Origin: Anaerostipes butyraticus
Lineage (GTDB): Bacteria; Bacillota; Clostridia; Lachnospirales; Lachnospiraceae
Assembly: GCF_016586355.1 (NCBI RefSeq)
Contig: NZ_BLYI01000006.1
Location: forward strand, 124,001-188,000
Length of the DNA stretch: 64,000 bases
Reading direction: 5' to 3'
Shown: one piece after another, positions 1 through 64,000 of the stretch
Position numbering within the stretch: the stretch's first letter is position 1
How the letters are laid out: every line of letters begins with the position of its first letter
Program-made: the position numbers and the translations under genes
Notes under the pieces: model-generated
What the model was told of the DNA's origin: nothing
What the model saw: only the letters and a program-made list of their open reading frames with translations
Database searches by the model: none

Positions 1-1095
1 GACGCAGAAGGAAAAAGATATCTGGATTTTGGAGCAGGGATTGCTGTATTTGCTCTCGGGTATGGAAATAAAGCTTATAACGATGCGCTCAAAGATCAGA
101 TTGACAAGTTGATCCACACATCCAATCTTTTTTATAATATCCCGGCAGTGGAAGCTGCGAAAAAGATTGTGGAAGCATCCAAAATGAAAAAAGTATTTTT
201 TACAAACAGTGGAACAGAAGCCATTGAAGGGGCGCTGAAAGTTGCAAGAAAATATGCCTATAATAAGGATAAGACAAAAGATTACGAATTTATTGCCATG
301 GATCAGTCTTTCCACGGAAGAAGCCAGGGAGCGCTGTCTGTTACGGGGAACGCCCATTATCAGGATGGATTTATTCCAAAGGAATTTCGTGCTGTCTTTG
401 CAAAATTCAATGATCTGGAAGACGTGAAATCCAAAGTTACAGATAAAACATGTGGAATTATCTGTGAAGTGGTACAGGGAGAAGGAGGAATCTATCCGGC
501 AGAACCTGAGTTTCTTAAGGGGCTTAGGAAACTTTGTGATGAGAAAGACATTCTGCTGATCTTCGATGAAATTCAGTGCGGCATGGGAAGATGCGGGTCC
601 ATGTTTGCTCATGATCTTTATGGAGTAAAACCAGATGTTATGACACTGGCAAAGGCTCTGGGATGCGGAGTTCCGGTAGGAGCGTTTGTTGTCAATGACA
701 AAGCAGACGGAGCGCTGGTGCCGGGAGACCATGGAACAACATATGGAGGAAATCCTTTTGCCTGCGCTGCCATCAACGCGGTATTTGAGCAGTTTGAGGA
801 AAAGAAAGTGCCGGAGCATGCCAAAGCGGTCGGAGAATATCTGTGGGATCAGCTGGAACAGCTCAAAGACCAGTATGATTTTATTTCCGGCCACAGGGGA
901 ATTGCTCTGATGCAGGGGCTGGAGTTTGTTCCGGAAAAACCTGCGGGAGAGATTGTAAACGCCGCGTTGAAAAAAGGACTCATTCTTATGACTGCGGGAA
1001 ATAATGTCATAAGATTTGTACCGCCTCTGGTCATCGAAGAAAAAGATGTAGATGAAATGATCCGGATTTTAAAAGAAATCCTGGATGAGGCATAG
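1..1095 (+). CDS. argD: Acetylornithine-type class III aminotransferase, 5' truncated
   Basis: PLP-dependent class III aminotransferase, most like acetylornithine/N-succinyldiaminopimelate transaminase, which acts in arginine (or lysine) synthesis in the cytoplasm. The frame is open from base 1, so the start lies outside the window; 364 residues are visible against roughly 390-400 for the family, so only about 30 are missing. Visible marks are the NSGTEAIEGA phosphate/substrate loop (visible residues about 69-78), the FDEIQCGMGR segment whose Asp contacts the PLP ring nitrogen, and TLAKALGCG, whose Lys (about 218) should form the Schiff base. No other arginine gene is visible, so a related omega-aminotransferase (ornithine or GABA) is not excluded. 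Confidence is high for the family and moderate for the substrate. Confidence 0.78.
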   Translation, partial: DAEGKRYLDFGAGIAVFALGYGNKAYNDALKDQIDKLIHTSNLFYNIPAVEAAKKIVEASKMKKVFFTNSGTEAIEGALKVARKYAYNKDKTKDYEFIAMDQSFHGRSQGALSVTGNAHYQDGFIPKEFRAVFAKFNDLEDVKSKVTDKTCGIICEVVQGEGGIYPAEPEFLKGLRKLCDEKDILLIFDEIQCGMGRCGSMFAHDLYGVKPDVMTLAKALGCGVPVGAFVVNDKADGALVPGDHGTTYGGNPFACAAINAVFEQFEEKKVPEHAKAVGEYLWDQLEQLKDQYDFISGHRGIALMQGLEFVPEKPAGEIVNAALKKGLILMTAGNNVIRFVPPLVIEEKDVDEMIRILKEILDEA

Positions 1096-1167
1096 AAGGA
1101 AATTGAATAGAAAAAGCTTTCATGGAAAAACTAAGGGTAATATAGTTTGAAATGGAGGCTTTTTTCT

Positions 1168-1605
1168 ATGTTTGGATTTATAATCGCGCTGGTTTCCGGT
1201 GCGCTGATGAGCATTCAGGGAGTCCTGAATACAGAAGTGACAAAACAAAGCAGCACCTGGACGACCAGTTCTTTTGTTCAGTTTACAGGTTTTCTGGCAT
1301 GCATTTTAATCTGGGCGGTGACAGAACATGACAAGAGCTTTTTAATGCTTGCAAAAGTCCATCCCAGATATCTCCTGCTGGGCGGTGTGATTGGAGCCGC
1401 GATTACATTTACTGTCATTAAAAGTATAGGAGCTCTGGGACCGGCACAGTCTGCGATGCTGATCGTGGCGTCTCAGGTCATTGTTTCTTATCTGATCGAG
1501 GTGTTTGGGTGGTTTGGAGCAGAGAAAACAGGCTTTCAGTGGATCCGTCTGATTGGTGTGATTTTGTTTGTTGCAGGCCTTGTAATATTTAAATGGAAAT
1601 CGTAA
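1168..1605 (+). CDS. YdcZ/DUF606-type DMT-family permease
   Basis: Small integral membrane protein of 145 residues, almost wholly hydrophobic, with about five membrane segments. The N-terminal pattern GFIIALVSGALMSIQGVLNT is typical of the DUF606 (YdcZ) branch of the drug/metabolite transporter superfamily; such half-size proteins are believed to work as dimers or pairs. An upstream in-frame TTG at 1147 is possible, but ATG 1168 has a TGGAGG ribosome site at 1152-1157 with suitable spacing and is preferred. The substrate cannot be read from the sequence. It follows the aminotransferase by 72 bases without a clear terminator, so co-transcription is possible. Confidence 0.75.
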   Translation: MFGFIIALVSGALMSIQGVLNTEVTKQSSTWTTSSFVQFTGFLACILIWAVTEHDKSFLMLAKVHPRYLLLGGVIGAAITFTVIKSIGALGPAQSAMLIVASQVIVSYLIEVFGWFGAEKTGFQWIRLIGVILFVAGLVIFKWKS

Positions 1606-1612
1606 ATATCTC

Positions 1613-1641
1613 TTGTAAAGTATTATTATTTTCGTTACAAT
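1613..1641 (+). promoter_or_regulatory. Probable sigma-A promoter of the comEA/two-component/comEC group
   Basis: TTGTAA at 1613-1618 and TACAAT at 1636-1641 are separated by 17 bases, 52 bases upstream of the comEA TTG start. This is the only good promoter seen before the 1693-7110 gene series. Confidence 0.6.
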
Positions 1642-1692
1642 AGTAAGAGATTTACATGTTCAAAGCTCTTTGCAGCGACCGGGAGGTTAACG

Positions 1693-2262
1693 TTGTTTCA
1701 AAGAGTCCGAACCATATTTTTAATATTGATTTTGATGTTTACTGCACCAGCGGGGTGCTCTTCCGGCCATCATGTGGAAGTGTCGCAGGATACGGAAGCG
1801 GAGAAGAAGGGAAGCACGGCCAAAGCAGAGAAGAAGATCGTGATCTATATCTGCGGGCAGGTGAAACATCCGGGAGTTTATGAATTTTCTGCCGGTGACA
1901 GGATCGCGGCAGCTGTGAAGGCGGCAGGAGGCTTCACTTCAAAGGCGTCCTGGGAGAGCGTCAATCAGGCGGAGAAGATGAAGGACGGACAGCAGATTTA
2001 TGTTCCGTCAGAAGAAGAAGCGAAGGAACCGTCTTCGCAGAATGCGGCGGAAGGTGCGGGGACTTCTGCCGGAAAAGTCAATATCAATACGGCAGGCAGA
2101 GAGGAGCTGATGACTCTCTCAGGAATTGGAGAATCGAAGGCTGAGGATATCATTGCTTACAGAGAGGAACATGGTCCTTTTTCAAAAACCGAGGATATTA
2201 TGAAGATACAGGGAATCAAGGAAGGAATATACAACAAGATTAAAGACAGCATTACAATATAA
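1693..2262 (+). CDS. comEA: ComEA-like lipoprotein, SLBB plus helix-hairpin-helix DNA receptor
   Basis: Predicted surface DNA-binding receptor for natural transformation that hands DNA to the ComEC channel. Residues 1-22 form a lipoprotein signal (hydrophobic stretch then APAGC, Cys22 as acylation site), unlike the single membrane anchor of Bacillus ComEA. An SLBB domain follows at about 50-105 and a paired helix-hairpin-helix domain at about 128-189, with the typical VNINTAGREELMTLSGIG segment. The TTG start at 1693 is chosen because GGGAGG at 1681-1686 is six bases upstream. comEC lies 2.7 kb downstream on the same strand, with a two-component system and a GerMN lipoprotein between. The length of 189 residues is normal. 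Confidence 0.88.
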   Translation: MFQRVRTIFLILILMFTAPAGCSSGHHVEVSQDTEAEKKGSTAKAEKKIVIYICGQVKHPGVYEFSAGDRIAAAVKAAGGFTSKASWESVNQAEKMKDGQQIYVPSEEEAKEPSSQNAAEGAGTSAGKVNINTAGREELMTLSGIGESKAEDIIAYREEHGPFSKTEDIMKIQGIKEGIYNKIKDSITI

Positions 2263-2279
2263 TAATAGAGGTGTAAGAA

Positions 2280-2969
2280 ATGAAAAAGGTTTTAGTGGTT
2301 GATGATGAAAAATTAATCGTCAAAGGGATTAAATTCAGCCTGGAACAGGATGAGATGCAGGTGGATTGTGCCTATGACGGTGAAGAAGCATTAGAAAAAG
2401 CAAAAGCGAATACATATGATATTATTCTTCTGGATGTCATGCTTCCGGGGTTGTCCGGATTTGAAGTATGCCAGGCAATCCGTGAGTTTTCCAATGTTCC
2501 GATCATTATGCTGACCGCAAAAGGTGAGGACATGGATAAGATTCTTGGACTCGAGTATGGGGCAGATGACTATATCACGAAGCCTTTTAATATTCTTGAG
2601 GTAAAAGCGAGGATTAAGGCGATCATGAGGAGAACCGCACATCATGATGCGCCGGCGGAGGAGACACCGAAAGTTGTGGAATACAGAGGCCTTAAGATCG
2701 ATTGTGAGAGCCGAAGAGTCCATGTTCACGGGAAAGAGGTGAATCTCACCGCAAAAGAATTTGATCTGCTGGAACTGCTGGTGTTCCATCCGAATAAAGT
2801 ATACAGCCGGGAGGATCTGCTGAATACCGTATGGGGGTATGATTATCCTGGAGATGCCAGAACTGTGGATGTGCATATCCGAAGACTCAGGGAGAAGATA
2901 GAAGCGAACCCGGGAGTGCCGGATTATGTACATACGAAGTGGGGGGTAGGTTACTATTTCCAAGGATAA
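2280..2969 (+). CDS. OmpR/PhoB-family response regulator
   Basis: DNA-binding response regulator of 229 residues. The receiver domain (1-115) carries the acidic pair in VVDDEK (8-9), phospho-acceptor Asp52 in LLDVMLPG, the TA pair in MLTAKG and conserved Lys101 in ADDYITKPF. A winged helix of the OmpR type fills about 126-227, ending in the usual VWGYDYPGDARTVDVHIRRLREKIE-like block (about 182-206). It starts 17 bases after comEA with a GAGGTG site and is followed at once by its histidine kinase, so the two form one system. The target genes cannot be read from sequence; whether it controls the neighbouring competence genes is unknown. Confidence 0.93.
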   Translation: MKKVLVVDDEKLIVKGIKFSLEQDEMQVDCAYDGEEALEKAKANTYDIILLDVMLPGLSGFEVCQAIREFSNVPIIMLTAKGEDMDKILGLEYGADDYITKPFNILEVKARIKAIMRRTAHHDAPAEETPKVVEYRGLKIDCESRRVHVHGKEVNLTAKEFDLLELLVFHPNKVYSREDLLNTVWGYDYPGDARTVDVHIRRLREKIEANPGVPDYVHTKWGVGYYFQG

Positions 2970-4407
2970 GAAGAGATGGAAGAAGCGGTTTGCCTATTTG
3001 GGAAGCCTGCAGTTTCTGATCTGCATTTCAGTTCTTACTGCTTCTGTATTTATTGCTGTCCTGTTCAGCAAATTTTTGAATGACGGATACAGTGAGAAAG
3101 CCTTTAATCAGAAGGTAGACAGTGTGGAAGCGCAGTGCAGATGGCTTGGCAATCAGGTTGTAGGGGTGGATTTTATTTTGAATGACAATTCCAATACCCT
3201 GTCGTCCCAGACTAATGACCTGGCTGCAAGTATGAATGGGCGGATCATTATCATCAAGAAGAATTATAAGATTATTAAAGATACCCATACGGATTTTCAG
3301 GGGAAATATTTCCTGAATCGGGATGTTCTGCGGATTATGAAAGGAAAAGAAGAACGGGTTGTCAATGAAAAAGGCAATTATATTGAGATCATGTGTCCGA
3401 TTTATTCCGCAGGATCAGAGGGCGGTGAGGTGCTCGGAGTTGTGATTGCCACAGTTCCGCGGGAGGATCTTATGGCCGCGAGCATAGAGATGAATCAGCG
3501 CAGGAATATGCTGCTGGTGGCATTTATTGTTTTCGGACTGGCATTTGCGATGGTTGTCAGCTATCTGCTGACAAAAGATCTGAGAAAGATCCAGAAAGAT
3601 GTGGACTTTATTGCCATGGGGCATGAAGATGAATCAATTGAAGAAACAGGATTTCTTGAGATTCGAAGAATCGTATCCCGGTTCAATGAGATTCTGACAA
3701 GGATGCAGGTGCTGGAAGACTCCAGGAAGGAATTTGTGTCCAATGTCTCTCATGAGCTGAAGACGCCGATGACGTCTATGAAAGTGCTGGCGGATTCCCT
3801 GCTGCAGCAGGGGGATCAGGTTCCGGCGGAATTATACCGGGAATTTATGTCAGACATGGTAAAAGAAATTGACCGGGAGAATGTCATCATATCGGATCTG
3901 CTTTCCCTGGTGAAAATGGATAAGAAGGCGTCAAAACTGGAGATTTCCAATGTTGATATCAATGAACTGCTGCAGATTATCATGAAAAGGCTGAAGCCGA
4001 TCGCGGCCCAGAGAAATATTGAGCTGATTTTCGAGAGTTTTCGGCCGGTAACCGCAGAGATTGATGAGGTAAAACTGACACTTGCGCTGTCCAATCTGAT
4101 TGAAAACGGAATTAAGTATAACAAGGACAATGGATGGGTCAGAGTCAGTGTAAATGCCGATCATAAATACTTTTATGTGAAGGTTGCGGATGCAGGAGTC
4201 GGCATTCCGGAAGATTGTCAGGACCGTGTGTTTGACCGCTTTTACCGTGTGGATAAGGCAAGATCCAGAGACACGGGAGGTACGGGTCTTGGACTTGCAA
4301 TCACGCAGAATGCGGTGCTGATGCATAAAGGTGAGATCAAGCTATACAGCAAGCTTGGTGAAGGAACAACGTTTACTGTCAGAATTCCGTTGAAATATAA
4401 TGCGTAG
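2956..4407 (+). CDS. Membrane sensor histidine kinase
   Basis: Partner kinase of the preceding response regulator. From the first canonical start (TTG 2998) it has 469 residues: a membrane segment at the very N-terminus, an extracytoplasmic sensor of about 140 residues, a second membrane segment (about 170-192), HAMP, the phospho-acceptor motif SHELKTPMTS (His252 in that numbering), then N-, G1- and G2-boxes (NLIENGIKYN, DAGVGIPED, GGTGLGLAI). The start is uncertain. TTG 2998 would leave no positive charges before the first membrane helix and has no nearby ribosome site, while the frame is open back to a stop at 2947-2949 and encodes a Lys/Arg-rich run there. The only start-like codon is ATT 2956, close behind a G-rich, AGG-containing site; the given start uses this and is tentative. 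Confidence 0.88.
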   Translation: MSKDKKRWKKRFAYLGSLQFLICISVLTASVFIAVLFSKFLNDGYSEKAFNQKVDSVEAQCRWLGNQVVGVDFILNDNSNTLSSQTNDLAASMNGRIIIIKKNYKIIKDTHTDFQGKYFLNRDVLRIMKGKEERVVNEKGNYIEIMCPIYSAGSEGGEVLGVVIATVPREDLMAASIEMNQRRNMLLVAFIVFGLAFAMVVSYLLTKDLRKIQKDVDFIAMGHEDESIEETGFLEIRRIVSRFNEILTRMQVLEDSRKEFVSNVSHELKTPMTSMKVLADSLLQQGDQVPAELYREFMSDMVKEIDRENVIISDLLSLVKMDKKASKLEISNVDINELLQIIMKRLKPIAAQRNIELIFESFRPVTAEIDEVKLTLALSNLIENGIKYNKDNGWVRVSVNADHKYFYVKVADAGVGIPEDCQDRVFDRFYRVDKARSRDTGGTGLGLAITQNAVLMHKGEIKLYSKLGEGTTFTVRIPLKYNA

Positions 4408-4416
4408 GAGGGAGTC

Positions 4417-4935
4417 ATGAAGAAAAAGATTGGGTTTATCTTCTTGTGCTGTCTGTGTTTTGCGCTGATATTTGGCGGATGCGCCGGTCAAGATAAGAAA
4501 CAGACCGACAGCAGCGAAGAAGGAACGGCAGTTTATTATACGAATGAGAGCGGAACCCGTCTGATTCCTGTGAAAAAAAAGCTGGATCTGACGTCAGATG
4601 ACCCTCAGGAGAATGTGAAGACTATGCTGAAACAGATGAAAAATGTTAATGATGATGCGGAATATAAGTCTGCGATACCGGATGGTGTGATCATTAACAG
4701 TGCCGCAGTGAGCAACAACATCGTTGCGGTGGATTTCTCGACCGGATATAATAAGCTGGATGAGAATGAAGATCTGATCTGCAGAGCAGGGATTGTATAT
4801 ACGCTGACGCAGATAGACGGTATTAATTATGTATCGTTCAGTGTTTCAGGGAAGGCAATGCTTGATACCGATGGAAAAGCAATCGGCGCGTTGGGACGTG
4901 ACAGCTTTGTGTTTGGAGAACTGCCGATGGAATAA
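4417..4935 (+). CDS. GerMN-domain lipoprotein
   Basis: Secreted lipoprotein of 172 residues. The signal peptide ends in FGGC (Cys22). The rest, from about 55, matches the GerMN (sporulation/spore germination) domain pattern, with an EENVKTMLKQM-like helix and a C-terminal segment around YTLTQIDGINYVSFSVSGK. GerMN domains also occur in lipoproteins linked to two-component systems (for example LpqB in actinobacteria), which fits its position nine bases after the histidine kinase; it may modulate that kinase at the membrane surface. A role in germination is equally possible. The AGGAGGGAG ribosome site is strong. Confidence 0.82.
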   Translation: MKKKIGFIFLCCLCFALIFGGCAGQDKKQTDSSEEGTAVYYTNESGTRLIPVKKKLDLTSDDPQENVKTMLKQMKNVNDDAEYKSAIPDGVIINSAAVSNNIVAVDFSTGYNKLDENEDLICRAGIVYTLTQIDGINYVSFSVSGKAMLDTDGKAIGALGRDSFVFGELPME

Positions 4936-4938
4936 AAT

Positions 4939-7110
4939 ATGAAAAAAAGACCAGTTGTGTTATTTTTTGCCGGATGTGTTTCCGGCATGGCCGCTGTCTG
5001 GAATGAGGAAATTCCAGCGGCGGTTTTTTATTGTCTGGGAGGAGTGATTTTCTGGGGGCGGCAGATCCTCCGGGACCGGAGATATCTGATCGGACTGCTG
5101 GGAATGGCCATAGGGATGCTTCTTCTTTTTGCTCAAAGGCATACGGCAGAGCAGGAAATCCGCATGGTGGAGAAAAAGGCCCCGAAGGAAATATCGGGAG
5201 TGGTCCTTAAAAGTTCACAGACAGAAAGGAGCATGGCCTATCTGATTCAATGCCAGGGGTGGGATGGGAAACTTCTGCTTTATGATACCAGCAATGCAAA
5301 GGTGCGGACAGGAGATTGGATTCAGGCAGAGACCAAAGTAGAAATCCAGGAGAAAGCGGGAAATCCGGGGCAGTTTTCTGCCAGAAATTACTATTTTGCC
5401 AGAGGAATTTATTACCGGGGATTTGCAGAAAGAATTTATGTGAAGGGATACAGGAAAAATCCGCTGGAAAATGTTTTGGAAAAATCCAGAGAATGGATGA
5501 AAGATCAGATTCAGGAGCAGTACAGTAAAGAGGAGGCAGGGCTGATCCAGGGGATGCTTTTAGGCGATAAGAGCCTTATGGAAGAAGAACAGAAAGATGA
5601 TTTTAAAGAAAGTGGTCTGATTCATCTTCTGGCAGTCTCCGGACTGCATATTTCTCTGGCAGGAAGAAGCATTTACCGGATTTTAAGGCGGATTGGAGCT
5701 GGATTTCTTTTAAGTTCAACTGCAGGTTTTTTCACAGCCCTGTATTATGGCATGCTGACAGGAGGTTCTGTTTCCTCCATCCGGGCTGTCCTTATGCTGG
5801 GAATTTATTTTTTGTCACAGGTTCTGGGAAAAAACTATGATCTTTTGTCGTCTGCCTCTCTGGCCGGCAGCCTGATCCTGATCAGGAATCCTCTGTACTT
5901 TGGCGACACAGGTTTTTTGCTGTCCTTTTGTGCGGTGATCATCATCGGGTGCATCGGACAGGAAACAGGGAAAAAGAAGAAAGTGTGGGGAAAAGTCTTA
6001 AGCCGTATTGTATTTCCTTTAAAACTTCAGATGGGAATGCTGCCGCTTATGATTTATCTTCAGTATGAAACGCCAGTGTTTTCGTTTCTGGCAAATGCGG
6101 CGGCGGTTCCGGCGGCGTCTGTGGGATTTGCCATGGCGCTGGCTTTTGTGTGGCTGCCGCCCCTCTTTCTTCATCGGTGGATCCAGGCTTTCTTTTGGGC
6201 TGTTCTGAAGATTTCGCAGATCAAATATGGCATGATTACCATAGGACAGGTTCCGTTGTGGTGGGTCGCGGCAGGATATATCGTATTTTACCTGGCAGGA
6301 AAGAAAAAAGTGAAAATGCCTTTCTCTGTCCGCGTTGGTGTGATCTATATGGGAATCCTGTGCATGACGGCAGTGCCGGTGATGAGACCAAAGACCATAG
6401 CGTTTCTGGATGTGGGACAGGGAGACTGCATGATGGCAGAAACAGCAGGAGGAATGATCCTGGCAGACGGTGGAAGCAGCAGCGTTAAGAAAACAGGGCG
6501 GTACCGTATGCTTCCATACCTTAAGAGCCGGGGAAAACAAAAAATCAAGATTGCGGTCATTTCCCATATGGATGAAGATCATTATTCGGGAATACTGGAA
6601 CTTTTGGAGATGGGCCGGATTGAATATCTGGGGCTTCCGGACGTTCCCCGGGATGCGGCTTATGAGTCGGTAAAAACAGCAGCGGAAAAAGCAGGAACCG
6701 TCATATTTCTTCTGGCAGAAGGCAAAGTGATCAAAGGAGCGGATTTTTATCTGAAAGTCCTGCATCCGCCGGCCGGAAGCAGCCTGGAAAAAAATGCGGC
6801 ATCTCTCGTGCTGCAGGGAAATATCAATGGGAAAAGAATCCTTCTGACAGGAGATGTTGAAAAAGAAGGGGAGAAAGAATTATTGAGAAAGGAACTAAAA
6901 CAGGCGGATATTTTGAAAGTGGCTCATCACGGATCAAAAAATTCTACATCAGAAGAATTTCTGAGTCTTGTAAAGCCGGTACATGCGGTCATTTCCTGCG
7001 GAAAGGAGAATCGTTACGGGCATCCTCACAAAGAAGTGACGGAAAAAATTTTAAAATACAACAGCAGAATACACAGAACAGACAAAGAAGGCGCGGTTAT
7101 TTTTTGGTAG
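4939..7110 (+). CDS. comEC: ComEC/Rec2 DNA channel protein
   Basis: Polytopic membrane protein of 723 residues predicted to carry single-stranded DNA across the cytoplasmic membrane in transformation. Order: two N-terminal membrane segments, a soluble OB-like DUF4131 region (about 70-170), the competence domain with many membrane helices (about 195-470, including HLLAVSGLHISL), then a C-terminal metallo-beta-lactamase-like domain (about 485-723) with FLDVGQGDCMM, the metal motif SHMDEDHYSG, LTGDVEKEGE and VAHHGSKNSTSE. The length is near the family norm and no motif is missing. It starts three bases after the GerMN lipoprotein. No comG/pilus genes are in the window, so competence itself is not shown. 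Confidence 0.95.
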   Translation: MKKRPVVLFFAGCVSGMAAVWNEEIPAAVFYCLGGVIFWGRQILRDRRYLIGLLGMAIGMLLLFAQRHTAEQEIRMVEKKAPKEISGVVLKSSQTERSMAYLIQCQGWDGKLLLYDTSNAKVRTGDWIQAETKVEIQEKAGNPGQFSARNYYFARGIYYRGFAERIYVKGYRKNPLENVLEKSREWMKDQIQEQYSKEEAGLIQGMLLGDKSLMEEEQKDDFKESGLIHLLAVSGLHISLAGRSIYRILRRIGAGFLLSSTAGFFTALYYGMLTGGSVSSIRAVLMLGIYFLSQVLGKNYDLLSSASLAGSLILIRNPLYFGDTGFLLSFCAVIIIGCIGQETGKKKKVWGKVLSRIVFPLKLQMGMLPLMIYLQYETPVFSFLANAAAVPAASVGFAMALAFVWLPPLFLHRWIQAFFWAVLKISQIKYGMITIGQVPLWWVAAGYIVFYLAGKKKVKMPFSVRVGVIYMGILCMTAVPVMRPKTIAFLDVGQGDCMMAETAGGMILADGGSSSVKKTGRYRMLPYLKSRGKQKIKIAVISHMDEDHYSGILELLEMGRIEYLGLPDVPRDAAYESVKTAAEKAGTVIFLLAEGKVIKGADFYLKVLHPPAGSSLEKNAASLVLQGNINGKRILLTGDVEKEGEKELLRKELKQADILKVAHHGSKNSTSEEFLSLVKPVHAVISCGKENRYGHPHKEVTEKILKYNSRIHRTDKEGAVIFW

Positions 7111-7189
7111 ATTTTTTTATGAACAGGTAAAAAATTTCAATTTAATTGTGGAGAACAGAAAAATAATGATAAAAATAAAAGAGAATCTA

Positions 7190-7218
7190 TTGCATTTTCC
7201 ACAATGCATGTCTATAAT
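7190..7218 (+). promoter_or_regulatory. Sigma-A promoter of the VOC gene
   Basis: TTGCAT (7190-7195), a 17-base spacer and a perfect TATAAT (7213-7218) lie in the 171-base AT-rich gap after comEC, 63 bases before the VOC start codon. Confidence 0.75.
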
Positions 7219-7281
7219 AAAGAATATAATCTTTGTTTTAAAGAAAAAATCTTTGAAATAAACAAAAGGAGGATGTTTTAA

Positions 7282-7677
7282 ATGTTTAATTTACCAATGG
7301 ATCATATCGGACTTCACTGCAGTGATGTGGAATTGAATGCAAAGTGGTATCAGGACGCAATGGGATTTAAGGTTGCAGGAAAATTCCCGGGAAAAGGCGG
7401 ACATAATGTCTATTTTCTGGAGAACCCTTCTGACGGAAAAATGTATGAAATTTCTCAGAGGGATCAGCTTCCGGGAGGAGCGACTACAAGAGTAGATCAT
7501 ATTGCGTATCGTTCTGAGGATCTGGAAGCTGATTATGCTTACTGTAAAGAAAATGGATATAAAATCGTATCAGACGGAATCGAATTAAGTCCGAATTTCT
7601 GGGAAAAAGGATCCCGCTGTTTTAAGATTGAAAGCCCATGCGGTGAAGTAATTGAAATCTGCCAGAAAGTATCATAA
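7282..7677 (+). CDS. VOC-superfamily (glyoxalase-like) protein
   Basis: Protein of 131 residues with the vicinal-oxygen-chelate fold: paired beta-alpha-beta-beta-beta units starting at DHIGLHCSDVELNAKWYQ (about 6-23) and DHIAYRSEDLEADYAYCKENG (about 73-93). His and Glu residues at the strand starts and near the C-terminus (SPCGEVIEIC) are in place for a metal site. Members include lactoylglutathione lyase, dioxygenases and resistance proteins; the substrate is not identifiable. It is a single-gene unit with its own promoter, an AAAGGAGG ribosome site and a terminator. Confidence 0.8.
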   Translation: MFNLPMDHIGLHCSDVELNAKWYQDAMGFKVAGKFPGKGGHNVYFLENPSDGKMYEISQRDQLPGGATTRVDHIAYRSEDLEADYAYCKENGYKIVSDGIELSPNFWEKGSRCFKIESPCGEVIEICQKVS

Positions 7678-7707
7678 TAATGATATTTTCAAAATAAATA
7701 CCCGTCC

Positions 7708-7748
7708 GGCCGGTCTGCGGAAGAATTTTCTGCGGATCGGCCTTTTTT
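7708..7748 (+). terminator. Rho-independent terminator after the VOC gene
   Basis: GGCCGGTCTGCGGA pairs with TTCTGCGGATCGGCC (some G-T pairs), followed by six T residues at 7743-7748. Confidence 0.85.
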
Positions 7749-7783
7749 GGCAGTATGAGCCAATGATTTTTTTTTAACGGCTG

Positions 7784-7813
7784 CTGGACGTTCTCTCTGG
7801 GATGGGGTATACT
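7784..7813 (+). promoter_or_regulatory. Possible promoter of holA
   Basis: CTGGAC (7784-7789), an 18-base spacer and TATACT (7808-7813), 35 bases before holA. The -35 is poor, but the element closely resembles that at 40460-40489. Confidence 0.45.
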
Positions 7814-7848
7814 TAGGAAAGCAGAAAGAAAGAGCAGGCATAAAAGCA

Positions 7849-8844
7849 ATGAAAAAGATATTAGAACATATAAAAACAAATACATATCCCAGGTTTTATC
7901 TGTTTTACGGCAGTGAAAAATACATGATCGCTCAGATGAAAAACCAGCTGAAAAAGGCGCTGGTTTCTCCGGAAGATACAATGAATTATTCTTATTTTGA
8001 AGGGAAAAAAGCAGATGTGGAGGAGATCGCGGAACTGGCAAAGACGCTGCCGTTTTTCAATGACCACCGCCTGATCATTCTGGAAGATACAGGGCTTGGA
8101 AAGAAAACCAATGAAGATTTCCTGGAGCAGTTAAAAGAATGCGCAGACACAACTGTAATGATTTTTATTGAAGATGATGCAGACAAACGTTCTAAAATTT
8201 ATAAATTTCTGTCGAAGGAAGGACATGCGGTATCTTTTGAACCGGCAAAAGATGCAGAACTGATTCGGTGGCTTCAGTCGCTTTTAAAAAAAGAAGGGAA
8301 GCAGATGTCATCTTCCGTGATCCGAAGTTTTTTAAACCGCTGTGGATCAGATATGTTTACATTGAAAAATGAACTGGAAAAACTGATTTCTTATACAGGA
8401 GAGCGGCAGGACATTACGATCAGAGATCTGGATGAACTGACCTCTTCTCAGACAACCAATCAGATTTTTGCTATGCTGGAAGCGATTGCAAGAAAACAGA
8501 GAGATAAAGTGCTGGGATTATATTATGATTTGATTGAACTGAAAGAGTCGCCTTTTGGAATTCTTGCTCTTTTGGTCAGACAATGCAATCAGCTGATTCA
8601 GGTAAAAGACCTGACATCCAGGAATTCATCCAATGCGGCCATGGCAAAAGCAATGAAAGTACCGCCGTTTGTGGTGGGGAAATTAAAGGATCAGGCGAAA
8701 TTGTTTCGCATGGAAACGCTTTACCGGATGACGGAAGCCTGTGCCAGAACGGATGAACAGATTAAGAACGGACGGATCAACGACCGGGTCGGAGTAGAGC
8801 TTCTCCTGATAGAATTCAGCGGGAAAGAAGCAGAAATCGGATAG
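7849..8844 (+). CDS. holA: DNA polymerase III subunit delta
   Basis: Clamp-loader delta subunit, which opens the sliding clamp at the replication fork. 331 residues, the normal size. The N-terminal part FYLFYGSEKYMI (about 18-29) holds the degenerate P-loop region typical of HolA; domain II follows, and the C-terminal helical collar begins near 215 (AIARKQRDKVLGLYYDLIEL). The gene is preceded by a weak AGCAGG site. It lies just upstream of rpsT in the opposite direction; the holA-rpsT neighbourhood is common in Firmicutes. Confidence 0.93.
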   Translation: MKKILEHIKTNTYPRFYLFYGSEKYMIAQMKNQLKKALVSPEDTMNYSYFEGKKADVEEIAELAKTLPFFNDHRLIILEDTGLGKKTNEDFLEQLKECADTTVMIFIEDDADKRSKIYKFLSKEGHAVSFEPAKDAELIRWLQSLLKKEGKQMSSSVIRSFLNRCGSDMFTLKNELEKLISYTGERQDITIRDLDELTSSQTTNQIFAMLEAIARKQRDKVLGLYYDLIELKESPFGILALLVRQCNQLIQVKDLTSRNSSNAAMAKAMKVPPFVVGKLKDQAKLFRMETLYRMTEACARTDEQIKNGRINDRVGVELLLIEFSGKEAEIG

Positions 8845-8900
8845 GAGAAGTTTCGTTTTCCTTTTTTGCTGGGGCGCTTCGGCCGGCGGATGATACAAAT

Positions 8901-8933
8901 AAAAAAGAAGCCTGACGGTTGGCTTCTTTTTTT
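8901..8933. terminator. Bidirectional terminator between holA and rpsT
   Basis: AAGAAGCC (8905-8912), eight-base loop, GGCTTCTT (8921-8928), with T residues to 8933 on the plus strand and six A residues from 8901 giving a T run on the minus strand. It serves both convergent genes. Confidence 0.9.
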
Positions 8934-8968
8934 ATGGGTTAATGATTTGTTTTATATCTATATTCGAA

Positions 8969-9232
8969 TTAAGCTACTTTGTTTACAGCTTTTGTCAGAC
9001 GGGAAATCTTTCTGGAAGCTGTATTTTTGTGGTAGATTCCTTTAGAAGCTGCTTTGTTGATTTCAGCGATGCATGCTTTTAATGCGTCTTCAGCTGCTGC
9101 TTTATCAGCTGCTGCGATGGCTGCTTCTACCTTTTTCACATAAGTTTTAACTTTAGATTTGATTGCTTTGTTTCTTGCTGTTTTTGTTTCGATTACTTTA
9201 ATTCTCTTTTTTGCAGATTTAATGTTTGCCAA
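8969..9232 (-). CDS. rpsT: 30S ribosomal protein S20
   Basis: Small subunit protein S20, 87 residues, rich in Lys and Ala, with the family N-terminus (M)ANIKSAKKRIK and the C-terminal KGIYHKNTASRKISRLTKAVN block. The start is the TTG at 9232-9230, directly before ANIKSAKKR and eight bases after a GGAGGT site; a further in-frame ATG at 9247 would add five residues that the family lacks. A TTG start is known for other rpsT genes and may matter for translational autoregulation. It is transcribed alone from the promoter at 9333-9361, with a leader of about 95 bases. Confidence 0.95.
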   Translation of the reverse strand: MANIKSAKKRIKVIETKTARNKAIKSKVKTYVKKVEAAIAAADKAAAEDALKACIAEINKAASKGIYHKNTASRKISRLTKAVNKVA

Positions 9233-9287
9233 TGTGGGCACCTCCAATATGATAACATTCTTTTTATTTGATTCGTTTCGTGATTCA

Positions 9288-9317
9288 TCTATAGCGAGAC
9301 ACGGTTTAAGCCATAGA
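9288..9317 (-). other. Hairpin in the rpsT leader
   Basis: On the minus strand TCTATGGC (9317-9310) can pair with GCTATAGA (9295-9288) across a 14-base loop. It lies in the untranslated leader between promoter and ribosome site and could take part in control by S20 binding, which is inference. Confidence 0.4.
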
Positions 9318-9332
9318 CAAACATACTGTTAT

Positions 9333-9361
9333 ATCTTATAGAATTCCGGTTTTTTTGTCAA
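9333..9361 (-). promoter_or_regulatory. Sigma-A promoter of rpsT
   Basis: On the minus strand a perfect TTGACA (9361-9356), a 17-base spacer and TAAGAT (9338-9333). Confidence 0.8.
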
Positions 9362-9380
9362 TATCCTGATGGGAAAAAAT

Positions 9381-9410
9381 ACATAAATTATTGAAAAAAA
9401 TACAATACTA
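9381..9410 (+). promoter_or_regulatory. Possible forespore (sigma-G/F) promoter of gpr
   Basis: ACATA (9381-9385), 18 bases, AATACTA (9404-9410): four of five and six of seven matches to the sigma-G consensus GHATR and CATNHTA. No sigma-A-like pair is seen here. It precedes gpr by 21 bases, and forespore control is what is known for gpr in Bacillus. Confidence 0.5.
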
Positions 9411-9431
9411 ACTCAAAAAAAGGAGGCAGCT

Positions 9432-10292
9432 ATGCAGAATCGAACCGATCTGGCTCTGGAACTGAAGGAAGATGCAAAGGAAAGTTCCTTGTTATCCGGA
9501 ATTGCGGTTACCACAAGGATTGACGCTTCTCATCATATCAAGGAGACGAAGATTACCATTAAAAATAGAAAAGGAGAAGAAGCCCTTGGAAAACCAAAAG
9601 GACAGTACATTACGATTGAAACAAAAGATTTGTCGAGAAATGATCAGGGATTTCATAGGGAGATGAGTGATGCGCTGTTTTCTAATTTGAAAAGCATGAT
9701 CTCAGAAGACAGCAAAATTCTTGTGGCAGGACTGGGAAACGCGGGAGTTACGGCGGATTCCCTGGGCCCGAAAGTCGTAGAAAATCTCTATATTACCCGG
9801 CATTTGAAAAAAGAAGGGATGATAAAAGAAGCGAGAGAGTTAAGCGCTATCGCGCCAGGAGTCATGGCGCAGACTGGAATAGAAACCAGCGAAATTTTAG
9901 AGGCCCTGGTAGAAAAAACAAAGCCGGATGTTATGATTGCTATTGACGCACTGGCAGCCAGAAGTTCCAAACGTCTGAACCGAACCATTCAGATCAGTGA
10001 TACAGGAATCGCTCCGGGATCCGGAGTAGGAAATCACAGGAATGAGATTACCAGACATACAGTAGGAATTCCTGTGCTGGCTATCGGAGTGCCAACGGTA
10101 ATTTCTGTGCCGGCGATTATCAATGATCTTCTGGAAGAGGAAGAACAGGAGACAGCTTATAAGAAACTGGATAAAGAATTTATTTCCATGCATGTTACGC
10201 CTAAAAATATTGATGAATCTATAAGAAGGATCAGTTATACGATCTCAGAAGGAATTAATCAATTGCTGCATATTCGTGAAAATCGTGAATAG
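9432..10292 (+). CDS. gpr: GPR germination endopeptidase
   Basis: Spore protease of 286 residues that degrades small acid-soluble spore proteins during germination, made as a zymogen in the forespore. The N-terminal RTDLALELKEDA segment is the propeptide region; the catalytic core has GLGNAGVTADSLGPKVVENL (about 103-122), APGVMAQTGIET and IAIDALAARS. The family is an aspartate-type protease related to HybD. The start ATG has an AAAGGAGG site. spoIIP follows after nine bases, as in other Clostridia and Bacillus, so the two are co-transcribed at least in part. Confidence 0.95.
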   Translation: MQNRTDLALELKEDAKESSLLSGIAVTTRIDASHHIKETKITIKNRKGEEALGKPKGQYITIETKDLSRNDQGFHREMSDALFSNLKSMISEDSKILVAGLGNAGVTADSLGPKVVENLYITRHLKKEGMIKEARELSAIAPGVMAQTGIETSEILEALVEKTKPDVMIAIDALAARSSKRLNRTIQISDTGIAPGSGVGNHRNEITRHTVGIPVLAIGVPTVISVPAIINDLLEEEEQETAYKKLDKEFISMHVTPKNIDESIRRISYTISEGINQLLHIRENRE

Positions 10293-10301
10293 AATGAAAA
10301 C

Positions 10302-11411
10302 ATGGGGAAAAAAAAGAGATGGACCATGCTCCTTTGTTTCTGCTTGTTTGTGATTTTCACGGCAGCCGGGACGGTAAGAAACCAGGAATTTGCAGTAGAG
10401 GCAGTGACTGGGTATTATGACGGCCTGATGGAAAGTTTTTTTCCGTCCTATCGAAATAAAAGTCAGCCTGTTTATGGGACAGTCCTGTCCAGAATGATCG
10501 GAATTTACCGGGAAGAAGTAAACCCGCTGCTTCAGTACAGCAGTGATTACCGAAAGACTACAGGGGAAGATCTGGTATCAGGAGAATACTATTATTTTGA
10601 AGATGATGAAGACAGAGACAACAGTGTAGAGGAAGTGGCAGAAGGAACAAAGAAATTTAATCTGAAAAACTGGGAAAAACCGGCATACCTGAGAAAATAT
10701 ATTTACCAGATTGACAGTACGACCATGGTAACCAACAGTGAGATCAATGGAAAAGAACTGCTGGGAATGGATTTAAGTCTTTCAAAATCAGATTCTCCCC
10801 AGGTACTGATCTATCATACACATGGAAGCGAGCAGTATAAAGACAGCCGTCCGGGCAGTAAGAGTGATACAGTGATCGGTGTCGGAGATGAACTGACCAG
10901 AGAGCTGAAGGAAAGAGGAGTTTCTGTAATCCATGACCGAAAGGTTTACGATATGAGAAATGGAAAAGAAGAGCGTTCCAAAGCCTATGATTATGCGGCA
11001 AATGCCATAGAAAAGTATTTAAAAAAATATCCGGGGATTCAGGTGATCATTGATCTTCACCGGGATGGTGTCAATGAAAACACTCATCTTGTGACAACGC
11101 AGAATGGGAAGAAAATGGCGCAGATCATGTTTTTTAACGGGGTCAGCCGAACAGCCAGCAATGGAAATCTTTCCTATCTGAAAAACCCAAACAAAAAAAC
11201 GAATCTTGCTTTCAGCCTTCAGCTTCAGGCAGAGGCTATGAAAAAATATCCGGGATTTACCAGAAAGATTTATATCAAGGGATACCGGTATAATCTTCAT
11301 TACCGGGGCAGAAGTCTCCTGGTAGAGGTAGGAGCCCAGAATAATACGGTAAAACAGGCAAAAGCATCCATGAGTTTACTTGCTGAATTATTGAATAATG
11401 TGTTATACTGA
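10302..11411 (+). CDS. spoIIP: Stage II sporulation protein P
   Basis: Membrane-anchored cell wall hydrolase of the SpoIIDMP engulfment complex, with amidase and endopeptidase activity on septal peptidoglycan. 369 residues: a single N-terminal membrane segment (about 7-24) and, from about 165, the SpoIIP catalytic domain with IYHTHGSEQY, VIIDLHRDG and the late LVEVGAQNN segment carrying the zinc and catalytic residues. The middle part (about 45-150) is variable linker. It starts nine bases after gpr. Confidence 0.93.
   Translation: MGKKKRWTMLLCFCLFVIFTAAGTVRNQEFAVEAVTGYYDGLMESFFPSYRNKSQPVYGTVLSRMIGIYREEVNPLLQYSSDYRKTTGEDLVSGEYYYFEDDEDRDNSVEEVAEGTKKFNLKNWEKPAYLRKYIYQIDSTTMVTNSEINGKELLGMDLSLSKSDSPQVLIYHTHGSEQYKDSRPGSKSDTVIGVGDELTRELKERGVSVIHDRKVYDMRNGKEERSKAYDYAANAIEKYLKKYPGIQVIIDLHRDGVNENTHLVTTQNGKKMAQIMFFNGVSRTASNGNLSYLKNPNKKTNLAFSLQLQAEAMKKYPGFTRKIYIKGYRYNLHYRGRSLLVEVGAQNNTVKQAKASMSLLAELLNNVLY
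11380..11409 (+). promoter_or_regulatory. Possible promoter of lepA within the spoIIP end
   Basis: TTGCTG (11380-11385), 18-base spacer, TATACT (11404-11409). A separate promoter is expected because lepA is vegetative while the two genes before it are sporulation genes. The match is moderate. Confidence 0.4.
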
Positions 11412-11460
11412 ACCGTAAGTTCTATGGAAAGAACGAGTAGATGTGTTTAGGAGGAAACTT

Positions 11461-13272
11461 ATGGCTGCTGATCAGAGCAAAATTCGTAATTTTTGTATCA
11501 TTGCCCATATTGATCATGGAAAATCAACGCTGGCAGACCGGATCATCCAGATGACAGGAACGCTGACTGACCGGGAGATGCAGGAGCAGGTCCTTGATAA
11601 TATGGATCTGGAGAGAGAGCGTGGAATCACTATCAAATCTCAGGCAGTGAGGATCATATATAAGGCAAAAGACGGAGAAGAATATATTTTTAATCTGATA
11701 GACACGCCGGGACATGTGGACTTTAACTATGAAGTGTCAAGAAGCCTGGCGGCTTGTGAGGGCGCAATTCTTGTAGTGGATGCGGCCCAGGGGATTGAGG
11801 CTCAGACCCTTGCTAATGTTTATCTGGCATTGGACCATGATCTGGAAATCATGCCGGTAATCAACAAGATCGATCTTCCAAGCGCTGAGCCGGAAAGGGT
11901 AAAAGCGGAAATTGAAGATGTGATCGGGATTGACGCAGAAGATGCGCCGCTGATTTCCGCAAAGAGCGGTCTTAATGTAGATCAGGTGCTGGAACAGATC
12001 GTAGAAAAGATACCGGCTCCCCAGGGAGATCCGGATGGACCGCTGCAGGGCCTGATCTTTGACAGCATATATGATGCTTATAAAGGGGTCATCATTTTTA
12101 CCAGGATCAAGGAAGGCACCATTAAGGCCGGCACCCGCATGAAGATGATGGCAACCGGAGAATCTGCGGAAGTCGTGGAGGTAGGAACCTTTGGAGCCGG
12201 GCAGTTCCTGCCGTGTGATGAACTGACGGCAGGAATGGTAGGCTATGTAACCGCAAGCCTTAAGAATGTTCATGGAACCAGAGTTGGTGACACCATCACA
12301 GATGTGGATCGTCCGTGTTCCGAGCCTCTGCCGGGATATAAAAAAGTCAATCCGATGGTTTACTGCGGATTATATCCGACAGATGGAGCAAAATATCCGG
12401 ATCTGAGGGATGCGCTGGAAAAACTGCAGCTCAATGACGCAGCGCTTCAGTTTGAGCCGGAGACGTCTGTGGCGCTGGGATTCGGATTCCGCTGTGGTTT
12501 TCTGGGGCTTCTTCATTTGGAGATTGTTCAGGAACGTCTGGAGCGAGAATATAATCTGGATCTCGTAACGACAGCTCCGGGAGTTATTTACCGGGTATAC
12601 AAAACAGACGGAACGATGGTGGAACTGACGAATCCGTCCAATCTGCCGGATCCGTCTGAGATTGACCATATGGAAGAACCAATCGTGACAGCGGAGATCA
12701 TGGTGACATCAGAATATGTAGGAGCCATCATGGGATTATGCCAGGAACGCCGGGGCGTGTATCTTGGAATGGAGTATATTGAGGAGACCCGGGCGGTGCT
12801 TCGCTATGAACTTCCGTTAAATGAGATCATATATGATTTCTTCGACGCACTGAAATCCAGATCCAGAGGATATGCCTCTCTGGATTATGAAATGAAGGGT
12901 TATGAAGAAGCGCGTCTTGTGAAACTGGACATCCTGATCAACAAAGAAGAAGTGGATGCCCTTTCCTTCATTGTCCATGAAGATACCGCATATGAAAGAG
13001 GCAGAAAGATGTGCGCCAAGCTGAAGCAGGAGATCCCGAGACACCTGTTTGAAATTCCGATTCAGGCGGCAATTGGAAGCAAGATTATCGCCAGGGAGAC
13101 AGTCAAGGCTATGCGCAAGGATGTCCTGGCCAAATGTTACGGCGGAGATATTTCAAGGAAGAGAAAACTTCTGGAAAAACAGAAAAAAGGAAAGAAGAGG
13201 ATGCGTCAGGTGGGCAGCGTAGAGATCCCGCAGGAAGCGTTCATGAGTGTGCTGAAGCTGGATGAAGATTAA
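11461..13272 (+). CDS. lepA: Elongation factor 4 (LepA)
   Basis: Ribosome-associated translational GTPase of 603 residues. The GTPase domain has [13 protein letters not shown] (P-loop), [24 protein letters not shown] and the SAKSG motif; domains II, III and V follow, and the LepA-specific C-terminal domain ends the protein with [20 protein letters not shown] 11461 is chosen because AGGAGG at 11449-11454 sits six bases upstream; a frame extension to 11443 has no such site. The hemW gene overlaps its 3' end by 11 bases. Confidence 0.97.
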
Positions 13273-14404
13273 AGACATGGAATTATATATTCATATTCCT
13301 TTTTGCAGGAAAAAATGCAATTACTGTGATTTCTGCTCATTTTCATCATCCAAAGGACAGGTGGAAGCTTATATGGCACAGCTGGAGTCAGAAATCAGAG
13401 CCTGGGGAGAGTCCCTGCCGGGCCGGAAAATTTCCACGGTTTTCATTGGAGGAGGCACGCCGTCTCTTTTAAATGCCGGACAGATCAGACATTTGATGCA
13501 GACAGTGAGGGACAGCTTTCAGGTAGAGAAAAAAGCGGAAATCACAATGGAGGCAAACCCGGGGACGGTCTCTTTCGACCGGCTGAAAGGATATCTGGAA
13601 GCCGGAGTCAGCCGGCTCAGTTTTGGCCTTCAAAGTATGCAGGAAGAGGAACTCCAGTATCTGGGCAGGATTCACAGCCGGGAGGATTTCCTTTCTGGAT
13701 TTGAGGCTGCCAGGGCTGCCGGATTTCAGAATATCAGTGTAGATCTGATGAGCGGGATTCCAAAGCAGACAATGGAATCATTTGAAGATACCTTAAGAAA
13801 AACGGCAAAGCTTGGACCAGAACATATTTCTGCCTATAGTCTGATCATTGAGGACGGCACGCCTTTTGCGGAGGATGAGAATCTGGAAGAACTGCTGCCT
13901 TCGGAAGAAGATGACGTCAGAATGTATGAGATGACGGAAAAAATCCTTGAAGAATATGGATATCATAAATATGAAATTTCTAATTATTCCAAACCGGGAT
14001 ATGAATGTCGGCATAATCTTGGCTACTGGTCCCGGATTCCGTATCTGGGAGTTGGACTGAATGCCGCTTCCTATTTGGAAGAGAAACGGTTTCAGCAGAC
14101 GGAATCCATGAAGGAATATCTGGATCAAAAAAATTTCCTCAGATATTTTGAGGAAGCGCGGCCATTATCCTGGGAAGAACAGGTGGAAGAATTTATGTTT
14201 CTGGGACTTCGCAGAACAGCGGGTGTAAAGGAAACAGAATTTGAAGAGTGTTTTGGACGTTCTATGGAGTCAGTTTACGGACCAGTGATTGAGAAGGCGG
14301 AAAAAGGCGGATGGATAAAAAGAAATCCGGACCAGATCGCTTTAACACAGCAGGGAATTCTGTTTAGCAATCAGGTATTAAGTGAATTTCTTTTATCGGA
14401 ATAA
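13262..14404 (+). CDS. hemW: HemW-type radical SAM haem chaperone
   Basis: Radical SAM protein of 380 residues related to coproporphyrinogen dehydrogenase but, by family knowledge, a haem-binding chaperone. The cluster motif is FCRKKCNYC (CxxxCxxC, about 15-23); [18 protein letters not shown] and [11 protein letters not shown] follow, with the HemW C-terminal winged-helix domain from about 300. The CNYCDF continuation is typical of HemW. The ATG at 13262 overlaps the lepA end by 11 bases; ATG 13277 is an alternative. A separate HemZ is encoded at 46882, so the window has both relatives. Confidence 0.92.
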
Positions 14405-14414
14405 AAAGGAATGT

Positions 14415-14448
14415 GAGGAACCGATTTTTGAATCGGTTCCTCTTTTTT
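14415..14448 (+). terminator. Terminator of the lepA-hemW unit
   Basis: Perfect 12-bp stem GAGGAACCGATT / AATCGGTTCCTC with a TTTG loop, then six T residues. Confidence 0.93.
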
Positions 14449-14472
14449 GGTTATACTTTTAGAAAGGCCGCA

Positions 14473-15375
14473 TTATGGAAGTTCCAGAAGTTTTTGCACA
14501 TTGATCCGTCCCCAGCCCTGGTGGGATTTTGGTGTGTTAAGCTGATCACAGTTGAATTTCAGCTTCTTTTTTGCGTCCTTATTTGTATAATACGGGTATT
14601 TTTCCAGAAGCAGAGCCATGGCTCCGGAAACGACCGGGGTTGCCATGGAAGTGCCGCTTTTCACAGCGTAGCGGTTATGGAGACTGCAGGAATAGATATT
14701 GGTTCCCGGAGCGACGACATCCGGCTTCATAACACAGGAACGGGTCGGTCCTCGTCCGGAATAATGACTTGGAAGTCTGCGGTTTCCCCAGATTTTCAGG
14801 GAGTCATCGCTGGAGCCCACGGTAATGATCTTATGACTGTTGCCTGGGATTGAGATACTCTGCGGCCGGGGTCCATGGTTGCCTCCTGCGATACAGACGA
14901 TCAGTCCGTCATCCCACAGCTGGTTTACCTGACGAAGGATTTCGCGGCTGGTCTGGTCTTCGTCAGTTCCCGGACTTCCGATGGAAATATTTACAATACG
15001 GATTTGATAGATCCTGTAATTTTCGTGGATCCATTGAAGACCATGGATGAATGCTGAGGGCACGCCGTTTCCAAGAGAATTTAAAACTTTCAGGGATATG
15101 ATATGAGCTTTTGGAGCGATGCCGATATAATCTTTGCCGGTTCTGCCTGCGGAACAGGCAATTCCTGTGATATGAGTGCCGTGGCTGTTATCATCGTAGC
15201 ATTCATATTTATGATGAACGAAGTCAACAAAGGCTTCGATACGCTGACTGACAGGGGAAAAATCCCGATGGGGAGACAGTCCGGTATCCAGAAAAGCGAT
15301 GCCGATGCCGTCTCCCAGAAAGCCGTTTTTATGGGCCAGATCCGCATGGATCTGAGCGGAAACAGGTTGTATCAT
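14473..15375 (-). CDS. S8-family subtilase, intracellular type
   Basis: Subtilisin-like serine protease of 300 residues with the full triad: Asp30 in IAFLDTGLSPH, His65 in NSHGTHITGIA and Ser243 in SGTSMATPVVSGA; the oxyanion Asn is in AGGNHGP (about 166). There is no signal peptide and no long propeptide, since the catalytic domain begins within about 20 residues, which resembles Bacillus intracellular serine proteases. The start has an AAAGGAG site. It is a single-gene unit divergent from the lrgAB pair. The substrate is unknown. Confidence 0.9.
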   Translation of the reverse strand: MIQPVSAQIHADLAHKNGFLGDGIGIAFLDTGLSPHRDFSPVSQRIEAFVDFVHHKYECYDDNSHGTHITGIACSAGRTGKDYIGIAPKAHIISLKVLNSLGNGVPSAFIHGLQWIHENYRIYQIRIVNISIGSPGTDEDQTSREILRQVNQLWDDGLIVCIAGGNHGPRPQSISIPGNSHKIITVGSSDDSLKIWGNRRLPSHYSGRGPTRSCVMKPDVVAPGTNIYSCSLHNRYAVKSGTSMATPVVSGAMALLLEKYPYYTNKDAKKKLKFNCDQLNTPKSHQGWGRINVQKLLELP

Positions 15376-15442
15376 TTCTTTTCTCCTTTTTGTTCTATTA
15401 TAGAATACGTAAAAAGGCAGAAAAGGGTTTGTGGGAGAAGTT

Positions 15443-15790
15443 ATGAAATATTTAAAACAATGGATGCTGATACTGATCTTTACTCTGCTGGGAGAGCTTC
15501 TGAAGGCGATTCTGCCGTTTCAGATTCCGGCAGGAATATACGGACTGATTCTGATGTTTTTTTGTCTCTGGTCAGGGATTCTGCGAAAAGATCAGATTCA
15601 GGAAACCGCAGGGTTCCTGCTTCATATTATGCCGGTCATGTTTATACCAGCGGCAGCAGGAATCCTGCAGGCGGGAGAAGAATTAAGAAAAATCTGGGTG
15701 CCGGCGCTTTTTGCAGCTGTGATCGTTACGGCGGCGGTTATGGCCGTGTCAGCGGCGGCAGCTCAGAAAACATCAGGAAAAGGAGAATGA
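15443..15790 (+). CDS. CidA/LrgA-family holin-like membrane protein
   Basis: 115 residues with four membrane segments. The segment FQIPAGIYGLILMF followed by MFIPAAAGIL is typical of the CidA/LrgA family, proposed to modulate murein hydrolase activity or to carry small metabolites such as pyruvate. ATG 15443 after GGGAG (15433-15437) is preferred to the upstream GTG 15431. The LrgB partner starts one base after the stop codon, so the two are one functional unit. Which of the Lrg or Cid subtypes it is cannot be told. Confidence 0.83.
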   Translation: MKYLKQWMLILIFTLLGELLKAILPFQIPAGIYGLILMFFCLWSGILRKDQIQETAGFLLHIMPVMFIPAAAGILQAGEELRKIWVPALFAAVIVTAAVMAVSAAAAQKTSGKGE

Positions 15791-15791
15791 G

Positions 15792-16484
15792 ATGGGTGCG
15801 TTTTTTCGAAATTCCATATTTGCAGGCGCGGCTCTGACGCTGGCTTCTTATGAAATCGGACAGATCATCAGAAAAAAATACCGGTCGGCCCTGTTTCATC
15901 CGCTGTTCCTGGCGTCAGTGATCGTGATCCTGATTTTGAAAATATTTCAGATCGAGTATGAAGATTATTTCAGAAGTGCCAGGTATATTTCTTTTTATTT
16001 AACACCGGCGACGGTCTGTCTGGCCCTGCCGCTTTATGACCAGCTTCATCTGTTAAAACGAAATGCCCGTGCGGCGGCAGCCGGAATCATGTCAGGCACG
16101 CTGACCAGTTTTTTGTCCGTGTATCTGCTCGCCAGATGGTTTCGGCTGTCAAGGCAGGAATATGTAACGCTTCTTCCAAAATCCATTACAACCGCCATTG
16201 GGATTGAGATTTCAGAAGAACTGGGTGGAATTATTTCTGTAACAACAGCGGTGATTCTTATGAGCGGGATTTTTGGAAGTCTGATGGCAGAATTTATTTT
16301 TAAGATTTGTAAGATAGAAGATCCGATAGCAAGAGGAATTGCCCTTGGAACGGCCTCTCATGCGGTAGGGACAGCAAAAGCCATGGAGTCAGGAGGCGAA
16401 GAAGGGGCGATGGGAAGTTTTGCCATTGTCGCTTCCGGGCTGGTTTCGGTTCTTCTTGCGCCAGTTTTTGTAAAGTTGTTTTAA
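15792..16484 (+). CDS. lrgB: LrgB-family membrane protein
   Basis: 230 residues, strongly hydrophobic, with about six to seven membrane helices. Family marks are PKSITTAIGIEISEELGG (about 134-151), ISVTTAVILMSGIFG and the C-terminal GTASHAVGTAKAMESG stretch. It is the usual partner of LrgA/CidA and is translationally coupled to it. Proposed roles in related systems are control of autolysis and uptake or export of pyruvate-like acids; neither can be confirmed here. Confidence 0.9.
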   Translation: MGAFFRNSIFAGAALTLASYEIGQIIRKKYRSALFHPLFLASVIVILILKIFQIEYEDYFRSARYISFYLTPATVCLALPLYDQLHLLKRNARAAAAGIMSGTLTSFLSVYLLARWFRLSRQEYVTLLPKSITTAIGIEISEELGGIISVTTAVILMSGIFGSLMAEFIFKICKIEDPIARGIALGTASHAVGTAKAMESGGEEGAMGSFAIVASGLVSVLLAPVFVKLF

Positions 16485-16503
16485 GTGAAAATTTTCGACA
16501 TGC

Positions 16504-16534
16504 AAAAAGCTGCCGGTTTTAAAAGGCAGCTTTT
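16504..16534. terminator. Bidirectional terminator between lrgB and the glycosyltransferase gene
   Basis: AAAAGCTGCC / GGCAGCTTTT with a ten-base loop; short T tract on the plus strand and a five-A run on the left that gives T residues on the minus strand. Confidence 0.75.
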
Positions 16535-16545
16535 GTTATGGTTAT

Positions 16546-17562
16546 TTAATTGAACCCGATAAATTTACGGGCAGCTTTGTAGATACCGATCGTTGTTTTC
16601 CTTCCGCCGTATCCAGGAAGGTTAACGGCAAATCCGACAATGCTGTGGCGGATTTTGCGGTAAAGCTGTTTGTCCTGATCGTACAGGTAGCGCCATAGTT
16701 CTTTCTTCATCTTAAGATGTTCTTTCTTTCCGGATTTCAGTGCAATAATGGAAGAAATGCACATGATGATAGAAAGATAATGACGCATATATCTGGCCAG
16801 AGGCTTGCTGTCCAGCTGGAATCCGGCAAGATAATCGATCATGACTTTTGTGACATAAAACTGCTGATCGATTCTCTTGATCATGTTGGCTTCGTTAACA
16901 GACTGATCGTCTCTTCCAATAAAATAGCGATAGAAATTTACGTCCAGATAGTACATGGTCTTCACATAAGGAAGAGGTTTGAAGACGTAAATATTGTCAA
17001 CATAAAAAGTATGTTCCGGAAGCTTTAAGCCGCATTCCCGCAGAAGAGCGGTCCGGTAAATAACGGAATGCATCAGAATATACTGTCCAATCGGAAAACG
17101 TTTTACATCGCTCCATCGGAAAATCTTTTCTTTTGGAATAGCGTGACGGTAGTGGATGACTGTCTTGTGTTTTGCGCCCTGTTTCTCATATACATAGTTG
17201 GCAAGCAGCATGTCAAGGACAGTACCCTTGTCGTAGAAATCTGAGAGCGTCTCCATGATCTTATCGTATGCGGCACGGTTTACCCAGTCATCACTGTCGA
17301 CAACTTTCAGGTAGATGCCGGACGCATTGGCGATTCCGGTGTTGACAGCACCGCCGTGGCCTTTGTTTTCCTGGTGGATGGCACGGCAGATGGAAGGGTA
17401 TTTTTTTTCATATTCATTAGCAATATCGGCCGTATGGTCGGAAGAACCGTCATTGACGATCAGGATTTCCACTTTTTCACCGCCTGCAAGAAGCGTATCA
17501 ATGCAGTGGCGCATATATTCCTGGGAGTTGTAACATGGTACAACAAAGGATAATAATTTCAT
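16546..17562 (-). CDS. Family 2 glycosyltransferase
   Basis: GT-A type glycosyltransferase of 338 residues. The N-terminal domain shows FVVPCYNSQEYM (nucleotide-binding start), ILIVNDGSSDHT, GHGGAVNTGIANASG and the metal-binding VVDSDDWV (DxD-like, about 93-100). The C-terminal 130 residues are helical and lack membrane segments. The start at 17562 has a GGAGGT site six bases upstream; a longer form from 17574 would overlap that site. No polysaccharide cluster is near, so the acceptor is unknown. Confidence 0.88.
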   Translation of the reverse strand: MKLLSFVVPCYNSQEYMRHCIDTLLAGGEKVEILIVNDGSSDHTADIANEYEKKYPSICRAIHQENKGHGGAVNTGIANASGIYLKVVDSDDWVNRAAYDKIMETLSDFYDKGTVLDMLLANYVYEKQGAKHKTVIHYRHAIPKEKIFRWSDVKRFPIGQYILMHSVIYRTALLRECGLKLPEHTFYVDNIYVFKPLPYVKTMYYLDVNFYRYFIGRDDQSVNEANMIKRIDQQFYVTKVMIDYLAGFQLDSKPLARYMRHYLSIIMCISSIIALKSGKKEHLKMKKELWRYLYDQDKQLYRKIRHSIVGFAVNLPGYGGRKTTIGIYKAARKFIGFN

Positions 17563-17603
17563 AGTTACCTCCAAATTCTGTTAATGATTTTGGTCATTTT
17601 CCT

Positions 17604-17632
17604 ATTATAAACTCTTTTTGGGAAATTAGCAA
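17604..17632 (-). promoter_or_regulatory. Sigma-A promoter of the glycosyltransferase gene
   Basis: On the minus strand TTGCTA (17632-17627), 17 bases, perfect TATAAT (17609-17604). The -35 lies inside the last codons of the ABC-F gene. Confidence 0.65.
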
Positions 17633-19521
17633 AGAGTTTCCCACTCTTCATATAATTGTTCCAGAGATTCTGTGATGGAAGCCTGTTCTTTTCCGAGTTC
17701 CATCAGACGGGAGACGTCTGTAGCAACTTCAGGGGCGGACATTTCTTCTTCCAGTTCTGTCTGGCGTTCTTCCAGCCGGGTGATTTCATCTTCTACTTTT
17801 TTCAGCCGGTTTTCTTTTTTTCGCTGCTTTGCCTGAAGTTCTTTCTGCTGCTGCCAGTCCAGCTTTGATTCAGTGGTCTTGGTTTCCTTGACTGCAGTTT
17901 CAGAAGAAGCGGCCTCTTTTTCCTTTTGATGAAGGTAATCCTGATAGTTTCCGGGATAGGAAGTCAGTCCGTCTTTGGAAATCTCCAGAATTCTTGTGGC
18001 TGTTTTGTTGATAAAATAGCGGTCATGGGAAACATATAAAATAGTTCCCGTATAGGAATTCATGGCGGATTCCAGAATCTCCTTGGACTGGATGTCCAGA
18101 TGGTTGGTCGGCTCATCCAGGATCAGGAAATTTGCGTGAGAGAGCATGAGCTTAGCTAAAGAGACCCTTCCTTTTTCTCCTCCGCTTAATGAAGAAATCG
18201 GGCGAAAGACATCCTCGCCGTAAAAGAGAAAGGCCGCTAACGTATTCCGGATCTTGGTATTGTTTAGATCCGGATGAGCATCGGAAATTTCATCAAAAAT
18301 CGTCTTTTCATTATCCAGATTGTCCTGTGCCTGATCATAATATCCAATGGATACTCCGGCACCCAGCTGGATGGTGCCGCTGTTTTTGCTGATTTTCCTG
18401 CAGATGATCTTTAAGAGAGTCGTTTTTCCGGTTCCGTTTGGTCCGATCAAAGCAACTCTTTCCCCGCGGAACAAATGGCAGGATAATCCGGAAAATAATG
18501 GCCTGGATCCGAAGGATTTAGATACATCTGTTAACGTCAGGACATCATTGCCGCTGACAACTTCCGGTTCAATGGAAAGGCGCATATCGCCATGGTATTC
18601 CTGAGGTTTTTCAAGAAGTTCCATTTTATTCAGCGCCTTTTCCCTGCTTTCTGCCCGCCGGATGGACTTTTCCCGGTTAAACTGGCGGAGTTTGCGGATT
18701 ACTTCCTGCTGATGCTTGATTTCCTGCTGCTGATTTTCATATTCTTTTTGACGAATGGCTTTGACCTGATCTCTCTTTTGGATAAACTGTGTATAATTTC
18801 CATTAAACAGCATGGAACGGCCAAATTCGATTTCCATGACTTTGTTGACAATCTTATCAAGAAAATACCGGTCATGGGATACAATGATAACAGCGCCTTT
18901 ATATCTGGAAAGATAGGTTTCGAGCCACTGGATGGAAGCCACGTCCAGGTGGTTGGTCGGCTCGTCCAGAAGAAGAATATCCGGATTCTTCAGCAGAAGC
19001 TTTCCAAGAGCGACACGGGTCATCTGTCCGCCGGACAGAGTATGGACTTGTTTTTGAAAATCTTCCTCAGAAAATCCAAGTCCCTTTAGAATCCCCGTTA
19101 TCTCACTTTTATATGCAAAGCCGTTCATCTGTTCAAATTTATGAGTGGCATTGGTGTACTGGTCCATTTTCTGCTGGAGAGCTTCTCCCTCCAGATGTTC
19201 CATCTCTTTTTCGTAGGTGCGCATCTGCTGATCCAGTTCGATGATCTCTTTTTTTACGGATAAAAGCTCATCAAAGATTGTTCGCTGGAAATCATGTTTC
19301 TGATGCTGAGCCAGATAGCCGATGGAAGCATCTTTCTTTGTGGAAATTTCCCCTTCATCCGGGCTCAGTTCCCCTACAATGATCTTAAGCAAAGTTGATT
19401 TTCCTGCCCCGTTATATCCAATAATCGCCAGGCGGTCATTTTCATTTAAATGAAACGAAATATTTTGTAAAACAGGTTTGTCTACAAATGTTTTGCAAAT
19501 GTTCTGGCATGATAAAATCAT
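17626..19521 (-). CDS. ABC-F protein, YdiF/EttA-like ribosome-associated ATPase
   Basis: Cytosolic protein of 631 residues with two ABC domains and no membrane part. Domain 1: Walker A GYNGAGKST, signature LSGGQMTRVALG, Walker B ILLLDEPTNHLD. A P-site linker rich in Lys, Arg and Gln lies at about 235-310. Domain 2: GPNGTGKTT, LSGGEKGRVSLA, LILDEPTNHLD. A C-terminal coiled coil (about 550-631) is typical of YdiF-like members. Such proteins bind the ribosomal E site; some give antibiotic resistance, but this layout is more like a housekeeping member. The start at 19521 follows AAGGAG; a 15-codon upstream reading frame overlaps the start codon. Confidence 0.92.
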   Translation of the reverse strand: MILSCQNICKTFVDKPVLQNISFHLNENDRLAIIGYNGAGKSTLLKIIVGELSPDEGEISTKKDASIGYLAQHQKHDFQRTIFDELLSVKKEIIELDQQMRTYEKEMEHLEGEALQQKMDQYTNATHKFEQMNGFAYKSEITGILKGLGFSEEDFQKQVHTLSGGQMTRVALGKLLLKNPDILLLDEPTNHLDVASIQWLETYLSRYKGAVIIVSHDRYFLDKIVNKVMEIEFGRSMLFNGNYTQFIQKRDQVKAIRQKEYENQQQEIKHQQEVIRKLRQFNREKSIRRAESREKALNKMELLEKPQEYHGDMRLSIEPEVVSGNDVLTLTDVSKSFGSRPLFSGLSCHLFRGERVALIGPNGTGKTTLLKIICRKISKNSGTIQLGAGVSIGYYDQAQDNLDNEKTIFDEISDAHPDLNNTKIRNTLAAFLFYGEDVFRPISSLSGGEKGRVSLAKLMLSHANFLILDEPTNHLDIQSKEILESAMNSYTGTILYVSHDRYFINKTATRILEISKDGLTSYPGNYQDYLHQKEKEAASSETAVKETKTTESKLDWQQQKELQAKQRKKENRLKKVEDEITRLEERQTELEEEMSAPEVATDVSRLMELGKEQASITESLEQLYEEWETLC

Positions 19522-19565
19522 AATTGACTCCTTCTTTTTGGATTGAGCCATCGATAAGATGGCAT
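19518..19565 (-). other. Possible leader peptide before the ABC-F gene
   Basis: A 15-codon frame beginning MPSYRWLNPK has its TGA overlapping the ATG of the ABC-F gene (ATGA). The inverted repeat GCCATC/GATGGC lies at its start. It lacks a visible ribosome site, so translation is doubtful. Confidence 0.2.
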
Positions 19566-19655
19566 TATGAATCAGAATATCATATTTTCAGTTAAAATGG
19601 AATATTTTATGAAAAAATGTACAGAACCAATTGTGGAATGTTGCCGGGAATGAGA

Positions 19656-19684
19656 TTGACAGATATTAGACAATCTTATATAAT
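19656..19684 (+). promoter_or_regulatory. Consensus sigma-A promoter of the rex operon
   Basis: Perfect TTGACA (19656-19661), 17-base spacer and perfect TATAAT (19679-19684), 31 bases before the rex start codon. No clear palindromic Rex operator overlaps it. Confidence 0.9.
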
Positions 19685-19715
19685 AAAAGAAGAAAATTTG
19701 TTTGGAGGAAATAAA

Positions 19716-20366
19716 ATGGGGAACTCAGAAAAGAGTATTTCATCGGCGGTCATTAAGAGGCTTCCAAGATATTTCCGGTACCTTGGCGTTTTGAAAGCCA
19801 ACAATATTACAAGGATTTCTTCAAAAGAACTGAGCGAGCAGATGATGGTGACGGCGTCTCAGATCCGGCAGGATCTGAATAACTTTGGAGGATTCGGACA
19901 GCAGGGGTATGGTTATAATGTAGATAATCTTTATACAGAGATCGGCAAGATCCTTGGACTGGATAAGCGCAATGATATGATCATTGTGGGAGCGGGAAAT
20001 CTGGGTCAGGCTCTTGCGAATTATCAGTCATTTAATGAAGATTATGGATACAAAGTAATGGCTCTGTTTGATGTGAATCCGAAACTGATCGGGATCTCTG
20101 TGCGCGGGGTGAAAGTACTGGACATTGATGAGATGGAATCGTTTATCAAGGCCCATGACATTAAGATCGCAGCGCTGACGCTGCCGAAAGATCAGGCGCC
20201 GGAGATGGCGAAACGCCTGGTGGAATGGGGAATCAAGGGCATCTGGAATTTTGCTCCGATCGATCTCCATCTGCCGGAGGATGTCACAGTGGAGAATGTA
20301 CATCTGGCTGAGAGCCTGATGACACTGACTTATAATATCCATAACCGGGAAGAAAGCGGAGATTGA
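19716..20366 (+). CDS. rex: Redox-sensing transcriptional repressor Rex
   Basis: NADH/NAD-responsive repressor of 216 residues controlling fermentation and reductive pathways. The N-terminal winged helix contains KRLPRYFRYL and ITRISSKELSEQM and the SQIRQDLNNFGGFGQQGYGY block; the Rossmann domain follows with IIVGAGNLGQALANY (about 88-102) and ends in a helix for domain swapping. ATG 19716 has a TTTGGAGG site; the frame runs further upstream but those residues do not match Rex. First gene of the rex-acpS-nnr-alr series; acpS begins six bases after it. Confidence 0.95.
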   Translation: MGNSEKSISSAVIKRLPRYFRYLGVLKANNITRISSKELSEQMMVTASQIRQDLNNFGGFGQQGYGYNVDNLYTEIGKILGLDKRNDMIIVGAGNLGQALANYQSFNEDYGYKVMALFDVNPKLIGISVRGVKVLDIDEMESFIKAHDIKIAALTLPKDQAPEMAKRLVEWGIKGIWNFAPIDLHLPEDVTVENVHLAESLMTLTYNIHNREESGD

Positions 20367-20371
20367 CCAGT

Positions 20372-20734
20372 ATGATCGTAGGAATCGGAACAGATCTTGT
20401 GGAGATCCGGAGAATGCGGGATATGATGGACCGCCACAGAGGGTTGGAGCGAATATTTACGAAAAATGAATTAGCGCACGCAAAAGACCGGGCAGATGTT
20501 CTGGCCGGTACATTTGCGGTAAAAGAGGCCGTTTCCAAAGCGTTTGGAACCGGCTTTTTCGGTGCAGAACCTTATGAGATTGAGGTGCTTAGAAATGAAA
20601 AGGGCGCGCCTTATGTCAGGCTGACGGGAAGAGCCCTGCGTCTGGCAGAGACTCTTCATATGGACCGGATCCATGTGTCCATTACCGATACGAAGAAATA
20701 CGCCCAGGCTTTTGTAATAGGAGAATGTCTATGA
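20372..20734 (+). CDS. acpS: Holo-[acyl-carrier-protein] synthase
   Basis: Transfers 4'-phosphopantetheine from coenzyme A to acyl carrier protein. 120 residues, the usual size. Motifs are IVGIGTDLVEIRRM (metal Asp at residue 8) and TFAVKEAVSKAFGTGF with the catalytic/metal Glu. ATG 20372 is chosen because the protein family starts directly with this block. Its stop codon overlaps the nnr start (ATGA at 20731-20734), so the two are translationally coupled. Confidence 0.95.
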   Translation: MIVGIGTDLVEIRRMRDMMDRHRGLERIFTKNELAHAKDRADVLAGTFAVKEAVSKAFGTGFFGAEPYEIEVLRNEKGAPYVRLTGRALRLAETLHMDRIHVSITDTKKYAQAFVIGECL

Positions 20735-22224
20735 AATATGTATTAAAGAATCAGGAAATGCAGGATACAGACTATGAAACAATTCATCAGATTGGAATTC
20801 CCGGACTGGTTCTGATGGAAAGAGCATCAAAGGCTGTGGCAGACTGTGCCATGCGGCATGTCAGAGAGAACGGCAGGATTCTTGTGATTGCGGGAATCGG
20901 GAACAATGGGGGAGACGCGCTGGCGGCAGCCAGGATTCTCCTGGAAGAAGATAACCGGACAGATTATATGGTCGTGGGGAATCTGGAAAAAGCATCTGAA
21001 GATTTGAAACTTCAGATGCAGATCCTTCAAAATCTTGGATATGAACCGGCAGAAGATCCTGATTTTAAGAATTATGATCTTTTGGTGGAAGGAATTTTTG
21101 GAGTAGGACTTTCACGGGAAGTCGGAGGCGTTTACCGGGATGTCATCGAAAGGATCAACCAATCAGAAAGACCGGTCATCGCTGTTGATATTCCTTCCGG
21201 TATCAGCGGAAATACAGGAAAGGTGATGGGATGTGCTGTAAAGGCCGTGGAAACTGTAACGTTTGGAGGCTATAAGAGAGGGCATCTTTTGTATCCGGGA
21301 AGAGAGTACTGCGGAAAGGTTACTTTGGAGAAGATAGGATTCCATGATCAGACCATAGAAAAATATGCGTCAGGGTTTACGCTGGAAGAACCGGAGGGCC
21401 TGATGCCGCCAAGGCTTTCTTATTCTAACAAGGGCACTTACGGAAAGATTCTGATGATCACAGGAAATGAAACCATGTCCGGCGCGGCGGCATTTGCCGG
21501 CGAGGCGGCGCTGCGTATGGGCGCGGGACTTGTAAAGATTTTGTCAGATGCGTCAAACCGGCCGATTCTTCAGAGCCGTCTTCCGGAAATCTTGTTTGGA
21601 GAACGCGGGGACCTGGAAAAATCTCTGGACTGGTGTGACTGTATTTTGTTTGGTCCTGGCCTTGGAGCAGGGGATGAGACAAAAGAAATGCTGGAATATG
21701 TCTTAAAACATGGAACCAAACCTCTGATCCTGGATGCAGATGGATTGAACACGATCAGCAGATACCAGATGGAAATCGATTATCCATATGGCGTTATCAT
21801 GACGCCGCATCTTATGGAAGGGGCGAGACTTCTTTCCAAAGAAATAGATGAGGTAAAAGCGGATATCTGCCAGGCGGCAGAAGAAATTGCCAGCCGCTAT
21901 CATGCCATTGCTGTTTTGAAAGATGCGGCAACGATAGTTGCGAAGAATCGGGATAAGTTGTATATTAATCAGAGTGGCAATCATGGTATGGCATCTGGCG
22001 GAAGCGGAGATGTTCTGGCAGGGATGATCACAGGACTGGCGGGAACCGGATGTGATCTTTATGACGCCGCAGTCCGCGGAGTATATCTTCATGGACTGGC
22101 AGGAGACGCTGCCATGAGAGAAAAAGGGCCGTACAGTATGATTGCGTCAGATATTTTACATCATATAAAAGACGTCACAGGAGGAAAAAATGAATCAATA
22201 TTACCGGGTGAATGCAGTCATTGA
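20731..22224 (+). CDS. nnr: Bifunctional NAD(P)H-hydrate epimerase/dehydratase
   Basis: Repairs hydrated NAD(P)H. 497 residues with two domains: an N-terminal YjeF epimerase domain (about 1-210, GIGNNGGDALAAARIL, DIPSGISGNTG) and a C-terminal ribokinase-like ADP-dependent dehydratase domain (about 220-490, NKGTYGKILMITGN, GPGLGAG, LDADGLN, SGGSGDVLAGMITG). Start 20731 is seven bases after AGGAG and overlaps the acpS stop by four bases. The 3' end overlaps alr by 35 bases. Confidence 0.95.
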   Translation: MKYVLKNQEMQDTDYETIHQIGIPGLVLMERASKAVADCAMRHVRENGRILVIAGIGNNGGDALAAARILLEEDNRTDYMVVGNLEKASEDLKLQMQILQNLGYEPAEDPDFKNYDLLVEGIFGVGLSREVGGVYRDVIERINQSERPVIAVDIPSGISGNTGKVMGCAVKAVETVTFGGYKRGHLLYPGREYCGKVTLEKIGFHDQTIEKYASGFTLEEPEGLMPPRLSYSNKGTYGKILMITGNETMSGAAAFAGEAALRMGAGLVKILSDASNRPILQSRLPEILFGERGDLEKSLDWCDCILFGPGLGAGDETKEMLEYVLKHGTKPLILDADGLNTISRYQMEIDYPYGVIMTPHLMEGARLLSKEIDEVKADICQAAEEIASRYHAIAVLKDAATIVAKNRDKLYINQSGNHGMASGGSGDVLAGMITGLAGTGCDLYDAAVRGVYLHGLAGDAAMREKGPYSMIASDILHHIKDVTGGKNESILPGECSH

Positions 22225-23356
22225 TCTGGATGCGATCTGTCATAACATAAAAGAGGTAAAGCGGGTAATCGGGCCGGGTGTGAAAGTCATGCCGGTGATC
22301 AAGGCAGATGGATACGGACATGGGGCGGTTCCCATAGCCAAGGCTTTAAATGAGATTGGCGTGGACGCGTTCGCGGTTGCAATCATTGAGGAAGGAATCA
22401 CTCTGAGAAATAATGGAATTACCCAGCCTATCGTAATTTTGGGGTATACTTCAGAATACCAGTACAGTTCTCTGATTCAATACGAGATTCAGCCAACAGT
22501 ATTTTGTTATGAAATGGCGGAATCTTTATCAAGGATTGCGTCTGCTCTTGGAAAAGACGCAAAAATCCATATTAAGCTGGATACGGGAATGAACCGCATT
22601 GGTTTTAAGCCGACAAGGGAATCCCTTGAGATTGTAAAAAGGATTGCAGGGCTCCCTCATATTATCATCGAAGGAATTTTCACACACTTTGCCTGTGCAG
22701 ATGAAGCGGACAAAACATCAGCGAAAAAGCAGAAAGAAGAATACGATAAATTTGTCGGATGGCTGGAAGAAGAAGGAATCCACATACCGGTAAAACATGT
22801 TTCCAACAGCGCGGCGATCATTGATATGGACGGCTGGAGAATGGATATGGTTCGCTCCGGCATCATTACGTATGGACTGTACCCTTCCGAGGAAGTATCA
22901 AAAGAAGTGCTGGATCTGAAGCCGGCTATGTCGTTAAAGACTCATATCGTATATATCAAAGAAGTTGGACCGGGAGAAGGAGTCAGCTACAATCATACGT
23001 TTGTAACGAAAAGAAATACCAAAATCGCAACGATACCGGTAGGATATGCAGACGGATATCCGAGGGCTCTTTCCTCTAAGGGAAAAGTTCTGATCCGCGG
23101 ACAGTATGCGCCGATCATTGGAAGAATCTGTATGGATCAGTTTATGGTTGATGTGACCGATATCGACGGTGTGGAGACCATGGATGAGGTAACTCTGGTA
23201 GGACAGGATGGCGATCAGCGTATTTCCGTGGAAGAAGTCGCCAGCGAGGCAGGCTCCTTTAACTATGAATTTGTCTGCGGCATCAGCAAAAGAGTGCCAA
23301 GAGTCTATATGCAGCATGGAAAAATGAAGAAAGCAGTGGAATATCTGGAAAAATAA
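22190..23356 (+). CDS. alr: Alanine racemase
   Basis: PLP enzyme making D-alanine for peptidoglycan. 388 residues. The PLP lysine is in VIKADGYGHGAVPIA (about 38-52); the fold-III barrel carries HIKLDTGMNRIGF and HVSNSAA, and the C-terminal beta domain has the catalytic Tyr in GEGVSYNHTF and the metal/dimer segment IGRICMDQFMVD. Start ATG follows AGGAGG inside the end of nnr, giving a 35-base overlap. mazF follows, a gene order found widely in Firmicutes. Confidence 0.96.
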   Translation: MNQYYRVNAVIDLDAICHNIKEVKRVIGPGVKVMPVIKADGYGHGAVPIAKALNEIGVDAFAVAIIEEGITLRNNGITQPIVILGYTSEYQYSSLIQYEIQPTVFCYEMAESLSRIASALGKDAKIHIKLDTGMNRIGFKPTRESLEIVKRIAGLPHIIIEGIFTHFACADEADKTSAKKQKEEYDKFVGWLEEEGIHIPVKHVSNSAAIIDMDGWRMDMVRSGIITYGLYPSEEVSKEVLDLKPAMSLKTHIVYIKEVGPGEGVSYNHTFVTKRNTKIATIPVGYADGYPRALSSKGKVLIRGQYAPIIGRICMDQFMVDVTDIDGVETMDEVTLVGQDGDQRISVEEVASEAGSFNYEFVCGISKRVPRVYMQHGKMKKAVEYLEK

Positions 23357-23440
23357 AAGCCTTCTTTGAATACTTTTGAAAGAATCGGAGATACTCTTCA
23401 TAAAATAAATGAAAGAAAGAAATGGAGAGTGAGAAGGCTT

Positions 23441-23788
23441 ATGGTAATTAAGCGAGGAGATATATTTTATGCGGATTTAAGGCCTGTGATCGGATCTGAA
23501 CAAGGCGGAATACGCCCTGTTATCATTCTGCAGAACGATGCAGGCAACCGTTATAGTCCTACGGTAATCTGCGCGGCAATCACAAGCAAGATGAACAAAG
23601 CAAAACTGCCAACTCATGTTCCTCTGGACTGCAGAAAATGTGAGCTGGAAAAAGATTCTGTGATTTTGCTGGAACAGATACGAACCATTGATAAGAGCCG
23701 TCTTCGGGAAAAGGTATGTCATTTAAATTGTTCTTTGATTCAGAGAGTAGACCGGGCTTTACGAATCAGTTTAAGCCTTGATACATAG
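23441..23788 (+). CDS. mazF: MazF/NdoA-family mRNA endoribonuclease toxin
   Basis: PemK/MazF-type ribonuclease of 115 residues, close in length to Bacillus NdoA (EndoA). The sequence opens with [26 protein letters not shown], positions 2-27 of the protein, containing the conserved Arg and the GSEQGGIRP loop; VIVCAAITS-like and [13 protein letters not shown] segments follow. The ATG 23441 start gives the family N-terminus, but the frame is open to 23366 (TTG), adding a basic 25-residue stretch. No MazE/NdoAI-type antitoxin gene is seen between alr and mazF, where it usually lies. Confidence 0.9.
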
Positions 23789-23803
23789 AAGGAAACAGGA
23801 ACA

Positions 23804-23832
23804 TTGACCTTTTGACCTGAAAATGGTATATT
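23804..23832 (+). promoter_or_regulatory. Promoter of yebC
   Basis: TTGACC (23804-23809), 17-base spacer, TATATT (23827-23832); a second TTGACC at 23812-23817 is too close to use the same -10. Confidence 0.65.
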
Positions 23833-23891
23833 ATTTCCAGTTTAAGACATGAAATTTAGAATGGAAAATAGAAACAGAAAGGAAGATAAAA

Positions 23892-24620
23892 ATGTCAGGA
23901 CACAGTAAATTTGCGAACATCAAACATAAAAAAGAGAAAAATGACGCAAAGAAAGGAAAGATCTTTACCGTCATCGGTCGTGAGATCGCGGTAGCGGTAA
24001 AAGAAGGAGGAGCGGATCCGGACAATAACAGCAAACTGCGAGACGTAATCGCAAAAGCGAAAGCAAACAATATGCCAAACGATACCATCGAGAGAGGAAT
24101 TAAAAAGGCAGCCGGTGATGCGGATTCCGTTAATTATGAACAGATTACATATGAAGGATATGGGCCAAGCGGAGTTGCGATCATCGTAGATACTTTGACG
24201 GACAATAAAAACCGTACTGCTTCCAATGTAAGAAGCGCATTTACAAAGGGAAACGGAAATGTTGGAACGCCAGGATGTGTTTCCTACATGTTTGAGAAAA
24301 AGGGTCAGATCATCATTGATAAAGAAGAATGTGAAATGGACGCAGATGATCTGATGATGATGGCACTGGATGCCGGAGCAGAAGATTTTGTAGAAGAAGA
24401 GGACAGTTTTGAAGTTCTTACAGCTCCGGAAGATTTCAGCCAGGTGCGTGAGGCGCTGGAAAAAGAAGGAATCGCAATGGCAGATGCGAATGTGACCATG
24501 ATTCCGGGAACAACGGTACAGCTTACAGATCCTGAAGATATCAAAAATCTCCAGAAAACCCTGGATCTGCTGGATGATGATGACGACGTCCAGGAAGTAT
24601 ATCATAACTGGGAAGAGTAA
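23892..24620 (+). CDS. yebC: YebC/PmpR-family protein (TACO1-like)
   Basis: 242 residues. The family N-terminus [20 protein letters not shown] (residues 1-20) and the internal [24 protein letters not shown] and [13 protein letters not shown]-type blocks (about 38-61 and 85-97) are all present. Members are annotated as DNA-binding regulators, but recent work ties the family to translation of proline-rich stretches on the ribosome. Three domains of normal size; nothing is missing. Single gene with its own promoter. Confidence 0.94.
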
Positions 24621-24670
24621 TAAGATATTGATATCAGTATGAAAAAGTATGAAAAACAGGGGATACATAA

Positions 24671-25228
24671 GTGAAAAAGTTTTTTAAGACAAAATATCGT
24701 GCTGTCATGGCAGTGGTATTATCTTTACTGGTATTTTCTGCTTATGGAAATATAGTCCAGCTGCAGAAAGCCGGCAATCAGCAGCAGCAGGTGAAAGAGC
24801 TGAAGGCTGATTTAAAAAGTAAAGAAGAAGAATACGATAGTCTGAGAGAAGAATACAGCAGTACTTTGTCACAAAAAGCAGATTATGAATCAGATTATTA
24901 TGATTTATCGGAAGAATATGACGAATTAGAAGAAAAATATAATGAGCTGAATGAGAAACAGAATCAAAAAGAGGAAAAGAAAAGCGCAGCTTCTTATGAT
25001 ACAGCATCATCGGAAGCGCCATCTGCGGCCGTTTCTTCTTATAGTTCTAATCATAGTGATGACTCAGACGTGACGGATTCGTCAGATTCGTATAGTGTAC
25101 ATATTACAAAAACGGGAGATAAGTATCATTCTGCAGGATGTCAGTACTTAAGGCAAAGTGATATTGTGATCACAAAATCAGAAGCGGTACAGCGTGGACT
25201 GGATCCGTGCAGTAAATGTAATCCATAA
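24671..25228 (+). CDS. Membrane-anchored coiled-coil protein with a C-terminal His/Cys motif
   Basis: Not assigned to a named function. 185 residues: a short basic N-terminus, one membrane segment (about 9-26), a coiled coil rich in Glu, Lys and Gln (about 33-105), a Ser/Asp-rich low-complexity linker (about 110-140), then a compact domain with the pattern HITKTGDKYHSAGCQYLR ... LDPCSKCNP. The His, Cys and CxxC spacing recalls the small metal-binding modules found at the ends of many secreted Firmicutes proteins and in Ada-like domains; zinc binding is inference. Start codon GTG with a CAGGGG site. It follows yebC by 50 bases. Confidence 0.6.
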   Translation: MKKFFKTKYRAVMAVVLSLLVFSAYGNIVQLQKAGNQQQQVKELKADLKSKEEEYDSLREEYSSTLSQKADYESDYYDLSEEYDELEEKYNELNEKQNQKEEKKSAASYDTASSEAPSAAVSSYSSNHSDDSDVTDSSDSYSVHITKTGDKYHSAGCQYLRQSDIVITKSEAVQRGLDPCSKCNP

Positions 25229-25288
25229 CAAATGAGAATCTCAATCGTTTTTTGTAAAGGATAGAGATAAAAATTATTTTATGAAAAA

Positions 25289-25319
25289 AATCAGGTGTGT
25301 GAAAACATCTGATTTTTTT
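25289..25319. terminator. Bidirectional terminator
   Basis: AATCAGGTGT (25289-25298) pairs with ACATCTGATT (25305-25314), with seven T residues after it and seven A residues before it, so it can end both convergent genes. Confidence 0.88.
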
Positions 25320-25349
25320 CTTTCACAGGAATTTTCCTGTGAAAGAAAA
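25316..25349. repeat. 34-base perfect palindrome
   Basis: Arms of 16 bases (core CTTTCACAGGAA / TTCCTGTGAAAG) around a central TT. It abuts the bidirectional terminator, and on neither strand is it followed by a T run. Confidence 0.8.
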
Positions 25350-25387
25350 TGTTCCATACGGACAGACTATGGACCGGGGGATATAGA

Positions 25388-26002
25388 TTATTTCAGAATA
25401 TAAGATCTGATAATTCCGCCGACAGGATTATAAGACAGGATCTTATCGTAAAACTGAATCAGTTCATCCAGTTTGGAAGCGGCAAATTTCTGAAGAATAT
25501 CCGCAGATGTAATATGAGAGATAAAATCAATTTTGGAGAATGCCCTTTGATACAGTTCTTCTCCACCGGTATAATAGTGATCTGTATCGAGAGCCAGTCT
25601 TTGTGCATAATAATGATATCCGATCTGGTGACGTTCCAAAGTGTATTCTCCGGCACGGATTTTCCTTCCAATAATAAAATTAACCGGCTCTTGATTGGAA
25701 GCATCAGAAGACATTTTGATCAGAAGGGTTTGGAAAAAATCAGCGTCCAGTGTCTGCCGGGACCGGAGATGCTCAAAGACAAAATCTTCAATATTTACTT
25801 TTTCCGGAAAAAGACGGTTGGGATTGAGCGTTTTAATCTGATTCGCTCCGTATGTAACGGCAACGCCGTTGGGAAAAGGAAAAAGTTTTTGAGGTTTTCT
25901 CTCAGGATCTTCTACATATTTCCCGTTTTCTTCAATAGACCCTTTGGAATCGGCAATGGCGACAATTCCGTCCTTCGCTTTAAAGATACCTGTAAATGAC
26001 AT
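25388..26002 (-). CDS. Unknown protein resembling a proteasome-type Ntn hydrolase
   Basis: 204 residues, not a named family that I recognise. The first 22 residues can be laid without gaps on the N-terminus of 20S proteasome beta subunits: after removal of Met, Ser2 aligns with the catalytic Thr1, Gly12 with Gly11, and ADS (17-19) with the ADS containing Asp17. A Lys39 in PQKLF could stand for Lys33 after a five-residue insertion, and GVAVTYGA follows where beta subunits have their next glycine-rich strand. The rest (about 70-204) is helical and unlike HslV. There is no signal peptide. An AGGAAAT-type site precedes the ATG. A single-gene unit, convergent with the coiled-coil protein. The fold call is inference from the N-terminus. 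Confidence 0.5.
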   Translation of the reverse strand: MSFTGIFKAKDGIVAIADSKGSIEENGKYVEDPERKPQKLFPFPNGVAVTYGANQIKTLNPNRLFPEKVNIEDFVFEHLRSRQTLDADFFQTLLIKMSSDASNQEPVNFIIGRKIRAGEYTLERHQIGYHYYAQRLALDTDHYYTGGEELYQRAFSKIDFISHITSADILQKFAASKLDELIQFYDKILSYNPVGGIIRSYILK

Positions 26003-26079
26003 AGTGATTTCCTCGTTTCTAATTACTGTCTGAAATTATACACTTGCATAAAAGGGATTTCAAGAAAGAAAAGAATTCA

Positions 26080-26108
26080 TTGAATGATATGAAGAATGAT
26101 GGTATACT
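26080..26108 (+). promoter_or_regulatory. Promoter of ddh
   Basis: TTGAAT (26080-26085), 17 bases, TATACT (26103-26108), 42 bases before the start codon. Confidence 0.65.
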
Positions 26109-26150
26109 GGCATTTGCTGGAAATTATACTGTTGAAAAAAGGAGATAAGT

Positions 26151-27137
26151 ATGAAAATAAAAATTGGAATATTAGGATATGGAAATTTAGGCCGAGGGGT
26201 GGAATGCGCAGTCAGGCAGAATCCGGATATGGAACTGGCGGTTGTTTTTACAAGAAGAAACCCTGAGGATGTTGCGATCCTGACGAAATCCGCGCAGGTG
26301 TGCCATGTATCAGAGGCAGAACAATGGAAGGATAAGATTGATGTTATGATCTTATGTGGAGGAAGCGCTACAGATCTGCCGGAGCAGACACCGAGATATG
26401 CCGCAATGTTTAATGTGGTGGACAGCTTCGATACTCATGCAAGAATTCCGGAACATTTTGCCAATGTAGACGAAGCAGCCAAAAAGGCAGGAAAGGTAGG
26501 AATCATTTCTGTAGGCTGGGATCCGGGAATGTTTTCTTTAAACCGCATGTATGCCAATGCCATTCTTCCGGAAGGGAAAGATTATACATTCTGGGGGAAA
26601 GGAGTCAGCCAGGGGCATTCTGACGCAATCCGAAGGGTAGAAGGAGTCAGAGACGGCAGACAGTATACCATTCCGGTGGAAACTGCTTTGGAAGCGGTAA
26701 GAAATGGAGAAGATCCGGAACTTACAACGAGAGAAAAGCATACGAGGGAATGCTTTGTTGTGCTGGAAGAGGGAGCAGATGCCGATGCAGTAGAAGCACA
26801 GATCAAGAATATGCCAAACTATTTTTCAGATTACGACACAACTGTTCATTTTATCAGTGAAGAAGAGTTAAAGAGAGATCATAGTAAGATTCCGCATGGA
26901 GGATTTGTTCTTCGAAGTGGAAGAACCGGATGGGAAGGAGAGAATCATCATTTGATCGAATATCGTCTGAAATTAGATTCTAATCCGGAATTTACATCCA
27001 GTGTTCTTATTGCTTACGCAAGGGCAGCTTATAAGATGGCTCAGGAAGGACAGACAGGCTGCAAGACTGTATTTGATATCGCGCCGGCTTATTTAAGTCC
27101 AAAATCAGGAGAGGAACTTCGTGCAGCTTTATTATAG
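26151..27137 (+). CDS. ddh: meso-Diaminopimelate D-dehydrogenase
   Basis: NADPH-dependent enzyme of the one-step lysine/DAP route from tetrahydrodipicolinate. 328 residues, the family size. The N-terminal Rossmann motif is GILGYGNLGRGVE (about 5-17); NVVDSFDTHARIPEH and SVGWDPGMFSLNR carry the DAP-binding residues, and GKGVSQGHSDAIRR is typical. The alpha/beta hydrolase gene overlaps its end by 17 bases. Presence of ddh fits a meso-DAP peptidoglycan. Confidence 0.95.
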   Translation: MKIKIGILGYGNLGRGVECAVRQNPDMELAVVFTRRNPEDVAILTKSAQVCHVSEAEQWKDKIDVMILCGGSATDLPEQTPRYAAMFNVVDSFDTHARIPEHFANVDEAAKKAGKVGIISVGWDPGMFSLNRMYANAILPEGKDYTFWGKGVSQGHSDAIRRVEGVRDGRQYTIPVETALEAVRNGEDPELTTREKHTRECFVVLEEGADADAVEAQIKNMPNYFSDYDTTVHFISEEELKRDHSKIPHGGFVLRSGRTGWEGENHHLIEYRLKLDSNPEFTSSVLIAYARAAYKMAQEGQTGCKTVFDIAPAYLSPKSGEELRAALL

Positions 27138-27798
27138 AGAGGCAGGAAGCGGAGAACCATTGATCCTGCTCCATGGAAACGGAGAGGATGGGAGTCATTT
27201 TGCAGATGTGATGAAGCATTTTGCTTCCCGGTACCGGGTGATTGCAGTCGACACCCGTGGACACGGAAAGTCTCCGAGAGGGGAGGCCCCATTTACAATT
27301 CGGCAGTTTGCAGAAGATCTCAGAGAATTTATGGATCAGCAGAAAATTGAGAAAGCAAATCTTCTGGGATTTTCAGACGGAGGCAATATTGCCCTGATTT
27401 TTGCCCTTCAGTATCCGGAAAGAGTACTCAGGCTGATTCTAAATGGAGCGAACCTGAATGCGGAAGGCGTCAAGCCGTCTGTGCAGATTCCGATTGAAAT
27501 CGGATATCGAATGGCCAGAATCTGTTCAAAAATCAGTCAGAGAGCAAAGAAAAATGCAGAGATAGTGGGACTAATGGTCCATGATCCTAATATAGATCCG
27601 GATCAGCTTCGCAGTCTCTGCATGCCTGTACTGGTGATTGCAGGAAAGCAGGATATGATCAAACAAAAGCATACGGAACTGATCGCGAAAAGCATTCCGA
27701 ATGCCTGGCTGTCCATTATCCCGGGAGATCATTTTATCGCTTACAAAGAATCGAAAATGTTCTGTAAAGAGGTGGAAGGATTTCTGGAAAACGCTTAA
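27121..27798 (+). CDS. Alpha/beta hydrolase
   Basis: 225 residues with the alpha/beta-hydrolase fold. LLHGNGEDG (oxyanion region), VIAVDTRGHGKS, nucleophile elbow GFSDGGN (Ser about 82), VLVIAGKQD (acidic residue) and GDHFIAYK (His about 204) give a full triad. It starts with GTG, 17 bases inside the end of ddh, behind an AGGAGAGG site, so it is translated from the same message. Substrate unknown. Confidence 0.88.
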   Translation: MQLYYREAGSGEPLILLHGNGEDGSHFADVMKHFASRYRVIAVDTRGHGKSPRGEAPFTIRQFAEDLREFMDQQKIEKANLLGFSDGGNIALIFALQYPERVLRLILNGANLNAEGVKPSVQIPIEIGYRMARICSKISQRAKKNAEIVGLMVHDPNIDPDQLRSLCMPVLVIAGKQDMIKQKHTELIAKSIPNAWLSIIPGDHFIAYKESKMFCKEVEGFLENA

Positions 27799-27885
27799 GT
27801 GATCAGAAAATAAAAGATAAAATAGGAAAAAAAGTGACAAATCATACCAAGGAATGAAATGATTCTAAAATAAGTATAAACTCTA

Positions 27886-27914
27886 TTGATTTCGTTATAT
27901 ACTAACGTTATAAT
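27886..27914 (+). promoter_or_regulatory. Promoter of the Zn metallopeptidase gene
   Basis: TTGATT (27886-27891), 17 bases, perfect TATAAT (27909-27914). Confidence 0.75.
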
Positions 27915-27947
27915 GCTATCAAGCAGAGAAGAAAGAAGGGAGCATTT

Positions 27948-28652
27948 ATGTTTTACCCATACGGATTTTATTTTGATGGAACGTATCTTTTAATCATCAT
28001 AGGAGCGGTTATAACAATGATTGCATCTTCCAAGATGAATTCTACGTTCCGCAGGTATTCCAGAGTGAGATGCCACTGCGGACTGACAGGATCTCAGGCT
28101 GCAGAGAGAATCTTGAATCAGGCTGGAATCTATGATGTTTCTGTGCAGCGGGTCAGAGGAAATCTGACAGATCATTATGACCCAAGGAATAAAGTGCTGC
28201 GCCTGTCTGATTCTACCTATGGATCAGATTCTATTGCGGCAATCGGAGTCGCAGCCCATGAGTGCGGCCATGCAATTCAGCATCAGAAGGGATATGTGCC
28301 TTTGACGATTCGGGGAGCTTTGGTGCCAATCGTCAATATCGGATCCAATTTGTCATGGGTGTTCATTATCGCAGGAATCTTTTTGGGAATGAATCAGTCA
28401 CTGATTCATTTTGGAATCATTTTGTTCTCTCTGGCAGTTGTTTTTCAGCTGGTTACACTTCCGGTTGAGTTTAACGCTTCAGCCAGAGCATTGAAGATTC
28501 TTGGAAATACAGGAATCATGTACGGAGATGAAGTTGCGCAGACAAGGAAAGTGCTGTCAGCGGCAGCGCTGACTTATGTCGCAGGTGCAGCAGCGGCACT
28601 GCTGGGTCTGCTGCGCCTTGTCCTTCTGTTCGGAGGAAATGACAGAGACTGA
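27948..28652 (+). CDS. YugP-family membrane zinc metallopeptidase
   Basis: 234 residues. A membrane segment at about 10-25, then a soluble segment, the zinc motif VAAHECGHAIQHQ (HExxH, about 103-115), and two to three further membrane helices (about 125-145, 150-170, 205-228). This is the pattern of the YugP/Zn_peptidase_2 family, whose role is poorly known; housekeeping cleavage of membrane proteins is a guess. Single-gene unit with promoter and terminator. Confidence 0.9.
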   Translation: MFYPYGFYFDGTYLLIIIGAVITMIASSKMNSTFRRYSRVRCHCGLTGSQAAERILNQAGIYDVSVQRVRGNLTDHYDPRNKVLRLSDSTYGSDSIAAIGVAAHECGHAIQHQKGYVPLTIRGALVPIVNIGSNLSWVFIIAGIFLGMNQSLIHFGIILFSLAVVFQLVTLPVEFNASARALKILGNTGIMYGDEVAQTRKVLSAAALTYVAGAAAALLGLLRLVLLFGGNDRD

Positions 28653-28690
28653 TAGTCTTATGGTGATATTTAATCTCATAACAGGAAGAA

Positions 28691-28733
28691 AAAAACACCT
28701 CCAGGCTTTTATGCGGCCTGGAGGTGTTTTTTT
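28691..28733. terminator. Bidirectional terminator
   Basis: AAAAACACCTCCAGGC pairs with GCCTGGAGGTGTTTTT around a nine-base loop; T run on both strands. It separates the metallopeptidase from the convergent merR gene. Confidence 0.93.
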
Positions 28734-28740
28734 GCGGAAA

Positions 28741-29160
28741 TTATGAAAGCGGCTGCTGCCGTTTGTCTTTGTCCGGAAGCGATTCGTGAATTTTTGTTGT
28801 TCCGGCCTTCAGAGCAGTTTCATAGTACCAGCATTTGTAATCAATCATTTCCAATGTATGCTTCAGTTCCTCAATTTTTCGCAGGGTTTCTTCCCGGCGT
28901 TCCAAAAACATTTCATAGCGGAGTTTGATCGTGGAATCACCTTCAGAACACCAGTCGATAAATTGTTTGATTTTTTTGATAGGCATACCGGTTTTTTTCA
29001 GACATTCTATGACAGACAGACGATCAAGATCATCATCATCGAATTTGCGGATTCCAGAGTCCGTACGGCTGACGGATGGAAGGAGACCTTCTTTTTCATA
29101 ATAGCGCAGGGTAGAAGGTGAAATATTCGTCTTTTTTGCAACTTCTCCTATCGAATACAT
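28741..29160 (-). CDS. MerR-family transcriptional regulator
   Basis: 139 residues. N-terminal MerR winged helix: IGEVAKKTNISPSTLRYYEKEGLLP (residues 4-28 hold the helix-turn-helix and wing), then the second helix pair and a coiled-coil dimerisation helix (about 75-112), ending in a short effector region (DYKCWYYETALKAGT). There are two Cys residues in the C-terminal half (in DWCSEG and DYKCWY) but no CxxC metal site as in CueR. It resembles the AdhR/BltR-like group. It is divergent from larB; the MerR-type operator/promoter at 29177-29207 lies between the genes, so it is the best candidate regulator of the lar genes. Confidence 0.9.
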   Translation of the reverse strand: MYSIGEVAKKTNISPSTLRYYEKEGLLPSVSRTDSGIRKFDDDDLDRLSVIECLKKTGMPIKKIKQFIDWCSEGDSTIKLRYEMFLERREETLRKIEELKHTLEMIDYKCWYYETALKAGTTKIHESLPDKDKRQQPLS

Positions 29161-29176
29161 AATACTCCTTTCTTTC

Positions 29177-29207
29177 TTGACTTCGAGTTAACTTTAAGTG
29201 ATAAGAT
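29177..29207 (+). promoter_or_regulatory. MerR-type promoter and operator before larB
   Basis: TTGACT (29177-29182) and TAAGAT (29202-29207) are 19 bases apart, the over-long spacer typical of MerR-activated promoters. The spacer holds the near-palindrome ACTTNNAGTTAACTNNAAGT (29180-29199). The promoter reads away from merR and towards larB, with a leader of about 100 bases. Confidence 0.75.
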
Positions 29208-29318
29208 AATTGTACAATGAAAAAGTTCAGTCTGCAAGAATGAATCTTGAGATGTACGGGAATTCGAAGTACAATGAAAAGACGGAATAGAATAGTACGG
29301 GAGGTATACGGCTTACAG

Positions 29319-30068
29319 ATGGAAGTACAGGAGATATTATCAAAGGTAAAAGAAGGCACAATGTCTGTAGAAGAAGCCCAGAGGTATCTGAAGAGACAGC
29401 CTTTTGAGGAACTGGGGTATGCCAAACTGGATACTCATAGAAAAATTCGTTCGGGATTCGCGGAAGTAATCTTCTGCAGCGGCAAGGCAGATGAACATCT
29501 GCGCCAGATTGTTGGGAAACTGTATGAGGAAGAAGGAGAAGTTTTCGGAACACGGGCAAGCAAAGAACAATATGAAATGCTGAAAAAGACGTATCCTGAA
29601 TTAGAGTATGATGAGATTTCCGGAATTATAAAAATAGAAAAAAAGGGGAAAAAACAGGAAGGAAAGATCGCTGTATGTACCGCGGGAACTGCAGATATAT
29701 CAGTGGCGGAAGAAGCGGCGCAGACGGCAGAATATTTCGGCTCCAGAGTAGAAAGAATTTATGATGTTGGCGTCAGCGGACTGCATCGTCTGCTGGCGAG
29801 ACTGGATGCGATTCAAAGCGCCAACTGTGTCATTGCGATCGCAGGAATGGAAGGAGCTCTTGCCAGTGTGATCGGAGGTCTGGTGGATAAGCCGGTTATC
29901 GCAGTTCCTACTTCTGTGGGATACGGTGCGAATATGCATGGATTATCGGCGCTTTTGACGATGATCAATTCCTGTGCCAATGGAATTGCAGTGGTGAATA
30001 TTGATAATGGTTACGGAGCCGGATATATGGCAACGCAGATTAACAGATTGGGGGTAAGACATGAATAA
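29319..30068 (+). CDS. larB: LarB, nickel-pincer nucleotide synthesis (carboxylase/hydrolase)
   Basis: Acts first in nickel-pincer nucleotide (NPN) synthesis, carboxylating nicotinic acid adenine dinucleotide and releasing AMP. 249 residues: a helical N-terminal part with LDTHRKIRSGFAEVIFC (about 41-57) and a C-terminal PurE/AIR-carboxylase-like domain with VCTAGTADISVAEEAA, GMEGALASVIGGLV and AVPTSVGYGAN. ATG 29319 matches the family start; the GGGAGG site at 29301-29306 is rather far (12 bases). It overlaps larC by eight bases. Confidence 0.93.
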   Translation: MEVQEILSKVKEGTMSVEEAQRYLKRQPFEELGYAKLDTHRKIRSGFAEVIFCSGKADEHLRQIVGKLYEEEGEVFGTRASKEQYEMLKKTYPELEYDEISGIIKIEKKGKKQEGKIAVCTAGTADISVAEEAAQTAEYFGSRVERIYDVGVSGLHRLLARLDAIQSANCVIAIAGMEGALASVIGGLVDKPVIAVPTSVGYGANMHGLSALLTMINSCANGIAVVNIDNGYGAGYMATQINRLGVRHE

Positions 30069-31401
30069 GACACTGTATCTGGAATGCTGCAGCGGAATCA
30101 GCGGAGACATGTTTGTCGGTGCTTTGCTGGATCTGGGAGCAGATGAAAAAGGTTTAAAAGAAATGCTGGAGAGTCTGCCGGTGGATGGTTTTGAAGTAAA
30201 GATCACCAGAAAGAAAAAGGCGGGACTGGATGGCTGTGATTTTGATGTTGTCCTGGATCAGGAACATGAAAATCATGATCATGATATGGAATATCTCCAT
30301 GGACATGATCCGGAATATCAGAAGGAACACAGCCATGCCCATGTTCACAGCCATTCGCATGAACATTCCCATGAGCATCCGCATGAACATGCCCCTCACG
30401 GGCATCACCATCATGGACATCATCATGCGCACAGAGGACTGACGGATATTTTAGGCATTATTTCCCGGTCAGGGCTGAATCAGCATGCCAGACAGACTGC
30501 CTCAGATATCTTTGAAATTATTGCTCAGGCAGAAGCAAAAGCCCATGGAGAACCGGTGGATCAGGTGCATTTCCATGAAGTGGGAGCAGTGGATTCCATT
30601 GCGGATATCTGTGCGGCAGCGTTTTGCCTGGATGATCTGGGAATCAGTGAGGTGATCGTTCCGGAATTATATGAAGGAAGCGGCACGATCCGCTGCCAGC
30701 ACGGCATCATTCCGGTTCCGGTGCCGGCAGTTACTCATATTGCGGCAGATCATCATCTGACCCTGCATATGACAGGGGTTCGTGGTGAACTGGTAACGCC
30801 GACCGGAGCGGCTATTGCGGCGGCTGTCCGCACGGCAGATCGCCTTCCGGAAAAATTTAAGATTTTGAAAACAGGAATCGGAACCGGCAAAAGGGATTAT
30901 GACTGCCCGGGTATTTTAAGAGCGATGCTCATTGAACCGGAGGCAGGAAAAAAAGATGAAATCTGGAAACTGGAAACTAATATTGATGACTGCAGCGGGG
31001 AAGTGTTTGGAGGTCTTATGGAAACTCTGCTCCGGGCAGGCGCCAGGGATGTTCATTATTTTCCTGTTTATATGAAGAAAAATCGTCCGGCATATCAGCT
31101 GAATGTTGTTTGCGACGAGGACAGGATAGAGCCGCTGGAACAGATTATTTTTCAGGAGACGACAACCATAGGAATCCGGCGGATCCGGATGGAACGTACG
31201 GTTCTTTCGCGCAGGGAAACAGAAGTTAAGGGATGGTTCGGTACGGCAAAAGTAAAAGTCTGCAGTCTGCCTTCCGGGGACCGGGCGTATCCGGAGTACG
31301 AGAGCGTAAAGAAAATCAGTGAAAAGCACGGAATTTCTTATATGGAAGCCTATCATGAAATCGTACAGGCATGGAAAGAAAGAGGAAAATATGAACAGTA
31401 A
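30061..31401 (+). CDS. larC: LarC, nickel insertion cyclometallase
   Basis: Inserts nickel into the pincer nucleotide in a CTP-dependent step. 446 residues in one uninterrupted frame, unlike Lactiplantibacillus, where larC is read by a programmed frameshift. The N-terminus LYLECCSGISGDMFVGALLDLG (residues 4-25) is the family mark. A very His-rich loop occupies about 70-126 and probably holds nickel. The middle has HFHEVGAVDSIADICAAAFCLDDL and GVRGELVTPTGAAI; the C-terminal domain starts near 300 with ETNIDDCSGEVFGGLMETLL. It overlaps larB by eight bases and larE by eleven. Confidence 0.95.
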   Translation: MNKTLYLECCSGISGDMFVGALLDLGADEKGLKEMLESLPVDGFEVKITRKKKAGLDGCDFDVVLDQEHENHDHDMEYLHGHDPEYQKEHSHAHVHSHSHEHSHEHPHEHAPHGHHHHGHHHAHRGLTDILGIISRSGLNQHARQTASDIFEIIAQAEAKAHGEPVDQVHFHEVGAVDSIADICAAAFCLDDLGISEVIVPELYEGSGTIRCQHGIIPVPVPAVTHIAADHHLTLHMTGVRGELVTPTGAAIAAAVRTADRLPEKFKILKTGIGTGKRDYDCPGILRAMLIEPEAGKKDEIWKLETNIDDCSGEVFGGLMETLLRAGARDVHYFPVYMKKNRPAYQLNVVCDEDRIEPLEQIIFQETTTIGIRRIRMERTVLSRRETEVKGWFGTAKVKVCSLPSGDRAYPEYESVKKISEKHGISYMEAYHEIVQAWKERGKYEQ

Positions 31402-32221
31402 ACAGGAGCATCTTTGTCAGATGATGGAACAATATGCGGCAGATGATGTAATGGTTGCGTTTTCCGGGGGCGTCGACAGCGCCCTGCTTTTAAAACTTGC
31501 CTGTGAGGCAGCTAAAAAGACAGGGAAGAGAGTTCATGCAGTGACAGTCCATACAATGCTGCACCCGGCAGGCGAACTGGAAGCGGCAGAAGAAGAGGCG
31601 AAAGCGATGGGCGCCATTCATCATGTAATTCAGATGGACGAGCTTAGAGACGCCGGGATTTCTGAAAATCCTCCGGACCGGTGTTACCGGTGCAAACGGC
31701 ATCTTTTTCTTGAAATCCGGAAACTGGCACAAGAAAATGGAATATCTGTTGTCATTGAAGGAACCAATGAAGACGATCTGCATGTCTACCGGCCCGGAAT
31801 CCGTGCAGTCAGAGAACTTCAGATCAAAAGTCCGCTGGCAGAGGCGGAGATGACAAAAGAAGATGTCCGTGCTCTTGCAGGGAAATATGGATTAAAGGTT
31901 TCATCAAAGCCGTCCATGCCCTGCCTGGCGACCCGGTTTCCGTACGGAGCCAGATTATCTTACGAAAAATTAAAACAGGTGGATCAGGGAGAAATTTTCC
32001 TCAGAAATCTGGGATATCGAAACGTAAGGATCCGGGTTTACGGGGATCTGATCCGGATTGAAATTGACAGTGATGAGATGAGGCGGTTTGTGGATCAGAA
32101 AGAGGAAATCATTTCCTATTTAAAAGAACTGGGATATTTATATATTACAGTGGATCTGGAAGGCTTCCGTTCCGGAAGCATGGATCTGCAGATCGATCAG
32201 CAGAAAGAAGGGAGAAAGTAG
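31391..32221 (+). CDS. larE: LarE, ATP-dependent sulfur transferase
   Basis: Supplies the two sulfur atoms of the pincer cofactor. 276 residues. PP-loop VAFSGGVDSALLLKLA (22-37) for adenylation, then EGTNEDDLHVYRPGIRAV and SSKPSMPCLATRFPYG. Cys178 in PCLA sits where Lactiplantibacillus LarE has its sacrificial Cys176; no further Cys follows it, so this looks like the sacrificial type and not the iron-sulfur type. There is also a CYRC pair at 98-101. Start ATG behind AGAGGA, overlapping the larC end by eleven bases. Confidence 0.93.
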   Translation: MNSKQEHLCQMMEQYAADDVMVAFSGGVDSALLLKLACEAAKKTGKRVHAVTVHTMLHPAGELEAAEEEAKAMGAIHHVIQMDELRDAGISENPPDRCYRCKRHLFLEIRKLAQENGISVVIEGTNEDDLHVYRPGIRAVRELQIKSPLAEAEMTKEDVRALAGKYGLKVSSKPSMPCLATRFPYGARLSYEKLKQVDQGEIFLRNLGYRNVRIRVYGDLIRIEIDSDEMRRFVDQKEEIISYLKELGYLYITVDLEGFRSGSMDLQIDQQKEGRK

Positions 32222-32223
32222 TT

Positions 32224-33216
32224 ATGCATATGGCTGACGCGCTGGTAGCGCCGGCGGTTGCGGGAACTATGTATGTGTGTTCCGCAGCGGCAATGACATA
32301 TTCAATAAAGAAAGTTCACCTGGAGGTGGATACTAAAAAAATTCCTGTTATGGGAGTCATGGGGGCATTCGTATTTGCGGCCCAGATGATTAACTTTACG
32401 ATTCCGGGGACAGGATCTTCCGGACATTTATGCGGCGGCATGATGCTGTCTGCGATTTTAGGACCGTTTGCGGGATTTTTGACTATGATAGGAGTCCTGC
32501 TGGTACAGTGTTTATTGTTTGCAGACGGAGGTCTGCTGGCTCTGGGAGCCAATATATGGAACATGGCATTTTACGGATGTTTTATTGGCGGAATGGTCAT
32601 CTGGAGGATGATCATGAAAAATGGAATGTCAAAGAAAAAGATTATGGCAGCTTCTGTTTTAGGGTGCATCCTGACGCTCCAGCTGGGAGCATTTTCCGTC
32701 ACACTGGAAACGTTAGCTTCAGGAATCACAGAACTGCCGTTTGCGGTTTTTGCTGGAACCATGCAGCCAATTCATCTGGCGATTGGACTTGTGGAAGGAC
32801 TTATTACATCAGCGGTTCTCTGCTTTATTTATGACGCGAGACCGGAACTGCTCTGGATGTATCAGAAAAAAGAAAGAGGGAAGCTTTCTTACAAAGGAAC
32901 GGTTGGAGCACTGGCCTGCGCTGCGCTGGCGGTCGGAGGTCTGCTGTCCCTGGCAGCTTCTTCCAATCCAGACGGGCTGGAATGGTCCATGGAAAAAGTG
33001 TCAGGAACAACAGAATTGTCTGCTTCAGGAACCATACACCAGGCTGCACAGAAAATACAGGAACTGACAGCTTTTCTTCCAGATTATTCTTTTAAAGGAT
33101 CAGAAGGGGCTGTGGGAACTTCGGTTTCAGGAATTGTGGGAGCAGTGATCGTGGCAGCCTTGTGTATTGTAATCTGTATCTGTATAAGGAACATAAGGAA
33201 GAAGAAAGTGAAGTAG
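32224..33216 (+). CDS. larMN: CbiM/CbiN-type nickel/cobalt ECF transporter S-component
   Basis: Integral membrane protein of 330 residues forming the metal-binding component of an ECF-type importer. The N-terminus MHMADALVAPAVAG supplies the His2 metal ligand of CbiM/NikM; six to seven membrane helices follow to about 215. The C-terminal part (about 225-325) has one membrane helix, the NPDGLEWSMEKV motif of CbiN/NikN and a last membrane helix, so M and N are fused. It starts three bases after larE, which argues for nickel as the substrate. Cobalt cannot be excluded from the sequence alone. Confidence 0.9.
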   Translation: MHMADALVAPAVAGTMYVCSAAAMTYSIKKVHLEVDTKKIPVMGVMGAFVFAAQMINFTIPGTGSSGHLCGGMMLSAILGPFAGFLTMIGVLLVQCLLFADGGLLALGANIWNMAFYGCFIGGMVIWRMIMKNGMSKKKIMAASVLGCILTLQLGAFSVTLETLASGITELPFAVFAGTMQPIHLAIGLVEGLITSAVLCFIYDARPELLWMYQKKERGKLSYKGTVGALACAALAVGGLLSLAASSNPDGLEWSMEKVSGTTELSASGTIHQAAQKIQELTAFLPDYSFKGSEGAVGTSVSGIVGAVIVAALCIVICICIRNIRKKKVK

Positions 33217-33218
33217 CC

Positions 33219-34001
33219 GTGGGGAAAATCAGAGAAGCAATTTATGGAATTCATCATATGGATGAAACAGCGTCAAAAGATCGATGGATGCAGAATCTCC
33301 ATCCTCTGGCAAAGCTCCTGACAGCTTTTGTCTATATCTTTGTTGTAGTCTCTTTTGACAAATATGACCTGCCGGGACTTGCGGTCATGGGGCTGTATCT
33401 TTTTGTCCTGTTTTTCTTTGGAAAGTTTTCGCTTTTTCGGGCGGTACGGCAGATGAAAGTCATTCTGGCGGTTTCTGCTGCTGTGGGAATTGCAAATCCG
33501 TTTTTAGACCACAGCGTCTGGATGGAGGCTGGAGGGTTTGTGATTACCGGAGGAATGATATCCATGATCACATTGATGTTAAAAGGCATTTATGCAGTGC
33601 TGGAATCCTATCTTCTGATTGTGTCTACTTCGATTGAGGAAATTTGTTATGCTCTTCAGTGTCTTAAGATTCCGAAGACATTCATCACAGTTATTTTACT
33701 GATTTACCGTTATATGATCGTTCTTCTAAAAGAGGCAGAAAGAATCATGCTGGCCTATGAAATGCGGGCTCCCGGTCAGAAAGGCGTCCATTGGAAAGCA
33801 TGGGGATCCCTGGCAGGGCAGCTGCTTCTGCGGAGCATTGACCGGGCCCAGATTGTTTATGAAAGCATGATGCTCAGAGGATATGACGGAACGTTTCGTC
33901 TGATACGGAAAAAAGAAAATACGGCACAAAGTCTGGTCTATGGGATCGGATGGATTCTGATTTTTCTCTTATATCGATGTTTTTGCGAATATTTGAGATA
34001 A
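33219..34001 (+). CDS. larQ: CbiQ-type ECF transporter T-component
   Basis: Transmembrane coupling protein of the metal importer, 260 residues with about five membrane helices. The coupling motifs are in the C-terminal half: AYEMRAPG (about 179-186, first Ala-Arg-Gly-like motif) and ESMMLRGYDG (about 218-227, second). GTG 33219, two bases after the cbiM stop codon, is the likely start; the frame is open further upstream inside cbiM, but that stretch does not match the family. The ribosome site is weak, suggesting translational coupling. Confidence 0.88.
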   Translation: MGKIREAIYGIHHMDETASKDRWMQNLHPLAKLLTAFVYIFVVVSFDKYDLPGLAVMGLYLFVLFFFGKFSLFRAVRQMKVILAVSAAVGIANPFLDHSVWMEAGGFVITGGMISMITLMLKGIYAVLESYLLIVSTSIEEICYALQCLKIPKTFITVILLIYRYMIVLLKEAERIMLAYEMRAPGQKGVHWKAWGSLAGQLLLRSIDRAQIVYESMMLRGYDGTFRLIRKKENTAQSLVYGIGWILIFLLYRCFCEYLR

Positions 34002-34043
34002 CAGGGAAAATGTTTTCAGTGCCATGATAGGAGGAAATGTGAC

Positions 34044-34790
34044 ATGCAGACAATTGAGATCAGTCATCTGTCTTTTGCCTACGGTGATGAGCCGGTGCTT
34101 TCTGATGTTTGCTTTCAGGCAGAGGGAGAGGAGACCATAGGGATCATCGGCGCCAATGGAGTGGGGAAATCTACTCTTCTGAAAATCATAGTAGGAATTC
34201 TGCCGGAATATCAGGGAAGTTTAAAAATCTGCGGTATGGAGGCAGAAAGGAAAAACCTGGCGCAGATCCGGGAAAAGACGGGTTATGTATTTCAGGATTC
34301 TGAAAGCCAGCTTTTTATGTCCAATGTTTATGAAGATGTGGCGTTTGCGCCGAGAAATTATGGATATCCGGAGGAGGAAGTTCGAAGAAGGACGGAAAGA
34401 GCTCTGGACATGGTCCATATCAAAGATCTTCAGGAAAAGCAGATTTACCGTTTGTCAGGAGGACAGAAAAAACTGGCATCGATTGCTACGATTTTATCGA
34501 CGAATCCGGAAATCATTCTTCTGGATGAACCTTCTGTCGCTTTGGATCCGAAAAACCGGAGAAATCTGATTCGGATTTTGAAAGAACTTCCGGGAATGAA
34601 GATCATTGCATCCCATGATCTGGATATGGTATGGGATACATGCAGCCGTACGATATTAATGTCAGACGGAAGGATCATAGCGGATGGAAATACAAAAGAA
34701 CTATTAACAAAGCAGGATTTGCTGGAAGCACATGGACTGGAACTTCCGATGTTCGTGGCAGGACAGCAGAGTATGCAGCAGAAAAAATAA
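34044..34790 (+). CDS. larO: CbiO-type ECF transporter ATPase
   Basis: ATP-binding subunit of the importer, 248 residues. Walker A GANGVGKST (about 36-44), Q-loop in YVFQDSESQLF (the usual ECF ATPase Q-motif), signature RLSGGQKKLASIA, Walker B IILLDEPSVALDP and the switch His in ASHDLDM. A single copy is present, so a homodimer is expected. An AGGAGGAAAT site precedes the ATG. Confidence 0.93.
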   Translation: MQTIEISHLSFAYGDEPVLSDVCFQAEGEETIGIIGANGVGKSTLLKIIVGILPEYQGSLKICGMEAERKNLAQIREKTGYVFQDSESQLFMSNVYEDVAFAPRNYGYPEEEVRRRTERALDMVHIKDLQEKQIYRLSGGQKKLASIATILSTNPEIILLDEPSVALDPKNRRNLIRILKELPGMKIIASHDLDMVWDTCSRTILMSDGRIIADGNTKELLTKQDLLEAHGLELPMFVAGQQSMQQKK

Positions 34791-34809
34791 CCAGCAGGGG
34801 GAATGTTAA

Positions 34810-35838
34810 ATGAAACAGGTGACATTAGGAAAGACAGGGATTACGGTACCGCAGAATGCGTTTGGAGCACTTCCGGTTCAGAGAGTCGGGATGGAAGACG
34901 CCGTAAAGATCCTGCGGCGGGCATATGAGGGAGGAATGCGCTTCTTTGACACGGCCCGCGCCTACAGTGACAGCGAGGAGAAGCTGGGAAATGCTTTTGA
35001 AGGAATGCGGGATAAGATTTATATCGCCACAAAGACCATGGCAAGAACACCAGAAGATTTCTGGGATCAGCTGGAGACTTCTCTGAAGTTATTAAAAACA
35101 GATTATATTGATATATATCAGTTTCATTGTGTGGATGTCTGTTATCGGGAAGGAGACGGCACAGGGATGTATGAGTATATGCTGGAGGCGAAGAAACAAG
35201 GAAAGATCCGTCATATTGGCGTAACGGCCCATAAACTCAATGTTGCCAGGGAATGTGTCGAGTCCGGTCTTTATGAAACACTGCAGTATCCGTTCAGCTA
35301 CCTGTCATCCGAAAAGGAGCGGGAACTTGTGAAGCTGTGCAAAGAGCATAATATGGGATTTATTGCAATGAAAGGACTGGCGGGCGGTCTCCTGAATCAT
35401 TCCAAAGCAGTATTTGCCTATATGTCTCAGTTTGACAATGTACTGCCGATCTGGGGGATTCAGAAAATGGAAGAGCTGGAAGAGTGGCTGTCCTATATGG
35501 ATCATCCTCCGGTTATGGATGAAGAAACAAAGAAATTTATTGAAAAAGAAAGAAAAGAACTGACAGGAGAGTTCTGCAGGGGATGTGGTTACTGTATGCC
35601 GTGTCCGGCAGGAATTAAGATCAATAACTGTGCCAGAATGTCGCTGATGCTTCGCAGAGCGCCGTCTAAAAACTGGCTGAGCAAAGAATGGCAGGAAAAT
35701 ATGAAGAAAATTGAAGACTGTCTCCACTGCGGACAATGTATGTCCAAATGTCCGTATGAACTTAATACCCCGGAACTGCTGCAGAAAAATTATGAAGATT
35801 ATAAAAATATTCTGTCAGGAAAAACCGTGATCGAATAA
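34810..35838 (+). CDS. Aldo/keto reductase with C-terminal iron-sulfur domain
   Basis: 342 residues. The AKR barrel (about 1-250) shows RFFDTARAYSDSEEKLG with catalytic Asp/Tyr, the Lys in IYIATKTMA and the His in YIDIYQFHCVD. A C-terminal ferredoxin-like part has CRGCGYCMPCPAGI (about 257-270) and CLHCGQCMSKCP (about 307-318), enough Cys for two 4Fe-4S clusters. Such fusions are common in anaerobes; the substrate is unknown. It begins 20 bases after the ECF ATPase, so it may belong to the same transcript as the lar genes, but a link in function is unproven. Confidence 0.9.
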   Translation: MKQVTLGKTGITVPQNAFGALPVQRVGMEDAVKILRRAYEGGMRFFDTARAYSDSEEKLGNAFEGMRDKIYIATKTMARTPEDFWDQLETSLKLLKTDYIDIYQFHCVDVCYREGDGTGMYEYMLEAKKQGKIRHIGVTAHKLNVARECVESGLYETLQYPFSYLSSEKERELVKLCKEHNMGFIAMKGLAGGLLNHSKAVFAYMSQFDNVLPIWGIQKMEELEEWLSYMDHPPVMDEETKKFIEKERKELTGEFCRGCGYCMPCPAGIKINNCARMSLMLRRAPSKNWLSKEWQENMKKIEDCLHCGQCMSKCPYELNTPELLQKNYEDYKNILSGKTVIE

Positions 35839-35858
35839 AGCAGCAGGGAGGAGCGGAT

Positions 35859-36968
35859 ATGACAGGAATGTTTCTATTGTTTCCGGCATTGATCTGGGGA
35901 CCTCTGGGAATTTATCTTTATCATATTGTTGTTCGTTTTTTTACTTTGCTGCGGATCCGGGAAAAAACAGCGGTCTCCAGAGTTCTGTCTCTGGCGGTCA
36001 CTTTGTTCTGCGTTTCCAGAGGCTGGATGCTGTATGGGCTGGGAGCGGTTGTGCTTCTTCATTTTCTGGCATTTTCTGCAGGTATGGAAATCATCTGGCG
36101 GATTGTACAGAAACGAATTCATAGAAAAAAAGTCAGAAAAGCATGGGATATAATTTACAGAAGCAGCGTTGTTTGTTTTATTTTGCTTGCAGTTGTCTTT
36201 GCTTATGGTGCATACAATATGAGAGATGTGAGAAGGACACATTATGATCTTACGGTTGAAAAACCGGCGGCCAGAGACTTCAGAGCGATTCAGATCTCTG
36301 ATCTTCACATGGGAACAGCCATGGGAGCCGATAAGCTGAAAGAATACTGTGATAAGATTAAAAATGAAAATCCAGATCTGCTGGCACTGACCGGGGACAT
36401 TTTTGATGAAAATACAACAAGAAAAGAAATGCAGGCGGCTGCCAGACTTCTGGGTGGAATTAAGACAAAATATGGTGCCTATTATATTTTCGGAAATCAT
36501 GATTATAATCTTTATACAGACCATCCTTATTATACTCAGAAAGAGCTGAAACAAACATTGGAAAAAGAAGGGATTCATGTATTGGAAGACAGTGTGGTTA
36601 AAGCCGCAGACTGGCTGACTGTCGCAGGAAGAACGGACGCATCGATGGAACGGAAAGAAATTGGCGATCTTTTAAGCAAAGCAGACCGGGATTCTTTTAT
36701 TCTTCTGCTGGATCATCAGCCGAAAGGTCTGAAAGCGAATCAATCAGCGGGGGCTGACCTGCAGCTGTCAGGTCATACTCATGCAGGACAAATCTGGCCG
36801 ACAGGTCAGCTGGGGAGCCTTTTGGGGATAACAGAATTAAATTATGGCTGCCGGCAGGATGGAAGCTGCCATGTTATCGTTTCCTCAGGGATCGGCGGCT
36901 GGGGATATGCCATTCGGACCGGAGGGCATTCTGAATACGTGGCAGTGGATGTTCATGTCAGATCATGA
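35859..36968 (+). CDS. Membrane-anchored metallophosphoesterase
   Basis: 369 residues: about four membrane segments within the first 125 residues, then a calcineurin-like phosphoesterase domain with QISDLHMGTAMG (first metal motif, about 147-158), LTGDIFDEN, IFGNHDYNLY (GNHD), and QLSGHTHAGQIWP (GHTH). This is the YkuE/YaeI-like class that faces outside or works on lipid phosphates. It starts 20 bases after the AKR gene. Substrate not identifiable. Confidence 0.9.
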   Translation: MTGMFLLFPALIWGPLGIYLYHIVVRFFTLLRIREKTAVSRVLSLAVTLFCVSRGWMLYGLGAVVLLHFLAFSAGMEIIWRIVQKRIHRKKVRKAWDIIYRSSVVCFILLAVVFAYGAYNMRDVRRTHYDLTVEKPAARDFRAIQISDLHMGTAMGADKLKEYCDKIKNENPDLLALTGDIFDENTTRKEMQAAARLLGGIKTKYGAYYIFGNHDYNLYTDHPYYTQKELKQTLEKEGIHVLEDSVVKAADWLTVAGRTDASMERKEIGDLLSKADRDSFILLLDHQPKGLKANQSAGADLQLSGHTHAGQIWPTGQLGSLLGITELNYGCRQDGSCHVIVSSGIGGWGYAIRTGGHSEYVAVDVHVRS

Positions 36969-36976
36969 TTTTTGGC

Positions 36977-37005
36977 TTGAGGTTTTTTTCTGTTTCCAGT
37001 AGAAT
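36977..37005 (+). promoter_or_regulatory. Promoter of the RNase H gene
   Basis: TTGAGG (36977-36982), 17 bases, TAGAAT (37000-37005), just after the metallophosphoesterase stop codon. Confidence 0.5.
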
Positions 37006-37043
37006 AAGGAACGGAATGAAGAAAAGACGATGGAGGAACCACG

Positions 37044-37691
37044 ATGGCCAGTAAATTTTATGCGGTAAAAACAGGAAGAAATCCGGGAATATATCATACC
37101 TGGGAGGAATGCAGGAAACAGATTCTTGGATTCTCCGGCGCCAGATACAAAAGTTTTGCAACGATGGAAGAGGCAGAAGCGTTTATAAAACCCGGAGAAA
37201 ATGAGATGATGGAAGTGGATGAGGATACGCTGACTGCGTATGTAGATGGGAGTTTTTGCAAAGATAACGAGACTTTTTCTTACGGAATGGTCATTGTGCA
37301 AAAACAGCAGGATGATCTTTATTTTGCCCGAAAATATGAAGACCCGGATCTTGCCGCCATGAGAAATGTGGCAGGGGAGATCAAAGGCGCAGAAGCCGCC
37401 ATGAAATATGCTCTGGATCAGGGGTATAAAAAACTTATGATTTATTATGATTATGAGGGCATTGAAAAATGGTGCACCGGGGAATGGAAGACAAATAAAG
37501 AGGGAACACGCGCTTACAAAGCGTTTTATGATGAAGAGAAGAAGAATCTTGGAATCAGATTTGTAAAAGTAAAAGGTCATTCCAATGATAAGTACAATGA
37601 TATGGCAGACATGCTGGCAAAATCAGCTCTGGGAATCGGAGATGGAAGTTTTGAGCCGAAAGACGGAGACCAGTGGGAGATGGTAAAATAG
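37044..37691 (+). CDS. rnhA: Ribonuclease H with N-terminal viroplasmin domain
   Basis: Degrades RNA in RNA-DNA hybrids. 215 residues. The N-terminal viroplasmin/hybrid-binding domain (about 3-48) has KFYAVKTGRNPGIYHTWEEC (residues 3-22) and GFSGARYKSFATMEEAEAFI; the RNase HI domain (about 65-200) keeps Asp in AYVDGSF, Glu in VAGEIKGAEAAM, Asp in IYYDYEGIEKW and the late His/Asp in VKGHSNDKYNDMAD. A TGGAGGA site precedes the ATG. Confidence 0.93.
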   Translation: MASKFYAVKTGRNPGIYHTWEECRKQILGFSGARYKSFATMEEAEAFIKPGENEMMEVDEDTLTAYVDGSFCKDNETFSYGMVIVQKQQDDLYFARKYEDPDLAAMRNVAGEIKGAEAAMKYALDQGYKKLMIYYDYEGIEKWCTGEWKTNKEGTRAYKAFYDEEKKNLGIRFVKVKGHSNDKYNDMADMLAKSALGIGDGSFEPKDGDQWEMVK

Positions 37692-37707
37692 GAGAAAAGG
37701 GTCAAGG

Positions 37708-37735
37708 TTGACAGAAATTTCAGGAGTGATATACT
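37708..37735 (+). promoter_or_regulatory. Promoter of the structured RNA
   Basis: Perfect TTGACA (37708-37713), 16-base spacer, TATACT (37730-37735) within GATATACTA. No protein frame starts downstream within 350 bases. Confidence 0.75.
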
Positions 37736-37741
37736 AAAACT

Positions 37742-37845
37742 GCCGCATCAGTTCCGGAAGGAGTGCAGGCTGCAGCCTGTATCGGAGGTGTCTAAGCTCA
37801 CTTAAAGATTATTCTTAGAAACACGCTCCGGCTGGTGGGCTTTTT
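37742..37845 (+). ncRNA. Unrecognised structured RNA, about 104 nt
   Basis: A transcript from the promoter just upstream would contain a small hairpin CAGGC-TGCA-GCCTG (37766-37779), then a longer hairpin made of CGGAG GTGT CTAAG (37783-37796) with CTTAG AA ACAC G CTCCG (37814-37830). The loop bases GCTCAC (37796-37801) are complementary to GTGGGC (37835-37840), which lies directly before five T residues. So either a pseudoknot or an alternative terminator hairpin can form, as in riboswitches. It does not match the SRP, 6S, tmRNA, T-box or common riboswitch patterns that I know. It could be a free small RNA or a leader for the tRNA/MATE region. Confidence 0.5.
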
Positions 37846-37874
37846 AATATCTGCCGGAAAATATAAAAAAATGC

Positions 37875-37903
37875 TTGCAAAAAGTTTCATCTTATTATAT
37901 TAT
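37875..37903 (+). promoter_or_regulatory. Promoter of tRNA-Arg
   Basis: TTGCAA (37875-37880), 17 bases, TATTAT (37898-37903), 11 bases before the mature tRNA start; an overlapping TATAAT at 37901-37906 has a 20-base spacer. Confidence 0.6.
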
Positions 37904-37914
37904 AATATAGCTGT

Positions 37915-37987
37915 GTACCAGTAACTCAGTGGATAGAGTGGCAGCCTCCGAAGCTGTTGGTCGCGGGTTCAACTCCCGCCTGGTGCA
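37915..37987 (+). tRNA. tRNA-Arg (anticodon CCG)
   Basis: 73-base cloverleaf: acceptor GTACCAG / CTGGTGC with one T-G pair, discriminator A, D stem ACTC/GAGT, anticodon stem GCAGC/GCTGT with loop CTCCGAA (anticodon CCG at positions 34-36, reading CGG), T stem GCGGG/CCCGC with loop TTCAACT. CCA is not encoded. It has its own promoter, and a strong terminator follows at 38011-38064. Confidence 0.95.
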
Positions 37988-38010
37988 TTTTAATTTTATA
38001 ATTGTCGATT

Positions 38011-38064
38011 AGGACTATAGATTTTTCTGTTTCTGACTATAAACAGAAATCTATAGTCCTTTTT
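38011..38064 (+). terminator. Long terminator hairpin between tRNA-Arg and the MATE gene
   Basis: A 22-base arm (38011-38032) pairs with 38041-38060 apart from a two-T bulge; loop of eight bases; then TTTT. Only about 30 bases lie between it and the MATE start codon. Confidence 0.9.
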
Positions 38065-38093
38065 ATTTCTGTTTGAAAGGGAGGAGAAACATT

Positions 38094-39464
38094 ATGGATC
38101 AAACTTATATGAAAAAGAAACCGATTTTGCCGCTGCTGATGTCCATGGCACTGCCAATGATCATTTCTATGTTTGTAAATTCATTATATAACATTGTGGA
38201 CAGCATTTTCGTGGCAAAGATCAGTGAAGAAGCAATGACAGCTTTGTCTCTGGTATATCCGGTGCAGAATCTGGTGACGTCGATCAGTGTAGGATTTGGA
38301 GTAGGAATCAATGCGATGATCGCCATGTTTTTGGGAAGCGGAAATGAAGAAAGAGCAGGAGCGGCAGCAACGCAGGGACTGCTGCTGAACGGAATCCATG
38401 GAATCTTATTGAATGGTCTCGGTCTGCTTTTTATGCCAGCCTTTTTGCGAATGTTTACTTCCGATCCGAAGCTGATCGATCTTGGCATGCGCTATTCTGT
38501 GATCGTTCTCTGTTTTTCTGTCGTGATTACCACAGGGATTACTTTTGAAAAGATTTTCCAGGCAGTCGGAAAGATGATGGTGACGATGGCAAGTCTTATG
38601 TGCGGATGTGTGCTGAACATTATCCTGGATCCGGTTCTTATTTTCGGGATTGGACCTTTCCCTGAAATGGGAATTGAAGGAGCGGCTCTTGCCACAGGCC
38701 TTGGACAGCTGTCAACTCTGGTAATCTATCTGGCTGTTTATTTCTGGAAGCCGGTCAACGTAAAGATTTCTGCAAAATATCTGAAGCCGGAAGCAAAGCT
38801 TTGCCTGAGACTATATTCCATTGGAATTCCGGCAACCTTAAATATGGCACTGCCGTCTGTGCTGATTTCCGCCTTAAATGGAATGTTTGCTGTATACTCC
38901 CAGACTTATGTAGTGGTACTTGGCATTTATTATAAACTGCAGACCTTCCTTTATCTGACGGCCAATGGGGTTGTGCAGGGAATGCGTCCTCTGATCAGCT
39001 ATAATTACGGAGCAGGTGAAATACAGAGGGTGAGAAAGATTTTCCGGACATCTTTGACGATTATTATAGGAATTATGATCGTAGGTGTGATCTTATGTCT
39101 GGCTGTACCGGAAATGCTGATGAAAATGTTTACGTCAAATCCGGAGACCATTCAGATTGGAGTAACTGCCATGAGAACAATTTGTATCGGTTTTGTGGTT
39201 TCGGCAGTATCTGTTACATCCGCGGGAGCTTTTGAGGCCCTTGGAAAAGGAATTCAGTCCTTTATGATTTCTTTCTTAAGGTATGTGGCAGTCATTCTTC
39301 CGGCGGCATTTCTGTTAAGCCGTTTGTTTGGTGCCGGAAGTATCTGGAATGCTTTCTGGATTGCGGAGTTTGTAACAGCGGCCGCGGCATGGGCGCTGTA
39401 TAGAAAAGTAATGAATCCTAAAGACGAAAGTGAAAAAGAAATTTTGACAGAAAAAAAGGAATAG
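38094..39464 (+). CDS. MATE-family efflux transporter
   Basis: 456 residues with about twelve membrane helices in two similar halves. Family marks are MALPMIISMFVNSLYNIVDSI (about 16-36), FGVGINAMIAMFLGSGN in the first half and the matching GVVQGMRPLISYNYGAG in the second. Members export drugs or metabolites against sodium or protons. Start ATG 38094 has GGGAGGAG nine bases upstream. No promoter fits between the preceding terminator and this gene, so expression may depend on read-through. Substrate unknown. Confidence 0.93.
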   Translation: MDQTYMKKKPILPLLMSMALPMIISMFVNSLYNIVDSIFVAKISEEAMTALSLVYPVQNLVTSISVGFGVGINAMIAMFLGSGNEERAGAAATQGLLLNGIHGILLNGLGLLFMPAFLRMFTSDPKLIDLGMRYSVIVLCFSVVITTGITFEKIFQAVGKMMVTMASLMCGCVLNIILDPVLIFGIGPFPEMGIEGAALATGLGQLSTLVIYLAVYFWKPVNVKISAKYLKPEAKLCLRLYSIGIPATLNMALPSVLISALNGMFAVYSQTYVVVLGIYYKLQTFLYLTANGVVQGMRPLISYNYGAGEIQRVRKIFRTSLTIIIGIMIVGVILCLAVPEMLMKMFTSNPETIQIGVTAMRTICIGFVVSAVSVTSAGAFEALGKGIQSFMISFLRYVAVILPAAFLLSRLFGAGSIWNAFWIAEFVTAAAAWALYRKVMNPKDESEKEILTEKKE

Positions 39465-39492
39465 ATTACAATATGGGGCAGGAGGAATGATT

Positions 39493-39906
39493 ATGGAACA
39501 TATTTCAAAGATTGTAGTAAGATATGCGGAAACGGATCAGATGGGAATCGCCCATCACAGCTGCTACCCGGTCTGGTTTGAAGTAGCAAGAACGGAATTC
39601 ATCAAAGCTGCCGGCATCTCCTATACAGAAGTCGAAGAAATGGGGATTATCCTGCCTCTTACTTTTCTGGAATGCAGATATAAAACAGCTGCGCTGTATG
39701 AAGATGAGCTGGAAATCCATGCGAAACTTACAAAACTTACACCGGTCAGACTGGAATTTTCTTATGAAGTTACAAGAGATGGGGAAGTGATCGCCACTGG
39801 AAAGACCGGACATGGAATGGTAAGCAAGGATCTGAAGCCGCTGAATGTAAAAAAAGAACACCCGGATTTGTACCGGATGTTTGAAGATGCATTAGAGACG
39901 GCTTAG
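39493..39906 (+). CDS. YbgC/FadM-family acyl-CoA thioesterase
   Basis: Hot-dog fold thioesterase of 137 residues. VRYAETDQMGIAHHSCYPVWFEVAR holds the conserved Asp and His (about 8-32), followed by the hot-dog helix and strands. ATG 39493 is preferred because AGGAGG (39480-39485) is seven bases before it; ATG 39487 is too close. It starts 28 bases after the MATE gene. Its last 15 bases overlap the end of the convergent rlmH gene. Confidence 0.9.
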   Translation: MEHISKIVVRYAETDQMGIAHHSCYPVWFEVARTEFIKAAGISYTEVEEMGIILPLTFLECRYKTAALYEDELEIHAKLTKLTPVRLEFSYEVTRDGEVIATGKTGHGMVSKDLKPLNVKKEHPDLYRMFEDALETA

Positions 39907-40338
39907 CTGTTCCGTGAGGATCAGCCGCATAAGCTGATGTGGAAATGTCAGATTTCCAAAACTTAATTTGATTCGGCCTTTGGCGACAACGTCAGGAGAC
40001 AGTCCGAGAGATCCGCCGATGATAAAGGAAACGCAGGAGATGGAGTCCTGTTTCAGCTGATTCCATGTTTCCATAAATTCTTCGGTGGAAAACGGGGTGC
40101 CTTCGATGCACAAAGGAATTACAAAACTATCAGAAGGAATTCGTGACAGAATACGGGTTCCTTCTGTTTTTTTGATTTTATCTTCTTCTTTCTGACTGGC
40201 ATTGTCCGGTGTTTTTTCATCAGGAAGTTCAATGATCTCAAAATCGTATTTTTTCCGGATCTGTTTTGCGTAACGTGCAATCAGTTCTTTCAAATAAGTT
40301 TCTTTTAATTTTCCGACACAAATGATCTGTATTTTCAT
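39892..40338 (-). CDS. rlmH: RlmH 23S rRNA methyltransferase lacking its C-terminal tail
   Basis: SPOUT methyltransferase that methylates pseudouridine 1915 of 23S rRNA. From the family start (M)KIQIICVGKLKE it has 148 residues against about 159 normally. The N-terminal part and the SAM-binding knot FIIGGSLGLSPDV and FPHQLMRLILTEQL are intact, but the protein stops after EQLSRL, whereas RlmH normally goes on YRA...EPYHK. The missing tail is where the convergent thioesterase gene overlaps (15 bases), and no frameshift restores it. The frame is open for another 11 codons upstream of 40338, but the AAGGAGG site precedes 40338. See the second RlmH-like gene at 41165. Confidence 0.88.
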   Translation of the reverse strand: MKIQIICVGKLKETYLKELIARYAKQIRKKYDFEIIELPDEKTPDNASQKEEDKIKKTEGTRILSRIPSDSFVIPLCIEGTPFSTEEFMETWNQLKQDSISCVSFIIGGSLGLSPDVVAKGRIKLSFGNLTFPHQLMRLILTEQLSRL

Positions 40339-40459
40339 AAAAGGAGGCTCCTTCTGTATTTTTCGTTTCATTGATTTTACAATAAAGGAGAGAGGAAAGC
40401 AACCGGCGGGGACAGTTGTCAGGGGCTTTTTCTGAAATCAGAAGGATTCCCGCTTCGGA

Positions 40460-40489
40460 CTGGACGGGCTATCCGGTATGGGGTATAAT
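40460..40489 (+). promoter_or_regulatory. Possible promoter of the anchored protein at 40539
   Basis: CTGGAC (40460-40465), 18 bases, TATAAT (40484-40489). Closely like the element before holA (7784-7813). Further -10-like TATAAT sequences lie at 40515-40520. Confidence 0.5.
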
Positions 40490-40538
40490 ATAATGAAATC
40501 TGGGATAATATCAGTATAATGGAACTGGAGGAGTGTAT

Positions 40539-41159
40539 TTGAAATTAAAAAAATCAACGATTATGATTCTGGTAATGAGCTGGATCTTATTTTTTGGGGT
40601 ATGTTTTGCGGCTTTTTATCAGCTGGAACAGATGAAAGAAGCCCGGGCTGCAAATGAAAAGATCTTTAAGGATCAGTCCACAGAGCAGATTTCAGAAGAA
40701 CCTGCGGAATACGCGGATGTCAGAAAGTTTATGGCTGATTATTATAAAGCCATTCAGAGAGATGACAGAGAAAAATTAAAAACGATGGTAGAGGATTACC
40801 AGGAACTGGAAAAACAGCAGGACAGCCTGGAACAGTATATTGAGGAATATCAGGATCTTTCGTACCGGGTGGAGAGCGTACAGGATTCCGGGGATTATAT
40901 AGTATACGTTTCTTATCAGCTGAAAATAAAAGGAATCAAGACTCCGGCGCCGGGGATGACACCGTATTATCTGGCAAAAAAAGGAGATTCGTTTCTGATC
41001 TATAACAATGAGGATCATGATACGGAGGCAGTCAGGACGGCCAAACAGGAAAGTCTGGGGCGCAAAGAAAACAAAGAGCTGATCGAAAAAGTAAATGAAG
41101 AGTACGAAGAGGCTTTGAAGACAGATGATCAGCTGAAGAATTTTTTGAAGGATGAGTAA
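40539..41159 (+). CDS. Membrane-anchored protein of unknown function, NTF2-like
   Basis: 206 residues, no named function recognised. One membrane segment (about 7-26), a short linker, then a soluble domain outside the cell whose start VRKFMADYYKAIQRDDREKL looks like an NTF2-like fold, with a central strand-rich part (VYVSYQLKIKGIKTPAPGMTP) and a C-terminal charged helix with coiled-coil character. The TTG start at 40539 is seven bases after GGAGG; GTG 40533 is too close. The stop is five bases before the second RlmH-like gene, so the two are co-transcribed. Confidence 0.65.
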   Translation: MKLKKSTIMILVMSWILFFGVCFAAFYQLEQMKEARAANEKIFKDQSTEQISEEPAEYADVRKFMADYYKAIQRDDREKLKTMVEDYQELEKQQDSLEQYIEEYQDLSYRVESVQDSGDYIVYVSYQLKIKGIKTPAPGMTPYYLAKKGDSFLIYNNEDHDTEAVRTAKQESLGRKENKELIEKVNEEYEEALKTDDQLKNFLKDE

Positions 41160-41164
41160 GAAGT

Positions 41165-41569
41165 ATGATGAGAATACAAGTGTATGTACAGCAGAAGAAG
41201 GCTGATCCACTTTACCGTAAGGCGATGGAAGAGTATCTAAAACGCCTGGGGGCTTATGCGTCGGTTTCTGTCACTTATCTCAAGAATGAAAAACAGATGC
41301 AGAAGAAGGCGGCCGGAAGCAGAAAGAAGTTTTTTGTTGCATGTGGGAAAAAAACAATGACGAGCCCTGAATTTGCCAGAGAGATAGAGAATCTTTCTGT
41401 CCGCGGAGCGTCATCGATTGATTTTTTTATTGGGGAACAGCCGGAAGAAGATATGGAAGTATTTCGGATTTCTTCTTTTACGATGGATTCGTCTCTGACG
41501 GCAGCGGTGCTTCTGGAGCAGATTTACCGGGCCTACCGGATCATTCATCATCAGGCATATCATAAATAG
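41165..41569 (+). CDS. Divergent RlmH-like protein without the SAM knot
   Basis: 134 residues. The N-terminal half (YRKAMEEYLKRLGAYA) and the segment SPEFAREIENLSVRGASSIDFFIG follow the RlmH plan, and the end LLEQIYRAYRIIHHQAYHK is the RlmH C-terminal tail almost unchanged. But the glycine loop GGSxGL, the LSxxTFPHQ motif and nearby residues that bind SAM are replaced (FIGEQPEEDM, TMDSSLTAAV), and about 25 residues are lost overall. It therefore probably cannot bind SAM alone. It complements the defect of the truncated RlmH encoded about 0.8 kb upstream. Start ATG 41165 or 41168. Confidence 0.75.
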   Translation: MMRIQVYVQQKKADPLYRKAMEEYLKRLGAYASVSVTYLKNEKQMQKKAAGSRKKFFVACGKKTMTSPEFAREIENLSVRGASSIDFFIGEQPEEDMEVFRISSFTMDSSLTAAVLLEQIYRAYRIIHHQAYHK

Positions 41570-41605
41570 AAGAACAAAGCAGAAAATATCAGCAAGGAGT
41601 ATATC

Positions 41606-42514
41606 ATGGAGTTTAAGACACCAACGTTGGGAGACAAAGAATTTATTGACTCGTTTTTTGAGGAAGAATCAACAAGAAGCTGTGATTTTAGTACAGCGAA
41701 CATTATTTTATGGAATCAGTTTTATGACTGTCAGTATGCAGTTGTCTGTGACACTCTTGTTATGCGGACCGATGAAGAAGGGGAATCTTTTTCTTTTCCA
41801 ATGGGGAAAGGAGACAAGAAAAAAGCAGTAGAGGAGATCATGAAATACTGCGAAGAGCAGGGCATTCCATTTGTCATGAATGGGATCACCCATGAGACGG
41901 AAGAACAGATGAAGGAAATGTTCGGAGACATTTTCCAGGTGGAGTATGACAGGGATGCAGCGGATTATATCTATGAACGGGAGCAGCTTGCCACTCTCCG
42001 CGGCAAAAAGCTTCATGGAAAAAGAAATCACATCAACCGGTTTAAAGAAAACCATGAATGGTCTTATGAAAAACTGACAGATGAAAATCAGCTGGAAGCA
42101 CTGACGATGCTGATGGAGTGGAAGATGCAGAACTGTACTCCGGAAGACCTGGAAAAGCATGAGGAAATATGCGTATCCAAAAACAGTCTGATTTACTATA
42201 AGGAACTTGGGCTTGCAGGAGGGATCCTAAGGGCAGACGGGAAGATCGTAGGCTTGTCATTAGGGGAGCCGGCGGTAAATCCGGACACATTTGTTGTTCA
42301 TATCGAGAAGGCGTTTCCGGATATACAGGGTGCCTACCCGATGATCAATCAGCAGTTTGTTCTCCATGAAATGGAAGGATTTACTTATGTAAACCGGGAA
42401 GAAGATATGGGAGAAGAGGGACTTAGAAAGGCAAAAATGTCATACCGCCCTGCATTTATGCTGGAAAAAGGATTTTTGAGGTTTCGGCAGGAGCATAAAA
42501 TAGTAAGTAAATGA
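41606..42514 (+). CDS. DUF2156 protein (GNAT-like, MprF C-terminal domain family)
   Basis: 302 residues without membrane segments. The N-terminal half has FEEESTRSCDFSTANIILWN; the second half carries the GNAT-like fold with KKLHGKRNHINRFKENH (about 132-148), AGGILRADGKIVGLSLGE and YVNREEDMGEEGLRKAKMSYRPA. Related domains transfer aminoacyl groups from tRNA to lipids in MprF, but soluble stand-alone members are uncharacterised. A weak AAGGAG site precedes the ATG. It follows the RlmH-like gene by 36 bases. Confidence 0.85.
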   Translation: MEFKTPTLGDKEFIDSFFEEESTRSCDFSTANIILWNQFYDCQYAVVCDTLVMRTDEEGESFSFPMGKGDKKKAVEEIMKYCEEQGIPFVMNGITHETEEQMKEMFGDIFQVEYDRDAADYIYEREQLATLRGKKLHGKRNHINRFKENHEWSYEKLTDENQLEALTMLMEWKMQNCTPEDLEKHEEICVSKNSLIYYKELGLAGGILRADGKIVGLSLGEPAVNPDTFVVHIEKAFPDIQGAYPMINQQFVLHEMEGFTYVNREEDMGEEGLRKAKMSYRPAFMLEKGFLRFRQEHKIVSK

Positions 42515-42515
42515 A

Positions 42516-42544
42516 TTGACACTAAGAGTCTAAAAATGTAGAAT
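42516..42544 (+). promoter_or_regulatory. Promoter of pyrBI
   Basis: Perfect TTGACA (42516-42521), 17 bases, TAGAAT (42539-42544). The short leader holds no attenuator. Confidence 0.8.
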
Positions 42545-42591
42545 GAAATTATACCAAATGGGAGTAATGTATGATTTAGGAGGAAATTACG

Positions 42592-43518
42592 ATGAGACAT
42601 TTGATTGATCCCATGGATCTGAGCGTGGAGGATATCGACCGGCTGCTGAACCTGGCGGATGATATTTCCAAACATCCTGAGAAATATCGGGAGGTGTGCC
42701 GCTACAAGAAACTGGCAACTTTATTTTTTGAGCCAAGTACAAGGACCAGGCTGAGTTTTGAAGCCGCGATGCTCGAGTTAGGAGGCAGCGTGCTTGGTTT
42801 TTCTTCCGCTGATTCTTCTTCCGCCGCGAAGGGAGAGAGCATTGCGGATACAGCAAGAACAGTTGCCTGTTACGCGGATATCATCGCAATGCGTCATCCG
42901 AAGGAAGGAGCGCCGTATGTCGCGTCGCAATTTGTCGATATTCCGATCATCAATGCCGGAGATGGAGGACATAACCATCCGACTCAGACGCTGACGGATC
43001 TTTTAACGATTCGAAGGGAAAAAGGACGGCTGGATCATTTTACGATTGGTTTTTGCGGGGATCTGAAGTTTGGACGTACCGTTCATTCTCTGATCAAAGC
43101 ATTATCCAGATATGATGATATCAATTATATTATGATTTCTCCGGAAGAACTTCAGATCCCGGAATATCTGAAGAAGGATGTTTTTGAGCGAAAAGGCATT
43201 CCGTTCCGGGAAGTTGAAAAGATGGAAGAAGTTATGCCGGAACTGGATATCATATATATGACCAGAGTTCAGAGAGAGCGGTTTTTTAATGAGGCGGATT
43301 ATGTGCGTCTCAAAGACAGCTACATACTGGATATGGATAAGCTTAAAAATGCAAAAGAAGACCTGTCCATCCTTCATCCGCTGCCGCGTGTCAATGAGAT
43401 TTCTGTTAAAGTGGATCAGGATCCGAGGGCATGCTATTTCAGGCAGGCACTGAACGGAAAACATGTCAGGATGGCGTTGATTATGGATTTGCTGGGGGTA
43501 AGCGCAGATGAAGATTGA
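42592..43518 (+). CDS. pyrB: Aspartate carbamoyltransferase catalytic subunit
   Basis: Second step of pyrimidine synthesis. 308 residues. Carbamoyl-phosphate site [13 protein letters not shown] (about 44-56), [20 protein letters not shown] loop (about 62-81), the [11 protein letters not shown] motif, and the aspartate-binding [10 protein letters not shown]. The last codons overlap pyrI by 11 bases, so the two subunits are translated together. AGGAGG lies seven bases before the ATG. Confidence 0.97.
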
Positions 43519-43930
43519 TAGTATCAAGAATGGAATCGTGCTGGATCATATTACAGCAGGAAGAGGAATGGAAATATATAACAGCCTTGGGCTTGACAAG
43601 TTAGACTGCAGTGTCGCGATCATAAAAAATGTAAAGAGCAGTAAGATGGGAAAGAAGGATATCATTAAGATTTCGGATAATTTTGAGGTAAACTTCGATG
43701 TTCTTGGATATATTGATCCGGATGTAACCGTCTGTGTGATCGAGAACGGAGGAGTAAAATCCAAACATAAGGTGGAACTGCCGCAGATGCTCACCAACAT
43801 TGCCAAGTGCAGGAATCCGAGATGCATTACATCCGTTGAGCAGGAGATAGATCATGTGTTCAAGTTAGTAGACAGGGAGAAACAGATTTACCGCTGCATT
43901 TACTGTGAATCCAAGTTAAAGAAGAACTAA
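43508..43930 (+). CDS. pyrI: Aspartate carbamoyltransferase regulatory subunit
   Basis: Binds CTP/ATP and the catalytic trimers. 140 residues. The N-terminal allosteric domain has [19 protein letters not shown]; the C-terminal zinc domain holds four Cys, in CRNPRC and CIYC (about 98-132), the normal CxxxxC/CxxC set. Its presence means a class B, allosteric holoenzyme. It overlaps pyrB by 11 bases. Confidence 0.96.
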
Positions 43931-43948
43931 GAAGACAAAGAGGTACTC

Positions 43949-46231
43949 ATGGAACAGGAAAAGAAAAAACCGATCAACCGTGTAAAGAAGGATATCAGCA
44001 AGCCGGCGAGCTTTACGCCTCCGGAAGAATTAAAGCAGCAGCTGCTGGATACGATGGAAAAGATATACAATAAAGATGACATTGAATGTGTGAAGAAAGC
44101 TTATGATGTAGCTTACAAGGCTCACGATGGACAAAAGAGAAAGTCGGGAGAACCGTATATCATCCATCCTATTTGTGTTGCCATTATTCTTGCAGAACTG
44201 GAACTGGATAAAGAAACAATTATGGCAGGACTGCTCCATGATGTAGTAGAAGACACAGAAGTAACACACGATGATATTGTCGAACAGTTTGGAGAAGAAG
44301 TCGCTTCTCTGGTGGACGGTGTTACCAAACTGGGACAGCTGAGTTATTCAAAAGATAAGATTGAGGTTCAGGCAGAAAATCTCAGAAAGATGTTTCTTGC
44401 CATGGCAAAAGATATCCGTGTGATTTTGATCAAACTGGCAGACCGTCTTCATAATATGAGGACCATGCAGTTCATGCGTCCGGAAAAGCAGAAAGAAAAA
44501 TCCAGAGAGACAATGGATATCTATGCTCCGATCGCCCACCGTCTTGGAATTTCCAAGATCAAAGTGGAACTGGATGATCTTTCTTTAAAATATCTGAAGC
44601 CGGATGTATACGAAGAACTGGAACATTCGCTGAATTCCAGAAAAGAAGAGAGAGAAGCCTTTATCAAGGAAATTGTGGAAGAAGTCGGAGGACATATCAA
44701 GCGGGCAGGGATCAAGGCAGAGATTGACGGGAGAGTCAAGCATCTTTTCAGCATTTATAAAAAGATGGTCAATCAGAATAAAACCATTGATCAGATTTAT
44801 GATCTTTTCGCTGTCAGGATCAAAGTCGATACGGTAAAAGACTGTTATGCGGCTCTTGGAATCATTCATGAGATGTATAAACCGATCCCGGGACGTTTTA
44901 AAGACTATATTGCGATGCCAAAGCAGAATATGTATCAGTCTCTCCATACGACGCTGATCGGCCCGGAAGGACATCCGTTTGAGATACAGATCCGGACGTT
45001 TGAGATGCACCGTGTAGCGGAATATGGAATTGCCGCTCACTGGAAATACAAAGAAAACAATAATACTCCCGGACTGAACAAAGAAGAGGAGAAACTGAGC
45101 TGGCTTCGTGAAATCCTGGAATGGCAGAGAGACATGGATGATAATAAGGAATTCCTGAGTCTCCTGAAAACAAATCTGGATTTGTTTGCGGAGCAGGTAT
45201 ACTGTTTTACGCCGAATGGAGATGTGAAGAATCTGGCCAACGGATCAACGCCGATCGATTTTGCTTATTCCATCCACAGTGCAGTCGGCAATAAGATGGT
45301 AGGAGCCAGAGTCAATGGAAAACAGGTTCCATTTGAATATAAACTGCAGAATGGAGACCGTGTGGAGATCATTACTTCACAGAATTCAAAGGGTCCGAGC
45401 AGAGACTGGCTGAATCTTGTCAAAACAACACAGGCAAGGAGCAAGATCAATCAGTGGTTCAAACACCAGTTTAAGGAAGAGAATATCGTCAAGGGGAAAG
45501 AACTCCTTGAGAAATACTGTAAGAGTAAAAGCATCAACCTTCCAAAACTTATGAAACCGGAGTATATTAAGAAGGTTGAGTTAAAATACGGATTTAAAGA
45601 CTGGGATTCTGTCTGTGCCGCAGTCGGGCACGGAGGCCTGAAAGAAGGCCAGGTTATCAATAAGATGCTTTCAGAAGACCGTAAGCGTCAGAAAAAGGAA
45701 ATTACCGATGAACAGATTCTGGCGAAGACACAGGGAGAGCCTTCTGTCGATAAGGGCACAGTGGAGAAGTCCAAAGGCGGAATTGTCGTTCAGGGAGTTA
45801 ATGACGTATCTGTCCGCTTTTCAAAATGCTGCAATCCGGTGCCGGGAGATGAGATCGTTGGTTTTATTACCAGAGGAAGGGGAATTTCCATTCACAGGAC
45901 GGATTGCGCCAATGTGCTGAACATGTCAGAACTTGACCGGTCCCGCCTGATTGAGGCCGAATGGCAGGTAAGCGAGGAAGAGACAAATCAGACCTATACC
46001 ACTGAGATCAATATTTATGCCGATAACCGGAAAGGACTGCTGGCAGATGTGTCTAAGATTTTTCTGGAACTGGATATCGACATTATTACGATCAACGTAT
46101 CAAATAATAAGAAAGGCAGGGCAACCCTCAGCATGTCTTTTGATATTACCGGCGTAAGCCAGCTGAACCGGATCATTTCAAAGATCCGCAGCGTTGAGGG
46201 AGTGATAGACATAGAAAGAACAGCAGGATAG
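43949..46231 (+). CDS. relA: Bifunctional (p)ppGpp synthetase/hydrolase (Rel)
   Basis: Long RelA/SpoT homologue of 760 residues. An N-terminal HD hydrolase domain (HDGQKRKSGEPYIIHP and LLHDVVEDT, about 54-100), a synthetase domain (YDLFAVRIKVDTVKDCYAALG and FKDYIAMPKQNMYQSLHTT, about 285-345), TGS domain (CFTPNGDVKNLANGSTPIDFAY, about 418-440), a helical/zinc-finger region (KCCNPVPGDEI) and a C-terminal ACT domain. Both catalytic halves look intact. It follows pyrI by 18 bases and overlaps nothing; the MBL hydrolase starts nine bases after it. Confidence 0.96.
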   Translation: MEQEKKKPINRVKKDISKPASFTPPEELKQQLLDTMEKIYNKDDIECVKKAYDVAYKAHDGQKRKSGEPYIIHPICVAIILAELELDKETIMAGLLHDVVEDTEVTHDDIVEQFGEEVASLVDGVTKLGQLSYSKDKIEVQAENLRKMFLAMAKDIRVILIKLADRLHNMRTMQFMRPEKQKEKSRETMDIYAPIAHRLGISKIKVELDDLSLKYLKPDVYEELEHSLNSRKEEREAFIKEIVEEVGGHIKRAGIKAEIDGRVKHLFSIYKKMVNQNKTIDQIYDLFAVRIKVDTVKDCYAALGIIHEMYKPIPGRFKDYIAMPKQNMYQSLHTTLIGPEGHPFEIQIRTFEMHRVAEYGIAAHWKYKENNNTPGLNKEEEKLSWLREILEWQRDMDDNKEFLSLLKTNLDLFAEQVYCFTPNGDVKNLANGSTPIDFAYSIHSAVGNKMVGARVNGKQVPFEYKLQNGDRVEIITSQNSKGPSRDWLNLVKTTQARSKINQWFKHQFKEENIVKGKELLEKYCKSKSINLPKLMKPEYIKKVELKYGFKDWDSVCAAVGHGGLKEGQVINKMLSEDRKRQKKEITDEQILAKTQGEPSVDKGTVEKSKGGIVVQGVNDVSVRFSKCCNPVPGDEIVGFITRGRGISIHRTDCANVLNMSELDRSRLIEAEWQVSEEETNQTYTTEINIYADNRKGLLADVSKIFLELDIDIITINVSNNKKGRATLSMSFDITGVSQLNRIISKIRSVEGVIDIERTAG

Positions 46232-46240
46232 GTGAAAATT

Positions 46241-46879
46241 ATGGAAAAACCTTTAGAATTGCACTGCATTGCCCTTGGGCAGATGCAGACCAATTGTTAT
46301 ATCGTAATCAACCGCAGTACAAAAGAAGCCGTTGTCTTTGATCCGGGAGATCAGGGAGAGAAGATCATGGAGACTTTAAAGAAGGAAGGAGTCCGTCTGA
46401 CAGCTGTCTGTCTGACGCATGCTCATTTTGATCATATTATGGGACTTCCATATCTGATGGAAGTTAATGATAAACTTCCGGTTTATCTTCATGAGGATGA
46501 ACAGGATGTTTTGCTGGATCCTCAGTTAAATCTGTCTACCATGGTCGGGCTTACCATTTCTCTCAAGGCAAACCGTATCGTAAAAGATGGAGAGGAGATT
46601 GAACTGCTTGGGGAGAAGGTGACATGTATTCATGTTCCGGGACATACAAAGGGCGGTGTCTGCTATTATTTTTCAGCTTATGGGTGGCTGATTTCCGGCG
46701 ATACGCTGTTCCAGAGGAGCATTGGAAGAACAGATTTCCCAACAGGAGATCTGAATGCGCTTCTGCTGGCAATACGATCAAAACTTTTTGTGCTGCCGCC
46801 TGAGACCAGGGTATTTTCAGGACATACCCCGCCGACAACGATTGGAGAAGAGATCCGGAGCAATCCGTTCTTGTTATAA
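46241..46879 (+). CDS. Metallo-beta-lactamase-fold hydrolase (glyoxalase II-like)
   Basis: 212 residues with one MBL domain. QMQTNCYIV start, metal motif THAHFDHIMG (HxHxDH, about 64-73), HVPGHTKGGVCYY, SGDTLFQRSIGRTDFPTGD and SGHTPPTT. This is the YcbL/GloB-like branch; activity on S-lactoylglutathione or other thioesters is possible, but clostridia often lack glutathione, so the substrate is open. ATG 46241 is preferred to GTG 46232. Confidence 0.88.
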   Translation: MEKPLELHCIALGQMQTNCYIVINRSTKEAVVFDPGDQGEKIMETLKKEGVRLTAVCLTHAHFDHIMGLPYLMEVNDKLPVYLHEDEQDVLLDPQLNLSTMVGLTISLKANRIVKDGEEIELLGEKVTCIHVPGHTKGGVCYYFSAYGWLISGDTLFQRSIGRTDFPTGDLNALLLAIRSKLFVLPPETRVFSGHTPPTTIGEEIRSNPFLL

Positions 46880-46881
46880 AT

Positions 46882-48321
46882 ATGGTTGGATTAATTCAGA
46901 ACGATACGGTATATGAATACGATATACGCAGTTTAATATTGGCATTTTTGATAGGAGAAAAGATAGAATTGACAGATCATGTTGATTCTATCTATGACTT
47001 TGTACTGGATGTTTTTTACGAAGAAGAACAGATGCGCATGACGCTGTATCAGGAAGGATCCGTTTGCGGTGAAAAGATTTTGACCGGAGATTACAGAAAT
47101 AAAAAAGTATGGAAGAATCCTGTAAAACGGGCTGTGTATCAGCTCTTTTCGAAGGCCCTGGGAAAAGAACTTCCCTGGGGGACTCTGACAGGGATCCGTC
47201 CGACCAAGATTGTTTTTGATGGATTTGCAAAGGGTAAGACTCAGGAGCAGATCATCCGGGATTTTCAGAAAGATTATCTGGCTTCGGAAGAAAAAGCCGC
47301 CTTATGTACAAAAGTAGTAAAGACGGAACAGGAACTTTTATCCAGGTTTCCGTATGAAGAAGGATACAGCCTGTATGTTGGAATCCCATTTTGTCCAAGT
47401 ACATGTCTGTATTGTTCTTTTGCGTCCTATCCGATCCGGGCATATCAGGAGCATGTCAAAGCATATCTGGATGCGCTGGAGAAGGAAATTTTGTTTGTAA
47501 AGGAACACTACAAAGGGCAGAAGCCTCAGACTCTGTATATTGGAGGAGGAACGCCGACATCACTTGAGGAGAAAGATCTGGAACGGCTGCTGGAGATTAT
47601 AGACCAGTGTTTTTCGATTAAAGATCTAATGGAAGTGACTGTGGAAGCCGGACGGCCGGACAGTCTCAGCTGGGAGAAATTAAAAATACTGTCTCAATAC
47701 GGAGTCACCAGGATCAGCATTAATCCTCAGACGATGAATGATGCGACTCTTCGAAGAATCGGAAGAAATCATACAGCGGATGATGTGAGAGAGACATATG
47801 ATCTGGCAAGAAAAGCCGGATTTCAAAATATTAATATGGATACGATCTGCGGTCTTCCGGAAGAAGGCATGAAAGAACTGGAGCAGACTTACCGGGCAGT
47901 CCGGGAGATGGGACCAGACAGCCTTACGGTGCATTCTCTGGCTGTAAAACGTTCTTCCAGACTGAATCAGGTGAAAGAACATTTTCATCATTATGGAGCA
48001 ACCCCTGAGATGGTGGCATATGCGGGAAAATGCGCTCTGCAGATGGGGCTTGAGCCGTATTATCTGTACCGGCAGAAAAATATTCCGGGGAATCTTGAAA
48101 ATGTCGGTTTTGCAAAAAAATCAAAAGAATGTCTCTATAATATTTTGATTATGGAAGAATTACATGATATTATAGCAGTTGGCGCAGGAACGTCATCAAA
48201 GATCATGGATCAGAGCAGACATTCCATATCCAGAGTCGAAAATCTGAAAGATGTGCTTCAGTATACTGCACGCGTAGATGAGATGATTCATAGAAAAGAA
48301 GTAAAGATGAACGGGAAATAG
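46882..48321 (+). CDS. hemZ: Coproporphyrinogen dehydrogenase HemZ
   Basis: Radical SAM protein of 479 residues, classed as an oxygen-independent coproporphyrinogen III dehydrogenase. An N-terminal extension of about 160 residues typical of HemZ is followed by GIPFCPSTCLYCSF (CxxxCxxC cluster motif, about 168-181), LYIGGGTPTSLEE, MEVTVEAGRPDS and GLPEEGMKELEQT. It starts two bases after the MBL gene. No other late haem genes are in the window. HemZ in gut clostridia is often in this relA neighbourhood; its true substrate there is not settled. Confidence 0.92.
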   Translation: MVGLIQNDTVYEYDIRSLILAFLIGEKIELTDHVDSIYDFVLDVFYEEEQMRMTLYQEGSVCGEKILTGDYRNKKVWKNPVKRAVYQLFSKALGKELPWGTLTGIRPTKIVFDGFAKGKTQEQIIRDFQKDYLASEEKAALCTKVVKTEQELLSRFPYEEGYSLYVGIPFCPSTCLYCSFASYPIRAYQEHVKAYLDALEKEILFVKEHYKGQKPQTLYIGGGTPTSLEEKDLERLLEIIDQCFSIKDLMEVTVEAGRPDSLSWEKLKILSQYGVTRISINPQTMNDATLRRIGRNHTADDVRETYDLARKAGFQNINMDTICGLPEEGMKELEQTYRAVREMGPDSLTVHSLAVKRSSRLNQVKEHFHHYGATPEMVAYAGKCALQMGLEPYYLYRQKNIPGNLENVGFAKKSKECLYNILIMEELHDIIAVGAGTSSKIMDQSRHSISRVENLKDVLQYTARVDEMIHRKEVKMNGK

Positions 48322-48329
48322 GAGAAATT

Positions 48330-48944
48330 ATGGCAATCAGCTACGGAAGAAAAGATATAGAGACGCCGATACAGGCAGGCCTGGAAGAAACGATCAGCCA
48401 TGGGATTGTCGTAAGCAACCTGGCTTATCTGGTTGGGCAGGAACTTGAATTAGATGATAAGACCTGTTATGATCTTGCGGTTGCGGGTTTTTTGCATGAT
48501 ATCGGAAAAGTCCGTTTGAATTTTTATATGAATGAAAAAGAAGAAGAAATACTGGCTGTAGATGAAACAAGGTATATGAGGATGCATCCTGCCATCGGTT
48601 ATGCGATTCTGCTGGATTATGATTATAATCAGACTGTGCTGGATGCGGTGCTGTATCATCATGAACATTACGACGGCACCGGATATCCCCACAATCTGAG
48701 AGGAAAGGAAATCCCTCTGGCAGCGAGGATCATGCACGTATGTGACGTGTTTGGAGCGCTGATCTCCAACCGGGATTACCGGGAAGCGTTTGATGTGGAA
48801 ACCGCGCTGGATGTCATTCTTGATGACGTAAAAAACTTTGATATGAAAGTCTTTCTGGCATTTCAGAGGGTCGCTTTTTCAGGGAGTATGAAAAATGTGA
48901 TCGAGAAAGCCACGATTGAAGAATTTGAGGAGGAAATAACATGA
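48330..48944 (+). CDS. HD-GYP-type phosphohydrolase
   Basis: 204 residues with a single HD-GYP domain and no sensory domain. [11 protein letters not shown] (HD metal motif, about 53-63), [13 protein letters not shown], and [35 protein letters not shown] (about 110-144), which contains the HHExxDGxGYP signature. HD-GYP proteins hydrolyse cyclic dinucleotides, but stand-alone members may have other nucleotide substrates. It sits between hemZ (eight bases) and hisS (four-base overlap). Confidence 0.9.
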
Positions 48945-50182
48945 TTACAAAGGCACCAAGAGGAACAAAAGACTGGTTTGGAAAAGAGGTGGAACAGCGC
49001 ACATATCTGGAAGGAATATTCAGAGAGTTATGTGCTTCATGCAATATTCACGAAATTATCACGCCGGTATTTGAACATACAGAACTGTTTCAGCGTGGTG
49101 TCGGAGAGACGACAGACGTAGTTCAGAAAGAAATGTATACATTTTTAGATAAAGGAAACAGGAGCATTTCGCTGAAACCGGAAGGAACTGCAGGAGCAAT
49201 CCGCGCATACCTGGAACATGGAATGCAGAATGATCCGCAGCCAGTCAAATTATTTTATGTAACTCCTGCATTTCGATATGAGAAGCCTCAGAGCGGAAGA
49301 TTGAGACAGCATCACCAGTTCGGCATTGAGTTTGTGGGAGCGGAAAGTCCCCTTGCCGAAGTTGAGCTGATTACTCTGGTTTCTTCTTTTATTAAGAAAA
49401 TCGGATTAAAAGATGTGAAGCTTCATATCAACAGCATTGGATGTGAAAACTGCAGGAAAGATTATAATGAAGCGCTGCTTTCTTATCTGAGAAAACATGA
49501 AGAGCAGCTTTGTCCGACCTGTCGTGAGAGGATGCAGAAGAATCCTCTGCGCGTGATCGACTGCAAGGTGCCGGAGTGCAAAGAGATTGTAAAAGATGCT
49601 CCGAGAACGATTGATTATCTGGACGATGACTGCCGAGAGCATTTTGAGACATTAAAAGGACTTCTGGAAGCCCTGGAAATTCCATATGAGGTAGACACAG
49701 AGATTGTCCGCGGACTGGATTACTATACAAAGACAGTGTTTGAATTTGTAGATAAGGATGGATTTACACTGTGCGGCGGCGGCCGTTATGATAATCTGGT
49801 TCATGAAATTGATGGAAAAGTATCCATGCCGTCTGTAGGTTTTGGAATGGGAATTGAGAGAATCCTTTATTTCCTTGAGGAAGAAGGTATCGATCTCCCA
49901 TGCGGCCGTGACATCGATTTGTATGTAGGAATCCTTGGAAAAGAGGCGAGATCAAAAGCGTATAAGATCGTGACAAATCTTCGGGCAGAAGGTTTTGTGG
50001 TAGAGACAGATTATCTGGGAAGAAGTGTAAAAGCTCAGATGAAGTATGCCAACAAGATTCACGCGAAGAATACGATCATCATTGGAGATAACGAACTGGC
50101 AGAGAATAAAGGCCGCTTAAAAAATATGGAAACAGGCGAAGAGATCAATGTTTCTCTGGATGCTGTAAAAGATTATTTATAA
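48941..50182 (+). CDS. hisS: Histidine--tRNA ligase
   Basis: Class II aminoacyl-tRNA synthetase, 413 residues. Motif 1 region [12 protein letters not shown], motif 2 [24 protein letters not shown] (about 105-128), His-specific [13 protein letters not shown] and GGGRYDNLV, motif 3 GFGMGIERI, then the C-terminal anticodon domain. The insertion near 165-195 has four Cys residues ([14 protein letters not shown]), possibly a structural metal site. The ATG overlaps the preceding stop by four bases (ATGA). No T-box is upstream. Confidence 0.96.
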
Positions 50183-50218
50183 AATAACAGCTTAAGTTTA
50201 AGAAGGAGGAAGAGTAAA

Positions 50219-50743
50219 ATGAGTGAATACGCAATTGTAGCGCCGGAAGATTTTGACGAAAGCGTATTTCGTCTGATTGGAAAAGAGTGGATGCTGGTAA
50301 CTGCGAAGAATAAAGAGGGAAAAGTAAATACCATGACTGCGTCCTGGGGCGGATTCGGAGTTATGTGGGGCAAAAATGTAGCGGTTACGGTTTTAAGACC
50401 TCAGCGTTACACCAAAGAGTTTATAGATCAGACAGATTCCTTTACATTATCTTTTTATGACGATACATTTAAGAAAGATCTGTCTTATCTTGGAAGTGTT
50501 TCCGGAAGAGATGAGGATAAGATTTCCAAAACACGTCTGACATCGACAGACGCAAATGGAATTCCTTATTTTGAGGAAGCAAAGATCGTTTTGATCTGCA
50601 AAAAACTGTATGCTCAGCCGATGGATCCGGCAGGCTTTACAGAAGCAGGCCGCGAACTGGACGGGGAATGGTATCCGGAAAAGGATTATCATGTACTGTA
50701 CGCAGCAGAAATTGAGCAGATTCTGGTAAGACAGGATGGGTAA
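50219..50743 (+). CDS. Flavin reductase-like/FMN-binding protein
   Basis: 174 residues with the split-barrel fold of the flavin reductase-like family: EWMLVTAKNKEGKVNTMTAS (about 23-42, FMN phosphate region), WGKNVAVTVLRPQRYTKEFI and a DSFTLSFYDD segment. These bind FMN; partners and substrates vary. An AAGGAGGAAG site lies before the ATG. It ends with its own terminator. Confidence 0.85.
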   Translation: MSEYAIVAPEDFDESVFRLIGKEWMLVTAKNKEGKVNTMTASWGGFGVMWGKNVAVTVLRPQRYTKEFIDQTDSFTLSFYDDTFKKDLSYLGSVSGRDEDKISKTRLTSTDANGIPYFEEAKIVLICKKLYAQPMDPAGFTEAGRELDGEWYPEKDYHVLYAAEIEQILVRQDG

Positions 50744-50753
50744 ATAACAGAAG

Positions 50754-50780
50754 CGGGAGATGACATTCATCTCCCGTTTT
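50754..50780 (+). terminator. Terminator after the flavin reductase-like gene
   Basis: CGGGAGATG / CATCTCCCG with a five-base loop, then four T residues. Confidence 0.82.
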
Positions 50781-50824
50781 ATGAAAAGATCATGCAGAGA
50801 AGCGGTTTTGTCCGCTTTTTTTGC

Positions 50825-50853
50825 TTTTACTGGAAAAGTTTTTATGCTATAAT
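50825..50853 (+). promoter_or_regulatory. Extended -10 promoter of aspS
   Basis: TTTTAC (50825-50830), 17 bases, TATAAT (50848-50853) preceded by TGC, an extended -10. It lies 32 bases before aspS. Confidence 0.75.
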
Positions 50854-50885
50854 AACTCACAGTTACGTATGAAGGAGGAAATATC

Positions 50886-52682
50886 ATGGCAGAATCAATG
50901 TCAGGTTTAGCCAGAACTCATCGATGTACGGAAGTTTCCAGCCAGATGACAGGGGAAGAAGTTACCGTTATGGGATGGGTACAAAAAAGAAGAAACTTAG
51001 GAAGTCTTATATTTATAGATTTACGGGACCGATCCGGTTTGCTGCAGCTGGTATTTGATGAAGAGTCTTTATCTTCAGAAGATTATGAGAAGGCAAACGG
51101 ATTGAGAAGTGAATATGTCATCGCTGCTGTAGGAACCGTTCAGAAACGAAGCGCAGCGGTCAATGAAAATCTGAAAACAGGAGATATTGAGATTAAAGTA
51201 CATACATTAAGGGTACTTTCAGAATCTGATACTCCTCCATTTCCGATTGATGCGGATCAGACGGTAAAAGATGAACTTCGTCTCAAATATCGTTATCTGG
51301 ATCTGCGCCGGCCGAATCTGCAGAGAAATTTAAGGATCAGGGATCATGTAACAAGGATCATCCGCAATTTCCTGTCTGATGAAGGCTTTATTGAGATTGA
51401 GACCCCGATTCTTGGAAAGAGCACGCCGGAGGGAGCAAGAGATTACCTTGTGCCAAGCCGTGTGCATCCTGGAAGTTTTTATGGTCTGCCTCAGTCTCCG
51501 CAGCTTTACAAACAGCTTTTAATGTGTTCCGGATTTGACCGTTATTATCAGATCGCCAAATGTTTTCGTGATGAAGACCTGAGAGCGGATCGTCAGCCGG
51601 AATTTACACAGGCGGATATGGAGCTTTCTTTTGTAGATGTGGATGATGTGATCGATATCAACGAGCGTCTGATGCAGAAAGTATTTAAGGAAGTCCTGGA
51701 TGTGGACATTCCGCTTCCGATGCAGAGACTGACTTATCAGGAAGCCATGGATCGTTTTGGATCCGATAAGCCGGATACACGTTTCGGCATGGAGCTGGTC
51801 AATGTATCAGACACTGTTTCCGGATGCGATTTTATGGTATTTAAAGGAGCTTTGGAACATGGCGGAAGCGTAAGAGGAATCAATGCCAAAGGTCTGGGAG
51901 ATCTGGGAAGAAAGAAAATTGACGGATTTGTAAGTTATGCCAAGGATTTTGGAGCCAAAGGACTTGCATATATCCAGCTGAAGACAGACGGTACGGTAAA
52001 ATCTTCTTTTGCCAAGTTTATGAAAGAAGATGAGATGGAAGCTCTGATCAAGGCTATGGATGGACAGCCTGGAGATCTGCTGTTATTTGCAGCGGATCAG
52101 GATAAAGTTGTCTTTGATGTTTTAGGCAATTTAAGAATTCATATTGCAAAACAGTATGATATGATTGATGAGTCATTGTTTAATTTCTTATGGGTAACAG
52201 ACTTCCCTCTTCTTGAATGGAGCGAAGAACAGAATCGTTACACTGCCATGCATCATCCGTTTACGATGCCGTTTGAAGAAGATCTGGAATTTATTGATAC
52301 AGATCCGGGAAAAGTTCGCGCGAAAGCATATGATATTGTTCTGAATGGTACGGAGCTTGGAGGAGGATCCATCCGTATTCATCAGAATGATATTCAGGAA
52401 AAGATGTTTGAAGTTCTCGGATTTACAAAAGAAGATGCTTATGAACGTTTCGGATTCCTTCTGGATGCCTTTAAATTCGGCGTTCCGCCTCATGCAGGAC
52501 TTGCATATGGACTGGATCGACTGGTTATGTGGCTGACAGGAGAAGACAGCATCCGTGATGTCATCGCCTTTCCGAAAGTAAAAGACGCGTCCTGCCTTAT
52601 GACACAGGCGCCTGGTACGGTTGATGAGATTCAGCTGGATGAACTGGGAATCGAAATATCCAAAAGCGGAGAGGAGAGTTAA
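50886..52682 (+). CDS. aspS: Aspartate--tRNA ligase
   Basis: Class IIb synthetase, 598 residues of bacterial type: N-terminal OB anticodon domain (VTVMGWVQKRRNLGSLIFIDLRD, about 20-42), motif 2 YYQIAKCFRDEDLRADRQPEF (about 221-241), the bacterial GAD insertion (about 310-420) and motif 3 GLAYGLDRLVMWL. Whether it charges only Asp or also Asn tRNA cannot be read with certainty. An AGGAGG-like site lies before the ATG. A tandem ACT protein starts two bases after the stop codon. Confidence 0.96.
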   Translation: MAESMSGLARTHRCTEVSSQMTGEEVTVMGWVQKRRNLGSLIFIDLRDRSGLLQLVFDEESLSSEDYEKANGLRSEYVIAAVGTVQKRSAAVNENLKTGDIEIKVHTLRVLSESDTPPFPIDADQTVKDELRLKYRYLDLRRPNLQRNLRIRDHVTRIIRNFLSDEGFIEIETPILGKSTPEGARDYLVPSRVHPGSFYGLPQSPQLYKQLLMCSGFDRYYQIAKCFRDEDLRADRQPEFTQADMELSFVDVDDVIDINERLMQKVFKEVLDVDIPLPMQRLTYQEAMDRFGSDKPDTRFGMELVNVSDTVSGCDFMVFKGALEHGGSVRGINAKGLGDLGRKKIDGFVSYAKDFGAKGLAYIQLKTDGTVKSSFAKFMKEDEMEALIKAMDGQPGDLLLFAADQDKVVFDVLGNLRIHIAKQYDMIDESLFNFLWVTDFPLLEWSEEQNRYTAMHHPFTMPFEEDLEFIDTDPGKVRAKAYDIVLNGTELGGGSIRIHQNDIQEKMFEVLGFTKEDAYERFGFLLDAFKFGVPPHAGLAYGLDRLVMWLTGEDSIRDVIAFPKVKDASCLMTQAPGTVDEIQLDELGIEISKSGEES

Positions 52683-52684
52683 TT

Positions 52685-53155
52685 ATGGAGAAAATGTTAT
52701 TCAGCGGCGTACAGTCCAACTCTGATGTAGCGCTGATCGTAATCAAAGGTTTAAAACATCAGCCGGGAATCGCGGCTAAGATTTTTGGATCAATTGCAGA
52801 TGAGAAGATCAACGTGGAACTGATTCTTCAGTCCATCGGGCGGGGACCGGAGAAAGATATTTCTTTTGTCGTTGCTCAGGAGGATGCGGACAAGGCAGTG
52901 GAGACATTAAAGAAAGCCTTTGCAGAAGATGACTATGAAGAAATCATGTGTGACACAAAAGTCGGGATCGTATCAATTGTAGGAGCCGGCATGATGTCAA
53001 ATTCCGGAGCAGCCTCCAGAATGTTCGAGGCGCTGTACAACAAAGGAATCAATATTAAGATGATATATACATCTGAGATCAAGATTACAGTCCTGATCAA
53101 GGAAAGCCGAGTAGAACGGGCTGTTGAAGCCCTCAAAGAGCAGTTCCAGGAATAG
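52685..53155 (+). CDS. Stand-alone tandem ACT protein like the aspartokinase regulatory domain
   Basis: 156 residues that look like the C-terminal ACT pair of aspartate kinase, without the kinase domain. [35 protein letters not shown] (about 16-50) starts ACT 1, and [46 protein letters not shown] (about 90-135) is ACT 2, with the residues that usually bind lysine or threonine. In some Bacillus and Corynebacterium aspartokinases an internal start makes such a beta subunit; here it is a separate gene. It could sense an amino acid for a partner enzyme. It lies between aspS and glyA. Confidence 0.82.
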
Positions 53156-53180
53156 GAATCTGCAAAGAAAGGAGAACACG

Positions 53181-54416
53181 ATGTTTGATTTTAGCGAAGT
53201 GAAAAATTATGACAGCGAAATTGCCCAGGCAATGGAAGATGAGATGACCAGACAGAGAAGCAATCTGGAGCTGATCGCTTCTGAAAATCTGGTTTCCAAA
53301 GCAGTTATGGCAGCCATGGGAAGCCATCTGACCAATAAGTATGCGGAAGGATATCCTGGAAAGCGTTATTACGGCGGATGCGAGTATGTAGATGTGGTTG
53401 AGAATCTTGCCAGAGAAAGGGCTAAAAAACTGTTTGGCTGTGAATATGTTAATGTACAGCCGCATTCCGGAGCACAGGCAAATATGGCAGTCTTCTTTGC
53501 CGTTATGAACCTGGGAGACACTTATATGGGAATGAGTCTGGATCACGGCGGACATCTGACCCATGGAAGCCCAGTCAATATGTCAGGGAAGAACTATCAC
53601 TGTGTTCCTTACGGAGTTAATGATGAAGGCTTTATTGATTATGATGAAGTAGAAAGAATTGCCCTGGAATGCATGCCAAAGATGATCATTGCCGGAGCCA
53701 GCGCATATGCAAGAGCCATTGACTTTAAGCGTTTTCGTGAGATTGCAGATAAAGTAGGAGCTGTGCTTATGGTAGATATGGCTCATATCGCCGGTCTGGT
53801 TGCAGCAGGACTTCATCAGAGCCCGATTCCGTATGCTCATGTGACAACAACAACGACACATAAGACTTTAAGAGGACCTCGCGGCGGCATGATCTTAAGC
53901 AGCAACGAAGTCAATGAAAAATACAACTTTAACAAAGCAATTTTCCCTGGAATCCAGGGCGGACCTCTGATGCATGTTATTGCTGCCAAAGCGGTTTGTT
54001 TTAAAGAAGCTTTGTCTGATGAGTACAAAGAGTATATGAAGCAGGTAGTCAAGAACGCCGATACTCTGGCCAATGCGCTGATCGAAGAAGGATTCGATAT
54101 TGTATCCGGCGGTACAGATAACCATTTAATGCTTGTGGACTTAAAAAAATATGATCTGACAGGAAAAGAAGCAGAGAAGGTTCTGGATTCTGTGCATATT
54201 ACATGTAATAAGAACACAGTGCCGAATGATCCGAAATCTCCGTTTGTAACTTCAGGACTCCGTCTTGGAACTCCTGCAGTAACGACAAGAGGATTGAAAG
54301 AAGACGATATGAAAGTGATCGCAAAAGCCATCCGTCTTACTCTTCTGGATCAGAAGCTGGATGAAGCAGCGGCTATGGTAAAAGAACTGACAGATAAATA
54401 TCCATTATATGAATAG
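53181..54416 (+). CDS. glyA: Serine hydroxymethyltransferase
   Basis: PLP enzyme linking serine, glycine and one-carbon metabolism. 411 residues. [20 protein letters not shown] near the start, [31 protein letters not shown], and the Schiff-base lysine in [14 protein letters not shown] (about 225). ATG 53181 follows AAAGGAG; the frame extends upstream into the ACT gene but those residues do not match. It probably shares the aspS promoter. Confidence 0.97.
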
Positions 54417-54428
54417 AAAGAATAGGAG

Positions 54429-54457
54429 GGAGGCCGTAAAAGGCCTCCTTCTCTTCT
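54429..54457 (+). terminator. Terminator after glyA
   Basis: GGAGGCC / GGCCTCC with a GTAAAA loop followed by a pyrimidine-rich TTCTCTTCT tail. Confidence 0.75.
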
Positions 54458-54469
54458 GGATAAAAAAGA

Positions 54470-54498
54470 TTGACAATAAATGAAAGAGGATTTATATT
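54470..54498 (+). promoter_or_regulatory. Promoter of the ROK gene
   Basis: Perfect TTGACA (54470-54475), 17 bases, TATATT (54493-54498), 31 bases before the start codon. Confidence 0.75.
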
Positions 54499-54528
54499 AT
54501 AATTAATAACACCAGTGGAGAAATTAAT

Positions 54529-55713
54529 ATGGGAAATAAAAAGCAGCAAAGTCAGATGGAAATGAAAATTGAAAATAGAAGAGCTGTTATGGAGCAGGTA
54601 AAGGATGAAGAATATGTATCAAGAGCTTCTCTGGCGAGAGAACTTCGGATGAGCCCAACGAGTATGAGCCGGATCTGTGGGGATTTGATGGAACTTGGAC
54701 TGATTCATGAAATCCAGAAAGCAGAATCGGCAGGAGTAGGGAGAAAAGCAGTCTGGCTAAAGAAGAATCCGGACGCCTTTTATAGCCTTGGAATTCTGAT
54801 AAGACAGGATTTTATCGGATGTATCATTGCAGATTATGGAGAAAAAATGATATTTCAGAAGAAATGGGAAGAAGAAGTACCACAAAACAGCAGACGGCTG
54901 ATTGAGACAGTGGCACAACATATCAAAGAAGTGGAAACACAGCAGCCAGCTTTTTTTAAAAAAGTGGAAGCTGTGGGAATCAGCTTCCCTGGAATCATAG
55001 ATGTAAAAACAGGGATGATCCGATATTCAGATCTGTTTGGATGGGAAAATACGGCATTTGCAGTGCCATTGTCTGAAATGATCGGAATTCCATGTTATAT
55101 GGCGAGGGACATCAAAGCTTCTGTAATTGAGGAATATCACTGCGGCGGAAGGAAAGAAAAATCCATTGGATTTCTAAGTCTGAGTCAGGAAGTCGGTGCT
55201 GCATGGATCCAGGATGGAAACATCATAAATGGAGCAGACGGAATCTGCGGGGAGATTGGGCATAAGACGGTTATATTTCATGGAAGAAAGTGTACCTGCG
55301 GAAAACAGGGATGTGCGGCAGCTTATCTGACGGAGGCTTCCATTCTAAAGCAGGCGGAGGAATCTGGACATTTTTGCGCGTCATTATTCCAGCTTGCACA
55401 GGCTTATGAAAGAAAAGAAAGCTGGGCGGAGACACTTCTTCAAAAGACAGCAGAAATTGCAGCATTGTTAGTTGAAGATATGATTGTATGGAATAATCCT
55501 GAAAAAATCGTTCTGGGCGGACGAACTGTCAGGCTGTTTCCGGAACTGCTGGATCTGGTACAGGAAGAGGTGGCAAAGTCCAATGCTGGTTTTCCGGCAG
55601 CTGCCAGGATAGAAGGTTCTATTAACCCGGGGAATGAGAGCATGATGGGAGCTGCGTATATTGCCATGGATGAAAATGAAAAGGTAAAAATTAATTCATT
55701 AAAGGAGATGTGA
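54529..55713 (+). CDS. ROK-family regulator with N-terminal winged helix
   Basis: 394 residues of the NagC/XylR type. A DNA-binding helix-turn-helix at about 30-60 (SRASLARELRMSPTSMSRICGDLMELGLI), then a ROK sugar-kinase-like domain: GISFPGIIDVKTGMI, the DIKA segment, ICGEIGHKTV and the ROK zinc motif CTCGKQGCAAAYLTEASIL (about 249-267). ROK repressors sense sugars or sugar phosphates. The catalytic DxGxT of true kinases is not evident. A cupin gene follows after four bases; the inducer is unknown. Confidence 0.9.
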   Translation: MGNKKQQSQMEMKIENRRAVMEQVKDEEYVSRASLARELRMSPTSMSRICGDLMELGLIHEIQKAESAGVGRKAVWLKKNPDAFYSLGILIRQDFIGCIIADYGEKMIFQKKWEEEVPQNSRRLIETVAQHIKEVETQQPAFFKKVEAVGISFPGIIDVKTGMIRYSDLFGWENTAFAVPLSEMIGIPCYMARDIKASVIEEYHCGGRKEKSIGFLSLSQEVGAAWIQDGNIINGADGICGEIGHKTVIFHGRKCTCGKQGCAAAYLTEASILKQAEESGHFCASLFQLAQAYERKESWAETLLQKTAEIAALLVEDMIVWNNPEKIVLGGRTVRLFPELLDLVQEEVAKSNAGFPAAARIEGSINPGNESMMGAAYIAMDENEKVKINSLKEM

Positions 55714-55717
55714 CGCA

Positions 55718-56083
55718 ATGAAAGAACAAAAAGTTGTGGATGTGAAACGAATGGACTGGTTCTGCCGGCCAACAAGTACAACAGGAAAAATGTTTGGACA
55801 AAAAAGACTGGTGGAGGATCCTGATATGGGGATGTCCATTGTCATGAACCGTTATCCTGCAGGATTTACGACCGAACGCCACAGGCATCCGGCAGCCCAT
55901 GGATTTTATGTGCTGTCCGGGCAGATTCGTTCCAATGATGAATACTATGGTCCGGGAACCGTGATATGGTATGAGGAAGGATGTATTGCCGAACATGGGG
56001 CTAATGCGTACGAAGACCTGATCTGCTTACAGATTTCAAATAAACATTTTTCCATAGAATATATGGACAGGGAAATGAATTGA
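55718..56083 (+). CDS. Single-domain cupin protein
   Basis: 121 residues with the cupin barrel. TERHRHPAAHGFYVLSGQIRSND (about 49-71) holds the first metal motif with three His, and GCIAEHGANAYEDLICLQI the second. Similar proteins bind sugars or act as isomerases or lyases; nothing points to one. It starts four bases after the ROK regulator, so it is probably part of the same unit and may act on the sensed compound. Confidence 0.82.
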   Translation: MKEQKVVDVKRMDWFCRPTSTTGKMFGQKRLVEDPDMGMSIVMNRYPAGFTTERHRHPAAHGFYVLSGQIRSNDEYYGPGTVIWYEEGCIAEHGANAYEDLICLQISNKHFSIEYMDREMN

Positions 56084-56099
56084 TCGTCTGATTTATTAA

Positions 56100-56128
56100 T
56101 TGCAATATAGAGGAAATTACGATAGAAT
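56100..56128 (+). promoter_or_regulatory. Promoter of the L,D-transpeptidase gene
   Basis: TTGCAA (56100-56105), 17 bases, TAGAAT (56123-56128). Confidence 0.6.
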
Positions 56129-56189
56129 AGTATTCGACAGAAAATGACAAGCTTTTTATGAGAGAATGGAATCTATATGGAGGATAATG

Positions 56190-57683
56190 ATGAAAATTAA
56201 TAGGAAGCAGGGGTATATGATTGCCGGAGGGATTGCGATAGCAGCGATTGCCATAGCAGCAGGAGTTCATGTCCATTATTCTGGACGGTGGTATCCGGGA
56301 AGCAGGATCGATCAGGTTGATGTATCCGGCATGACATATGAGGAATCTATTGATAAGATTGAAGATCAGGTCAATTCTTATGAATTAACAATAAAAGGAC
56401 GGAATAATGGGACAATGAAGATATCAGGAAAGGATATCGGTCTTACTCTGGTCGGAGAAGATGAAATCCGGAAAGTATATGAAAAGCAGCATGAGAGCAG
56501 TGTGCTGTCATCTCTCTTTGGAAGAGAAGATGATGATGCGGATCAGCTGATTTCTTATTCCAAAGACAAAATCGCGGACGCAGTGGCAAAAGCAGATATG
56601 GTTACAGGAAAAAACGGATATAAGATTACGGAACCGAAAAATGCAACGATCGTATACTCACCTGAGAAAAAGTATGGAGTATTGAAAAAAGAAGCAGAGG
56701 GCAACAAACTGGATCAGGACAAACTGGTGCAGGCCATTGCCGGCAGCGTGGAAGAACTGGATACAGAGATGGATCTTACCGATTCAAAAGCCTTTCCTGG
56801 CGTGTATCAGGAGCCTTCTCTCAGAGAAAATGATGATAAGCTCAAAGAAATGCAGAAAACTTATAATCAGTATCTTCTCCACTGGATTCAGTGGAAGCTG
56901 GGAGATGGAGTGACAGAAACTCTGACGCCGGACACATTAAAAGACTGTATCACGGTTGATACGAAGAATAAAACCGTCAAGATCAGTCAGTCTAAGGTAG
57001 AAGACTGGATCGAAGCTTTCTGTCTGAAGTATAAAACACAGGGAATCGCAAGAAACTTTAAGACTCATGACGGCAGAACCATCCAGGTCAGCGGCGGAGA
57101 TTATGGCTGGCGTCTGGATTATGATAAAATTGTAAACCAGGTTATGGCGGAACTTAAGAAAGCTCCTGATGAGAAAGCCGCAGAAGCTTATATGGAAAAT
57201 CCGACAAATGCCAGCGCCAAAGCACTTAAAACATCTTTAAAACCGGTATACAGCCACGAAGGATACCGCATGGACTTTGATAATCTTCAGAATGACTGGG
57301 ATACAAAGAATTACAGCGAAGTAGATCTGTCTGCCCAGCAGGTTTTTATCTACAAAGATGGAAAGCAGGTATTCAGCTGCAAGTGCATTACCGGAAAAGA
57401 TGAGCCGGATCGTATTACAAGAACCGGCGTCTATGACGTCAAAGAGAAAAAGCTGACAAAGACTCTGGTTGGAGAAGATTATGAAGTTCCGACCAAATAC
57501 TGGACCAGGATCATGTGGACAGGAACAGGCTACCATTACAGCAGCCGGAATGACTGGAACAGGTGGTCTACCACCTATTACAAGACAGCCGGATCTCATG
57601 GCTGTGTGAACCTGACTCTTTCAGACGCAGAATCCGTATACAATCTGACAAAGATCGGTGATCCGGTATTTATCCATTATTAA
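56190..57683 (+). CDS. L,D-transpeptidase with peptidoglycan-binding region
   Basis: Cell-wall cross-linking enzyme, 497 residues. An N-terminal membrane anchor (about 9-27) is followed by a YoaR/PG_binding_4-like region (about 45-330, with VSGMTYEESIDKIEDQV) and a C-terminal YkuD domain (about 375-497) with VDLSAQQVFIYKDGKQV and the catalytic SHGCVNLTLSDAE (Cys about 475). ATG 56190 is six bases after TGGAGG; ATG 56187 directly before it is an alternative. It would make 3-3 cross-links or attach proteins; which one is unknown. Confidence 0.92.
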   Translation: MKINRKQGYMIAGGIAIAAIAIAAGVHVHYSGRWYPGSRIDQVDVSGMTYEESIDKIEDQVNSYELTIKGRNNGTMKISGKDIGLTLVGEDEIRKVYEKQHESSVLSSLFGREDDDADQLISYSKDKIADAVAKADMVTGKNGYKITEPKNATIVYSPEKKYGVLKKEAEGNKLDQDKLVQAIAGSVEELDTEMDLTDSKAFPGVYQEPSLRENDDKLKEMQKTYNQYLLHWIQWKLGDGVTETLTPDTLKDCITVDTKNKTVKISQSKVEDWIEAFCLKYKTQGIARNFKTHDGRTIQVSGGDYGWRLDYDKIVNQVMAELKKAPDEKAAEAYMENPTNASAKALKTSLKPVYSHEGYRMDFDNLQNDWDTKNYSEVDLSAQQVFIYKDGKQVFSCKCITGKDEPDRITRTGVYDVKEKKLTKTLVGEDYEVPTKYWTRIMWTGTGYHYSSRNDWNRWSTTYYKTAGSHGCVNLTLSDAESVYNLTKIGDPVFIHY

Positions 57684-57707
57684 ACGAAAGAAAAGGAAGA
57701 ATGTGCG

Positions 57708-58085
57708 ATGGGAACATATGAAAAACAGGAAAAAGTGTTATGGTATATTCAGATTCTGATTTTTGCGGCAGCAATCTACATTTATTTTCAGATGGGAAAC
57801 CGGGAACTTCTTCAGGTAATTCTTGCGGCGGTATCAATGATTTCCCTGACTGCGGATCGATTCTATTTCAGCAGCAGGATCGGACAGGAAGTATATTTTT
57901 CCTATTCAATAGCATACGGAGTGATTCTTCTGTTTGGTATTGTTCTGATCCTGGATTTTGCAGGAGTTTTTCATTTCGAAGTGCTGAATACCACAGGAAA
58001 GATGCTGTGGGCACTGACGCCGGCACTGGCACTGCTTTGGAAGACAAAATTTATCGCGTTTCGTGAGTGGGATCAGAATCAGTAG
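57708..58085 (+). CDS. Small four-helix membrane protein, unknown
   Basis: 125 residues with four predicted membrane segments (about 14-32, 34-51, 63-85, 94-114), no soluble domain and no motif that I recognise. It follows the L,D-transpeptidase by 24 bases with an AAGGAAGA-type site and shares its terminator, so it is likely co-transcribed. Confidence 0.65.
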   Translation: MGTYEKQEKVLWYIQILIFAAAIYIYFQMGNRELLQVILAAVSMISLTADRFYFSSRIGQEVYFSYSIAYGVILLFGIVLILDFAGVFHFEVLNTTGKMLWALTPALALLWKTKFIAFREWDQNQ

Positions 58086-58097
58086 AGAAGAAAAGAC

Positions 58098-58147
58098 AAA
58101 AAGGCTCGAAGCACAGGGAAATCAGCCCTGATGCTGAGGGCCTTTTT
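58098..58147. terminator. Bidirectional terminator overlapping the araC-type gene end
   Basis: AAAAAGGC ... GAAGCACAGGG pairs with CCCTGATGCTGAG ... GCCTTTTTT; T run on the plus strand and A run at the left. Bases 58122-58140 also encode the last residues of the convergent AraC-family gene. Confidence 0.82.
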
Positions 58148-58976
58148 TGATTTTCCGGTAATAATCTCTTGGGGAAATCCCCATGACTTTTTTAAACGTT
58201 TCAGAAAAATAGCTGCCGCCTGAAAATCCGGTTTTTGCGGCAATGTCTGCCATAGACAGTTCGTGGGCTGCGATCAAAGGAAGACTGTGAAGGATCCGGA
58301 CTTTGATCAGGCAGTCAACCGGACTGCAGTGGAGGATTCTCTGAAAAAGCCTGGAACATTCACTGCGGCTGAGCATGCATGACTGAGCGATATCGAGGAG
58401 TGTATGTTTCCGGGCATAGGTTTCTTCCAGATATGTCATTGCGGTTTTGATCCGGGCAATATCCTTTTTCTGCTGTCTGGACAATTCAGGGAGGGCAGAC
58501 AGGTTCTGAAGGATATAATAGAAAATCTCATTGACAAAATGATGGATTTTAAATTCATAACCATACTGCATTGTCCGGCAGGTCTCCATCATTTTTTTTA
58601 CATTTTCCAGAATATATTTCTGCCATGGAATCCGGGGAATCAAAGTAAGATGACAAAAAGAAGGATTTCCGGTCACAGGCCGAATGTATTTCTGGAAGAT
58701 CTGATCATCATTTTCCGGATAAAGAAGACTCTGGCTGATATGGATTATAAGAAAACGGCACGGATAAGACTTGTATTTTTCCGCAAAATAGACCTGCCCT
58801 GTGTTCAGAAAGAACCCCTCGCCAGAGGATGCAAGATAAGTTTTATGATTGATATGAAAAACCAGCGTTCCGGAAAGAATATAGACGATCGTAAAATCCT
58901 CATGCCAGCAGGGTGCCAGTGTTGTAAAAGGCAGATCATCAATTTCATAGACCGTTTCTTCAAAATTTTTCTTCAT
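58122..58976 (-). CDS. AraC-family transcriptional regulator
   Basis: 284 residues. The N-terminal cupin-like sensing domain (about 5-150; FTIVYILSGTLVFHINHKTYLASSGEGFF) is followed by a C-terminal pair of helix-turn-helix motifs (about 185-280): HTLLDIAQSCMLSRSECSRLFQ and LSMADIAAKTGFSGGSYFSETFKKVMGISPRDYYRK. This layout is typical of sugar-responsive activators. The start at 58976 has TTGGAG seven bases upstream. No metabolic operon is beside it, so the target is unknown. Confidence 0.9.
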   Translation of the reverse strand: MKKNFEETVYEIDDLPFTTLAPCWHEDFTIVYILSGTLVFHINHKTYLASSGEGFFLNTGQVYFAEKYKSYPCRFLIIHISQSLLYPENDDQIFQKYIRPVTGNPSFCHLTLIPRIPWQKYILENVKKMMETCRTMQYGYEFKIHHFVNEIFYYILQNLSALPELSRQQKKDIARIKTAMTYLEETYARKHTLLDIAQSCMLSRSECSRLFQRILHCSPVDCLIKVRILHSLPLIAAHELSMADIAAKTGFSGGSYFSETFKKVMGISPRDYYRKIKKGPQHQG

Positions 58977-59064
58977 GTATTTCTCCAAAGTAATATTGTT
59001 ATAAAACAGGCTTAAAAATAGTAGAAATTACAATTATATTACAATGATTGTGATAAAAATGCAA

Positions 59065-59102
59065 GAAGTCCCGAAAGGAGTCTTTGCTCTTTCCAGGACT
59101 TC
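59065..59102 (-). terminator. Probable terminator of the LUD gene
   Basis: GAAGTCC (59065-59071) pairs with GGACTTC (59096-59102), extended by GAAAGGAG with CTCTTTC. On the minus strand only TTGCATTTTT follows, so the T tract is imperfect. Confidence 0.55.
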
Positions 59103-59130
59103 AAAAGGAACCTGCATCTGTTGGTGCAGA

Positions 59131-59769
59131 TTAGTATCCGAGAGATTCTCCAACGAGGATAACCTTGATCCTGCCCCGCATGGCAGCGCTCTGACGTCTT
59201 GTTACAACGATATCGCTGCAGATACAGGTATCGCCGTAGCAGTCTGCGCATCGTCCGGTAATGGAACAAGGAGTCTCAAGGCCAAGCCGGATGCAGTTTG
59301 GAGGTGTTGCAATATTGCGGACTCTGGCAATTCCGTCTTCTGCATTGCTTACGACCTTGTTCATTCCGACGATCATAATGACATGTTTTGGCCCGTAACA
59401 GAGAGGGCCTACCCGGTTGCCGGTTCCATCAATATTGATCAGTTCGCCGTCTAAGGTAACTGCGTTGGAACTCATAAGGAAATAATCGGACAGCACAATT
59501 TTAGAGAAAATTTCTCTCTGTTCATCGTAGTTTTTCGCAATGGAACGGTCGATAACCTGATAATCTCCGGCTTTTACGGCATCTATAAGACCGATTTCCT
59601 CAATGCTCATGGATCCGCCCCAGGATACGGAAGATCCTTTCTCAATATAAGATAACGCCTGCTTCAGGGCGTCTTCTTTTGAAGCGCAGTATACGCCTTC
59701 CATATTTCGTTTTTCAAGATTCTTGATGATTGTTTTTGCTCTTGCTTCATTTGCTTTTGCGGTACTCAT
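59131..59769 (-). CDS. LUD-domain lactate utilization-type protein
   Basis: 212 residues forming a single LUD (LutB/LutC, DUF162) domain: VSWGGSMSIEEIGLIDAVKAG (about 48-68), YFLMSSNAVTLDGELINIDGTGNRVG (about 95-120) and GRCADCYGDTCICS (about 171-184) near the end. In Bacillus LutABC oxidises L-lactate, but this stand-alone type lacks lutA and lutB beside it. The four Cys in the last segment could bind a metal or cluster. An AAAGGAG site is before the ATG. Confidence 0.85.
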   Translation of the reverse strand: MSTAKANEARAKTIIKNLEKRNMEGVYCASKEDALKQALSYIEKGSSVSWGGSMSIEEIGLIDAVKAGDYQVIDRSIAKNYDEQREIFSKIVLSDYFLMSSNAVTLDGELINIDGTGNRVGPLCYGPKHVIMIVGMNKVVSNAEDGIARVRNIATPPNCIRLGLETPCSITGRCADCYGDTCICSDIVVTRRQSAAMRGRIKVILVGESLGY

Positions 59770-59866
59770 AGAAATCTCCTTTCTTGATTTTTATTCTCGT
59801 TTAGTATATCATGAATTTTCACGGTATGGTACAATACAAAAAATAAAATTGAAAGCAGGTAAGTGT

Positions 59867-61873
59867 TTGAAATCATTATTTATTACGGAAAAACCAAGCG
59901 TGGCAAGAGAATTTGCGGCCGCGCTCCAGATAAATGCAAAAAGCCGGGATGGATATATGGAAGGGGAAAAAGCCGTGATCACATGGTGTGTCGGACATCT
60001 GGTGACGATGTCATATCCTGATGAGTATGATCCGGCACTAAAGAGATGGGATTTGGAAACCATCCCTTTTATTCCGGAAACATTTAAGTATGAAGTCATT
60101 CCCGGTGTGAAAAAGCAGTATAATATCGTTGCCTCTCTGCTGAATCGAGAGGATATTGATACAATTTATGTATGCACTGACTCAGGACGGGAAGGAGAAT
60201 ATATTTACCGGCTGGTGGATCAGGAAGCTCATGTAAGCAGTCAGAAAAAGAAAAAAAGAGTCTGGATTGATTCTCAGACAAAAGAAGAAGTTATCCGCGG
60301 AGTAAAAGAGGCAAAAGATCTGAGTGAATATGATAATCTGGCGTCTGCGGCATATTTAAGGGCAAAGGAAGATTACCTTATGGGAATTAATTTCTCCAGA
60401 GTCCTGACTCTAAAGTACGGCTGGACCATTGCCAACTATCTGAATCAGAAACGCAGCGTCGTAGTTGCGGTCGGCCGTGTGATGACCTGCGTTCTTGGCA
60501 TGATCGTAAAAAGAGAACGGGAGATCAGAAATTTTGTTCCTACACCGTTTTACCGGATTCTGGGACATTTTGACTGCAGCGGCTTTGAGGTAGAAGCAGA
60601 ATGGAAGGCAGCAGAAGGGTCAAAATACTGGAAATCGCCAAAACTATATAAGGAAAATGGATTTCTGGAGAAGAAAGACGCAAAAGATTTTATAAACTAT
60701 CTGGAAGAAGGGACTGACAGAGAAACTGTTGTGGAATCCTCTTCCAGGAAGAAAGAAAAGAAAAATCCGCCGCTGCTTTATAACCTGGCGGAACTGCAGA
60801 ATCAGTGTTCTAAGATGTTTAAATTAAGTCCTGATGAGACGTTGAAGATCGTACAGGATCTGTATGAGAAAAAGATGGTAACATACCCAAGGACAGATGC
60901 AAGAGTGCTGTCCACAGCCGTCAGCAGGGAAATATACAAAAATATCAAAGGGCTGATGTCCTATGGACCGCTGAGTGAGGCAGCCTCAGGCATACTGGAA
61001 GAAAAGAAATATCAGGGACTTGCAAAAACAAAATATGTGGATGATAAGAAAATCACAGACCATTACGCTATTATTCCTACGGGCCAGGCAGTGGGAAGTC
61101 TTGCGGGGCTTCCGGTGACCGCTCAGAAAGTTTATGATGTCATTGCCAGAAGATTTTTGAGTATCTTCATGCCGCCGGCAGTGTATACAAAGATACGTCT
61201 GGAAACAAGGACGAAAGGGGAGTCTTTCACAGCAACATTTAAAGTATTATCTGATCCAGGTTATTTAAAGATTGCCGGGACGGGGGGACAGAAAAAAGAG
61301 GAACCCCTGACAAAAGAGCAGATGGATGCCATTGCCTCTCTCCGGAAAGGCATGAAACTCCCGGTCAATGATTATAAGATCAAGGACGGAACAACGACGC
61401 CGCCAAAACGATATAATTCCGGCTCTCTGATTCTTGCCATGGAAAATGCCGGACAGCTGATCGAAGATGAAGATCTGCGGGAACAGATTAAAGGAAGCGG
61501 GATTGGAACAAGTGCCACCCGGGCGGAGATCATTAAAAAACTGATTACCAATCAATACATAGCCCTGAATAAAAAAACTCAGATCGTTACACCGACTCTG
61601 ACCGGAGAAATGATCGTAAATGTGGTAAATGCTTCTATCAGTTCTCTGCTGAATCCGACTCTCACTGCCAGCTGGGAAAAGGGGCTTACCTATGTGGCGG
61701 AAGGAACTGTTTCTGAGAACGAGTATATGCAGAAACTGGATCAGTTTGTAGCTCAGAAGACGAATAACGTAAAACAGACAAATTTTCAATATGAACTGAG
61801 AAGATCTTTTGATCAGATTGCTCCGTTCTATCAGAAAAGCGGAAGAAAAAAGAATGGAAAAGAGAAGAAATAA
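59867..61873 (+). CDS. topB: DNA topoisomerase III
   Basis: Type IA topoisomerase, 668 residues. Toprim domain from the start (LFITEKPSVAREFA, with the metal acidic set DSGREGEYIYR at about 102-112), then the gate domains with the active-site Tyr in KMVTYPRTDARVLS (about 335) and GIGTSATRAEIIKKL. The TTG start at 59867 gives the family N-terminus and follows CAGGT; the longer frame to 59723 overlaps the divergent LUD gene. No C-terminal zinc finger is present. Confidence 0.94.
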   Translation: MKSLFITEKPSVAREFAAALQINAKSRDGYMEGEKAVITWCVGHLVTMSYPDEYDPALKRWDLETIPFIPETFKYEVIPGVKKQYNIVASLLNREDIDTIYVCTDSGREGEYIYRLVDQEAHVSSQKKKKRVWIDSQTKEEVIRGVKEAKDLSEYDNLASAAYLRAKEDYLMGINFSRVLTLKYGWTIANYLNQKRSVVVAVGRVMTCVLGMIVKREREIRNFVPTPFYRILGHFDCSGFEVEAEWKAAEGSKYWKSPKLYKENGFLEKKDAKDFINYLEEGTDRETVVESSSRKKEKKNPPLLYNLAELQNQCSKMFKLSPDETLKIVQDLYEKKMVTYPRTDARVLSTAVSREIYKNIKGLMSYGPLSEAASGILEEKKYQGLAKTKYVDDKKITDHYAIIPTGQAVGSLAGLPVTAQKVYDVIARRFLSIFMPPAVYTKIRLETRTKGESFTATFKVLSDPGYLKIAGTGGQKKEEPLTKEQMDAIASLRKGMKLPVNDYKIKDGTTTPPKRYNSGSLILAMENAGQLIEDEDLREQIKGSGIGTSATRAEIIKKLITNQYIALNKKTQIVTPTLTGEMIVNVVNASISSLLNPTLTASWEKGLTYVAEGTVSENEYMQKLDQFVAQKTNNVKQTNFQYELRRSFDQIAPFYQKSGRKKNGKEKK

Positions 61874-61877
61874 GAAA

Positions 61878-61907
61878 AAGAATCCTGAGGCCGGGATTCT
61901 TTTTTTT
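61878..61907 (+). terminator. Terminator after topB
   Basis: AAGAATCC / GGGATTCTT hairpin followed by T residues to 61907. Confidence 0.9.
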
Positions 61908-61908
61908 A

Positions 61909-61936
61909 GCATAATTTAAGGCTTTTCCCATATATT
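61909..61936 (+). promoter_or_regulatory. Sigma-E-like promoter of the spoIIIA operon
   Basis: GCATAAT (61909-61915) and CATATATT (61929-61936) with a 13-base spacer resemble the sigma-E elements KMATATT and CATACANT. The spoIIIA operon is known to be mother-cell, sigma-E controlled in Bacillus. Confidence 0.65.
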
Positions 61937-61962
61937 TGATTATACAGAGAATGGGAGGGCTT

Positions 61963-62895
61963 ATGAAGGAAGGACGAGAGGTTTTTCAAATACTGCCGCT
62001 TACGATAAGAGGGATATTGTCGAAATATCATCTGGAAATAGAAAAAATGCAGGAAATCCGTCTGAGAGTCCAGAAACCGGTTCTGATCCGGTATGAACAT
62101 CAGGAATATTTTATTTCAGAAAGACGGGGACTGACGACGATACGGGAAGGTGCGCAGATTTTCACAAAGGAAGAGCTGAGACAGGCTATGGAATATATCA
62201 GCGGATATTCGCTCTATGCATATGAAGAACAAATGAAACAAGGTTATCTTACAATACAGGGAGGCCACCGGGTCGGACTGGCTGGATCAGCAGTAATGGA
62301 AAATGGGAAAATAAAGACAATGAAGCATATTTCCTGTCTGAATATCCGGATTGCTCATCAGATCAAGGGGTGCGCCGGTGAAATGTATCAGAAATGCCAG
62401 TCGGAAGGAAGGCTCCTTCCAACGCTGATCGTCTCACCTCCGGGATGTGGAAAGACGACTCTGCTGAGGGATCTGATCCGCACGGTTTCTGAAAAAGGAC
62501 AGACTGTGGGAGTTGTGGACGAGCGCAGTGAAATTGGAGCAGCATATCAGGGAATTCCCCAAAATGATCTGGGGATTCGTACAGATCTTCTGGATGGCTG
62601 CAGCAAGAGTGAAGGAATGAATCTGCTGATCCGCTCGATGGCGCCTGAGATCATTGCTGTGGATGAGGTGGGAACCAGAGAAGATGTGGATGCATTATTT
62701 TTTTGTGCTTTCCGGGGCTGTACTATACTGGCAACAGCACATGGAAGAAGCAGGGAATCCCTGATGAAGAATCCATATATGAAAGAGACCCTGAAAAAGA
62801 AGATGTTCCAGAGATATGTGATTTTGGATCACAGGGAAGAACCGGGAAAGATAAAGAAAATTTTCGATGAAAACGGGGTGGAACTTTATGTTTAA
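61963..62895 (+). CDS. spoIIIAA: Stage III sporulation protein AA
   Basis: Secretion ATPase-like protein of the SpoIIIA-SpoIIQ channel between mother cell and forespore. 310 residues, cytosolic. Walker A SPPGCGKTTLLRDLI (about 157-171), VVDERSEIGAAYQGIPQND (about 188-206) and the Walker B region EIIAVDEVGTREDVDAL. ATG 61963 has a GGGAGGG site. Its last eight bases overlap spoIIIAB. Confidence 0.95.
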   Translation: MKEGREVFQILPLTIRGILSKYHLEIEKMQEIRLRVQKPVLIRYEHQEYFISERRGLTTIREGAQIFTKEELRQAMEYISGYSLYAYEEQMKQGYLTIQGGHRVGLAGSAVMENGKIKTMKHISCLNIRIAHQIKGCAGEMYQKCQSEGRLLPTLIVSPPGCGKTTLLRDLIRTVSEKGQTVGVVDERSEIGAAYQGIPQNDLGIRTDLLDGCSKSEGMNLLIRSMAPEIIAVDEVGTREDVDALFFCAFRGCTILATAHGRSRESLMKNPYMKETLKKKMFQRYVILDHREEPGKIKKIFDENGVELYV

Positions 62896-63406
62896 GATCA
62901 TAGGAATTTTGCTGGTCGTGACGGCAGGCATCAGCTTTGGGTTTTCAAAGGCAGGGAAGGAACAAAAAAAACTGGAACAGGGGATTGCCCTGAAGCGGAT
63001 GCTGTATCTGCTTCAGGGAGAAATCCGGTATGGATTTACGCCGCTGCCGGAAGCTGTCGCGGTAATCGCAGAGAAGACTGCGCCGGAATTCCGGCCGTTT
63101 TTAAATCAGATAGCGAAACGGCTGAAAAGTTATCGTGAGGAGTCGTTTTTTGCAGTATGGAAGGAAGCATTGGAGGAACAGTTAAAACCGCAGATCATTG
63201 AGCCGAAATTTCTGGAAATTCTTATGTCCATGGGAGAGACCATCGGATATCTGGATAAAGAAATGCAGGAAAAAACCATTGATTTTGCGATTGAGCAGAT
63301 TGAAGATGTTATTTTTCAGATGAAGGATCAGGTCATAAAAAACTGCAGGATGTACCGGTCTCTCGGACTTTCCTTCGGGCTGCTTGTCGTGATCATTTTA
63401 GTGTAA
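62888..63406 (+). CDS. spoIIIAB: Stage III sporulation protein AB
   Basis: Membrane-anchored channel component of 172 residues with a membrane segment at each end (about 2-20 and 153-171) and a helical middle part like type II secretion F-domain proteins. KAGKEQKKLEQGIALKRMLYLLQGEIRYGFTPLPEA (about 20-55) is the family block. Start 62888 overlaps the spoIIIAA stop by eight bases. Confidence 0.93.
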   Translation: MFKIIGILLVVTAGISFGFSKAGKEQKKLEQGIALKRMLYLLQGEIRYGFTPLPEAVAVIAEKTAPEFRPFLNQIAKRLKSYREESFFAVWKEALEEQLKPQIIEPKFLEILMSMGETIGYLDKEMQEKTIDFAIEQIEDVIFQMKDQVIKNCRMYRSLGLSFGLLVVIILV

Positions 63407-63416
63407 GGAGGAAGGA

Positions 63417-63614
63417 ATGGACGTAAATATCATTTTTCGAATTGCAGCGGTGGGCATCCTTGTAACGATTCTGGTTCAGCTTTTGAAACATTCCGGACGG
63501 GAGGAGCAGGCGTTTCTGCTGACGCTGGCGGGACTGATCCTGGTTCTGTCATGGGTGATTCCGTACATATATGATCTGTTCGAAAGTGTACAGACGCTTT
63601 TTACGATCTCTTGA
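63417..63614 (+). CDS. spoIIIAC: Stage III sporulation protein AC
   Basis: 65-residue protein with two membrane helices (about 5-22 and 32-50), the normal size. The family pattern IIFRIAAVGILVTILVQLLK and GREEQAFLLTLAGLILVL is clear. GGAGGAAGG precedes the ATG, ten bases after spoIIIAB. Confidence 0.94.
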   Translation: MDVNIIFRIAAVGILVTILVQLLKHSGREEQAFLLTLAGLILVLSWVIPYIYDLFESVQTLFTIS

Positions 63615-63630
63615 AAATGGGGGTGGGTAT

Positions 63631-64000
63631 GTGATACAGGCAGCACTGTTTGGGATCATCGCCAGTCTGGCAGCAATGAAGATCAAATCCATCCGTCCGG
63701 AAATCGGACTGGCCATCGGGCTGGTATCCGGCATGATTCTGGCCGGATATGCACTGAATGAAATGCGGGAAGTGCTGGAAGTTTTTGAAACCATACGAAG
63801 TTATTCCGGGATTCCAAAGAGCTATTTTCAGATTCTGTTAAAACTGATCGGCATATCTTTTTTGTGTGAGATCACCTCCAATCTCTGCAGGGATGCAGGA
63901 CAGGAAACCATTGGGAAGCAGATTGAACTAATCGGGAAATTATCAATTCTTGCAGTCAGTGTGCCGATTTTTCAGGCGTTTCTGGAAACTGTGCAGGAAC
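63631..64000 (+). CDS. spoIIIAD: Stage III sporulation protein AD, 3' truncated by the window
   Basis: The frame from GTG 63631 is open to the window end; 123 residues are visible of about 128. It starts MIQAALFGIIASLAAMKIKS and has three to four membrane helices, with the SpoIIIAD block FLCEITSNLCRDAGQETIGKQ (about 74-94). An ATG at 63629 is in another frame and stops at once. A G-rich GGGGGTGGG site precedes it. Confidence 0.93.
   Translation, partial: MIQAALFGIIASLAAMKIKSIRPEIGLAIGLVSGMILAGYALNEMREVLEVFETIRSYSGIPKSYFQILLKLIGISFLCEITSNLCRDAGQETIGKQIELIGKLSILAVSVPIFQAFLETVQE

Follow-up and report, generated by a model that had tools for sequence, protein, structure and literature searches.

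A probable heterodimeric RlmH split between a tail-less protein and a tail-bearing partner, with relatives of the partner carried by a mobile element in rlmH

RlmH (YbeA, OrfX; PF02590, COG1576) is the homodimeric N3-methyltransferase of pseudouridine 1915 in 23S rRNA (PMC5430550). According to Koh 2017 (PMC5430550), SAM lies in one monomer, the tail of the other monomer supplies catalytic residues and one SAM site is used per dimer. The same study assigns the positive residues R25, R26, R142 and R154 to the non-SAM monomer, describes E138, Y152, H153 and R154 as essential and R142 as important, and reports no detectable activity for the E. coli RlmH variants Y152F, H153F and R154A. The 3′ end of the rlmH gene is also where SCCmec, ECC and other SCC-like islands insert via large serine recombinases (PMC6222049, PMC10061031).

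RNA-modifying enzymes built from two different subunits have been described elsewhere. The mt-LAF5/6 heterodimer of the Trypanosoma brucei mitoribosome (PMC12123411) likewise joins two different SPOUT subunits, but it is eukaryotic, stands in an A-loop 2′-O-methyltransferase context rather than that of RlmH and, as described there, has no link to a mobile element. Enzymes of the Trm6/Trm61 and Tad2/Tad3 types (PMC1829167) are heterodimers whose subunits differ in function, as here, but they are eukaryotic and have other folds. RlmH, its composite site, SCC and ECC insertion at rlmH and the trypanosome SPOUT heterodimer are therefore already known (PMC5430550, PMC9508554, PMC6222049, PMC10061031, PMC12123411). 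Among the titles and abstract openings listed in searches of the open-licence literature, we found neither a split RlmH nor an element that clips the tail and carries the partner.

The window analyzed here, a 64,000-nucleotide stretch of the Anaerostipes butyraticus genome, contains two genes, A and B, whose products share the RlmH fold. As in RlmH (PMC5430550), the site appears to be a composite of two monomers, with the SAM pocket in A and the substrate-side residues and tail in B; unlike RlmH, in which one gene encodes everything, each of the two genes lacks one half of the site. A and B very probably pair as a single heterodimer, in which A contributes the SAM site and B the tail, and which does the normal job of RlmH.

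Two RlmH-like genes in one window

Protein A starts with MKIQIICV and ends with EQLSRL followed by a stop codon (the longest open reading frame begins at 40371). It matches PF02590 over profile positions 1–143 of 154 at 147 bits, compared to a Pfam cut-off of 27, and contains both the glycine loop (GGSLGL) and the PHQ motif of the SAM pocket (Table 1). The C-terminal catalytic tail, Y-H-K/R, is absent from A and none is readable in frame beyond the stop, confirming the initial annotation, in which the rlmH product was said to stop after EQLSRL without the tail. The K/R25-R26 motif has also been lost from A proteins as a group, being scrambled in most, and the predicted model of A has a pLDDT of 92.8. 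As a separate observation, residue 77 of A (window position 40110, minus strand) is a cysteine (LCIEG) that is invariant in 26/26 A proteins of the family and occupies the position of E. coli D73, beside the SAM pocket and the dimer interface.

Table 1 Features of the window and of the related mobile element
Feature	Position	Strand	Details
Protein A, tail-less RlmH, SAM-site half	39892..40338	-	148 aa; PF02590 147 bits
A glycine loop GGSLGL, residues 108-113, kept	40000..40017	-	invariant in 26/26 A proteins
A PHQ motif, residues 133-135, kept	39934..39942	-	P133 and H134 in 26/26 A proteins; Q135 in >=90%
Convergent thioesterase gene, neighbour outside the system	39487..39906	+	PF13279 and PF03061; 15-bp 3′-end overlap with the 3′ end of A
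Protein B, RlmH-like, putative tail-donor half	41165..41569	+	134 aa; PF02590 67 bits, profile positions 1-154
B K25-R26 motif, kept	41240..41245	+	invariant in 24/24 and 35/35 B proteins
B catalytic tail Y-H-K	41558..41566	+	invariant in 24/24 and 35/35 B proteins
Element in rlmH 3′ end (other genomes)	L171 (reverse complement ~2600-17480), L144, L145		~15-16 kb; contains B

Protein B has the C-terminus EQIYRAYRIIHHQAYHK and also exceeds the PF02590 cut-off (67 bits versus 27). The tail, R142 and E138 are invariant columns in 24 B proteins, and only 0–2 of six SAM-side residues remain in any of 35 B proteins. Helix 4, the glycine loop and PHQ are all missing from B. Its AlphaFold model (pLDDT 92.1) nonetheless has the RlmH fold, with five strands and no helix between strands 4 and 5, and aligns to RlmH structures with Z scores of 17.0–18.4 and an rmsd of 1.8–2.1 over 127–132 residues; the best score (18.4) is to 1to0, and the next SPOUT enzymes reach only Z 9.6. 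The earlier claim that the second protein keeps the tail and has lost the glycine loop and PHQ is thus upheld, and the loss of helix 4 is added here. A and B are the sole PF02590 genes over the cut-off in the 3.17-Mb genome, two further matches lying below it (E = 0.013 and 0.26). NCBIfam RlmH models match both genes, with A above the cut-off of one model and B below all of them, and the split is therefore easily overlooked in annotation.

Co-occurrence of the two forms across genomes

In all 11 genomes of the window genus, one gene stops at profile position 141–149 and a second, short gene extends to 154, the two being sometimes distant or on separate contigs. A sequencing error at the rlmH end, which the initial annotation had named as a possible flaw, is ruled out because the truncation is conserved across species; the 11/11 arrangement, together with the dN/dS values given below, also led us to reject a pseudogene or chance.

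The survey of tail-less and knot-less forms proposed in that annotation was extended to 396 family genomes (≥90% complete), using a PF02590 match threshold of E = 0.001. A match was found in 378 of these, with the pair present in 16 and a single match in 359. The 16 include the window genome and one more from its genus, and the other 14 represent 11 further genera. For the single-match genomes, all of the best matches listed end at profile position 154. A tail-less A stands alone in one family genome, G370 (94% complete), in which no B was detected. Two apparent two-gene genomes, G088 and G221, were rejected as having one full-length gene that is repeated or broken at contig ends. Within each of two genera (g147 and g152), one species has a full-length RlmH and another has the pair. 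Two side observations come from the same set: one genome (G233, L059) has a single, very divergent, tailed RlmH with AGSLGP in place of GGSLGL and THL in place of PHQ, and 18/396 genomes have no PF02590 match at E = 0.001, suggesting that the modification can be lost.

Outside the family, 393 genomes of the class were searched with a B profile, and short B genes were picked by match length and then by sequence. At least ten short B genes were found among the matches listed. A tail-less A is also present in nine of those ten genomes, from seven families, while the tenth (G548) has B only, on a contig that begins inside the gene. Matches of 441 nt in families f9 and f61, and similar ones in f28, f36, f62 and f66, were rejected as B because they are tailed genes with a shorter linker; one match among these candidates (G781) is cut by a contig end. 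In the tailed RlmH of f9, f61 and f36 (L098, L103, L118, L121), the linker is shortened in a region that is absent from B too. A scan of species genomes with the element-type B described below as query, which reaches close relatives only, found Lutispora saccharofermentans (G604), Clostridium sp. cel8, Acetivibrio straminisolvens and a Zobellia match. The last, 26% identical over 465 nt, was taken by its length to be a full-length RlmH. Clostridium sp. cel8 and A. straminisolvens have a tail-less A alongside B, although the A gene of A. straminisolvens, as assembled, also contains an internal frameshift.

Overall, 36 genomes have both a tail-less A and B, one has A only (G370) and one has B only (G548). 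B is therefore present in 36/37 genomes with a tail-less A. A full-length RlmH beside the second gene, the observation that the initial annotation had set against its own reading, occurs in 0/37 B-bearing genomes (36 pairs and G548). The two genes lie within ~250 bp of each other in 14 of the 36 pair genomes, either convergent (G691 and eight family genomes, namely G041, G066, G099, G167, G340, G375, G378 and G382) or in tandem with A first (G225, G465, G530, G641 and G700). In G429, B is ~46 kb from A, which follows metallo-hydrolase-like and protease-like genes, a setting also seen for rlmH in other genomes inspected. B on plasmids or phages was considered and rejected: 28 plasmid and 24 phage records matched, and the best 20 of each are ~430–480 nt, which fits a complete RlmH and not B. 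A search of IMG/VR found nothing closely related to the element-type B.

Complementary residue loss and selection

An alignment of 59 full-length proteins with 35 of type A and 35 of type B was scored for two sets of residues: a donor side consisting of the seven residues of Koh 2017 (PMC5430550), with K or R accepted at positions 25 and 154, and a SAM side consisting of L72, G103, G104, G107, L108 and H129. All seven donor-side residues are present in 59/59 full-length proteins and in 34/35 B proteins (six in the other), compared to 0–4 in A. Conversely, all six SAM-side residues are present in 34/35 A proteins (five in the other), compared to 0–2 in B. Of 55 positions with ≥85% conservation in the full-length set, A alone retains 28 (at ≥80%) and B alone 16; three are retained in both and eight in neither (Fisher p = 1.3e-5, a test that assumes an independence which alignment columns do not have). 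With one sequence per genus, the counts become 27, 17, 2 and 9 (p = 8e-6); leaving out either the element forms or the window genus gives 28, 16, 1 and 10 (p = 3e-6 each). Thresholds of 0.6 and 0.9 gave p = 1.4e-4 and 5e-5. Six of the positions kept by B and lost by A (E22, Y141, I146, S81, G95 and S96) are predicted from these alignments to serve the donor side.

These losses fall along the line between SAM site and tail, and they support the initial proposal that A and B may be an obligate heterodimer; the premise of that proposal, a dimer site built from both subunits with the tail acting in trans, agrees with the account in Koh 2017 (PMC5430550). In the mechanism we propose, A would bind SAM in its intact knotted pocket, and B, with an RlmH fold lacking the glycine loop and helix 4, should not. 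B would instead present the RNA-binding K25-R26, the E138-R142 pair and the YHK tail to A, and each A–B dimer would thereby have one complete active site with which to methylate pseudouridine 1915 of 23S rRNA. We infer that A binds B, that A–A and B–B dimers would be inactive, that pseudouridine 1915 is methylated and that the host would depend on B.

A heterodimer of A and B might also have changed its target, acting at another rRNA position, on another substrate or in a regulated reaction, and the branch lengths of A and B, which point to greater divergence than that of ordinary RlmH in several genera, are in keeping with this. We nevertheless regard a new target as unlikely, since the substrate-side K25, R26 and R142 and the tail are invariant in B, the pair genomes have no other RlmH for the usual job and, in the element form, the resident RlmH is missing little besides YHK.

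Two observations count against a heterodimer that performs the usual reaction: G370 has a tail-less A with no detectable B, and E138, alone among the essential residues, is retained in both proteins (33 E and 2 D of 35 in A; 34/35 in B). The retention of E138 in both exceeds what a simple split requires, and the simple model leaves it unexplained. Both observations, along with the SAM pocket kept in A, would fit a tail-less A homodimer that is active alone, with B having some other function, for instance in regulation or in ribosome binding. This seems improbable indeed given that the E. coli tail mutants lack detectable activity (Koh 2017, PMC5430550), that the residues lost by A are just those kept by B and that B accompanies all but one of the tail-less genes.

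Where dS is unsaturated, dN/dS is 0.06–0.16 for both genes, indicating purifying selection, and together with the predicted folds this indicates that A and B are both maintained proteins. The family genomes without a PF02590 match suggest that RlmH may be dispensable, and both genes could then be decaying remnants of a lost modification; the low dN/dS in both, the motifs that are invariant across the 35 proteins of each type and the confident predicted folds make this scarcely credible. The heterodimer is supported by the conservation of the pair, the closeness of the two genes in 14 of the 36 pair genomes, the complementary losses, selection on both genes, the predicted RlmH fold of B and the element junctions described next.

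A mobile element in rlmH that carries B

In Clostridium sp. cel8, L. saccharofermentans (G604) and G475, an element lies in the 3′ end of rlmH and contains B. The rlmH gene stops just before YHK in all three, its reading frame being neither kept nor regenerated, and the DNA beyond the stop is near-identical in G604 and G475, with the same junction in cel8. In cel8, rlmH is followed by the gene of a large serine recombinase with Resolvase, Recombinase and zinc-ribbon domains, then by those of the type I restriction subunits R, M and S, of a phage-type integrase and of an RNase H-like protein, and then by B. G604 has matching open reading frames in the same order, including a homologous recombinase, and although this genome scored 7% contaminated, its rlmH and B are on one contig. 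At the far end of the element in G604 and cel8, 1.7 kb beyond B, the first end recurs as an inverted near-copy, after which comes the missing rlmH terminus, GEPYHK and a stop. This separate remnant led us to reject a recombination that moved the tail from rlmH to B, with the last codons of B being a captured rlmH end. In G475 the far end is present, the rlmH remnant has decayed and no recombinase or restriction open reading frame was seen in the element. Together, the three junctions indicate that tail loss and B can arrive at the same time.

The last rlmH codons as the site, a large serine recombinase and degenerate inverted ends are all features shared with SCC-like islands (PMC6222049, PMC10061031). 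However, as described in those reports, the ends of SCC-like islands include the last rlmH codons, whereas the elements found here leave rlmH with a stop before YHK and carry B inside. A related element leaves the tail in place, as expected of an SCC-like element: in G450 (L146), which has the genus code of G604, rlmH ends in an intact GEPYHR and a homologous recombinase comes after it. In A. straminisolvens, rlmH lacks YHK and restriction genes lie closely behind it, ahead of B; no recombinase intervenes.

Element-type B occurs in 1/22 and 1/6 genomes of the two families concerned. Between G604 and G475, dS is 0.285 for B and saturated for A, indicating that B moved between lineages and that clipping most likely occurred independently in each A gene. 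When A and full-length proteins were placed in one tree, with the tail columns left out, the A label required six changes, at least three of them forced by starred branches, although the bootstrap had not converged and the tree includes some long rows. The A gene of G604 groups with full-length genes of f37 (95/97) and those of f45 and f57 with f38 (98/84). A single origin of A genes was not rejected by an AU test from which three long rows were left out (p = 0.30). In a tree that also contains 25 full-length genes, all 35 B proteins cluster together (100/99), and the element forms neighbour the tandem pairs of f45 and f57. The columns of this tree include the lost motifs, however, and so grouping by shared loss is possible.

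On balance, we lean slightly towards an origin in which a mobile element turns the host homodimer into an obligate heterodimer, by clipping the RlmH tail and supplying a tailed partner without a SAM pocket, and of which the window genus is a settled descendant. Our lean is no stronger because no element end was seen in the window genus on incidental inspection. The chromosomal pairs, including that of the window, may be settled relatives of the element arrangement.

From structures and mutants, Koh 2017 (PMC5430550) argued for one SAM site and the tail of the partner, and evolution seems here to have separated the two. The split pair therefore makes it possible to test functional asymmetry in a SPOUT enzyme directly and at low cost, and it marks the six putative donor-side positions named above in addition to the seven residues taken from that study. 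The element form suggests a cassette that uses a coding sequence as its attachment site and keeps the function by supplying the lost part in trans, without restoring the end of the gene. If so, the host would depend on a gene of the element for the modification unless the element excises cleanly, and settled descendants such as the window genus would keep the split enzyme permanently.
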